Shown here: piece after piece, positions 1 to 64,000 of the stretch
Layout: every line of letters starts with the position of its first letter
Position numbering within the stretch: position 1 is the first letter of the stretch
Origin: Magnolia sinica
Lineage: Eukaryota; Streptophyta; Magnoliopsida; Magnoliales; Magnoliaceae
Assembly (NCBI RefSeq): GCF_029962835.1
Contig: NC_080583.1
Location: 71,905,158 to 71,969,157 of the forward strand
Length of the DNA stretch: 64,000 nucleotides
Reading direction: 5' to 3'
The notes under the pieces: model-generated
Seen by the model: the letters and a program-made list of their open reading frames with translations, nothing else
What the model was told of the DNA's origin: nothing
Databases searched by the model: none
Translations under genes and position numbers: made by a program

Positions 1-1253
1 GTTCAAAGCTTTAAACGGCCAAGATTGGTAATGTTGGATGAAATGGAATGGACCTAATTTGCCACTCGATGCTCTTTTTGAAAATTTAAATGGTTAGAAT
101 TAGGGTTCCCTTATTCAATGATGCATGAAAATGAGATGGATGCAAATACGTGATATAATGAAATAATGGTCATGATGTGATGCAAATGTGTGGTATGATG
201 AAATGATGGTCATGATATGATGAAAATATATGGTATGATGAAATGGAATGGATCTGATCCATCATCAGACATCCAAATGGCTCCAAGGGGATGAGGAAAA
301 TGGTCAAGACTAGGTATCCACTAGAGAAATAAACTAAAAAATGCAGAGAATGAAATGGAATAGATATAAAGTATGTGAATGCATGATGTATGGTTAATAT
401 GCAAATCGATGTTTAAAGGGCACAAAATGGATGCAGGATGGTCAAGATCAGGGATCCGTTGGGGAATGGAAAAAATACACGAAATGCAATGCATGATGTG
501 TGATCAATGTGCAAATCTGATCTTTCATACAATATCAGAATGTCTCGATCAGGACATTTGATGGTTAGGAACGAAAAATGTGTGATGAAATGAAATGTAT
601 GCATGGATGAAGTGGAATGGACTTGGTCTATCTTCCGACGTCCGAATGGCTCCAATTAGATGCGGGATAATGAAATGCAATGCCTACATGAGTGATCGAT
701 ATGCAGATCTGATCCATCATATTGTGTCTAAATACCTCGATAAGAGCATTTGACGGTCAAGATCGGAAAATGTGTGATCGATATGCGGATCTGATCTGTC
801 ATACAACGTCCAAATGCCTTAATTAGTGCATTAGACAATCAAGATTGGATAATGTATTTTATTACATGCATGCAAATGGAAATTGAATGGCTAGATGGAT
901 AGATGCTTACCTAGGCTGTGGGTTGATGTTATTGTTGATTGGACACTTTAGAAAGCATACCTGGCTTCAGTGATGCAACCTACAGAGATGGATTTTTTTG
1001 TTGGGTATTTGATTATATACATGTGCACTCATTTTACTTTTTGCTTTTTTTTTGTTTTGTAATTTTTTTCCTTTTCATAAAAGAAAATATAACTATCATG
1101 GAAGAAAATAAATGAAATGAAAAAACCTTTCTGCCCTAACTCTGAGCATGATTGAAGGATCTTGGAATATCGTGACTATCATGTTTGCCTTTCCTTAAAC
1201 TATGCATGCCTAGATTTATGATTTTTCTTTCTTTTTTTTTTCTTTTTCTTACC
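1..1253. other. non-coding, diverged tandem repeats, no gene
   Basis: No supportable gene. The sequence is rich in ATGATG/GAAATGG words. Three diverged units beginning near 503, 694 and 776 share the word order GATC(A/G)ATnTGC..ATCTGAT..CATCATA/CATACA..ACATTTGA..GGTCAAGATCGG, so this is an old tandem repeat. The short open frames here are low-complexity and have no recognisable domain. Confidence 0.6.
1249..1253. repeat. target-site duplication TTACC (left)
   Basis: TTACC immediately precedes the LTR and is repeated exactly at 10263-10267. Confidence 0.9.
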
Positions 1254-4200
1254 TATAACACCTTGGGTTTTCAGGGGCTGTGTAAGAACTCGGCTCCCAA
1301 ATTCCTAAGTGCCATGGGTGCCCTGATGGGCTTCAGATTTGAATTACATTTAGATGATCTCATAAACAATATTTTAGAGTGTAGCCAGGCATGAAGCATA
1401 AGTAAATTATAAAGCAGTATTAAGTGCCACTAATTATAAAAATATCAAAACGACAAATCCAAAGTCATTTAAATAGGGAACTAGTCCCACCCATACATGA
1501 CCCAAAGTGACTAGAGCCTTGACCCATGCCCCGCGGTAGCCCGAACTCAGGCTAGAAGGATCCGCCGAAAGTCTGGAGGCAGGGAAGCTCCTCTTCCTTA
1601 TCCAAGCTCACCCCACTCGGTTCGTCGAGCTCCGCTTCACCTGCATCTAGTAAAGGGTCTGGTTGGTGTTTTAAAATACTATCCCAGAGTGGGAGTGAGT
1701 GATCAACTCAGTGAAAGTCATGAGCGAAAGTTACATCAAATATCAATTCTATGATGAATTTAATGAAAAGCATATATTCACACAACTCTGACTAAACTTA
1801 TTAATGCATATGCATGAATTATGGTATGATGTACGTCCTCACAACAACACTCCCTCGAGCGACTTCGTCTTACGATCACACATGACCAACACTCCCTCAT
1901 TGCGACCTCAACTGCTGAGTTACCAACCTAACTAATGCAATGTGATCGTGAATATGTTAGTCGAGCTTTTAGTTAAGTACGTTCATCTAGCAGGTTGGGA
2001 AAACTAGTACACCCGGCGATATCAATGCCCTCATTCGTTTGTGAGGCCATCACTCCTCAACGTGCGAGGCCAGGGCCCCAAGATCCTTGATCCCATCGGG
2101 TTTCTCACCCTCAATTTGTAAGCACGTGAGGAGTGCTAGGAAGCGGGATCACTCGCAGATCACTACGGGGAGGCTCGTCACCCCAGCATAGGTCGACAGC
2201 ACAGACAAAGTGTCTCATTCCACCATGCCCGGCTCACGAGACTGGATCAGTATCTAGCTATTGTCAGTGGGTGTTAGTGGGCGAAGGGTGATCCAGGTTC
2301 TAAACAGGCGTGAGCAAACATGTTAACAAACATGGTTGGTCAATTGGTGGACTAGACCACCCAAGTTCAGGTGAGTATGCAACGCACGACATCGGGTGTA
2401 AGCAACACATGTTATCCCGCTATCGTCGCCCATTCGTGTCCACCCAAATTAGTCTGACTAGTCACATGATGTTCCAACCAACGGGATCACCCTCAAAAAT
2501 CTCAGTTTACTATCCAACCTAGAAAATGGGTTGTATTCTATATCATTTCAGCTAAAAATTTCATCTTAGTACAGATGGAATTATGCACAATATACATCCA
2601 GCATAAAATTTAGGATATTACAATGAATGCATCTACTCTTAACAACAAAGGTTAGACATGTGTGCATGTGGTGCCGGATTACTTAGGAGACAAGAGACAA
2701 CACAACATCTATAATGCATAAAATATAACAATAAAAATACAATAATGCACACTACAAGGATGAATATGCAAAGATCTTATGCAAGGATGAACATGCAGCA
2801 ACAATTACATGCCCAAACAATTTGAAGACCATTCGAACAACAATCTATTAACGCATGCATGTTGAGTTGACTTATCATGTAAGTTCCTAGCTAGTTTTTC
2901 CCAAAATTACTCAAGCAAATTTATCTAACATCCACAATAATTAAATTTATCCTAAAATTGGTACTTGGCTACCTAAAGATAATGGTCCACACCTTATGAC
3001 GTTTTGCCCAACTCATGGCGCTCCTTGGGTTAGAAAATTGGGAAAAATTATTCCTATACCAATTTAGAAGCAATTAGGTAAGATTCAAGCAATTCATTTT
3101 AGAAAATCTTAGGTTGGGAAGTAGGTTTTGTTTCTTACCTTCCAATCGCGATGATCAATGTGAGGGCTTTAATTGGAGGAAACTGATGAAGGGAAGCACT
3201 AAAGCCTCCTCCATCCTACTCTCTCTTCTTCTCTTCTTCTTTCTCTTCCTCTTTCTGTCTCTCTCTTTTAAAAAATGTAAATTCGTATGGGAAGAGGGGG
3301 TGCCCAAATGAAGCCCGTATATAGTGCCAAATTTGTTGTAAATAACCCATTGTTTGGGTTTTTACTATACTAGCCCTATGGGAGGATTTTTTAACCTTTA
3401 GGGCCCATCATGAGGTGTACAAGTCAATATACACGGTAGGATAGTTAGCCCTAATGATGATCTACGTATGGATATGATCGGCCCGCTATTTGGATGTGTC
3501 AATCAATAGATATGATTAGAAGTCTGTTTAACGGTCATCAATGATCGGGGCCGCGACTATACGAATATGAGCAAGAAAATATCATTAATCAGTACTCTAA
3601 TTTTGGTTGCGGATTGACGGTCCAAAAGCCACAACTTCACGAAAGAGCGGAATGTCTATTTCACTTAAGTTTCAGATTTCGGCCAAGGGGATTCGCGCGT
3701 TGCAAGCACTTAGCTTTTGGCCCAAGTTGAGCCGTTCTAGGCACTTTCTTGATTCGCCACCCGTAATGAACGTCAAGCTCAGTGAGACGGATATTATTCT
3801 ATAATTTCGAAACTAGTGGCCCACTAACCAGTAGTTTAGATCTTGTTCAGAAAATCGGGACATTTCTGGAATGAATTAGGTATTGAGATTTCTCGTGGAT
3901 AATGATTTGGGTTTGGATTAACTATGTTCATAGTGTGGCTTATTTATAACTAGTGAAAGCAAAGATTTGGTCATGATTACTTTAAATCGTCGGTTTTAGG
4001 CTAAAAGAGTGATGAGGTTGATTTGGTCCATTAGTCAAGATCCGGGCCTCATCTAACTTGGCTTCGAGTAGATCTTTTAATTTAGTTACGATTATCTTGA
4101 TTAATCAGTGGTGGGTCAGTTAGATTTAAGCTCTGTGTGAGCAAATCATGTGGCTAAATTCAGTGTTTAAGTGATCGGATGGATTTGTTGGCTTCCTACG

Positions 4201-4358
4201 GTTGTTAATCGAACTTGTGCAGTTCTTTACTGGTACCACCTGTGTATAAACTAACACTGAGTGCTAATGGTTAGTAATGATAATATAAGTTAATTACGTA
4301 ATTAAAAAAATTCAAGGATTTTTAGAAATCCAAGACAATGAAAATTCAAAACGTTACA
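1254..4358 (-). repeat. 3' LTR of the LARD-like element
   Basis: This 3105-bp copy of the LTR lies at the downstream end in the element's orientation. Its outer terminus has mutated from TG to TA on the plus strand. Internal landmarks shared with the other copy include the CTCTCTCTTCTTCTC run (3215-3265) and the GGATTCGCGC word (3688). Confidence 0.9.
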
Positions 4359-7122
4359 ATCTACCCCCCTTAAAAATAATTTCATCTTCAAAATTGCTTA
4401 AGGGTAATTAGTAAATATTTTATTATTTCATTTTCCTAAGTTTTATTAATTTCAAATTTATATACGTGGTAAGGTGTATACTATCTATGCTAGTCTGACT
4501 CATTTTTGTCTACCCCCTTAAAACTTTTTCACCTTAATGGTTTACTACAATTTATTTATTTATTTATTTTTAAAGATTGAGATTCATGACGACGATTTCA
4601 ATCTATGTAGAGTAAAAATATTTGTTTTCAATGTTTGACCAACATGGAGAGACGGTTATAGTGGGCTTGAACCCGATACGTCAATCATCTACCTGACCAG
4701 GGTAAAAGGCTCATTGTATCCCTTCTTCATCCTAGTGGATCCTGGTCTTCTGCTCGGTCAAAGCAGTGAATTCGTTGGTAGTCACTTAGGATTGAGAATT
4801 GAGTCAAGCCACGAATAGTGCGCAAGTGTATGGTCCCGTGATTCCATAGTCTAATCAACCTAAATGTTTAGAAAAAATCACACATCATTAAAAAGTTAAA
4901 ATCTCCTATTTATAAAGTTGTCATTCGGGTCTTGTACAAAGATAGTTCTCATCTTAATTAATGTCTAAATTAGTGATTAATAAATCTTTCACTATACCTA
5001 CGGTCAAGCAATTATCCTAAAAAGGTTTTCAATGGACTAAGATTGTATCTTTATGTTATCGTCTCGATCCTATGACTAGTGGGTTATGAGAAAATCATGC
5101 TTGGGTTTCGTTAATTTTAAGAGAGAATAAAGAACTGAAAGTTCTAGGATATTTTAGAGGTTTGAAGGGATGGTGACCCTAGAAAGGCCGCGGGAATGGA
5201 AAGAGGAAGAACATCATCTCCTCAATGTGGTATGAATCTTGATTCCATAAGAAAATAAAAAAACTTACAATATTTTAGTGAAGTTCGCCCCAAATACGAA
5301 CTTAGAGAGTATTAAACAATTAAACTCAACTCTACTCTAGAGCCATAGTTCAACCGTACTATAAATTATTTGAAGTACAAAACTATACTAAAAATAATCT
5401 AATATAATTATACAGGATGATCTCTGGCATGATTAGAAGCAATTTCTAAAAAGACGCAAAGTTCTAAAACTCAAATATAAAAAAGATACGTCCGGACTAT
5501 CGGTAACTCGAAGTTGCAAAAAAAAAAAATTTTGGTTTCAACCAATCTATTGTTCATAACATTTTTTTCACATTTAGTTACTAAATTACTTTTATAAATT
5601 TTTTTTTGGTAATCCATAATTAGGTTAACATTTATCTCACAAAATTTCATTTCATTTTAAGATCCAAAAAAATTATAAAATTTTTTGGAAGTAATGGTTG
5701 TCCAAAACCAATGAATTTTGTATGATTTCAAAATGTATCTATTTCTTGTAACGTTTATTATGTATTTAGTAATTGAATTATTTAAAAAATTTTATACTAG
5801 TTTATAATTAATTTTAAACTCACCCCATAAAATTTTATTTCATTTGGAGTTATGGGAAAAAAATATTAAAAATCTAGAAGTGACATTTGTCTGAAACTAA
5901 CGATTTTTTTTTTTATATGATTGCAAAATGTCTCTATTTCTTGTAAGGTTTCTTGTACTTTCAGTAATTAAATTATTTTTAAAAATTTTATAATATTTTA
6001 TTATTGAGTTTAAAGCCATCTCACAAAATTTCATCTCATTTGGAGTTATAAATAAATTATGAAAATTCTATGAGTAACAGCTGTCCGAAATTAATAGTTT
6101 TTGGACAGTTGGTAAAACATCCTAAAGTTTACTATATTATAATTTTTATTTTATTTTTTTTACTTATTTTTATATAAAACTAGACTCATCAAGATTTAAT
6201 TTGGCATTTAAATCACTTAAATCGGAGTTGTAACGAAGGAGATATGAATTTGTGAAGTCGACCCAAAATTGTAGGAAATTCTGGCGGGGCAACGCTAAAA
6301 ACTGGCTCCCCGGGTGGGAGCCCCGCCGAAATCTGGCTCCCTGGGTGGGGCACTTTGTGACGTGCATATCTCACAATTCAGAATAAGTTATTTGATGTGC
6401 CATATATGAATTTGAGGTAGGAGAAGCTACTCTATTCAAATAACATAGTTATTTTGCAATATTCCATCAGGTTAATGGTCAAAAATCTATTTTAGTTTTA
6501 TTTTTACCATTTATAGTAAAGTTTTGTTTAATTATAGTTCTTCATCCTTAAAATTTAGGATTTGTGTCTAAAATGAAGGTACATAGAAAAAATTAGAAGA
6601 ATAAAGTGGCGGAAGGTGAGATTTTAAAGAAGATGGGTTGGAAGGGGGAGTAGAGACTTAAGGATTAAGTTTTGAGAGCTTGGGAAGAACATAAGATGAT
6701 AATTGAGGGTAAAAGGAGTAGGATTGGTTAGAATTGACCATAGGGAGAAGCCCCTAGGGTGATTAAGGAGCTTGAAGAGGCAAGGAGGGGGTCCCTACAT
6801 GTGGGACGGCCCCACCTATTTGTCGGGCCAGGATACACTAGATGTTAGGATCGCACAAGCTACTTCAGCAGTTTGAACCTATTTCATTTAGGTCGGGTCA
6901 AATCAAGTCGTCTAACCTTCCAATTAAAAGTCACTTTGCGTAGTCTAAGTCTTTTTATTCGTAAACCCTAACGTTTTAGTCTTCGGACTTGCCAAATGGC
7001 ATGATCCCGGGATCCTATAAATGTCTTTAAGTTCGATCGCTCCCTCCTAAGTCAGCGAATGCATTATGGCAAGTTCATAATCCACAGCTCAATTTAATCC
7101 AAACCATTGCTCTAATACTATC
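4359..7122 (-). other. LARD interior: PBS, PPT, otherwise non-coding
   Basis: The AT-rich interior contains no gag/pol open frame on either strand. The primer-binding site is at 7107-7120 (minus strand) and the polypurine tract at 4361-4373. A GC-rich block at 6275-6345 holds repeated GCTCCC(C/T)GGGTGGG words. The segment from about 6360 to 6620 belongs to a dispersed repeat also seen near 11.9-12.26 kb and 19.85-20.15 kb. Confidence 0.8.
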
Positions 7123-10100
7123 TGTAATTCCCCGGGTTTTCAGGGGCCGTGTAAGAACTCGGCTCCCGAATTCCCAGGTGCCACGGGTGCCCTGATAGGC
7201 TTCAGATTTGAATTACATTTAGATGATCTCATAAACAATGGAAAGTGTAGTTAGGCATGAAGCATAAGTAAGTCATAAAGCAGTATCAAGTGCTACTAAT
7301 TATAAAAATATCCAAACCACAAATCCAAAATCATCTAAATAGGGAACTAGTCCCACCCATATATGACTCAAAGTGACTAGAGCCCTGGCCCATATCCCGC
7401 AGTATCCCGAACTCAAGCTAGAAGGATCCGCTGAAAGTCTGGAGGCAGGGAAGCTTCTCTTCTTTATCCAAGCTCAGCTCACTTGGCTCGTCGAGCTCCG
7501 CCTCACTTGCATCTAGTAAAGGGTCTGTTTGGTATTTTAAAACATTGTCCTAGAGTGGGAGTTAGTGATCAACTCAGTGGGAGTCATTAGCCGTAAGTTA
7601 CATCAAATATCAATTCTATGATGAATTTAATTAAAAGCATGCATTCACACAACTCTGACTAAACTTATTAATGCATGTGCATGAATTATGGTATGATGCA
7701 TGTTCTCGCAACAACACTCCCTCGAGTGACTTCGTCTTATAATTGCGCATGACCAACACTCCCTCATTACGACCTCAATTGCCGAGTCACCAACCTAACT
7801 AATACAATGCGATCGTGAACATGTTAGCCGAGTTTTTAGTTAAGTCTGTTCATCCAGCAGGTTGAGAAAACTTGTACACCCGACGATATCAATGTCATCA
7901 TCCTTTTGTGAGGCTATGATCCCTCAACGTATGAGGCCAGGGCCCCATGATCCTTGATCCTATCGGGTTCCTCACCTCCGATTTGTAAGCACATGAGGAG
8001 TGCTAGGAAGAGAGATCGCTCGCGGATCACTACGAGGAAGCTTGTCACCCCAGCGTAGGCCAACAGCATGGACATAGTGTCCCATTCCACCATGCCCCCC
8101 AGCTCATGAGACTGGATCAGTTTCTAGTTGTTATCAGTGGGCGTCAGTGGGCAAGGGGTGATCCAGGTTCTAAATAGGCATGAGCAAATATGGTTAACAA
8201 ACATGGTTGGTCAATCGGTGGACTAGACCACCCAAGTTCAGGCGAGCACGCAACGCACGACATCGGGTGCAAGCAACCCATGTAGTCCCGCTATCGTCGC
8301 CCATTCGCGTCCCCCCAAATCAGTCGGACTAGTCACAGGATGGTCCAACCAACGAGACCACCCTAAAAAATCTCGGTTTACTGTCCAACCCAGAAAATGG
8401 GTTGTATTCTATATCATTTCAGCTAAAAATTTCATCTTAGTACAGATGGAATTATGCACAATATACATCCAGCATAGAATTCAGGATATTACAATGAATG
8501 CATCTACTCTTAACAACAAAGGTTAGACGTGTGTGCATGTGGTGCTAGATTACCTAGGAGACAAGAGACAACACAACATCCATAATGCATAAAATACAGT
8601 AGTAAAAATACAATAATGCACACTACAAGGATGAATATGCAAAGATCTTATGCAAGGATGAACATGCAGCAACAATTCCATGCCCAAACAATTTGAAGAC
8701 CATTCGAACAACAATCTATTAACGCATGCATGTTGAGTTGACTTATCATGTAGGTTCCTAGCTAGTTTTTCCTAAAATTACTCAAGCAAATCTATCTAAC
8801 ATCTACAATCATTAAATTTATCCTAAAATTGGTACTTGGCCACCTAAGGATAATGGTCCGCACCTTGTGATGTTTCGTCCAACTCATGACGCTCCTTGGG
8901 TTAGAAAATTGGGAAAAATGATTCCTATACCAATTTAGAATCAATTAGGTAAGATTCATGCAATTTGTTTTAGAAAATCCTAGGTTGGGAAGTAGGTTTT
9001 GTTTCCTACCTTCCAATCACAAATGAGGCAGATTCGGTGGAGGAAAATGATCGATGCTAGGGCTTTGATTGGAGGAAACCGATGAAGGGAAGCACTAAAG
9101 CCTCCCCCACCCTACTCTCTCTTCTTCTCTTCTTCTTTCTCTTCCTCTTTCTCTCTTTCTCTCCTTTGAAAATGCAAATTCGTATGGGAAGAGGGGGGCC
9201 CAAATGAAGCCCTTATATAGTGCTAAATTTGGTGTAAATGGCCCCAATGGTTGGGTTTTTACTATACTAGCCCTATGGAAGGATTTTTCTAACCTTTAGG
9301 GCCCATTATGGGGTGTACAAGTCAATATACACTGTAGGATAGTTAGCCCTAATGATGATCTACGTATGGATATGATTGGCCCACCATTTGGATGTGCCAA
9401 TCAATGGATATGTTTAGAAATCTATTTAACGGTCACCAATGGTCGATCAGGGCCATGGCTATACGGATATGAGTAAGGAAATATCATTAATCGGTATTTC
9501 AATTTTGGTTACAGATTGACAGTCTGAAAGTCACAACTTCACGAAAAAGCGAAAAATCTATTTCACTTGAGTTTCAGATTTCGGCATAGGGGATTCGCGC
9601 ATTGTAAGCACTTAGCTTTCGGCCCAAGTTGAGCTGTTCTATGCACTTTCTTGGTTCGTCACCCATGATGGACGTCAAGCCCAGTGAGACGGACATTATT
9701 TTATAATTTCGAAACTAGTGGCCCACTAACGAGCGGTCTAGAGCTTATTCAGAAAATCGGAGCATTTTTGGAATGAATTAGGTATTGAGATTTCTCGTGA
9801 GTAATAATTTGGGTTTAGATTAACTATGTTCATAGTGTGACTTATTTATAACTAGTGAAAGTAGAGATTTGGTCATGATTACTCTAAATCGTCGGTTTTA
9901 GGCTAAAAGAATGACGGGGTTGATTTGGTCTATTAGTTAAGATCCGGGCCTCATCTAACTTGGCTTCGAGTATATATTTTAATTTAGTTACGATTGTATT
10001 GATTAATTAGTGGTGGGTCGGTTAAATTTAGGCTTTGTGTGAGCAAATCATGTGGCTAAATTCGGTGTTTAAGTGATCGGGCGGATTTGGTGGCTTCCTA

Positions 10101-10262
10101 CGGTTGATTAATCGAACTTGTGCGGTTCTTTACTGGTACCACCCGTGTATAAACTAACACTGAGTGCTAATGGTCAGTAAGTGATAATATAAGTTAATTA
10201 TATAAATAAAAAAATTCAAGGATTTTTGGAAATCCAAAACAGTGAAAATCCAGGACGTTACA
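7123..10262 (-). repeat. 5' LTR of the LARD-like element
   Basis: This 3140-bp LTR lies at the upstream end with respect to the element's minus-strand orientation. It keeps canonical TG...CA ends. It holds a CT-rich run near 9115-9170 and no credible open frame. Compared with the other LTR it carries a small extra segment around 9025-9055. Differences between the two copies are mostly C/T and G/A. Confidence 0.9.
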
Positions 10263-10267
10263 TTACC
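10263..10267. repeat. target-site duplication TTACC (right)
   Basis: TTACC directly follows the LTR terminus TTACA and matches 1249-1253. Confidence 0.9.
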
Positions 10268-10530
10268 ATTTTTACCTGTAGCGCCATTTCAGATTTTTAC
10301 CGCGTTCGATCTGCCTACCATTTTTTCCGTGGTACCCTTTCAGGTTTTTACCACATCCCAGGTATTTTATCTTACCTGTCCATTGGTAGTTGTGCCTTAT
10401 TGCCGCTGACGCTCTTTCAGGTTTTCACCAAGTTCATTATGCATCTGTTATTTTTACTTGAAGTGTCCTTGCAGATTTTCACGTCATCCTTTGTGCTTGG
10501 GATGCCCTTTTGATTTTTTACTTTGATTTT
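10268..10530. repeat. degenerate tandem repeat, about 60-75 bp units
   Basis: Three or four units share the word order CCnTTTCAGGTTTTTACC(A/G)C.TTC..TACCTGT. An open frame across the block reflects the repeat only. The LARD element inserted at its left edge. Confidence 0.45.
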
Positions 10531-11449
10531 TTAAAGTGCTATGATTGATGGTGGGATTTCCTTCATTGCTAGCCAAATTGCATCTTTATATAGAGCATGC
10601 GATTTTGAACAACAAAGCTCAAGGTTTTAAACTAGTTTGAGAAACCTTTATGGTAGGGATGGAGGGTTTTGCCCCCAAGGGGCCAATTTTTATTAATTTT
10701 TTCTTTCTTTTTGTTATTTCATGTCCTTATTATTCTCTACCGCTTGGGCTATATATTTTTTCTTCGTCTCTCTCTATTTTTTTTTATTTTTTTTTTCATA
10801 CTTGGTGGATATTTCGGGGAAAGATGTAATTTCTCATTTTGGTCACTAATCTCAGGTTGCTTTTGTGATTGCGTCTGCCACCCATGATAGATCAAGTATG
10901 CTACATTACAGTAAATATTAATATTGAATACCCACTTATGACAAATCGACTCAATCCATCTATTTTTTCCAGCTCATTCTAGAAAGCGACTCAAAGATCA
11001 AGTAGGCTACAGTACAATAAATATTGATACTGAATACCAACCTTTGAAACATCTTGGGGCCATCACGGGAGCTTTGAATCTGCCTCATTTTTGGCCCATG
11101 CCCTAAAATGAGGTAGAAAATGGATAGAGTGGATTTGTCACAAACATTATAGTGGCCCAACCTACCTTAAATGGCCACTAAACCTCTTGGTTGCACCTTG
11201 TCCATCATTTTTTCATCTCATCATTTTTTCACCTCATTTATGTCATAAGCCCGAAAAATGATGCCAAAATCAAGCACCATCGGACCAAAAGACAAGAAAT
11301 AGTGATGAGTGAATGTCCATTGTTGAAAATTCCTGGGGACATCATGCAACCCACTTTGAGCTTTGGATCTACCTCATCTTTGGTTAATCCAGGCTCACAT
11401 GATGAATTACCTATATTGAAGATGGGACCCCACAAAGTGAATGATCCAT
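10531..11449. other. intergenic, no gene seen
   Basis: T-rich tracts (10685-10800) and ordinary AT-rich sequence. CTACA(T/G)TACA(G/A)TAAATATT occurs twice (near 10900 and 11008), suggesting a local duplication. No splice-supported or domain-bearing frame was found. Confidence 0.5.
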
Positions 11450-11740
11450 ATCAAGGAGGGCCCACATAATGAATGGAGTGGGCTTCACATGATGGATGAC
11501 CCACATCAAAGTGTGGCCCCTCATAATGGATGGTCGACATCAAGTGGGCCCCACCTAATGGCATTCCACATCCAATCTCTCACATGATGGATGATCCATA
11601 TAGAAGGTGCACCCCACATGATGAATGATGGATATCAAAAGTGGGCCCCACATGATGGACAATCCACTTCGAAGGTAAGGCCCACATTATGACACATCAA
11701 ATGTGGACTCCACGGGATGGCTAATGGTGACACAAGGATG
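11450..11740. repeat. minisatellite-like GGGCCCCACATGATGGATG repeat
   Basis: About eight diverged units of roughly 30-40 bp, each built from a GGGCCC(C)ACA/CCT word, (A/G)TGATGGATG, then CCACATC or CCATATC. The same unit type reappears at 12350-12560. Confidence 0.65.
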
Positions 11741-11929
11741 GACGTGATGAGAACAATCACCGTTTTCCTCAGGGATATCTACTCCGAATCCATGGAGCTT
11801 CTCTAGACTCCTCACAGAGTTTCCTCGAATCTACGAGGAATAGAAATATAAATAACTTCTAATAAATTGACAATAAATTAATTGATGATAAAAATGAATA
11901 TACAGTCCTTTAAATAATGAGGTCAAATT

Positions 11930-12260
11930 GACATAACCACGCTGCTCTCCTAATTTTTCTGAGCCCTTTTTATGTTGGGCAAGACTCCTACAACTCAAAG
12001 GGTCAAAAGTTATGATCGAATTAAAACTTATTATTTATAGTAAAAATGAAAATAAAATAAACTTCCGACCGTCAAATGATGGAATCTCGCAAATTTGGTG
12101 TGGGAAACCTAACGTAGCGGGGGTTGGTTGGCTAAAGTAGTCCATCCCACCCCAAAATCATATATGAAATGTCTAAAAACTCATTTCGATTTATGAGATA
12201 TGACTGTTTTAAGGTTTTGACGGTCCGGATCATTTCCGCCTCCGATCGAGACTTCTTTGG
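11930..12260 (-). repeat. dispersed repeat, copy related to 19.85-20.15 kb
   Basis: The reverse complement matches 19850-20150 over about 300 bp with moderate divergence. Shared words are CATATATGATTTTGGGGT, ACTACTTTAGCC, TTTTTACTAT and a tail that includes CCAACAT. A related stretch lies in the LARD interior (about 6360-6620). This is probably a fragment of a transposon family; its termini could not be fixed. Confidence 0.6.
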
Positions 12261-12349
12261 TCCATCTTTGCCATGAAAGTGTCCGCGACCCACTCTACAT
12301 CAGATGGATAGTGGATATTGAAGGGCTCCACATAAAAGACAATTAGCCC

Positions 12350-12560
12350 TGATGGTGGGCCTGGCATGATGGATGACCTAAATCAAGGTGGACCCCAATG
12401 ATGAATGGTCCACATCCAAGACGGGCCTTGTATGATGGGCAGCCCACTCCGAAGGTTTGGCTCACAAAATGGATGGTCTACATCAAAGGTGGTCTACATA
12501 CGATGGTTGATCCACATATAAAGGTGGTCTCCATATGATGGTTGATACATCTAATGTATG
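12350..12560. repeat. second block of the GATGGATG/CCACATC minisatellite
   Basis: Diverged units again join GGTGG(G/T)CC, (A/T)TGATGG(A/T)TG and CCACAT words, as at 11450-11740, so the two blocks probably come from one array. Confidence 0.5.
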
Positions 12561-12639
12561 ACATAATGGATAGCTCAAATGTCTTAAAATATGAATATTA
12601 TAGTTAATAGATTCATTGTAATATTATTTAAAAATAAAA

Positions 12640-12880
12640 AATTAAAAATTAAAAAAACAACTAAAAAAAGATCTTATTTGAAAGTTTTACCAAACATGCT
12701 TATTTCAAATAAGAGCTTATTTTAGACCTGAAAAAATGATTCTAACAAACAAGCTTATTTAAAATAAGAGCTAAAACAAAAAAGAGTTTATTAAAGTATC
12801 TCTTATTGAAAAAGCTCCTGTTGAATTAAAGTAGAGATGCCAAACAAAAAAGAGCTTATTAAAGTATCTCTTACACGCCT
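12640..12880. repeat. AT-rich MITE-like segment with internal direct repeat
   Basis: TTATTAAAGTATCTCTTA occurs twice, near 12788 and 12858, and AAATAAGAGCT occurs twice, near 12707 and 12765. Words such as ACCAAACATGCTTATTT resemble hAT-type MITEs, but termini and a target duplication were not established. Confidence 0.35.
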
Positions 12881-13573
12881 TGATAACTCTTCCTATCCAG
12901 TACTATATTTTTGAGTAATTCTTTCATCATGATTAGGCACATCATATATATGAGTGGATTAGATGGCATTTAACCACCGCAGCAGGTCCTCACAAAACTA
13001 ACAGTGGGCATTCCATCTCGATAGTTGGATTACATGAGTCTTGGATGGTTATGATTTTAAGGTTTAATGGTTAAAATGAGTCTTATTTCATTGGTTTGGG
13101 GTGAGTAGCTTTGCTTGCTAGCATGAATACTTGCTGCTTTAACTAACAGCTTTCCTAGCTGCAGAGGTGAAAAGCTGTAAGCAGAGCAGTGCCTGTTCTC
13201 TGGATTAGTGGTTAGTTGTTGTTACTGTGCCCTAAGTTTGAGAAAGTATCTTTAGTACCCGAACAAGCACTTTTTCACACCCATTGAAAAATTCTTCATT
13301 GTTTGAACATTTCAAAAGTTGGAAGTCTAAGATGAACTCATTTTAATAATAATCCATTAGTGTAATAAATCTCTTGCAATAAGAGAGAAGAAATAATGAA
13401 AGAGGAGGTGAAGATTTGAAAACTCAAATAATATAATTGAATCCTTTTTTCTACCCAATTCATCTTAAAAACTAAACTAAAACTCATTCAATATAAGACT
13501 ATCAAACAATGAAATTGGAAAACTCAAAGGAACTATTTTCTTTCCTTTCTACCACTACCACTATCTAGCATTT
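12881..13573. other. 3' flank of the protease gene, no gene seen
   Basis: Sequence downstream of the protease stop codon (minus orientation). No second gene was recognised and no confident polyadenylation signal was assigned. Confidence 0.5.
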
Positions 13574-24315
<10,742 letters not shown>

Positions 24316-24356
24316 GTTAGCCTGTTTGAAAGAAAAGAAATAAAAATTCTAATTCT

Positions 24357-24364
24357 AATTTATA
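24357..24364 (-). promoter_or_regulatory. candidate TATA box of the protease gene
   Basis: On the minus strand CTCTATAAATTAG lies about 45 bases upstream of the ATG. Its spacing would allow a transcription start some 15-20 bases before the start codon. No transcript evidence is available from sequence alone. Confidence 0.4.
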
Positions 24365-25365
24365 GAGTTTATGTAGTAATTTATTTTAATATTGCTACGT
24401 ATTGTAATAGTATACGTTAGGTTTTAAATTTTTTTTTATTGCGTATATCTTTTAACGGAATGAGAGTTTAGCGTACCGAGTAAAACATGTGGGGTCCATT
24501 GTGATTTATGCATTTTATCCACTCCGTCTATCATTTTAATGGATAATTTTATTGCATGAGCTAAAAAATGAAGAACACAGGAAAGTTCAAGTGGACCAAA
24601 CCATAAGAAACAGTATGAATTGAACGTCTACCATTGAAAAATTCTTCCAGGCCATAGAAGTTTTGGATCAAGCTGATATTTCTGTTTTCCCTTTAACCAG
24701 GTCTTTGTGATCTTATGAACAGGTTGGATGACAAATAAACATCACGATATAGGAAGGTTTCATTAGTGGAAATCATTATTCCCAGTGTTTCCTGTGGTAT
24801 GGTTGACTATATCTTTTGATATACTTCAATTTTGGGTTGAATAACTAAAATGATATGGAAAAACGGATGGACGGCGTAGATAAACAAAATACATTAACGT
24901 TGGCCAAAATGATTTTACTCAGAACGATAGGAGCATACAGAGTAATTCAGTTAGCAATCCGATTTGGTCTCTAACAAAAGCCTTTCGCACGCATTAAGTT
25001 CTTAGGTTGGGTCCACTTTGATATTTTTGAGAAATCTAATTCGTCCATCCATTTTATGACCTCAATTTACGACTTGAGACCAAAAGTGAGCATGATCCAA
25101 GACTCAAGTGGGCCGCACTAAAGGAAAAGTTGGGTAGGGATATTTCTACCCTTAAAACCTCTTTGGGGTCGACAGTGATGTTTAAATGCCATCTATACCG
25201 TTCATAACGTCATTCATACTTGGATGAACTGAGAACATAAATATTACCCTGATTTAAAAAATTTTGTGGCCCCACAAAATTTTAACTGTGTTTTCAACAC
25301 ATTTGAGTATTGGATCCAGCTCATTTTTTGTCTCATGTCCTAAAATCATGGAGGGCCCTAACTAT
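24365..25365. other. protease upstream region, no gene seen
   Basis: Upstream of the candidate TATA box lie dispersed words typical of this genome (GTGGGCC, CATTGTGGTGGGCC-like) and no gene. It ends where the gypsy LTR begins. Confidence 0.45.
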
Positions 25366-26414
25366 GTTATCAGCGCAGGAGCTTCCTACAAAATGCTTTA
25401 GTAGGAAATCGGCATCTGGCCTGACTTCACCGAACGTGGATTCGCTAGTGACCCCTGTTATGGGTAAAAATGGACCGACTAGGGAGAAAAGGTCAGATCG
25501 GATATCATTGCTTGTCACGTGGTCGGCTAGTGCCAAGCATGACCAAAGAGCTCCTTAACGACTAGAAAGCAATAATTTGTTGCTAGGAAACACGACTGTT
25601 GCTCGAGCTCGACCATCAGAAGATGAACAAGTATCTCTGCGTCCATCAAACACCGAGCTCTTCCACGGTCCACTACATTTCCAAGCTATTGTTAGGATCA
25701 TTTATTAGTAAGAGCCCTCGAAGCATGGCCCAGTACGAAACAAAACTCCGAGCTGCTACACTTGGGAAGCCCCGCACCGAATGACCAGATGAAGAAGGTG
25801 GTCATCCCCGATTTCGTCTTAGGAAGGGAGCTCTGTCTCAATGTTTGGATACGGCATTCAAGAAGGCAGGTGGGTAGGTCGGTGATATGCTCAAAGGAAA
25901 ACTCGGTCACGGCTCACTAGAGAATCTAGGTTTGTAAACTATTCCTCAGGACAACTATGTAAGCTACCTCAGATGCTCGACCTCGGCGTCCTACTACATG
26001 TTTCCTTTGATCCTCAATGCTCAGACCTTATTGAAGAGATCGTCTAAGGTCTTAGCTGAAGATCTTAAAAGATGACTGTGACACAGATCTGCCTGAGACC
26101 TCAGCAGAAGATCTCAAAAGATCACCACAACATTCTCAGGATACGATTCTCTCTACAATACTCACCTACTAAGTAGGGAGATTGTCATCTATGCTACCAC
26201 CTCCCTTTCAGCTATAAAAAAGAGCACCTCCAATGGTGAAAGGTACACACAATCTTATGTACAAATCTTGCCCAAAAACCCTACGTTCTACTAGACCTAT
26301 CTTGCTTGTCTGACTTTGGCTTAAAGGGTCCCCTGCTGCAGTCAGGGTCTCCATCTGTCTTCTCTTGTAGGGATCAAGTGGTCTAAGGAAGACATCCAGA
26401 TTTATGCATCAACA
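25366..26414 (+). repeat. probable 5' LTR of the gypsy element
   Basis: Starts TGTTATCAG and ends ATCAACA, directly before the primer-site-like TTTGGCATTGTTTGTGGGAA. It contains a TATA box, CTATAAAAAAGAGC, at 26212. The 3' boundary is well placed by the primer site and the following gag; the 5' boundary is tentative because no second LTR is in the window. Confidence 0.6.
26211..26220 (+). promoter_or_regulatory. TATA box in the gypsy LTR
   Basis: GCTATAAAAA lies about 200 bases before the LTR end, the usual placement for an LTR promoter whose transcript starts in R. Confidence 0.5.
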
Positions 26415-26476
26415 GTTTGGCATTGTTTGTGGGAACGACATTGAAAGTCGTCCCCATCATTTATAGTAATCCAACA

Positions 26477-28348
26477 ATGGCGAAAGGGAGAACGAAATCC
26501 CAAACCGCTGCTGCTACACCCAGTCCTACACTGCAGAACAGTTTGTGAACTATTAGGACTTAACTTCCCAACTTCAGGCTGATTGTGCACCCGCGGGGAG
26601 GTCGTCTTATCTCCTTGGAACAGCAAGTTGAAGCACTGACCAATAACATTGATCAGATAAGGTAGATGCTAGAGCGACAGAATCCTCCTCACAACCCGAG
26701 GGCTGAGGAGGTTGCTGGTTGGGTAACCACTAAAGTTTCTACACCATCTCAAGCACATGTTAGCTCCTAGAGGAACAAACAAGCCTATGAAGTACAGAGA
26801 TGCCAACCTTCCTACGCTTCAGGCACTATCATGTTGGCTGCCTCCGACATACATCATGCGCTAGAGAAGAAGAGGCGTGGTAAGGCTCCTAAGACAATGG
26901 CCGCTCCCGAGATGGTGGTTGAGATCGAGGACCCCTGGGAGGCTGAACTTAACAAGATACAAGGTTAGATTGGCGACATACAACAGGCCTATTGTGCGCA
27001 TGCTCCGACCTTGATAGAAGCTATGTTGGAGGAAACTAAGCCACCATTCACCGACGATATCATGCAAGCTCAGCTCCCGCCCAGATTCTGGATGTTGCAT
27101 ATTACTCCTTATTCCGGGGCCATCAACCCGGCAGAGCATCTAGAATCTTTCAAGGCGTGGATAGATCTTCATGGTGCCTCGACCGCAGTGACGTGCCGAG
27201 CATTCTCCTTAACTCTATTAGGAGCATCTCAGAAATGGTTTCGGCAATTGAAACCACGGTCCATCAGCTCATTCACACAACTCAGAAAGGCCTTCATTAC
27301 CAACTTCATCAAAGGAAAAGAAAGGCGAAAGCCAACAACTCACCTCCTCACCATCACTCAGAAGGAAGACGAGTTTTTTTTTTTTAATAGAGAAATTGAT
27401 TTTGTATTCATACCAAAAGGAACTAGACAGGGACTAGACAGATTCGGGCTCCCACCCAAAAAAGCAGGGGAGCTTATCATATGACTATGCATTAAAACTA
27501 GCCCTCACTAATACCCCTACTGATATTATATTCATACCAAAAGGAACTATACAGGGACTAGATAGAGATTCGAGCTCCCACCTGAAAAGAAGGAAGACGA
27601 GTTGTTGAAGGATTACATCAAATGCTTCAACCTAGAGGCAATGCAAGTGGAGGGATATCCAGATCAGATCGCCCTAACCGCTATGATGGCCTGCCCGAAG
27701 GAGGGAAGATTCCTCTTCTCTCTCGGCAAGAATCCCCCGAAGACATTAGTTGATCTCCTTAATTGAACTCAGAAATACTCCAATGTCGAAGAGCTTTTTA
27801 GCTCGCGAAAAGCCACCAGGGGTGGAGGAAGCTCGACCAGGGAGAAATAGCTTAAGGAAGAGCAAGCATCAGCTCCTAGAAACAAGTGTAGAAGGCACGA
27901 TGATCCAACCAAGGGTCAATGTTCGAGTAGACAACTAGAGAGTAGATTCCTCTCTTACACTCCCCTCAACGCTACGCCCGATCAAGTCCTCATGGAAGTT
28001 CAGGACAAACGAATCCTCAAGTGGTCAAACCAGATGAAGACTGACGCCGATAGGTGGGATAAAAGGAAGTACTACCACTTCCACCGCGATCATAGCCATT
28101 CCACCAGTGATTACTTCTACCTTAAAGAAGAGATCGAAGCTCTCATCCGCAACGTACATCCATGGGAGTATGTCAGTAGGAGGGAGGAATGGTCAGATCA
28201 AAAGAACGAGCAGCCCAGCAATGACAACAATAACGAGGCTACAGGAGAAATCCGCACCATCGTTGGTGGGCCTGTGGGACGAGGAGACTCTAACCGAGTA
28301 CACAAAGCTCATGCTCGGAGCATCAGCCATGACATTTTGGAACATTAA
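26477..28348 (+). pseudogene. gypsy gag, broken
   Basis: The start region MAKGRTKSQ is followed by a stop after about 23 codons. The best-preserved part (27011-27375) has the Retrotrans_gag pattern: PFTDDIM, PPRFWM, PYSG..NPAEHLESFKAWI, then AFSLTLLGASQKWFRQL and F..LRKAFITNF. A 212-bp retroposon splits KEDE from ELLKDYIK (27376-27587). The C-terminal part reads HFHRDHSHSTSDYFYLKEEI.ALIR, the usual gag region ahead of the protease. Several frameshifts and stops make it non-functional. Confidence 0.85.
27376..27587 (-). mobile_element. 212-bp retroposon (SINE or truncated LINE 3' end) in gag
   Basis: Flanked by a perfect 16-bp duplication of gag sequence, AGAAGGAAGACGAGTT, at 27360-27375 and 27588-27603. 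The plus strand opens with a T run, i.e. a poly(A) tail on the minus strand. The body contains two imperfect copies of a segment of about 55 bp, each starting CATACCAAAAGGAACTA. Too short to say whether it is a SINE or a LINE remnant. Confidence 0.85.
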
Positions 28349-28380
28349 GTCCACCTCACCTGCAGACCTCTAAAGGAACA

Positions 28381-28760
28381 AAAGGTAATCCCTTGTGAGC
28401 TGACATTTACCAAGTAGGACTCCCGAAGAATCCATCATCCCCATGATGATGCACTAGTGGTGGCCATAACCATAGCCAACCACAAAGTGTTCCGAATTAT
28501 GATAGACACTAATAGCTCGGCCGACATCCTCTTCACCGACAATTTTGACAAAATGGGGGTTAGAAGGTCCCAACTTTGACCTATCAAGACTCCTCTGCTC
28601 AGATTTGTGAGAGACAAAGTCACCTCCGAGGGATCCATACTGCTCCCGGTCACTACAAGAGAGGGACAAAATCAAACGACGATGATGATCGACTTCCTCA
28701 TGGCTGACTATCTTCCATCTACAACGTCATCCTCGGACAACCTTCCCTCAACGACATGCC
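28381..28760 (+). pseudogene. gypsy protease, first copy, broken
   Basis: Reads RRIHHPHDDALVVA, then VFRIMIDTNSSADIL at the active site where relatives have D-G/N-G/S-S-S, then DKMGV and MMIDF. In-frame stops interrupt it (for example after FTK and before PIKTPLL). The CACTA transposon lies some 170 bp downstream, separating it from its RT. Confidence 0.75.
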
Positions 28761-28933
28761 AGCGATAGCATCAACATACCATCTCATAATGAAGTTTCCA
28801 ACCGAGCATGGTGTCGAGTAGGTCAAAGGGAATCAGCAGGAAGCTCACAAGTGCTATTCTACGGCTTTAAGGATACAGCATCGCATGATGGCCATCACTT
28901 CCCTTGATCCCCGGGAAGAGTTAGTTGAGAGAG

Positions 28934-29462
28934 CACTACGCCAAAACTGCAAAAAAAGGACGGTCCAAAACTGTCTCAAATGACCAAAAAGGACGGTCAT
29001 GGACTGTGGCAAGGGCCGTCAAATTTTGACGTGTCGTATTACTTAAAGGACGGTCGAAAACCGTCATTTTTATTGACGAAAAAAGGATGGTCATGGACCA
29101 TCCTAAAAAAGGACGGTCGTGAACCGTCCTTAAAAAGGACGGTCTTGGACCATCTCTTATGAGCCTTTAAAGGACAGCCATCGACCGTCCTTTAAAAGGA
29201 CGATCATGAACCGTCCTTAAAAAAGACCGTCGTAGACCGTCTCTGATAAGCCTTCAAAGGACGGCCATAGACCGTCCTTTAAAAGGACGGTCATGGACCG
29301 TCCTTAAAAGGGACTGTCATGAACCGTCTCTTATAGGCCTTCAAAGGATGGCCATAGACCGTCCTTTAAAAGGACGGTCATGGACCGTCCTTAAAAAGGA
29401 CTGTCATGGACCGTCTCTTATAGGCCTTCAAAGGACGGCCATAGACCATCCTTTATAAGAGG
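28934..29462. repeat. CACTA-1 left terminus and subterminal palindromes
   Basis: Repeated hairpin units of the form AAGGACGGTC-ATG-GACCGTCCTT. A larger period of about 86-90 bp is marked by GCCTT(T/C)AAAGGA(C/T)(A/G)GCCAT near 29162, 29251, 29337 and 29423. In CACTA elements such subterminal repeats bind the transposon-encoded TnpA-like protein. Confidence 0.85.
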
Positions 29463-29479
29463 GTCAATATATATATTTC

Positions 29480-29700
29480 ATTGTATTCTTCCTGATATAC
29501 ACCTGTTATATAATAATATTTCATCATATTCACATTCACATCCATCTAAACAACCCAAACTACGTAAATCCAACATAAACTACATTCATCCAAATATAAA
29601 CTACATTCATCCAAACACAAGCAATCTTATCCACATTACATTCATCCACACATAAATACATATAAGTTTAACATCATAAATAAAAAAAGAAAAAAAATCA
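29480..29700. repeat. linker shared with the second CACTA element
   Basis: TCCTGATATACACCTGTTAT, TTTCATCATATTCACATTCA, CATCCA.., TACGTAAATCCA and ACATATAAGTTTAACATCAT occur here and in the same order at 60115-60300. In both elements the linker lies between the left subterminal repeats and the TTTAGG array. Confidence 0.85.
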
Positions 29701-29840
29701 GCAACAATGTTCTTTGTGTGTCTTTCACCTGAAAAAAAAATATTAAACCAACAAAACATTATAATTCAGAATCATGAAGAATTGCATAAACTTCTTCCAA
29801 AAAAGCGGGCACTTTTTAAAAATAAAACTGATCATTAAAA

Positions 29841-32800
29841 TAGGTTTAGGTTTAGGTTTAGGATTAGGTTTTAGGTTATAGGTTATAGGTTATAGGTTAA
29901 AGTTTTGGTTATAGGTTATGGTTTAGGTTTAGGTTAAGGTTTAGGCTTAGGTTATAGGTTTAAGTTAAGGTTTAGGTTTTAGTTATAGGTTATAGTATAT
30001 AGGTTATAGCTTTAGGGAATTGAGAATAGGTTAAGGTTAAGGTTTAGGTTTAGGAAATCGGGTTCGAGTTCGGGATCAAGTTTAGGTTTGGGTTATCAAG
30101 TTTAGGTTAGGGAGTTGAGATTAGGATTAGGTGTAGGTTTAGGTTCAAGGATTTGAGAATACATTTCGATTTTAGGTTTAGGTTTAGGTTTTAGGCTTAT
30201 GTTTAGGTTATAGGTTTAGGTTATAAGTGCAGGTAATAGGTTTAGGTTTATGTTAGGTTATAGGTTAAGGTTTAGTTTTAAGAAATCGAGTTTGGGTTCG
30301 GGATCGGGTTTAAGTTTGGGTTTTCAAGTTTAGGTTTAGGTTTAGGTTAGGGAGTTGAGATTAGAATTAGGTATAGGTTTATGTTTAGGGATTTGAGAAT
30401 ACATTTCGATTTTAGGTTTAGGTTTAGGTTTTAGGCTTATGTTTAGGTTATAGGTTTAGGTTAGGTTATAGGTTAAGGTTTGGGTTTAGGAAATCGGGTT
30501 CGGGTTCGGGATCGGGTTTAGGTTTAGGTTTTCAAGTTTAGGTTAGGGAGTTGAGATTAGGATTAGGTGTAGGTTTAGGTTTAAGGATTTGAGAATACAT
30601 TTAGGTTTTAGGTTTAGGTTATAGGTTATAGGTTTAGGTTTAGGTTTAGGTTAAGCTTTAAGTTTAAGTTTAGGTTTAGGTCATAAGCTATAGGTTTAGG
30701 GAATTGAGAATATGTTAATGTTTAGGTTTAGGAAATTGGGTACGGGTTCGGGATCGAGTTTAGGTTTGAGTTTTCAAGTTTAGGTTTAGGTTTAGGTTAA
30801 GCTTTAGGTTTAGGTTTAGGTTTAGGTCATAAGCTATAGGTTTAGGGAATTGAGAATATGTTAATGTTTAGGTTTAGGAAATTGGGTACGGGTTCGGGAT
30901 CGAGTTTAGGTTTGAGTTTTCAAGTTTAGGTTTAGGTTTAGGTTAAGGAGTTGAGATTAGGATTAGGTGTAGGTTTAGGTTTAGGGATTTGAGAATACAT
31001 TTAGGTTTTAGGTTTAGGTTTAGGTTATATGTTATATGTTATAGGTTTAGGTTTAGGTTTAGGTATAGCTTATAAGCTATAGGTTTAGGGAATTGAGAAT
31101 AGGTTAAGGTTTGGGTTTAGGAAATCGGGTTCGGGTTCGAGATCGGGCTTAGGTTTGGGTTTTCAAGTTTAGGTTTAGGTTAGGGAGTTGAGATTAGGAT
31201 TAGGTGTAGGTTTAGGTTTAGGGATTTGAGAATACATTTAGGTTTTAGGTTTAGGTTTAGGTTATAGGTTACAGGTTTAGGTTTAGGTTTAGGTTAAGGT
31301 TATAGGTTATAGGTTTAAGTTTAGGTTTAGGTTATAAGCTATAGGTTTAGGGAATTGAGAATAGGTTAAGGTTTAGGATTAGGAAATCGGGTTCGGGTTC
31401 GGGATCGGGTTTTGGTTTGGGTTTTCAAGTTTAAGTTTAGGTTTAGGTTAGGGAGTTGAGATTAGGATTAGGTGTTGGTTTAGGTTTAGGGATTTGAGAA
31501 TACATTTAGGTTTAGGTTTAAGAAATCGGGTTCGAGTTCGGGATCGGGTTTAGGTTTGGGTTTTCAAGTTTAGGTTTAGGTTTAGGTTTAAGAGTTGACA
31601 TTAGGATTATGTGTAGCTTTAGGTTTAGGGATTTGAGAATACATTTAAGTTTTAGGTTTATTTTTAAGTTATATGTTATAGGTTTAGGTTTAGGTTTAGG
31701 TTAAGGTATAGGTTTAGGTTTCGGTTTAGCTTATAAGCAATCGGTCTAGGGAATTGAGAATAGGTTAAGGTTTAGGTTTAGGAAATCGGGTTTGGGTTTG
31801 GGATCGGGTTTAGGTTTAGGTTAGGGAGTTGAGATTAGGATTAGGTGTAGGTTTAGGTTTAGGAATTTGAGAATACATTTAGGTTTTAGGTTTAGGTTTA
31901 GGTTATAAGCTATAAGTTTAGGGAATTGAGAATAGGTTAAGGTATAGGTTTAGGAAATCGGGTTGGGGTTCGGGATCGGGTTTAGGTTTTGGTTTTCAAG
32001 TTTAGGTTTAGGTTTAGGTTAGGGAGTTAAGATTAGGATTAGGTGTAGGTTTAAGTTTAGGGATTTCAGAATACATTTAGGTTTTAGGTTTAGGTTTAGG
32101 TTATAGGTTACAGGTTTAGGTTTAGGTTGAGGTTTAGGTTAAGGTTTAGGTTTAGGCTTAGGTTTAAGTTATAAGATATAGGTTAGGGAATTGAGAAAAG
32201 GTTAAGGTTTAAGTTTGGGAAATCGGGTTCGGGTTCGGGATCGGGTTTAGGTTTGGGTTTTCAAGTTTAAGTTTAGGTTTAGGTTAGGGAGTTGAGATTA
32301 GGATTAGGTGTAGGTTTAGGTATAAAGATTTGAGAATACATTTAGGTTTTAGGTTTCGGTTTAGGTTATAGGTTACAGGTTCAGGTTTAAGTTTAGGTTA
32401 AAGTTATAGGTTATAGGTTTAGGTTTAGGTTTAGGTTTAGGTTAAGGTTCTAAGATATAGGTTTAGGGAATTGAGAATAGGTTAATGTTTAGGTTTAGAA
32501 AATCGGGTTCGGGTTCGGGATCCGGTTTAGGTTTGGGTTTTCAAGTTTAGCTTTAGGTTTAGGTTAGGGAGTTGAGATTAGGATTAGGTGTAGGTTTAGG
32601 TTTAAGGATTTGAGAATACACTTAGGTTTTAGGTTTAGGTTTAGGTTATAGATTTAGGTATAGGTTAGGTTATAGGTTAAGGTTTAGGGAATTGAGAATA
32701 GGTTAAGGTTTCGGTTTAGGAAATCGGGTTCGGGTTCAGTGTCGGGTTTAGGTTTGGGTTATCAAGTTTAGGTTTAGGTTTAGGTTAGGGAGTTGAGATT

Positions 32801-33464
32801 AGGATTAGGTGTAGGTTTAGGTTTAGGGATTTGAGAATACATTTAGGTTTTAGGTTTATGTTTAGGTTATAGGTTATAGGTTTAGGTTTAGGTTTAGGTA
32901 TAGGTTTAGGTTTTGGTTGAGGTTATAAGCTATAGGTTTAGGCATTTGAGAACAGGTTAAGGTTTAGGTTTAGGAAATCAGGTTCGTGTTCGGCATCGGG
33001 TTTAGGTTTTGGTTTTCAAGTTTAGGTTTAGGTTTAGGTTAGGGAGTTGAGATTAGGATTAGGTGTAGGTTTAGGTTTAGGGATTTGAGAATACATTTAG
33101 GTTTTAGGTTTAGGTTTAGGTTATAGGTTACAGGTTTAGGTTTAGGTTTAGGTCAAGGTTATAGGTTATAGGTTTAGGTTTAGGTTTAGATATAGGTTTA
33201 GGTTTCAGTTTAGGTTATAAGCTAGAGGTTTAGGGAATGAGAATAGGTTAAGGTTAAGGTTTAGGAAATCGGGTTCAGGTTCGGGATCGGGTTTAGGTTT
33301 GGGTTTTCAAGTTTAGGTTTAGGTTTAGGTTAGGGAGTTGAGATTAGGATTAGGTGTACGTTTAGGTTTAGGGATTTGAGAATACATTTAGGTTTTAAGT
33401 TTAGGTTTATGTTATAGGATACAGGTTTAAGTTTAAGTTTAGGTTTAGGTTATGGTTTAGGTTT
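29841..33464 (+). repeat. telomere-like TTTAGG array, part A
   Basis: Degenerate TTTAGG hexamers with TTATAGG, TTAAGG and occasional TTTAGGG variants. A higher-order unit repeats at about 200-270 bp and is marked by GGAGTTGAGATTAGGATTAGG, GGGATTTGAGAATACATTT, GAATTGAGAATAGGTTAA and AAATCGGGTTCGGGTTCGG. Runs of consecutive canonical TTTAGGG heptamers were not seen. The array is internal to the CACTA element. Confidence 0.93.
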
Positions 33465-36400
33465 TGTCACGCCCCGTACTCAGAAACCGGGCTCACAAAA
33501 TTCCCGATCGCCGAATCCGGCGCCGACAGCCTCCGTAGAACCCCATTCTCGGACCCCGGCGCCCATTCACCAGGTTCCGATCCTGTGAGACTACAAGGAG
33601 GATTTCAAATCATCAGTCTGAATCATAATGAGCATAACAAAAGCATAACCCACAAACAATAACCACAAGAACACCACCACAAAATCCACTATGATCAAAA
33701 ACTTTTTAGTACATGCGGCTGAAAGGGGAAAATACAATGTAATAAAAGAAACAAAACTCCAGAAGCTCGGCTGCACGCTCCAACTACAGCGAGACTATGG
33801 CTGCGACTGCGTCCTGGCGTCACCTGCACGCATCAATCGTGCATAAGCTTATGGAAAGCTTAGAGGGTGGTGTAAGTGTGTGCGTAATATAAACATACTC
33901 AAAATGCAAGGGCAGAGTGATGCGGAATCATGGTGATGAGTACATGAATGCAAATTGCCGTACCAAGGCTATGCGGTGCAAGATATGAATGCTATCGGCC
34001 ATACACAGCCATGCGATGCGAGATGCAACTCAAGCATGCCAATCCTCATCATGTATCAGTACAGTTCTCATTCTGGATAATCACCGGGGTTCAATACACT
34101 CCAAATGGCACTGTCGCTCTCCTAGCCGCACAGTCCAAGTGAGCGTAAGAAACCTCACTATCCGCCTGGCCAATAGTCTGCCAATACCTATCCGACATGT
34201 CAATAGCGGACCCATTCGCGAGCTAGTCAAACTCAGCCTAGTATTGCCTCCTACCCTCAGGCGAGTAAGGCCACACCCCTTTCCAACCGACCACGACACA
34301 GTGGGAGACGCGGCCTCCTCATATTTAGCCCTCGTGCACTCATATATCCACTCAGTCTCGACATTGGAGTTATCCTCTGGTACCATCGGGTTTAGGGATT
34401 TTCACCTAGGGACATCTATGGTGCCCCGATGCTTAGTGACAATATTTTCGGTATCCAATCCAGCCACCCATGATGTGTCTGTGGAGGCTATAGTCCTGAT
34501 GTCACTAGGGCATACAGTAATCACAATCATATTAATGCAAGTGCATGAATCATACTATCAGTCATGCAACAGCCCTGTATATACCATGCACTTATATGAG
34601 ACAACTCCGCCTATCAGGGAGCCCATAAACAGTCTATCCAAGGTAAATGCTATGATCGGTCATTCCTCACATCAGGCATACATATGGTGCGAATGATCAT
34701 GAATCATGCATCTATACTAAACATGTAATAAGAGATGGGTTCTAGGTATAATGGAGATGGGCCTAGACGGCCTACTTACCACAAGTTTGGGCCTATCAGT
34801 GGGCCTTAGGGAGAGTTATAATGCGGACATTTAACCAACATTATCAATGTGGACGTCAAACCAGCATTGCTCCCAAGGCGTGGCCCGTTACAAATTCAAT
34901 ACATATATCATGGTGGAATTACACTACATTGGGCCTTATGTATGTCCTATGGGGCCTTGACCCGTGGGCCTCTAATACATCAAATGGCCTCATACAAGGG
35001 TCTCACAGATACATATCAAGGTGGGCCTCAATGACGGGCCAAAATTGTATCAACATGGGCCTAGTCACACGGGCCTTGCATACATTACAGAGGGCTTATG
35101 CAATTTAAGGTGGGCCTCAATAATGGGCCTAAAAAAAATTAATTTTCAAGGTGATTGAATGATTGGATGAAACACACGTATCATGGTGGGGCCCACACTA
35201 AAGGAGGGTGTGGATTATCATACATATATAAGTGGGTCCCGTGTGGGGCCTACCATAATGTTTATTTCCTATCCAACCCATTGATAAGGTCACTCAAACT
35301 TGGGGCCACAATAATGTTTATTTTCCACCCCAACCTGGCCCACTGAAATGTTTATTTTCTAATCAACCTGGGCCCATTGTAATGTTTATTTGCCATCCAA
35401 TTCCTCATAAGGTCATTTAGGCCAGGTAAGGCCCACTGTAATATTTATTTTCTACCCGACCTTTTGATAAGGTCACACGTGACCTGGGCCCACATTAATG
35501 CATATTTACCACACAACCCGTTGGTCACGTGCACCTGGGGTAGGGCACACTTGAATGGGCCCACTGAAATGTTTATTTTCCGTACAACCTGCTCACACAG
35601 GCCACGTGGTGAAGGGCCCACCGCAATGTTTATTTCTCATCTAACCTGTTGAACAGGTTACGCGGGCAGGGAGCCCACTGTAATATATATTTGACGTCGA
35701 ACCTGTTGGTAAGGTCATTGGACCTTTGGGCAGATGTGGGGCCCACCGAAATGTGGTTCACAAATCCAGCCCATCCATTATGTGGGTCCCCTCTAAATGA
35801 CGGTACAGACCAAGTTTAAGCAACATCCAAAACTCAGGTAGGCCCTGCCAAATGATTTTATATGTTTTAGGTATGTCTTCACATGATTTTAGATGGTATG
35901 GCCCACCTGAGTTCCGTTTATGGCTGATTTTTGGGGTGAACGGGTGGTCCATGGGGACCCATCAAATGCACGGTGTTGATCAACGAAACACATCAAAGTG
36001 GGGCCCACAGCTGGGGCCGTGAGCCCCAGCTCGTCCGTCCGTCAGCAGCCGTACGGCATGGCGCTGCTGCATCCCTTCTATTCTTTTTTTTTTTTTTGAA
36101 ACAAAGTTTTTCTGCGGATTTTCTATGATAGGGCCCACTTCAGTCCGATCCGTCCCAGCCACAGGATTCTACGACTCAAGATCGACGAAACGAGACCAAT
36201 ATGCAATGTGTTGTTGGCGGATGGAAGGATCAAAGTGGATTTCAATGGTGATACGTCTGTTTCTTACGGCATGGCCCGCTTGAGAACCGGATTGGTTCCA
36301 AAATTTAGCTCAACGTCTAAATTAATCCAAGGAAGAGGATAGACGGATTAGATCAAATACTTGAATCAAGGTGGGGCCTATATGAATGGTCCACCCTAAA

Positions 36401-37509
36401 GGTTACCTTTTTCTCCCTTTTTTTTTTTAGTACACACCCATGCCACTTGCCAACGTCCAGCGTCCAGGGACGCTGGACGGCATACACAGATGTATCATTG
36501 GGGTGGGTCCCACGTAGATGTGGCCCACCAACATATATGCATATAAATAATATATATACATTATATTATATATATAATACATATTATATTATATATATTA
36601 TATAAAATATAACATATATACATATATTTATATAAATACATTAGGTCCATCCAAACAATGGATGGTGTGGATCATTACCTGCAATAGAGTAGGCCACACC
36701 GTCTGGTGTAGATGGACGGGGTAGATGTAGCACATATTGGTGGGATCCACACCATTACAAAGAGGGAAAGAGAGAGATAAATGGAGATATACGGTGAGAT
36801 AGAGGAACCCCCGCCACTATGGGCCCTCTTGATTAGATCACATACATCCAAATGGGTCCCACCAACAAGTGGGCCCTAAAATTTAAAATAATGGAAAATC
36901 ACCCACCTTATCTTCCTTCTCCTTGCTCCCTTGGACTCCTTAGCTCCTTACCTTCACTTTTAATGGAGGATGATGGGGGATTAATGGTGTGGATGAGAGA
37001 TGAGAGGGTGTAGATGGAAGATGGAAGGTGGACCACACTTGAGAGGGAGATGGGAGCTTGGACGTTTGAGGCTTGGGGGTTGCTTGGAGAGATAAGAGAA
37101 ATGAGAGAGAGAGGGGTGATAAGGATGGGTGAGGTGAAAGGAATGGTGGACTTTTGGAAAAAGAGGGAATGGGTGTAGTACTTGATGTATGGGATGCATT
37201 AAATGTTGATTGATGGGACTTATTATGTAGAGATTCCCTCGAAATTCGCAACGCGCGGTGTTTCTTCGGAATAAACGCTGATCGGCATCTTCTTACCTGG
37301 GTATTGGTTCGGTGCGCAAGTCACGGCGTTGGAACCGCGGCGACAACGCGGTCGCTATGATACAACTTTTGGATTAAGCCGACGTCGGTGCACGGGACCT
37401 GGCTTAGGATCATGCGCAAACACCGAATAGTGTGCGAAGGTTGCCGAAATTTGACCGGAAGAACCGCGGATGCTAACGGAATGGTACGGATTAGGACACG
37501 GGTCTTACA
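33465..37509 (-). mobile_element. probable 4.0-kb solo LTR inside the array
   Basis: The interruption starts TGTCACGCCCCG and ends GGGTCTTACA (TG...CA), with GGTTT on both sides; inside a repeat array that duplication is weak evidence alone. Read on the minus strand it opens TGTAAGACCCG, like many plant gypsy LTRs. No internal domain, primer site or second LTR is present. It includes GGGCCC-rich sequence (34740-36000), an AT/TA-rich block (36540-36640) and no credible gene. Confidence 0.7.
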
Positions 37510-40500
37510 GGTTTAGGTTTAGGTTATAAGATATAGGTTTAGGGAATTGAGAATAGGTTAATGTTTAGGTTTAGGAAATCGGGATCAGGTTCGGGATCGA
37601 GTTTAGGTTTAGGTTAAGGAGTTGAAATTAGGATTAGGTGTAGGTTTAGGTCTAAGGATTTGAGAATACACTTAGGTTATAGGTTTAGGTTTAGGTTATA
37701 GATTTAGGTTTAGGTTAGGTTATAGGTTAAGGTTTAGGGAATTGAGAATAGGTTGAGGTTTAGGTTTAGGAAATCGGGTTCGGGTTCAGGATCAGGTTTA
37801 AGTTTGGGTTTTCAAGTTTAGGTTTAGGTTTAGGTTAGGAAGTTGAGATTAGGATTAGGTGTGGGTTTAGGTTTAGGGATTTAAGAATACATTTAGGTTT
37901 TAGGTTTAGGTTTAGGTTATAGGTTACAGGTTTAGGTTTAGGTTTAGGTCAAGGTTATAGGTTATAGGTTTAGGTTTCGGTTTAGGTTATAAGCTATAGG
38001 TTTAGGGAATTGAGAATAGGTTAAGGTTTAGGTTTAGGAAATCGGGTTCGGGTTCAGGATCGGGTTTAGGTTTGGGTTTTCAAGTTTAGGTTTAGGTTTA
38101 GGTTAGGGAGTTGAGATTAGGATTAGGTGTAGGTTCAGGTTTAGGGATTTGAGAATACATTTAGGTTTTAGGTTTAGGTTTAGGTTATAGGTTACAGGTT
38201 TAAGTTTAGGTTTAGGTTAAGGTTATGGTTTAGGTTTAGGTTCAGGTTATGGTTTAGGTTTAGGTTATAAGATATAGGTTTAGGGAATTGAGAATAGGTT
38301 AATGTTTAGGTTTTGGAAATCGGGATCGGGTTCGGGATCGGGTTTAGGTTTAGGTTAAGGAGTTGAGATTAGGATTACGTGTAGGTTTAGGTCTAAGGAT
38401 TTGAGAATACACTTAGGTTATAGGTTTAGGTTTAGGTTATAGATTTAGGTTTAGGTTAGGTTATAGGTTAAGGTTTAGGGAATTGAGAATAGGTTGAGGT
38501 TTAGGTTTAGGAAATCGGGTTCGGGTTCAGGATTAGGTTTAGGTTTGGGTTTTCAAGTTTATGTTTAGGTTTAGGTTAGGGAGTTGAGATTAGGATTAGG
38601 TGTATGTTTAGGTTTAGGGATTTGAGAATACATTTAGGTTTTAGGTTTAGGTTTAGGTTATAGGTTACAGGTTTAGGTTTAGGTTTAGGTCAAGGTTATA
38701 GGTTATAGGTTTAGGTTTAGGTTTAGGTATAGGTTTAGGTTTTGGTTTAGGTTATAAGCTATAGGTTTAAGGAATTGAGAATAGGTTAAGGTTTAGGTTT
38801 AGGAAATCGGGTTCGGGTTCGGGATCGGGTTTAGGTTTGGGTTTTCAAGTTTAGGTTTCGGTTTAGGTTATAAGCTATAGGTTTAAGGAATTGAGAATAG
38901 GTTAAGGTTTAGGTTTAGGAAATCGGGTTCGGGTTCGGGATCGGGTTTAGGTTTGGGTTTTCAAGTTTAGGTTTAGGTTTAGGTTAGGGAGTTGAGATTA
39001 GGATTAGGTGTAGGTTTAGGGATTTGAGAATACATTTAGGTTTTAGGTTTAGGTTTAGGTTATAGGTTACAGGTTTAAGTTTAGGTTTAGGTTTAGGTTT
39101 AGGTTTAGGTTTAGGTTATGGTTTAGGTTTAGGTTATAAGATATAGGTTTAGGGAATTGAGAATAGGTTAATGTTTGGGTTTAGAAAATCGAGATCGGGT
39201 TCGGGATCGGGTTTAGGTTTAGGTTAAGGAGTTGAGATTAGGATTAGGTGTAAGTTTAGGTCTAAGGATTTGAGAATACACTTAGGTTATAGGTTTAGGT
39301 TTAGGTTATAGATTTAGGTTTAGGTTAGGTTATAGGTTAAGGTTTAGGGAATTGAGAATAGTTTGAGGTTTAGGTTTAGGAAATCGGGTTCAGGTTCAAG
39401 ATCAGGTTTAGGTTTGGGTTTTCAAGTTTAGGTTTAGGTTTAGGTTAGGGAGTTGAGATTAGGATTAGGTGTAGGTTTAGGGATTTGAGAATACATTTAG
39501 GTTTTAGGTTTAGGTTTAGGTTATAGGTTACAGGTTTAAGTTTAGGTTTAGGTTTAGGTTTAGGTTTAGGTTTAGGTTATGGTTTAGGTTTAGGTTATAA
39601 GATATAGGTTTAGGGAATTGAGAATAGGTTAATGTTTGGGTTTAGAAAATCGAGATCGGGTTCGGGATCGGGTTTAGGTTTAGGTTAAGGAGTTGAGATT
39701 AGGATTAGGTGTAAGTTTAGGTCTAAGGATTTGAGAATACACTTAGGTTATAGGTTTAGGTTTAGGTTATAGATTTAGGTTTAGGTTAGGTTATAGGTTA
39801 AGGTTTAGGGAATTGAGAATAGTTTGAGGTTTAGGTTTAGGAAATCGGGTTCAGGTTCAAGATCAGGTTTAGGTTTAGGTTTAGGTTAGGGAGTTGAGAT
39901 TAGGATTAGGTGTAGGTTTAGGTTTGGGGATTTGAGAATACATTTAGGTTTTAGGTTTATGTTTAGGTTATAGGTTATAGGTTTAGGTTAAGGTATAGGT
40001 TTAGGTTTCGGTTTAGGTTATAAGCTATAGGTTTAGCGAATTGAGAATGGGTTAAGGTTTAGGTTTAGGAAATCGGGTTCGGGATTTGAGAATAGGTTTA
40101 GGTTATAGGTTTTGGTTAAAGTTATATGTTAAGGTTAAGGTTATAGGTTTAGGTTTATGTTAAGGTTATATGTTTAGGTTTAGGTTAGGTTATAGGTTTT
40201 TGGTTAAGGTTTAGGTTATAGTTATAGGTTTTGGGATTTGAGAATAGGTTTAGCTTATAAGTATAGGTTTAGGCTAGGTTATAGGTTAAGGTTTAGGTTT
40301 AGGAAATCGGGTTCGGGTTCAGGATCGGGTTTAGGTTTGGGTTTTCAAGTTTAGGTTTAAGTTTAGGTTAGGGAGTTGAGATTAGGATTAGGTGTAGGTT
40401 TAGGTTTAGGGATTTGAGAATACATTAGGTTTTAGGTTTAGGTTTAGGTTATAGGTTATAGGTTTAGGTTTAGGTTTAGGTTTGGTTTTGGTTTTAATTT

Positions 40501-41868
40501 AGGTTATAGGTTATAAGTTTAGGTTAAGGTTTAGGGAAAAGTAATAGGTTTTGATTTATGTTATAGGTTATAGGCTTAGGTTTTAGGTTTAGGTTTAGGT
40601 TTTGATTTATGTTATAGGTTATAGGTTTAGGTTAAGGTTTAGGTTTAGGTTATAGGTTTTGGGATTTGAGAATGGGTTTGTGTTTAGGTTATAGGTTTTG
40701 GTTATAGGTTATAAGTTTAGGTTAAGGTTTATGTTTAGGTTATAGGTTTTGGGATTTGAGAATGGATTCGGGTTTAGGTTATAGGTTTTGGTTTTGGTTT
40801 ACGTTATAGGTTTTGGGATTTGAGAATGGGTTCGGGTTTAGGTTATAAGTTTTGGTTTTGGTTAAGGTTTAGCGTATAGGTTTTTGGATTTGAGAATGGG
40901 TAATGGTTTAGGTTTAGAAAATCGGGTTCAGGTTCGGGATTGGGTTTAAGTTTGAGTTTTCAAATTTATGTTTAGATTTAGGTTAGGGAGTTAAGATTAG
41001 GATTAGGTGTAGGTTTAGCTTTAGGGAATTGAGTTTAGCTTATAGGTTTAGGGAAAGCTTAGGTTTAGGTTATAGGTTTTGGGATTTGGGAATAGTTTTA
41101 GGTTATAAGTATAGGTTTAGGTTAGATTATAGGTTAAGGTTTAGGGATTTGAGTTTAGGCTATAGGTTTAGGTTTAGGGAATTGAGTTTAGGTTATAGGT
41201 TTAGGGAAAGGTTAGGTTTAGGTTATAAGTTTTGGGATTTGAGAATAGTTTTAGGTTATAAGTATAGGTTTAGGTTAGGTTATAAGTTAAGGTTTAGGGA
41301 TTTGAGTTTAGGTTATAGGATTAGGATTAGGTTTAGGTTATAGGTTATAGGTTTAGGTTTAGGTTTAGGTTTAGGTTTAGATTATGGGTTATAGGATTTG
41401 AGAATGCGTTCGGGTTTAGGATATAGGTCTTGGTTTTGGTTATATGTTTTGATTTAGGTTTAGGTTATAGGTTTAGGTTTTAGGTTAAGGTTATAGGTTT
41501 AGGTTAAGGTTTAGGTTTAGGTTTAGGTTTAGGTTTAGGTTAAGGTTATAGGTATAGGTTAAGGTTTAGGTTTAGGTTTAGGTTTAGGTTATAAGATATA
41601 GGTTTAGGGAATTGAGAATAGGTTAAGGTTAAGGTTTAGGTTTGGGTTCAGGATTGGGTTTATGTTTGGGTTTTCAAGTTTAGGTATAGGTTTAGGTTAG
41701 GGAGTTAAGATTAGGATTAAGTGTAGGTTTATGTTTAGAGATTTGAGAATACATTTAGGTTTTAGGTTTAGGTTTAGGTTTTAGGTTAAGGTTTAGGTTT
41801 AGGTTAAGGTTGAGGTTTAGGTTATAGGTTAAGGTTTTAGGTCATAAGTTTTGGTTTAGGTTAAGGGT
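37510..41868 (+). repeat. telomere-like TTTAGG array, part B
   Basis: Same hexamer and higher-order unit as 29841-33464. Some stretches are near-identical duplicates of each other, for example around 39000-39400 and 39470-39860. Toward 40100-41860 the order decays into TTATAGG/TTTTGGGATTTGAGAAT variants. Open frames here encode only repetitive Tyr-Arg-Phe peptides. Confidence 0.93.
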
Positions 41869-41879
41869 ATGGTCCCTAC

Positions 41880-42550
41880 AAATACAAATATAAACACGGC
41901 CATCCGGCGCAAATGGTCAGGCCCTTCCAATGCTGTCCATAAAAAATGGACAGCTTTATCCTGGTCATAATAGCGGTTCCCTCTTTCCAGGGAACCCCGC
42001 TCTTTCGAATAGCTCCGACGCACATCCGGGTCTGCTCCATTAATTTCGATCAAATACATAAACACGGCATGTCCAAATGGCCAGGCCCCTCCAATACTGT
42101 CCATAGGAAATGGACAGCTTCATCATGGTCATAACAGCGGTTCCCACCTTCAAGGGACCCCCGCTCAACATCCGGATAGCTCCGACACACATCTGGGTCT
42201 GCTCCATCAATTTCGAGTTAATACATAAACATGGCCTGTCCAAATGATCAAGCCACTCCAATGCTGTCCATAGGAAATGGACAACTTCATCATGGTCATA
42301 ACAGCGGTTCCCACCTTCCAGGGACCCCCGCTCAACATCCGGATAACTCTGACGCACATCCGGGTCTGCTCCATCAATTTCGATTAAATACATAAACATG
42401 GACTGTCCAAACGGCCAGGCCACTCCAATGCTATCCATAGGAAATGGACAACTTCATCATGGTCATAACAGCGGTTCCCACCTTCTAAGGACCCCTGCTC
42501 AGCATCCAGATAGCTCCGACGCACATCCGGGTCTGCTCCATCAATTTCGA
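41880..42550. repeat. 167-bp tandem repeat, four copies
   Basis: The word TCTGCTCCAT recurs at 42031, 42198, 42365 and 42532, a constant 167-bp spacing. Each unit also has GGACAGCTTCATC..GGTCATAA..AGCGGTTCCC and GACCCC(C/T)GCTC. The period is not a multiple of three, so overlapping open frames on both strands are not taken as genes. Confidence 0.9.
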
Positions 42551-42751
42551 GCTAATACATTGAAAAACAACATAATTATATCTAAAAGCATCTGGATACC
42601 TAGAGAAGGCCTCCCATATTCGTATTGTTGGTTACTCATCCCTTTGTCTATAAGCCACAATCGACCAACACTTTCTATTGCTACCTGTACTCTGAAACCA
42701 ACACAAATATAACTGGGAAACAATATAAGGAATAAGAAAAAATGAATTTAC

Positions 42752-42813
42752 CTGTACACATCATTAAATGTTTCCTTATAAGGAGGTGATATTATATCTT
42801 TGATAGCCACAAC
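42752..42813 (-). pseudogene. captured MAP-kinase exon fragment
   Basis: A 62-bp exon-like piece between AG and GT encodes VVAIKDIISPP then YKETFNDVY. This matches the plant MAPK stretch AIKDII.PP....FNDVY near the end of the N lobe. The acceptor sits where plant MAPK exon 2 begins (from memory of the family), while the donor cuts the exon short before ELMDTDLH. No other kinase motif was found nearby, so this is a fragment and not a gene. Confidence 0.65.
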
Positions 42814-43076
42814 CTGTATGACAGAGAAAAATGCAACTGATACAGTCTGTTACAATTCAAAGAAGAAAAAAGATTTGTGGTTGCACCAATATTCTAGGAC
42901 ATTACGAACGGCTGCCTACATACCCAAAAAGTCAGATTGGGATCAAGCCACTACGTAGTTCTTTTTAATTAACCCAAGTTACTAAAGGTCATAAATTTCA
43001 TATTTAACAAAGTATCATTAAACATCGTCTCAAATCGTTTCTGGTTGGTGCATTTAAAAAAATTCAAATACACGTT

Positions 43077-43255
43077 TGGGTTTAGGTTTGGGTTTTCAAG
43101 TTTAGGTTTAGGTTTAGGTTAGGGAGTTGAGATTAGGATTAGGTGTAGGTTTAGATTTAGGGATTTGAGAATACATTTAGGTTTTAGGTTTAAGTTTAGG
43201 TTTTAGGTTATAAGTTAAGGTTTAGGTTTTAGGTTTAGGTTAAGGTTAGGTTTAG
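43077..43255 (+). repeat. short TTTAGG array fragment
   Basis: About 180 bp with the same higher-order words (GTTGAGATTAGGATTAGG, GGGATTTGAGAATACATTT) as the main arrays, separated from them by the 167-bp repeat and the kinase fragment. Confidence 0.9.
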
Positions 43256-44080
43256 TACAGTACATGTACATCAAGAAAACATTTACTAAATAAAAAATTT
43301 TCAATTTATCAGTAAGGTCCAATTTATTAGTCAGATACATCCAGCTAGACCAAATACTGCTTCTTTTTTTCTAGATTGAAACAGGGTAGATAGTTGATGA
43401 TCTTTTCATATATAACCAATGTGACATATGGAGAGATGGACTTACAATTATGCCATGTGCCTCACTCAGACATCTCCTAACAAATTTTCTTTCTAATACA
43501 ACAAAAAAGCTCATCACTTGTCCATCCTCTGTTCATGAAACAAAATGAAGGTTCTTCTTGAAACAATGCTGGGTTTCAAAATCAATTTGAAAACACTATA
43601 TATAAGCGTGTTTTGCATAAATGATAAAAGCCATATATATAAGATCTTAATGTCACCAAAGAATATATCAAAATCAATTTGAAGGCATTGTGGATAAGTG
43701 CATTTTGCAGATAAGTATGATAAAAGGGTGTGAAATACCTACAGAGACTGTCCAGACATCACACGAACATATCATGACAGTTTTACATTCAAATAAACCA
43801 TTCCATTCATCCATCATATAGATGGATCTCAACTATAGCTAGTAATGAAGGCATGCACATTCAGTTCCAAGTAATCATATACAACAAATATATAGGAGAC
43901 CATATGTACCTGCATATAACATAGTGGTAAGAGTAATGGAAAAGAAGTAAAACTAGTAATTAGCAATCCCATGAAATAGGACACCCTTCTACAACATAAA
44001 AACTCACTTTCTTTTATAAGAAAGTGTGTGTGAGATACAGAGATAGGATATATACCCTAGAGAGCGAGAGAGAGGTTTAC

Positions 44081-44308
44081 CTTGAGAACTGCTATAAACA
44101 TCTCCCTTAAACTGCACTTCCTGAACCAACGGACACTCACACACCCTTCCACGGAATGTATCCTGAAGAAACAAAGCAACTATCAGCATACATGGAAACA
44201 TCTCAACTTGTATGCTGGGCTAATTGTACCCTTTAATACCTTGCAACCAGTAATGTTGGCAACCTCGTCTTCCCAACAACCACCATTATAGTTCAAACAC
44301 TCATTTTT
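44081..44308 (-). pseudogene. captured vacuolar sorting receptor exons (EGF-like region)
   Basis: Two exon-like pieces with AG/GT borders. 44308-44240 reads KNECLNYNGGCWEDEVAN and ITGCK. 44162-44081 reads DTFRGRVCECPLVQ then EVQFKGDVYSSSQ. They match the plant VSR/BP-80 pattern NECLDNNGGCW...ACKDTFRGR.C.CP...GV.F.GDGY. The phases join (K to D). The GDGY motif is changed to GDVY and a following Cys is lost. The protease-associated domain, transmembrane segment and tail are not recognisable, so this is a fragment. Confidence 0.75.
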
Positions 44309-44595
44309 CTGAATTTTATGAACTGACACCATTCATTTGAAAATTTAGCTGAAAATAAAATATAAAAACAATAGAAAATGAGATGCAAAAAATCTGATCT
44401 AAGGCATGCATTTGTACATTTAATGATTCTACATGTATTCCAACCATCCACACTCAAAAGAAGAAGAAAATTTTGGTAAGCTTCTTTCAAACTTAAAATC
44501 TTGGTAAGCTTCTTTTGAGAACTATATCTGAAACTCCAGAAAAGAACTTCCTAAAAGAATTTTAGAAAACTCCACCAAGAACTATTTATCTGGAT

Positions 44596-44838
44596 CTATG
44601 AAAGAACCAAAAAAGAGAGATCATGACCATCTAGTTCCCTAGAAAGCATGAAACAACTCACAATGCCATTCCCTTCAAAATATGGGTGCTTTGAATAATC
44701 CAGTGGGCTATGTTGTCTGATGGAATTTGTAGTCATAAGATGTGAAGACTTTGAAAAAAGGCTGCCGGAAGTGATAGATGATAGATGGAGTAGGATATAA
44801 AGGAAACTGAAAGTTTTCATAAAGAATCTGGTTCCCAT
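44596..44838 (-). pseudogene. possible decayed first exon of the same VSR
   Basis: An 80-codon frame starting with a signal-peptide-like stretch (MKTFSFLYILLHLSSITSG) followed by FSKSSHLMTTNSI. This weakly resembles the N terminus of plant VSRs (RFVVEKSSL.VTSP.SI). Its position just upstream of the VSR EGF-like exons on the same strand supports the link. Similarity is by eye and low. Confidence 0.35.
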
Positions 44839-45585
44839 GCATCATCTACCTCTCATATACCAATCTCCCATATAAGAATATACTCAGTTAATTAATACTC
44901 ATGCACCAACATTGATCATGGACTAGTTGCAAATGAAAGGTTAGCAAATATGAGAAGCATATGAGAAATAGCTGCATGTTGAACACATTGAATATGCAAA
45001 TTTTAGCATGATAAATTTATCATGGTCGATAACTTCAAATCACCCACACAATCAAAAGCTTATCTTAAGACCATAGCAGCTAGTAAATTCCTTCAATCTC
45101 ATGCTGTCAATAAATTTTAGTTTTTTAAAATCGCTGTTTAGATAAAATTACATGCTCCATTCCATTGTTATTCATTCATCATTTTGATTAAAAAAATTGA
45201 GACCCATATTTTGAACTGTAATTGTACATAACAATTGGAAGTTGAAAGAGGCCCAAATATAACAATGATGATACTTTGAATTGAGTGGGCCCCCAAATAA
45301 ATAGACCAGTCTCCTCAAATTGCACAGATTGGATTATCCTACAGATCCAATTGGCGAGCTTTTCCAATGCTGTAATCCATTTAGAACTCATCAGATAGGA
45401 TAGATAAGACAACCCAATTGGTGATATCATCTACAGAGGCCCGACCACAGTAGAATCCATCCCACAAACGGTTCAGGTGCTAATGGTGTCCAATGCAAGT
45501 GTAGTGCAGCAGTCATGGAAATTCATGCCATGCAATCCAACCAGATTTTGTCTAATTTAAAATACCATAGTTCGAGTGAACTCAC

Positions 45586-46180
45586 AATCATTGATGCCGG
45601 CAAGGGCCATCAAGCAAAAAATAACTTCTCACTCCTCTACATCCTGAAGGGCCCTCGCATATGCCTCATCACTATCAAACGCTGACGGGTCGATCTCCAC
45701 ACCCAATTCATCCTCACTCGGGGCCCGTCCATGCACATCGAATGCATCTTCACGATCATCAATGCTCCCAGCATCATTCCCATCATCATTCGGATCATCA
45801 CCAGCTTCAGCTTCATAAACATAACTACCACTATCAGAACTTCCATAACCACTTCCATCACCGCCATTCATTCTAAGCATCATATACGCCCTTTCCTGGC
45901 CCATAAGCAACAAAACCCAATCAACAAAAAAGACAGAGAATGAAAGAAGGAGCTGATTCAAGAAAACCCAAACCCTAAACAGAATAACGGATCGAACCTA
46001 TTCTTGAAGTGTACGGGCAAGGGCCAGATCGGCATCAACTTGGCTGAGGCTGGTGAAGGGCGCGCGGGAAGGCTGTCGAGATGAGGGGATGGATTCGGGT
46101 TCCGGTTCGGACTCGGAGTTAGGGTTAGGGTTTTCTTCGTTGGGTTTGTTGCCATGGTTAGATTCTTTGGCGTTCTCCAT
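45586..46180 (-). pseudogene. captured 5' part of a BIG BROTHER-related E3 ligase gene, two nonsense codons
   Basis: Exon 1 (46180-45998) encodes an acidic Ser/Glu/Pro-rich start ending QVDADLALARTLQE. Exon 2 (45895-45586) begins ERAYMMLRMN and ends SDEAYARALQDVEE..LMALAGIND. This pattern fits the N-terminal half of plant BIG BROTHER-related RING E3 ligases. The last codon of exon 1 is TAG where relatives appear to have Gln. A TGA stands where Arg (CGA) is expected after DVEE. Both fit single C-to-T changes. The RING-H2 exons are absent. A CT-rich leader (46260-46310, minus strand) may be the original 5' UTR. Introns keep GT-AG ends. Confidence 0.65.
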
Positions 46181-46512
46181 GTAGATAAGAAAAGAGAGAA
46201 GAGAACCCTAAAGCTTGGATCAGAGAAAGAGATCGAAGGAGATGTGGGTTAGGGAACGGAGAGAGAGAGTGAGAGTGAGAGCGAGAGCGAGAGCGAGAGA
46301 GAGATTTGGGATTTGGGGGTTTTTTTGGGCGCGGCTCTATTTTTGAGCGCGCGCCCAAATTTAGGTCGTGATCAGTCCGGGCTCTGTGGGCCCTACCATG
46401 ATGCGTGTCAAACATCTACCCTATCAGTCAGATGCACCATCCCATGGTGGGCCCAGGGATTAAAAATCAAATCAATCTATTACTTGTGTGAGCCACACCA
46501 CATACAAAAGTT

Positions 46513-47186
46513 GAGAGGGGTTACCCTCCATTAAAACATTCATAACTATTTTTTGGGCCCACTGAGATGTGATTCACAAATCCAGCCCATCCATTATGTG
46601 TGTGCCACTTGGATGAGGGATCATATCAAGTTTCAAACGCATCCAAATTTCAGGTGGGGCCCACCAAGTGCTTTTATATGTTTTAGGCATGTCTTCACAT
46701 GATTTTAGATGGTATGGCCCCTCGGAGTTCCATATACGGCTGATTTTTGGGATATCCCATAATTTAAAAGGGACCCATCAAATGCACGGTGTTGATGTTT
46801 GACACATGTCATGGTGGGGCCCACACAGCTTGACCTCATGGGGACGGCTTGGATTAAACACAAAGGTCAAGCTGTGTGGGCCCCACCATAACATGTGTCA
46901 AACATCAACACCGTGCATTTGATGGACCCCCTTTAAATTATGGGATATCCCAAAAATTAGCCGTATACGGAACTTAGGTGAGCCATACCATTTAAAATCA
47001 TGTGAAGAAATGCCTACAACATATAAAAGCACTTGGTGGGGCCCACCTAAAATTTTTATGCATTTGAAACTTGGTCTGACTCCTCATCCAAGTGGGACAC
47101 ACATAATGGATGGGCTAGATTTGTGAACCACATCTCGGTGGGCTTAACAAATGATTTTGAATATTTTAATGGAGGGTAACTCCTCT
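46513..47186. repeat. long inverted repeat (hairpin) of the GGGCCCACC family
   Basis: Two arms of about 320 bp, centre near 46850. GGGGTTACCCTCCATTAAAA (left) pairs with its complement at 47160-47180. GTGATTCACAAATCC pairs with the complement at 47117-47133. GGGGCCCACACAGCTTGACC (46815) pairs with GGTCAAGCTGTGTGGGCCCC (46862). The arms are imperfect, so a transcript would form a miRNA- or siRNA-like hairpin. The arm sequence also occurs singly at 35735-35990, 47380-47500 and 48780-49060. Confidence 0.85.
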
Positions 47187-47339
47187 TTTTGGGATCAAGC
47201 CATAAAATCATCAGTAAAAATGGATGAACGGATAGGATGAAACACATACATTGACCTCCAGCCATGGGGCCCACAGAGCATCATCCAACATGTTCATAAT
47301 ATCAAAAAAATATGAATGAAGGGAAAACACAAACATCAG

Positions 47340-49070
47340 CGTAAATGTGGGTCACACCACATAATATAATGGAGGGGTTTCCTTAGAATATTCATAATCA
47401 TATATTGGGTTTGCCTAAATGTGATTCACATATCCAACCCACTCATTACGTGTGTCCCACTTGGATGAGGGGTCAAACCAATTTTCAACTGCATCCATGT
47501 TTGTATTAACTTATAAACAGGTTGGATCTCAAATAAACATTGTGGCAGGCCCAAAGAAGGTTTCAATAGTGGGTGTCACTATCCCACTCTTTTCTATGGT
47601 GGGTCCACTTGAACTTTGGATTTGCCCCATCAGTCAGATGCACCATTCCATGGTGGGCCACGACCTTAAAAATAATCATTTATTGGGCCCACCTAGATGT
47701 GGTTCATAGATCCAGCCCATTCATTAAGTGTGTCCCACTTGGATGAAACACATACATCATGGTGGGACCCATAGAGCATCGACCAACATCCACTAAGTTT
47801 TGTGGGCCCCACTATGATGTATTTGTTATATCCACACCATCCATCCATTTTGAGATATCATTTTACGTCATGAGCCAAAGAATGAGGCAGATAAAAATCT
47901 GTAGTGGACCCCACCACAGAAATCTTAGGTGCACCACACCACATGAAATCAATAGTAATTGGATATCCATCATTAAAATCCTCCTAAGGCTTACCGTACT
48001 GCTTATTTGACATCCAATATGTTAATTAGGTCATACAGGGCCAAATGAAGGGAAAAAACAAAAATCAGCTTGATCCAAAACTTTTATGGCCCCAAAATGG
48101 TATGACATCCAATATTGTACTGTTTATATTTTTTTAGATGTCTTCACATAGTTTTAAATGGTAATCAACACCTGAGTTTCGTATACGTATGATTTTTGAG
48201 ATATCTCATAAGCTAAAGGGAAGACATCAAATGCACGGTGTTGATGTTCGACACACATCATGATGGGCCCATTTTACATGTCTGGTCCATTCACTCTATT
48301 TTACTGATCATTACCCTCAATTTGACTAGTTACTCGCCTCGATCATACTACATATGAGAAAGATATTGGGCAAACACGATTAATCAACAATTTGAGTGAA
48401 TTTTGATTTAAACATCTGAAGTTATTTACTCTTCATGTCCGGACTGATTAGATTATCCAAAAACAGTTAAAGGCTGTTCATAATATCAAAAATATATAAA
48501 TGAATAGAAAACACAAACACCAGCTTGATTCAAAACTTCTATGGCCCCCAAGAAATTTTAAATGGTAGAGGTTCAATCACACTATTTCCTATGGTGTGGT
48601 CCACTTGAGCTTTGGATATGCTTCCTTTTTGTTCTTTAGACCTCAAATTATCTGTTAACATGGATGAATGGAGTGGATAAAATAAATAAATAACGGTGAA
48701 TCCCACAGAGTTTACTCTGGTAAAGGTAATGAGTAACTCACTTAAATGTAGTGGAGAAAGGTTTCCTTAAAACATTCATAATCATATATTGGGCCTGCCT
48801 AAATGTGATTCACATATCCAACCCACTCATTATGTGTGTCCCACTTGGATGAGGGGTCAGACCAAGTTTCAACCGCATCCAAAACTCATGTGGGTCCCAC
48901 CAAATGCTTTTATATTTTTTAGGATGTCTTCACATAGTTTTAAATGATATGGCCCACTTGAGTTTCGTTTACCGATGATTTTTGAGATATCTCATAACCT
49001 AAAGGGGACACATCAAATCCACGGTGTTGATGTTCGACACACATCATGATGGGCCCACAAAACTTACTAA
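47340..49070. repeat. further single copies of the GGGCCCACC-family repeat
   Basis: Copies share the order TGTGATTCACA(A/T)ATCCA, CCCACT.ATTA.GTGTGTCCC, CTTGGATGAGGGGTCA, TCTTCACATAGTTTTAAATG and AAATGCACGGTGTTGATG. Two larger blocks (about 48120-48480 and 48920-49340) duplicate each other, including CATCTGAAGTTATTTACTCT. No gene was recognised. Confidence 0.65.
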
Positions 49071-49369
49071 CATCAATTCTTAGGTTCTCACGAAGTCAGT
49101 AAGTTGGGTCACAATTCTAACCAGAATATTTGGCCCATTTTACATGTCTAGTCCATTCACTCTATTTTACTGATCAATACTCTCAATTTAACTAGTTACT
49201 CACCTCAATCATGCTACATATGAGAAAGATATTGGGCATACAAGATTGATCAACAATTTCAGTGAAATTTGATTTAAACATCTGAAGTTATTTACTCTTC
49301 AATTTGAACTGATTATATTGTCCAAAAACGATTAAAGGTTCAATTAGTAGATGTGCCTAATAATTTAGT

Positions 49370-50250
49370 AATTTTGTTTTTCACAAATAAATTTAACATT
49401 TTTTTTTCAAAATGTATATTTTTTTTACTCTTTTAACTAAATATCATTTTCATTATAAATAAATTTAACATTTTTTTTTACAAAATTTAGTTTTCTTTTT
49501 TAAAATATATATTTTTTTACAGTTTGTCAATTTTTTCACAATTTTGTTTAATTTTTTAAATTTTCTTTTTCAAAATATCATTTTTTTAATCTCACTTTTG
49601 TTATCTAACTTTTCAATTTTTCTTGTCAAAATACAAAATTTAGTTTTCTTTTAAAATTTTTTTTTTTTTTTTACAATTTGTCAATTTTTTCACAAATTTA
49701 TTTAATTTTTAAAATTTTCTTTTTCAAAATATCATTTTTTAAATCTCACTTTTTTAAATCTCACTTTTGTTATATAACTTTTTAATTTTTCTTATCAAAA
49801 TACAAAATCTAGTTTTCCTTTTTAAAATATATATATTTTTTTACAATTTGTCAATTTTTTCACAAATTTGTTTAATTTTTTAAATTTTCTTTTTCAAAAA
49901 ATCATTTTTTAAATCTCACTTTTGTTATATAACTTTTTAATTTTTCTTGTAAAAATACAAAATCTAGTTTTCTTTTTTAAAAAATATATATTTTTTTTAC
50001 AATTTATCAATTTTTTTCACAATTTTATTTAATTTTTTAATTTTCTTTTTCAAAATACCATTTTTTTATCAAATTTTTTTTTCAAAATTATCAACATTAT
50101 TCAAAGTTCTTAATTTTTTTTTTCAAAATCTAGATTTTTATAAAATTACAGTTTTTTTTCAAAATTTAAAATTTCCTTAAACATTCTTAATTATTTTTCT
50201 AAGCTTCTCAACTAATTTTTTTTTCGAAATTCATAATTTTTTTGAGCTTC
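49370..50250. repeat. AT-rich tandem repeat, about 155-170 bp units
   Basis: GTCAATTTTTTCACAA recurs near 49525, 49680 and 49850 and, with one change, near 50006. Each is followed by TTTAATTTTT and CTTTTTCAAAATA. Extremely T-rich on the plus strand. It lies between the internal cargo and the right subterminal region. Confidence 0.75.
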
Positions 50251-50269
50251 TTAAAATTTGACCTGAGCA

Positions 50270-50826
50270 TTAGAGATGGTCTTTGACAGGGCTATAAGAC
50301 GGTTTAAGACCGTCTCTGATAGAGACGGTCTTTGACAGTCTCCAATAGAGACGGTTTAGGACTGTCTCTAATAGAGACGGTCCTTGACCGTCTCTAATAG
50401 AGACGGTTTAGGACAGTCTATAATAGAGACAGTCTTTGCCAGGGCTATAAGACGGCTAAGAACCGTCTCTAATAGAGACGGTCTTTGACGGCCTCAGATT
50501 ACAAGTAAAAGACGGCCAATGACCGTCTCTAATAGAGACAGCCAATGACCGTCTCAGATGGCCGCATATAAGACGGTCAAGGACCGTCTTTAATGCAAAC
50601 GGCCAATGACCATCTCAGATGACCCATATAAGACGGTCAACGACGGTCTTAAATGATTTGTGGACGTTCAAATTTTTAAGACAATATTGAGGATGGTCAA
50701 GGGCCGTCTAAAATTTTAGAGACGGTTTACGGCCGTCTCTAAAGCGTCTTTAAACCAAGCAATTTTAGAGACGGTCCAGAACCGTCTCTAAATCTGTCAT
50801 TTTTTTTTTCCATTTTTCACGTAGTG
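50270..50826. repeat. CACTA-1 right terminus and subterminal palindromes
   Basis: Repeated units of AGAGACGGTC-TTT-GACCGTCTCTAATAG and variants end at TTTTTCACGTAGTG. The core GACGGTC/GACCGTC is the same as at the left end, although the flanks differ (GAGAC here, AAGGAC there). Confidence 0.85.
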
Positions 50827-52289
50827 GAGGGTCTCCAGTAGAAGACCTCATAGCCATCCCCCTTAGTGATTCTGACTTGACTTGTACTGTACAAGTCAAC
50901 TCATCACTTTCTCCAGATTTACGGGATAAGATCATGGACCTCCTTTAATGCCATGCCGACGTATTCATCTGGTCCCACCAAGACATGTCTGGCATCAACT
51001 CAGAGGTGATGGTCCATAAGCTGAATGTCGATCCTAACCACCTATCAGTGAGATAAAAGTGACAATTGTTCTAACCAGAACAATATGCCATCATCAGAGA
51101 GGAGGTCAGCAAGCTCCTGGAAACTAAATTTATCGAGGAGATCTATTATCCCGACTGGATCACCAACATTGTCGTAGTAAAAAAATCTAATGGGAAGTTG
51201 CGGGTGTGTGTTAATTACACATACCTGAACAAGGCCTCTCCTAAGGATAGTTTTCCTCTCACAGGGATCAACCAACTGGTCGACAGCACCATAGGGCACG
51301 AGCTCTTGAGCTTCATGGATGCATACTCGGGCTACAATCAAATCGACATGCACCCACATGACAAGTAGAAGACCACCTTTGTCACTGACAAGGGGCTTTA
51401 TTGTTAAAGAGTGATGCCTTTCAAGCAGAAGAATGCTAGAGGAACGTGCTAACAGTTGACAACAAGATGTTTGCTCGATAGATCAGATGCTCTATGAAGG
51501 TTTACGTCAACGACATGCTCGTCAAGAGCGTTAGAGCTACAGATCATACCACCGACCTTGAGGAGATATTCGCAATCTTGCGAAAATATCAGATGAAGCT
51601 GAACCCAAGCAAGTGCACCTTCGGCGTCAGATCGAAAAAATTCTTTAGCTTTCTGGTCAACCAAAGAGGGATCAAGGCAAATCCCGACAAGATTCAAGCT
51701 CTGCTGGGCTTGAGCTCTCCTAGGACGACAAAAGAATTTCAGTGCCTTACTAGCAGGGTTGCTACCCTCAATCGCTCCGTCTCTCAGGCCACTAACAAGT
51801 GTCCCCCCTTTTTCAAGCAGTTAAAAGGAAAAATAGAAGATAGAATGGACTGAGGACTGTGAGTTGGCCTTCCAACAACTCAAATAGTACTTGTGGTCAC
51901 CTCCATTACTTTTCAAGCCCGAGCAAGAAGAGACACTACTGTTATACCTAGCAGTCTCAGCCACAACGGTCAGCTCGACCCTTATCCGAGAGCAAGGGGG
52001 GACAACTCCTAGTGTACTACGTCAGCAAGGCCTTGGTCTCGGCTAAGACGAGGTATCCAAACATCGAGAAACTCCCCTTAGCTCTGGTCATATCATCTCG
52101 TTGCCTCCGACCATCTCATGACATGAGTATGCTTTACATACACTTTTACTAGTAGGCTCTGTCCTGATGCCATTTTGATTATTTTCTGCAGTTGCTCCTT
52201 TTAGGGATCCTCTATTTAGAAATAGTGGCTTAAAGGCATAACTGAAAGTTTAGTGTTACATCTTGTTTCTTTTTCTAATTAATTCATAC
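50827..52289 (+). pseudogene. gypsy reverse transcriptase, first copy, broken
   Basis: Continues the protease frame interrupted by the CACTA element. It contains KLLETKFIEEIYYPDWI, VKKSNGKLRVCV.YTYLNKA, SFMDAYSGYNQI and TTFVTDKGLY, all standard gypsy RT motifs. The catalytic YVDD is YVND here. Stops occur after HPHDK and GLYC, and others precede the palm domain. Degraded RNase H sequence follows (about 51880-52150). Confidence 0.85.
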
Positions 52290-52380
52290 CCACATGGTTA
52301 TATCAGAAGAACGAGCAGCCTAACAATGATAACAACAACGAGGCTATAGGAGAAATCTGCATTATCTTCGTTGGGCCTAC

Positions 52381-52872
52381 ATGAGGAGGAGACTCGAACC
52401 AAGAACGCAAACCCATGCTCGGAGCATTAGTCATGATAGTTCGAAACATCAAGTCCACCTCACTTGCAGGCCTCCAAAGGAACAAAAGGTAATCCCCTGT
52501 GATCTGACATTCACCAAGGAGGACTCCCGAAGAATCCACCATCCCCATGACGATGCACTAGTGGTGACCATGACCATAACCAACTGCAAAGTGTTCCGAA
52601 TTCTGGTGGTCATTGGTAGCTCGACCGACATCCTCGTCGCCAATGCCTTTGACAAAATGGGGGTCAAAAGGTCCCGACTCGGACCTATCAAGACTCCTCT
52701 GCTCGGATTCGCAAGAGACAAAGTCACCTCCAAGGGATCCATACTACTCCCGATCACTGCAGGAGATGGACAGAATCAAACGACAATGATGATCGACTTC
52801 CTTGTGGTTGACTGTCCTTCCATCTACAACGTCATCCTCGGACGCCCTCCCTCAATGCCATGCAAGCGGTAG
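52381..52872 (+). pseudogene. gypsy protease, second copy
   Basis: 163-codon frame reading RRIHHPHDDALVV, then VFRILVVIGSSTDILVANAFDKMGV at the active-site region, and MMIDFLVVDCPS.YNVILGR, the conserved C-terminal motif. The catalytic Asp position reads Ile (VVIGSS), so it is predicted inactive. More intact than the copy at 28381. Confidence 0.8.
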
Positions 52873-53039
52873 TATCGATATACCATCTCACAATAAAGTT
52901 CCCGACCGAGCATGGTGTCGAGCATGTCATAGGGGATCAGCAGGAAGCTCTCCAGTGTTATTATATAGCTTTAAGGATGCAGCATCACACGATGGCCATC
53001 ACTTCTCTTAATCTCTAGGAAGAGTCAGTCAAGAGAGGG

Positions 53040-54320
53040 TCTCAAGTGAAAGACCTTATAGCCATCCCCCTCAGTGATTTTGACCCGACTCGCACTGTAC
53101 AGGTTAGCTCATCACTATCTCCATATTTATGAGATAAAATCATGGACCATCTTAGACGCCATGCCGACGTAGTCATCTAGTCCAACCAAGACATGTTTGG
53201 CATCAACCCGGAGGTGATGGTTCATGAGCTGAATGTCGATCCTGACTACCGACCCATGAGACAAAAGCGACGAGTGTTTGAACCAAAATGATATGCCATT
53301 ATCGGAGAGGAGGTTGGCAAGCTCCTAGAAGCAGAATTCATCGAGGAGATCTATTATCCCGATTGGATCGCCAACATTGTCTTAGTAAAAAAATCCAACG
53401 GGAAGTGGCGGGTCTGTGTCGATTACACATACATGAATAAGGCCTCTCCCAAGGATAATTTTTCTATATCAGGGATCGACCGGCTGGTCAACAACACCGT
53501 AAGGCACGAGCTCTTAAGCTTCATGGATGCATGCTCAGACTACAATCAGATCGCCATGCACCCACACGATAAGCAGAAGACCACCTTTGTCACTGACAAG
53601 GGGCTTTACTACTATAGAGTGATGCCTTTCGAGCTAAAGAACGCTAGAGAAACATGCCAGTGGTTGGTCAAAAAGATATTTGCTTGACAGATCGGACACT
53701 CCATGGAGGTTTACGTTGATGACATGCTCGCCAAGAGCGTTAGAGCTACAGATTATACCACTGACCTCGAGGAGATGTTCACAATCTTGCGAAAATATCA
53801 GATGAAGCTGAACTCGAGCAAGTGCGCCTTCGATGTTGGATCAGAAAAATTCATTGGCTTTCTGGTCAACCAAAGAGGGATCGAGGCAAATCCCGATAAG
53901 ATTTGAACTCTCCTGGACATGAGCTCGCCCAAGATGATAAAAGAAATTCAGTCCCTCACCGGCAAGGTTATTGCCCTTAATTGCTTCGTCTCCCAAGCCA
54001 CTAACAAGTGCCCCCTTTCTTCAAGCAGTTGAAAGGAAAATAGAAGATAGATTGGACCGAGGACCATGAGCTAGCCTTCCAACAACTCAAATAGTACCTA
54101 CAGTCACCTCCATTACTTTCCAAGCCCGAGTAAGGAGAGCCACAACTGTTATACCTAGCAGTCTCAGCCGTAGCGGTCAGCTCGGCCCTTATCTGAGAGC
54201 AATGGGGGAAACAACTCCTAGTGTACTATGTCAGCAAGGCCTTGGTCCTAGCTTGGACTAGGTATCCAGACATCGAGAAACTTGCCTTAGCTCTGGTCGC
54301 CTCATCTCGTTGCCTTTGAC
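53040..54320 (+). pseudogene. gypsy reverse transcriptase, second copy
   Basis: Motifs KLLEAEFIEEIYYPDWI, KKSNGKWRVCVDYTYMNKA, FMDACSDYNQI, TTFVTDKGLYYYRVMPF and, after a stop at IFA, MEVYVDDMLAKS with the catalytic YVDD intact. Further stops follow NPDKI. A decayed RNase H-like stretch extends to about 54320. Non-functional but better preserved than the first copy. Confidence 0.85.
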
Positions 54321-54510
54321 CATCTCACGACATGAGTATGATCTACAAACACTTTTACTAGTAGGCTCTGTCCTGACGCTATTTTGAGTATGCTCTACAG
54401 TTACCCCTCTTGGGGATCCTCTATATTAGAAATAGTGGTTGAAAGGGATAACTAAAAGTTTAGTGTTCATCATTCTTCTTTTTCTGATTAATTCATACAT
54501 TTGCTTTGCT

Positions 54511-55777
54511 TTATCTATTATGGGCTAATATAATATTATTATTTTCTTTAGTTTGTTGGAAGTTACTTGAATCCCCTCTTAAAACGTATGACCCAACAAA
54601 ATAGAGACCGTGCTCTAGACAGGCGAAAAAGGGTACTTAACCCCTTTCTTTTCCATAAACAAGGCTCTTACCTAGAGTCCATGACGCATATCAACTCAGG
54701 AATCACTCAAATCAGGAATTCTTTGAACGTCCAACTCTCTAAAAGATTCCACATATTCTCGCCAACCATGAATTTTGGAGCCCTATTTTCTAGGTAGTAG
54801 TGACTCAAGTGCTCAAATGATCAATTTTGTTAACATTGGGAAAGGTATTGCATAACCAAGGAAAACAAAACAAGTCAAGTAAATCTTTCACACCATTGGG
54901 GTTCCACGCCAAATGAAAAGATTGGGGTACACGTGATGTGAGGATGACATTCATGACATCATTATTTCCCTTCTTCATCCCTCTTCCCTAGCTATCCATG
55001 AAGCATCTTCTTTATAACTTACCGGAGTCCCAGGTCCTGTCTCACCTATGACCTATGGTAGCCTAGCTCATGCATTTGCATAATGGGTCCTCCTCTAGCT
55101 CTGTGACTTGGTAGAATTTTGAATCTTATCTTATCTATGTTTGTGGTAGTCCAGATTATCACGCAATACATGCTAAACATTCATTAAACATATGTTTTGT
55201 GACTTGCCAGATTTTCAAATCATGTTACATCAGAAATCCATGTATGTCCAGCCCTATATCTATTATTCTATTATACATGCGTATGCTTGGCACATACAAC
55301 CACAATCGATCCGCCAGGGATGCGTAAACGCACTTAAACCCATGGTCTTTTCCTAGCATTCTCATTATTACACACAACCAACTATATACATTAGGTCTAA
55401 ATATGTACATGGCATGAATATATACATTCTATACATTCTCCAAAAATGAAATATAACCCAAGTCCTAATTTAACATTCACAATATATTTACAAGAAGTTT
55501 CTGGCTGTTGCTCTTCCTTGGTACCTACACATGGAAGGAATAAAGGAAAGAATTAACTTATAAAGCATAGTGAGTGCATGGGGAGTGCAGCATATCCTAT
55601 ATGCATGTTATGTATCAGAATGACAAGATAAATGTGAGACTAAAGTTAGGGATGATGATGCATATGAGACAAAGTTATGAATCGCCTCCCTCTTGAGTCA
55701 AGATCATATGGTGGGGCCCACCTTGAGTGATCGTGATCACTTTTTTTTTTCAAAAAACTATTCCATTGATATTAAAC
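54511..55777. other. no gene or clear element recognised
   Basis: Unassigned sequence after the gypsy duplication. A 76-codon frame (54567-54797) has no recognisable domain and no splice context. The region may still contain gypsy 3' remains too decayed to identify. Confidence 0.4.
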
Positions 55778-55941
55778 TTGAAAGAGATGCATCCTGATCA
55801 TTTCGTATGGTGAACTTACAAGTAAGTGATTGTTGAAAGAGATACATCTTGATCACTTCGTATGGTGAACTTTCAAGTAAATGATCGTGATTGCTTACTT
55901 GTAAGTTCACCGTATGAAATGATCAAGATGCATCTCTTTCA
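55778..55941. repeat. inverted repeat with internal duplicate
   Basis: GAAAGAGATGCATCCTGATC near 55778 pairs with the complement ending GATGCATCTCTTTC at 55941. TATGGTGAACTTACAAGTAA pairs with TTACTTGTAAGTTCACCGTA. A third, direct copy of the same words lies between the arms. The arms are about 48 bp. Confidence 0.8.
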
Positions 55942-56518
55942 TGTTTCATATCAAGTCTATATTCAAAATCTACATCACTACATCATCCACACCCCTTGAT
56001 CTAGTGATGGGCCACCATCTTATGACATGAGTAGTAACATATGAATTTTCTATGGTTAAGATCATGTTTCATTAGAGTGGATCTAATCCATAAGGTGTGT
56101 TTATTTTCCATTTCTTCCATGTGGTGACCATTATACTTTATCAAGGTGTGATCTATACTATTGATCAAATTCCATATTAAGTGATCTACCACGATTAAGT
56201 GATGATCTAAATGATACAAGGTTTGGTTGGGCAAAATCTCACCCTCTTACATGATCTAATTTAAATTATAATTAATCTAAGATAATTTGGTGGGGTCCAT
56301 TTACATGAGCATGGATCTAATTGGGTCCCACTACACATCTATGTGATGGATCTACAAGTATATATATTAATGAATCGAGAAAATAATAATCTCAAAGGCA
56401 ATCAATCAACAAGTACATCAAGTAGGGCCCACTTTAGCACAAGTGGGGCCCGCCACGCTGATATGGTAGTGTGTGGGGTCAATAGTGTTGCCAATGTGGA
56501 TAACGTGTAGGCCCCACA
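55942..56518. other. no gene seen
   Basis: AT-rich sequence with many TGATC(A/T) words and two GTGGGGCCC motifs, adjoining the LINE 3' end. Confidence 0.4.
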
Positions 56519-56684
56519 TTTTTTTAATAAAAAACACATCTTTATATATTATAAGAGAGGAAAATATACAAAATATGGACATTCGGGCACCCCAAAGGCA
56601 AAAAGAGAATGGGGGCTCCAATCGTGAAAGCGGCCCCCAGCAGCCACCAATAGCCATTGAGCGGCATAACAAAGAAAACAAAAA

Positions 56685-57290
56685 CTAAGAGCTCAGAAGG
56701 AATGTCCTAAGGGAGCCAAGCCCGACTTTATTATGGAAGAGCAACCCACAAACCTCGGTAAGGAGGTCTTTCACCTGGTTAAGGAAGGAGGTGAATTGAC
56801 ATCTACTTCCCTCTCGGGCCATACCATTAGCCAGGCCATTGCCTTCTCTCTTAATCAACCTAAAAATGAAGGATCCTCTTTGCTCCAACCTAGAGATCCT
56901 AGAGACCCAAGGTTTCCACCGCCAGGAGGTGTGAAATTTTCCCGTAAGGCGATCGATCACAACCTTATAATCTAATTCAATTTCCATCTTATTCAGCCCC
57001 AAGTCCAGGCACATAGCGATCCCGTCATGAACCTCACGAAGTTCAACTCCGTTGTTAGAGCCCACACCGTAACCAATAGAGAAAGCGAAATTGAGGTCAC
57101 CATTATCCTTCCTGCAGATGCCTCCTCCGCTAAACAACCCTGGAATCCCTCTCGTAGAACTGTTCACATTTAATTTGACCCAATCCCTATCCATTTTAAC
57201 CCCCCTAATAACTTTATATTGATAACTATGAAGAGGCTGAAACGAGATACCCAACGCTTCCCAGGACTGATATCGCTGGGGAGGAGTCAC
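56685..57290 (-). pseudogene. LINE RNase H domain
   Basis: A 201-codon frame with DWVKLNVNSSTRGIPGLFSG (the first catalytic Asp of the usual NVDG is Asn here), GGICRKDNGD, FAFSIGYGVGSNNGVELREV, a segment EIELDYKVVID in place of the usual E.DS, and R..N..AN.MA near the end. It matches plant LINE RVT_3 domains over its full length, but key acidic residues are altered. Confidence 0.8.
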
Positions 57291-57699
57291 GACCTTACTT
57301 CCGACCAGTCTGGAGATGCTACTTCAGATGCAAGCAATCGGGATTGTGGTCTTCATAGGTTTATTGTCAAACCTCGCTTCATTTCTAGCTCTCCAAATTT
57401 CCAAAAGAATCAGGATTGGAAGGAGCTTGTGGATGTGTGATGGAGCACTACTAGGGGCCGAGGCACGACGCCACTACAGAATCCTTCCTTCCAAGGATTG
57501 ATGCTGCAGAAAAGTGATCCCAATCATGGTGCTGAAGTGCCGCCACATAGTGGAGGCCTAATGGCCATCGAGAAAAAGGTGAGTGAGGGACTCGGGCTCA
57601 GGTCGACTAGAGGACCCATAATCACAGCAGTTGCATCCTGAAGCAATTTGGACCCCTTTGGACTGAACTCTTGTGTCCACTGGGACCGCGCCCTACAAT

Positions 57700-59369
57700 A
57701 ATCTCCAAGTGAAGATAGAAATCTTAGGCGGTAATTCCTTTTGCCAAATTCATTTAGACCAACTCGTGGGAGGGAGTCTTGCTCTACTCATGGACCAGGC
57801 CAACTTGATAGAGAAGTCTCCAGAGGAATCGTGGGGCCAAAAGCAAACAGGATTGCCTTTTGTTGTGACAAAACCTCCATGGAAGATGAAATTAATGACT
57901 TCATGGGGTAAAAATGAAAAAATGGAGGACGGAGGAAGGGGCCAGTAAGCCCAAGAAAGTTGTTAACCGTGAGAGACTGTAGAGCATTCGGGATTGGCCT
58001 GGCAGATAGATGGTGAAGGGGGCCCAACCCTGTCCGGTTGCACATCCACATGTTTTGTTCTCCATTGCCCACTTCCCATTGCACATTATCTGCTAAAACC
58101 GGCAGAAACTCTCTGATTTTCTTCCATAATTGAGAGCCATTGCTGGACATCCTACTCTCATCTGACATTTCTAGGTTAGAATGGTGTTTAGCACGCATCA
58201 GTTTCACCCAAGGGCCAGCAATTACTCCAAATTTAACTGCCCACGCCATTTTCATCTAGAGGGCAACCATTACTTCCTTAAGGTTTCTGATGCCTAAACC
58301 TCCTTCCTCAAGAGGAGAAGTGATTCTCTGCCAAGCAACCTAATGGAACTTCCTTTTACCTTTGGCCCTTCTCCAAAAAAATAAGCAAATCTACATTCTA
58401 AACTTTCAATTAGCTGGCCAGGAACATGCACAATAGCTAAAACATGAAGGGGGATGCTCCCAAGGATGTGCTTGATCAACGTCACCCTGCCCACTTGGGA
58501 AATGAATCTGACGTTCCAACCGCTGATTCTTTTTTTGACTTTTTCTAGGAGAAACTGGGAGAAACTGAAAGTTAGACTGCTTCACTCTGCCCTTGGTTAA
58601 AGGCACGCCTAGGTAATGGACCCTTGTGCTGGATTTGACAACACCTAGGAGACGTTCAATATCTAATTCTACCCATGGATAGCTTGTCTGAGCATATGAA
58701 GTAGCTCTTGTTGTAGTTAATTTTTTGGCTTGATGCTTCTTGGAATGAATGGAGGAAATTCTTGATTGTAAGAAGCGAGGTCTGACTACTGTTCAGGAAA
58801 AGAAGCGTGTTGTCTACGAACAGGAGATGGGATAGCAACGGACATCCAAGTTGCAACTTAAAGGGTTAACACCAGCCCTGAGATACAAGTTGCTTGAAGC
58901 TACGAGAGAAGGCTTCTGCTGCTAGTAAAAATAACCTAGGGGAAAATGGATCGCCTTGGCGGATGCCTCTGGTTGACCCGAAAAAGCCCGACGCCTCCCC
59001 ATTAATGAACATGGAGAACCAATTATTTCCTCAATAGGTTTCCATCAGGCCTACCATGGAAGCCGAACTTAATCAACACCTATTTGAGAAATTTCCAATT
59101 CACACGATCGTAGGTTTTCTCTAAATCCAGTTTTAAGATGATGTTACTTCCTCAGACCTTCCTACCTAACTCCCGCATTGCCTCGTGGGCTAGTGCGAAA
59201 TTCTCGGTAATCGCTCTACCTTTCACGAAAGCACCTTGTTCAATGGTGATCAATTTGGGGAGAATAGCGCTAAGTCTTGTTGCCAGGATCTTTGAAAAAA
59301 TCTTGTAGATGACGTTGCACAGGCTTATTAGATGAAAGTCTGAAAATCTGGAAGCTAAGGGGGATTTGC
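57700..59369 (-). pseudogene. LINE reverse transcriptase and linker, fragmented
   Basis: RT motifs occur in several frames: ISLCNVIYKIFSKILATRLS and EQGAFVKGRAITENFALAHE (59152-59369), LLSHLLFVDNTLLFL with the catalytic F-x-DD changed to FVDN (58656-58856), then GRVTLIKHILGSIPL.V (58294-58494) and a W..NGEQ linker (57788-58255). The frame breaks and the changed catalytic Asp make it inactive. Confidence 0.8.
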
Positions 59370-59382
59370 ATACAAGAAAAGA

Positions 59383-60079
59383 CACTTTTACCTACGAAAA
59401 TTTTCGTAGGTAAAAGTCTTTTTTCCTAGGCAAACGCTTTTACCGACAAAACTTTTCGTCAGTAATTTCGTTGCTAAAAGACCGAGGGAGAAAACTTTTA
59501 CCAATGAAAAAAAAATTTCGTTGGCAAAGATAAGACTTTTGCCGACGATTTTCTTTGGTAGGTAAAATCTTTTACCAACATTTTTTTTTATAGGGAAAAG
59601 TATTGGCAAATCTTTTTGCCTACAATTATTTTCGTAGCTAAAAAGATTTACAAAGCTTTTACTTACGATTATTTTCATAGCTAAAAAGATTTAGAAAACT
59701 TTCACCTATGAATCTCTTCGTAGGTAAAAATTGTTACAAACGTTTTCCTTACGAATACTTTCGTAGCTAAAAATATTTACAAAACATTTACCTATGAATA
59801 TTTTCGCAGGCAAAAATATTTACAGAACTTTTGCCTACAAGTCTTTTCGTAGCTAAAAACTTTTACGAAACTTTTACCTACGAATTGTTTGGTAGGTAAA
59901 ATAATTTTACAAAACAAAACCTACGAATATTTTTGTAAGTAAAAATATTTTCAAAACGTTTACCTATGAATATTTTCGTAGGTAAACAATTTTATTGAAC
60001 TTTTCCCTACGAAACCTTTCGTAGGTAAAAACGTGGATGATGATACTTTTACCTACGAAAATTTTCGTTGGTAAAAGTG
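59383..60079. repeat. subterminal palindrome block CCTACGAAAATTTTCGTAGG
   Basis: About a dozen units of TTTTACCTACGAA.ATTTTCGTAGGTAAAA spaced by roughly 50 bp. The block itself is bounded by inverted copies of GACACTTTTACC(T/A)ACGAAA (59381 and 60058-60081), so it could alternatively be a 0.7-kb MITE. Confidence 0.8.
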
Positions 60080-60114
60080 TCTTTTTTTTTTTTTTTTTAC
60101 CCGTTCCAGCAAAA

Positions 60115-60300
60115 ATTCCCTGATATACACCTGTTACAATATTCCTGATATACACCTGTTATATAAATATTTCATCATATTCACATTCACATCCATTTAA
60201 ACCCAAAGTACGTAAATCCATCCAAATATAAACTACATCCATCAACATGACATTCATTCACACATAAATACATATAAGTTTAACATCATAAATAAAATAA
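60115..60300. repeat. linker shared with CACTA-1
   Basis: Colinear with 29480-29700 (TGATATACACCTGTTAT, TTTCATCATATTCACATTCA, ACATATAAGTTTAACATCAT). The opening CCTGATATACACCTGTTA is duplicated here. Confidence 0.85.
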
Positions 60301-60302
60301 AA

Positions 60303-60730
60303 AAATCACAAAGATGAAGGCGGAGGTGGTGAAGCATCAATGGATAAGCGTGCAACGAGATCCTGAAACACTTCCATCATCCGTCTCATGCTCTACCCGC
60401 ATCTCCTCCCGTCATCCGTCACTCATGCTCCACCCACATTTCTTCCCATCATCCGTCGCTCATGCTCCACCCGCATCTCCTCCATCCTCCTCTCCTACTC
60501 CTCTCTCTCCCTCGCTTGCTCCTCCATCCTCCTCTCCTGCTCCTCCCTCTGCCTTGTCAGATTCCTCCATCCTCCTCTCCTGCTCCTCCCTTTGCCTCGT
60601 CAGATCCTCCATCCTCCTCTCCTGCTCCTCCATCTGCCTCTCTAGCTGCTCACTCTTCTTCTCCAGCTGCTCTCTGGTGGTACCTAAAATTGTGTCCCTC
60701 ACCAAACTCGCATCCAACTCTTATCCATGT
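60303..60730 (-). pseudogene. C-terminal coiled-coil exon of a putative CACTA-associated (transposase_24-type) protein
   Basis: On the minus strand an AG acceptor at 60731 leads into LDASLVRDTILGTTREQLE, then a Glu/Arg-rich coiled coil made of 42-bp repeats (EQERRMEDLTRQRE), and finally FQDLVARLSIDASPPPPSSL-stop near 60311. Acidic coiled-coil C termini followed by a proline tail are common in plant Ptta/En/Spm-like proteins. An extra T near 60562 makes one repeat 43 bp and shifts the frame, and an in-frame TAA lies near the acceptor, so it is broken. Confidence 0.55.
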
Positions 60731-60771
60731 CTGCAATGAAAAGACTAAAGTCAGTTTACAGAAATAGCTTT

Positions 60772-63660
60772 AAGATTAGGCTAGGTTATAGGTTTAAGTT
60801 ATAAGTTATATGTTTAGGATTTGAGAATAAGTTTAGGTTTAGGTTATAAGTTTAGGTTTACGTTATAAGTTTAGGTTAAGGTTATAAGTTTAAGTTAAGG
60901 TTGTAAGTATAAGTTATAGGTTTAGGTTTAGGTTATAGGTGTTTAGGTTATAAGTGTAGGTTATAGGTTTAGGGAAATGTTAGGTTTAGGTTATAGGTTT
61001 TGGAATTTGAGAATAGGTTTAAGTTATAAGTATAAGTTTAAGTTGGGTTATAGGTTAAGATTTAGGGATTTGAGTTTAGGTTAATGTTTAGGTTTAGGTT
61101 AAGGTTGTAAGTTTAGGTTAAGGTTATAAGTAGAGGTTATAGGTTAAGGTTAAGGTCTAGGTTTAGGTTATAAGTATAAGTTTTGGGATTTGAGAATAGG
61201 TTTAGGTTAAGGTTATAAGTCTAGGTTTAAGTTATAGGTTAAGGTTTAGGTTTAGGTTATAGGTATAGGTTTAGGTTATTGGTTATAAGCATAGGTTAAG
61301 GTTAAGGTCTAGGTTTAGGTTATAGGTTAAGGTTTTAGGATTTGAGAATAGGTTTAGGTTAAGGTTAAGGTTATAAGTATGGGATATAGGTTAAGGTTTA
61401 GGTTTAGAAAATTGGGTTCGGGTTTGGGATCGGGTTATGGTTTGGGTTTAGGTTTTAGGTTTTAGGTCATAGGTTTATGTTATAAGTATAGGTTTTGGGA
61501 TTTGAGAATAGGTTTTAAGTTATAAGTATAAGTTTAGGTTGGATTATAGGTTAAGGTTTAGGGATTTGAGTTTAGGTTAAGGTTTAGGTTTATGCTATAG
61601 GTATAGGTTTAGGTTATAGGTTATAAGTATAGGTTATAGGTTAAGGTTAAGGTCTAGGTTAAGGTTATAAGTATAGGTTAAGTATAGGTTATAAGTTTAG
61701 GTTTAAGTTGTAAGTTAATGTTTTGGGATTTGAGAATAGGTTTAGGTTAAGGTTATAAGTACGAGTTATAGGTTAAGGTTTAAGTTTAGGAAATCGGGTT
61801 CGAGTTCAGGATCGGGTTTAGGTTTTAGGTTTTAGGTTATAAGTATAGGTTATAGGTTAAGGTTAAGGTCTAGGTTTAGGTTATAGGTTAAGGTTTTGGG
61901 ATTTGAGAATAGATTTAGGTTAAAGTTATAAGTCTAGGTTTAGGTTATAGGTTAAGGTTTACATTTAGGTTATAGGTATAGGTTTAGGATATAGGTTATA
62001 AGTATAGGTTATAGGATAAGGTTAAGGTTAAGGTCTAGGTTTAGGTTATAGGTTAAAATTTTGAGATTTGAGAATAGGTTTAGGTTAAGGTTATAGGTAT
62101 GGGTTACAAGTTAAGGTTTATGTTTAGGAAATCGAGTTCGGGTTTAGGTTTGGATTTAGGTTTTAGGTTATAGGTTATTAGTATAGGTTATAGGTTAAGA
62201 TTAAGGTATAGGTTTATGTTATATGTATAGGTTTTGGGATGTGAGAATAGTTTTAGGTTAAGGTTATAAGTCTAGATTTAGGTTATAGGTTATGGTTTAG
62301 GTTTAGGTTATAGGTTATAAGTATAGGTTATAGGTTAAGGTTATGGTCTAGGTTTAAGTTATAGGTTAAGGTTTTGGGATTTAAGAATAGGTTTAGGTTA
62401 AGGTTACAAGTATGAGTTATAGGTTAAGGTTTAGGTTTAGGAAATCGGGATCGGGTTTAGGTTTGAGTTTTCAAGTTTAGGTTCAGGTTTAGGTTTAGGT
62501 TATAGGTTTTAAGATTTGAGAATAGGTTTAGGTTAAGGTTATAAGTTTAGGTTTAGGAAATCGGGTTTGGGTTCGGGATCGGGTTTAGGTTTGGGTTTTC
62601 AAGTTTAGGTTTAGGTTAGGTAGTTGAGATTAGGATTAGGTGTAGGTTTAGGTTTAGGGATTTGAGAATACGTTAAGGTTTAGGTTTAGGTTTAGGTTAG
62701 GTTATAGGTTAAGGTTTAGGAAATTGAGTTTAGGCTATAGGTTTAGGTTATAAGTTAAGGTTATAGGTTAAGGTTTAGGTTATAAGTTAAGGTTATAGGT
62801 TAAGGTTTAGGTTATAGGTTAAGTTTTAGGTTTAGGTTAAGGTTATATAGGTTTAGGTTTAGGTTATAGGTTTTAGGATTTGAGAATAGATTTAGGTTAA
62901 GGTTATAAGTTTAGGTTTAGGAAATTGGGTTCGGGTTCGGGATCGGGTTTAGGTTTGGGTTTTCAAGTTTAGGTTTAGGTTTAGGTTAGGGAGTTGAGAT
63001 TAGGATTAGGTGTAGGTTTAAGTTTAGGGATTTGAGAATACGTTAAGGTTTAGGTTTAGGAAATCGGGTTCAGGTTATAGGTTTAGGTTTAGGTTAGGTT
63101 ATAGGTTAAGGTTTAGGAAATTGAGTTTAGGTTATAGGTTTAGGCTATAAGTTAAGGTTATAGGTTAAGGTTTAGGTTATAGGTTAAGTTTTAGGTTTAG
63201 GTTAAGGTTTTATAGGTTTAGGTTTAGGTTATAGGTTTTGGGATTTGAGAATAGGTTTAGGTTAAGGTTATAAGTTTAGGTTTAGGAAATCGGGTTCAAG
63301 TTCAGGATCGGGTTTAGGTTTGGGTTTTCAAGTTTAGGTTTAGGTTTAGGTTAGGGAGTTGAAATTAGGATTAGGTGTAGGTTTAGGTTTAGGGATTTGA
63401 GAATACGTTAGGTTATAGGTTTAGGTTTTAGCATTAGGTTATAGGTTTAGGTTTAGGTTTAGGTTTAGGTTATAGGTTTTGGGATTTGAGAATAGGTTTA
63501 GGTTAGGGTATAGGTTAAGGTTTAGGGAATTGAGTTTAGGTTTAGGTTTAGGTTTAGGTTATAAGTTTAGGTCATAGGTTTAGGTTTAGGTTTAGGTTAT
63601 AGGTTTAAGTTTAGGTTTAGGGAATTAGGATCGGTTTCGGCTTCGGATCGGGTTTAGGTA
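60772..63660 (+). repeat. telomere-like TTTAGG array of the second element
   Basis: Hexamer-based array in the same orientation as in CACTA-1. It shares the higher-order words AAATCGGGTTCGGGTTCGGG, TTTGGGTTTTCAAGTTTAGG and GTTGAGATTAGGATTAGG. It is richer in TTATAAGTATAGG and AAGGTCTAGG variants, with local units of about 160-230 bp. Confidence 0.93.
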
Positions 63661-63791
63661 TCCTCTAGTATTATCTACTATTGAACCTAGTATTATCTAC
63701 TACATACTAGTAATATATAACCAATATTGGGGTACCATACCATAAGCTACAAGAATTTCATGTCCCCATAAACAAGGTATCCTCCATTGAT

Positions 63792-63795
<4 letters not shown>

Positions 63796-63868
<73 letters not shown>
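63796..63868. repeat. (TA)n microsatellite
   Basis: An uninterrupted run of about 70 bases of alternating T and A. Confidence 0.95.
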
Positions 63869-63873
<5 letters not shown>

Positions 63874-63945
63874 GTTCTTTATTTTCATTTACATTCACAA
63901 CTACATTCATCATCCATCCAGGAGTAAAAAGTCTGAGGAACTTAC

Positions 63946-64000
63946 TGGTTTATCCTCTATGTGATCACCATTGGGTTCAACCACCTTTTTAGCAAGCCAG
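63946..64000 (-). pseudogene. possible exon of the CACTA-associated protein, cut by the window edge
   Basis: On the minus strand WLAKKVVEPNGDHIEDKP is followed by a consensus donor (A|GTAAGT at 63945). Its style (..KK...PNG..I.D.P) resembles the N-terminal part of plant Ptta/En/Spm proteins, by eye only. If it joins the coiled-coil exon at 60730, the whole TTTAGG array lies in one intron of about 3.2 kb. Confidence 0.35.

Follow-up and report, generated by a model that had tools for sequence, protein, structure and literature searches.

We find that a 21,893-bp CACTA transposon of Magnolia sinica (E1) encloses a long array of a degenerate TTTAGG-based minisatellite. Our preferred reading, to which we assign a probability of about 0.74, is that E1 is a large non-autonomous Pack-type CACTA element in which the minisatellite grew, was moved as passive cargo and was later split. 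The window analysed is a 64,000-nucleotide stretch of contig NC_080583.1, and it holds the same satellite in a second, probably CACTA-type element (E2, tentative). While the first-pass annotation had recognised the arrays of E1, it had overlooked the insertion nested between the first two of its blocks, the captured host genes (E3 ligase, vacuolar sorting receptor, MAP kinase) and array D with the second element that carries it (Table 1).

Table 1 Features of the two elements and their surroundings (positions in the window; TIR, terminal inverted repeat; TSD, target-site duplication).
Feature	Position	Strand	Basis or remark
E1, CACTA element	28934..50826	.	TIRs, TSD, unoccupied paralogue, Pfam scans
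Left TSD of E1, GAG	28931..28933	.	
Right TSD of E1, GAG	50827..50829	.	
Retrotransposon paralogue, E1 site unoccupied	52294..54498	+	~84% to both E1 flanks
Left subterminal palindromic repeats of E1	29079..29466	.	AAAGGACGGTCATGGACCGTCC type; Tandem Repeats Finder and fold
Array flank of E1 common to E2 (60142-60316)	29489..29709	+	
Array block A, TTTAGG-type minisatellite	29841..33464	+	
TG...CA insertion splitting the array, probably solo LTR	33465..37509	.	
Array block B, continuation of A	37510..41868	+	
Second internal tandem repeat of E1	41910..42560	-	Tandem Repeats Finder; period 167, 3.9 copies, 88%
Captured MAP kinase exon fragment	42754..42813	-	AG before; GT two bases after
Array block C, short segment of the A/B repeat	43077..43255	+	
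Captured vacuolar sorting receptor exon pieces	44079..44314	-	EGF-like part, at least 2 exons
Captured BIG BROTHER-related E3 ligase fragment	45632..46180	-	Exons 1-2, intron, in-frame stops
Right subterminal repeats of E1	50271..50655	.	GAGACGGTC..GACCGTCTC type; Tandem Repeats Finder
E2, probably CACTA-type (tentative)	59368..64000	.	Right end beyond the window
Palindromic repeats of E2	59591..60076	.	CCTACGAATATTTTCGTAGG type; Tandem Repeats Finder, period 43, 11.2 copies
Coiled-coil coding remnant of E2	60305..60738	-	Possible last exon of a minus-strand gene
Array D in E2, satellite of A/B/C	60771..63658	+	

The arrays had been described as enclosed by one CACTA element, and the limits given for it are correct. 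Inverted termini starting with CACTA (CACTACG..AAAA) are present at both ends, with CACTACGCCAAAACTG at the 5' end and, as reverse complement, CACTACGTGAAAAATG at the 3' end, and the TSD GAG stands on both sides. A paralogue of the insertion site that lacks the element lies in the same window: the left flank of E1 (28189-28933) matches 52294-53037 at 84.2% and the right flank (50827-52289), where a reverse transcriptase match lies at 51045-52300, matches 53035-54498 at 84.5%, the two matches overlapping in the paralogue by exactly the three bases of the TSD. The left subterminal repeats (29082-29466 in Tandem Repeats Finder, period 87, 4.4 copies) fall in a segment (29070-29470) whose single-strand DNA fold has a z score of -14.79 against 100 shuffles. 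CACTA termini, a 3-bp TSD and subterminal repeats at both ends place E1 in the CACTA (En/Spm) superfamily.

Strand-specific counts and simulation confirmed the dense TTTAGG arrays reported for E1. The motif occurs 201, 236 and 12 times on the plus strand of blocks A, B and C, respectively, and never on their minus strand; the 52,946 bases outside all four arrays hold 20 copies on the plus and 27 on the minus strand. Blocks A and B together hold 437 copies, against an average of 80.2 and never more than 102 when the count was simulated 100 times under a first-order Markov model of the same DNA. Tandem Repeats Finder returned 6-bp rows at 29841-33464, 37601-41866 and 43074-43255; the start of block B in Table 1 is set by the end of the nested insertion rather than by its row. 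Pure TTTAGG tracts in the arrays reach at most 36 bp, and the longer tandem unit that matches best varies from array to array (146 bp x 2.7 in A, 461 bp x 2.6 in B, 365 bp x 3.1 in D). The repeat is a TTTAGG(T) minisatellite whose longer units are irregular. Used as a protein-search probe, one translated stretch of the array returned 348 candidates, none of them at E 0.001.

Blocks A and B, whose coordinates hold, are not separate: they form one array of about 8.0 kb—its exact length depending on the assembly—that was cut by a later insertion. This 4,045-bp insertion has TG...CA ends and the TSD GGTTT on both sides. Self-comparison revealed no LTR pair (direct matches of up to about 100 bp only), and a six-frame search of 33471-37509 found no Pfam domain at E 0.01. 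When the array was rejoined across the insertion, the junction matched the array interior at 55 of 60 positions, a value reached by one of 500 random joins. We therefore rejected A and B as two arrays, since a TSD-flanked insertion splits one. Given its TG...CA ends, a TSD within the 4-6 bp range and the absence of a paired LTR, the insertion is probably a solo LTR left by a later retroelement insertion.

The remainder of E1 includes pieces of host genes. The E3 ligase fragment matches a M. sinica protein over the whole query at 95% identity (E 4e-83); seven of its eight best matches are M. sinica proteins, and close relatives lie on at least six M. sinica contigs, distinguished by their length. 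In one M. sinica protein, P0002, the E3 ligase runs on into the vacuolar sorting receptor piece in the same arrangement as in E1, and the receptor tail of P0002, used as a query, matched P0002 itself and nothing else. The two receptor pieces, joined, match VSR1 (PDB 8r4y, E 2e-19). The MAP kinase fragment matches MPK4 (PDB 7w5c, E 2e-4 over 20 residues), and its three matches at E 10 or below are all to MAP kinases 4 and 6. Pfam scans detected no transposase domain, and hence no Transposase_21 or TNPD-type gene as expected of an autonomous CACTA element, in 33471-37509 on both strands, 43258-50260 on the plus strand and 41869-50260 outside block C on the minus strand. As far as scanned, E1 is non-autonomous. 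Because these stretches lack a transposase and host gene fragments lie between the CACTA ends, E1 is Pack-CACTA-like.

Array D (128 TTTAGG) belongs to the second element. E2 begins with a degenerate TIR-like sequence, GCATACAAGAAAA at 59368-59380, two edits from CACTACAAGAAAA. Its palindromic repeats gave no match to the ends of E1 at E 0.01, and the palindromic segment 59385-60083 has mirrored ends; a target-site duplication that would mark this segment as a separate small inverted-repeat element was looked for and none was seen. Immediately to the left of E2 begins a reverse transcriptase remnant, whose match starts at profile position 8, ~10 codons away from the presumed end. Because this position is near the domain's own start, the remnant is unusable as insertion proof, and it neither proves nor refutes an insertion. 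The coding pieces of E2, considered as a known transposase, gave only sub-threshold coiled-coil matches, which are the sole Pfam matches of the remnant at 60305-60738, and one E 0.87 match to an unrelated family.

The two elements have the array and its left flank in common (166 of 175 aligned flank bases identical, plus 46 gap columns) and differ in their subterminal repeats. Two elements in the window thus carry the satellite, E2 tentatively, and the assignment of the array to two CACTA families is likewise tentative. Mean block identity is 0.940 between D and A/B (72 pairs), 0.919 within A/B (276 pairs) and 0.954 within D (3 pairs), so that block similarity is not clearly higher inside an array than from one array to another, D contributing three pairs, and there is no sign of array-specific homogenisation. 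Because the diversity of A/B encompasses the D blocks, the array was probably diverse before the E1 and E2 copies separated. Three explanations had been offered for the array, namely a platform for telobox or telomere-binding proteins, an attractor of heterochromatin and a satellite grown inside the element; the last fits best. We infer that the array would have grown within CACTA-type DNA through slippage together with unequal tandem duplications of ~150-460 bp segments, and that array and left flank, as a module, may have come to lie behind two distinct sets of CACTA-type ends, those of E1 and those of E2. An autonomous relative would then have supplied the transposase that, working on these ends, mobilised the array as passive cargo, and a later retroelement insertion, reduced probably to the solo LTR, would have split it.

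The strongest competitor, which we regard as possible though not favoured, is that a pre-existing genomic satellite was captured by CACTA elements in the manner of gene fragments, either when the gap left by excision was repaired or when neighbouring elements were mobilised together. E1 did take up fragments from three or more host genes, block C sits between the vacuolar sorting receptor and MAP kinase pieces, and capture is the reading preferred for a Chenopodium quinoa satellite (PMC8978399). However, both array sites in the window lie in CACTA-type DNA (E2 tentatively) behind the same left flank, and free-standing arrays number zero in this one window, a small sample.

Growth as passive cargo may also be set against a role in a gene. 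The array could lie in an intron of a minus-strand transposon gene, with a putative function in splicing or expression, or tolerated because it is spliced out. In E2 it lies between a candidate 5' splice site (..AAACCA/GTAAGT, following the open piece 63946-63999) and a candidate 3' splice site (CATTGCAG, about 60739), and the C-rich strand would be sense in both elements. Domain matches, however, do not join the two E2 pieces into one gene, and we consider this explanation rather unlikely.

The term 'telomere-like' holds for the resemblance of the unit and for little beyond it, given the irregular longer units, the short pure tracts and the lack of adjacent TTTAGGG. Across the four arrays (11,055 bp), 50 of the 577 TTTAGG sites read TTTAGGG; none of these 50 is followed by another TTTAGGG, and 42 are followed by AATTGAG or ATTTGAG and lie within the longer-unit motifs TTTAGGGAATTGAG and TTTAGGGATTTGAG. 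Adjacent TTTAGGG pairs, the tandem arrangement of Arabidopsis-type interstitial telomeric repeats, number zero, and the telobox AAACCCTA is absent from either strand, as compared to five occurrences in the 52,945 bp outside. A telomeric origin was thus pursued through both TTTAGGG tandems and teloboxes, and neither is present in the arrays. We accordingly hold it improbable that telomerase or telomere recombination produced the array as an interstitial telomeric repeat, now degenerate, that was subsequently captured, even though TTTAGG is one G short of the plant telomere unit TTTAGGG, the strand is uniform throughout, and one interstitial telomeric array of Chenopodium iljinii is noted to contain TTTAGG and TTAGGG at about 2-5% (PMC10521516). 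The array is a TTTAGG-based minisatellite; it resembles telomeric DNA and is not itself telomeric.

The missing teloboxes likewise weaken the proposed telobox platform, yet shorter motifs are enriched: GGTTTAG occurs 425 times in the arrays, and TTAGGG 75 times as compared to 28 outside (both strands, 52,945 bp). Chen et al. are said to have found in 2001 that a plant Myb-like protein binds GGTTTAG repeats in vitro. Judged by motif content, binding of telomere Myb proteins to the arrays is unlikely; because TTAGGG and GGTTTAG are enriched, weak telomere-protein binding may still occur. Among the sites that such a platform would offer, the arrays lack AAACCCTA and contain TTAGGG, the top predicted motif in Arabidopsis TRB ChIP-seq (PMC10049986). 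That the array is kept as a candidate TRB/TRP platform recruiting Polycomb or heterochromatin to the element seems very unlikely to us, and the array itself is most likely without telomere function. An assembly artefact, in which the array was misjoined between two ends as the first-pass annotation had allowed, is contradicted and decisively unlikely because the same window holds the unoccupied paralogue with its exact 3-bp TSD, to which are added the nested insertion with a 5-bp TSD inside the array and the second array behind the same left flank, error-prone as short-unit arrays are in assembly.

Telomere-like blocks inside plant chromosomes are often taken as traces of rearrangement or fusion. 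A bolder extension of passive-cargo growth, which we put forward as a long shot, is that the satellite module of left flank and TTTAGG array moves from one CACTA family to another through an exchange of ends, spreads over many Magnolia chromosomes and seeds telomere-like blocks that would weakly recruit telomere Myb proteins, yielding transposon-built apparent interstitial telomeres. If general, a DNA transposon carrying a satellite would be a simple source of intrachromosomal telomere-like blocks in plants, and array, captured genes and CACTA ends would act as separable modules. A TTTAGG signal in FISH or k-mer counts does not prove telomeric origin.

Among the titles and abstract openings listed in literature searches, none reported a TTTAGG array from Magnolia or from within any CACTA element. 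Telomere-like and CACTA terms in the portions of PMC3212565 and PMC6874827 covered are not linked to each other, and the genome paper of M. sinica (PMC10999834) has none of the words CACTA, telomer, tandem repeat, DNA transposon and TTTAGG in its main text. The array had been called unusual as transposon cargo, a judgement to be softened, CACTA-borne satellite arrays being already published (PMC8978399). With plant interstitial telomeric and derived repeats, as excerpted from PMC10521516, the arrays share a short unit, one G-rich strand and degenerate variants, but they lack tandem TTTAGGG, lie inside a transposon and have longer units of non-telomeric type. Like Pack-CACTA and Pack-TYPE elements in the part of PMC8903248 used, E1 combines non-autonomous CACTA ends with pieces of several host genes; unlike them, it consists mostly of array, nested insertion and other non-genic DNA.

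The closest parallel is found in the CACTA-like Jozin elements of C. quinoa, which contain satellite arrays, the authors favouring capture (PMC8978399); the generation of an earlier Chenopodium satellite has also been attributed to CACTA elements (PMC8978399; PMC9659126). Both Jozin and E1 carry a kilobase-scale tandem array inside a CACTA element, captured host gene fragments occur in the Jozin family as in E1, and one satellite is found in several Jozin elements, here in E1 and tentatively in E2 (PMC8978399). They differ in that the Jozin monomer measures 171 bp, with 97.7-98.8% identity between element consensus monomers, whereas the E1 repeat is TTTAGG-based and very degenerate; in that the Jozin array spans 5,550 bp near the 3' end, that of E1 about 8.0 kb near the left end; and in that the 16.5-kb Jozin element has a transposase, which was not found where scanned in the 21.9-kb E1 (PMC8978399). 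Unlike in Jozin, the array here resides in two differently ended elements, E2 tentatively (PMC8978399). New with respect to Chenopodium is a satellite array that is telomere-like, larger and, with E2 tentative, common to two differently ended elements.

The three blocks of TTTAGG repeat recognised in the first-pass annotation (arrays A, B and C) are genuine, as borne out by hexamer counts and tandem-repeat rows. TTTAGG occurs 201, 236 and 12 times on their respective plus strands and never on their minus strands; the 52,946 bases beyond all four arrays, including an overlooked array D, hold 20 (plus) and 27 (minus). Together, A and B contain 437 copies, compared with a mean of 80.2 and a maximum of 102 in 100 simulations under a first-order Markov model of A and B.

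The array repeat is distinct from plant telomere DNA. Across the four arrays, 50 of the 577 TTTAGG sites read TTTAGGG, no two of them adjacent, and the longest pure TTTAGG tract spans 36 bp. AATTGAG or ATTTGAG comes directly after 42 of these 50, which places the 42 in fixed motifs of a longer unit. The plus strand of the arrays is 30-32% G and 1-4% C. Longer units of 146, 221-291, 365 and 461 bp (88-93% matches), plus weaker rows, are placed differently across A, B and D, a scatter suggestive of repeated segmental tandem duplication, of which it is the usual mark.

Features of the window (positions in window coordinates)
Feature	Position	Strand	Details
CACTA element E1	28934-50826		5' end CACTACGCCAAAACTG, 3' end inverted CACTACGTGAAAAATG; GAG on either side
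Array A	29841-33464	+	
Insertion	33465-37509		Starts TG, ends CA; GGTTT flanking both sides
Array B	37510-41868	+	
Array C	43077-43255	+	
BIG BROTHER-related E3 ligase exons 1-2	in E1	-	95% to M. sinica protein, E 4e-83; in-frame stops in window
Vacuolar sorting receptor (VSR) exons	in E1	-	PDB 8r4y, E 2e-19
MAP kinase (MAPK) exon	in E1	-	PDB 7w5c, E 2e-4 over 20 residues
Tandem repeat unrelated to TTTAGG	41910-42560		Period 167, 3.9 copies, 88%; adjoins MAPK fragment
A/T-rich stretch	49360-50260		Just inside E1 right subterminal repeats; GC 0.21 in 49001-50000; 155-bp tandem period
Tentative CACTA-type element E2	from 59368		Degenerate terminus GCATACAAGAAAA
Palindromic 43-bp repeats	59385-60083		Mirrored ends AGACACTTTTACC..GGTAAAAGTGTCT
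Array D	60771-63658		128 TTTAGG; 10 kb right of E1
MITE-like family	46531-49065, 35731-36009, 24474-24894		Rich in GTGGGCCCACC-type sequence; matches 50-300 bp
Direct repeat pair	1265-4358, 7134-10262		3.1 kb, 89% identity; possibly LTRs of another retroelement

The insertion between A and B is most simply a solo LTR, given its TG/CA ends, the GGTTT duplication, the lack of an LTR pair by self-comparison (direct matches reached ~100 bp at most) and the lack of any Pfam domain in six frames of 33471-37509 at E 0.01. When A and B are rejoined, 55 of the 60 bases across the junction match the array interior, a score that one random join in 500 attained; the mean for uninterrupted array 60-mers is 56.4. 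Taken together, the GGTTT-flanked insertion and the junction match make A and B a single array of about 8.0 kb that the insertion split at a later time. Several copies of the dispersed MITE-like family, in both orientations, lie in E1, in the inserted LTR and outside E1.

E1 itself resides in a retrotransposon (reverse transcriptase match in the right flank, E 3e-7), and the window contains a paralogue of its insertion site. Its left flank (28189-28933) matches 52294-53037 at 84.2% and its right flank (50827-52289) matches 53035-54498 at 84.5%. These matches overlap by exactly the three bases of the target-site duplication, which identifies the two ends as those of a single element that inserted whole. 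Subterminal repeats, as typical of CACTA elements, are present at the left end, where they are palindromic, and at the right. Pfam scans of 43258-50260 (plus strand), 41869-50260 (minus strand, block C excepted) and 33471-37509 (both strands) revealed no transposase domain, and we therefore take E1 as non-autonomous.

Array D shares its left flank with A: of 175 aligned bases, 166 are identical, and the alignment has 46 gap columns besides. In E2, flank and array are separated by a coiled-coil coding remnant that is absent from that place in E1. A 120-bp non-hexamer block is common to D and A/B. Among 28 blocks chosen from 95 matches, mean identity was 0.940 between D and A/B (72 pairs), versus 0.919 within A/B (276 pairs), placing D inside the A/B diversity; within D it was 0.954 (3 pairs). 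Repeats left of D are of a different kind and match neither E1 end at E 0.01. The terminus at 59368 is two edits from CACTACAAGAAAA, the classical CACTA terminus consensus, and E2 is tentatively a CACTA-type element whose right end would lie beyond the window. A frameshifted reverse transcriptase remnant adjoins this terminus and is compatible with an insertion as well as with none. The neighbouring palindromic repeats, with no visible target-site duplication around them, belong either to the subterminal part of E2 or to a small element of their own. On the simplest reading, left flank and array would form one module behind two sets of ends.

Among its explanations, the first-pass annotation had proposed a binding platform for telobox or telomere proteins. 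The telobox part did not hold, with no AAACCCTA in 11,055 bp of array versus five in 52,945 bp outside. Counting in favour of binding, TTAGGG, reported in Arabidopsis as the highest-ranking motif predicted from TRB ChIP (PMC10049986), is enriched (75 in arrays versus 28 on both strands outside), as is GGTTTAG (425 occurrences in arrays). With no telobox, yet both of these motifs enriched, telomere-protein binding is unlikely, though weak binding may occur. Plausible splice sites of a putative minus-strand gene, for which no confirming domain match was found, also bracket the E2 array; it would be an intronic satellite if those sites were used.

E1 additionally carries captured host exons with introns retained, none of the three pieces being named by Pfam scans; block C is situated between the VSR and MAPK pieces. 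The E3 fragment matched 188 proteins; among the 120 listed, M. sinica supplied seven of the best eight. As these are spread over six contigs that differ in length, the E3 cargo is present at several places in M. sinica, and we infer that these loci are probably E1 copies. The high identities also point to Magnolia or a close relative as the source of the window. The proteins (P0001-P0006 and P0008) are short BIG BROTHER-related-like E3 ligases of 131-195 aa, and one, P0002, runs on into the VSR piece in the same order as in the window. For several of them, the gene annotation may rest on a fragment captured by a transposon.

Satellite arrays inside CACTA elements are of a kind already published, and no report of this TTTAGG repeat was seen among the titles and starts of abstracts consulted. 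In C. quinoa, a 16,523-bp CACTA element is described in which 171-bp units form an array of 5,550 bp; that satellite also occurs in CACTA-like elements on three other scaffolds, and the authors favour capture as its origin (PMC8978399). Another Chenopodium satellite is cited as CACTA-generated (PMC8978399; also a table in the review PMC9659126). Chenopodium CACTA elements likewise bear captured gene fragments (PMC8978399), and Pack-CACTA elements carrying pieces of several genes have been described (PMC8903248). Compared with the C. quinoa element, E1 differs by its telomere-like unit and array size, and here flank and array are common to differently ended elements, E1 and, tentatively, E2.
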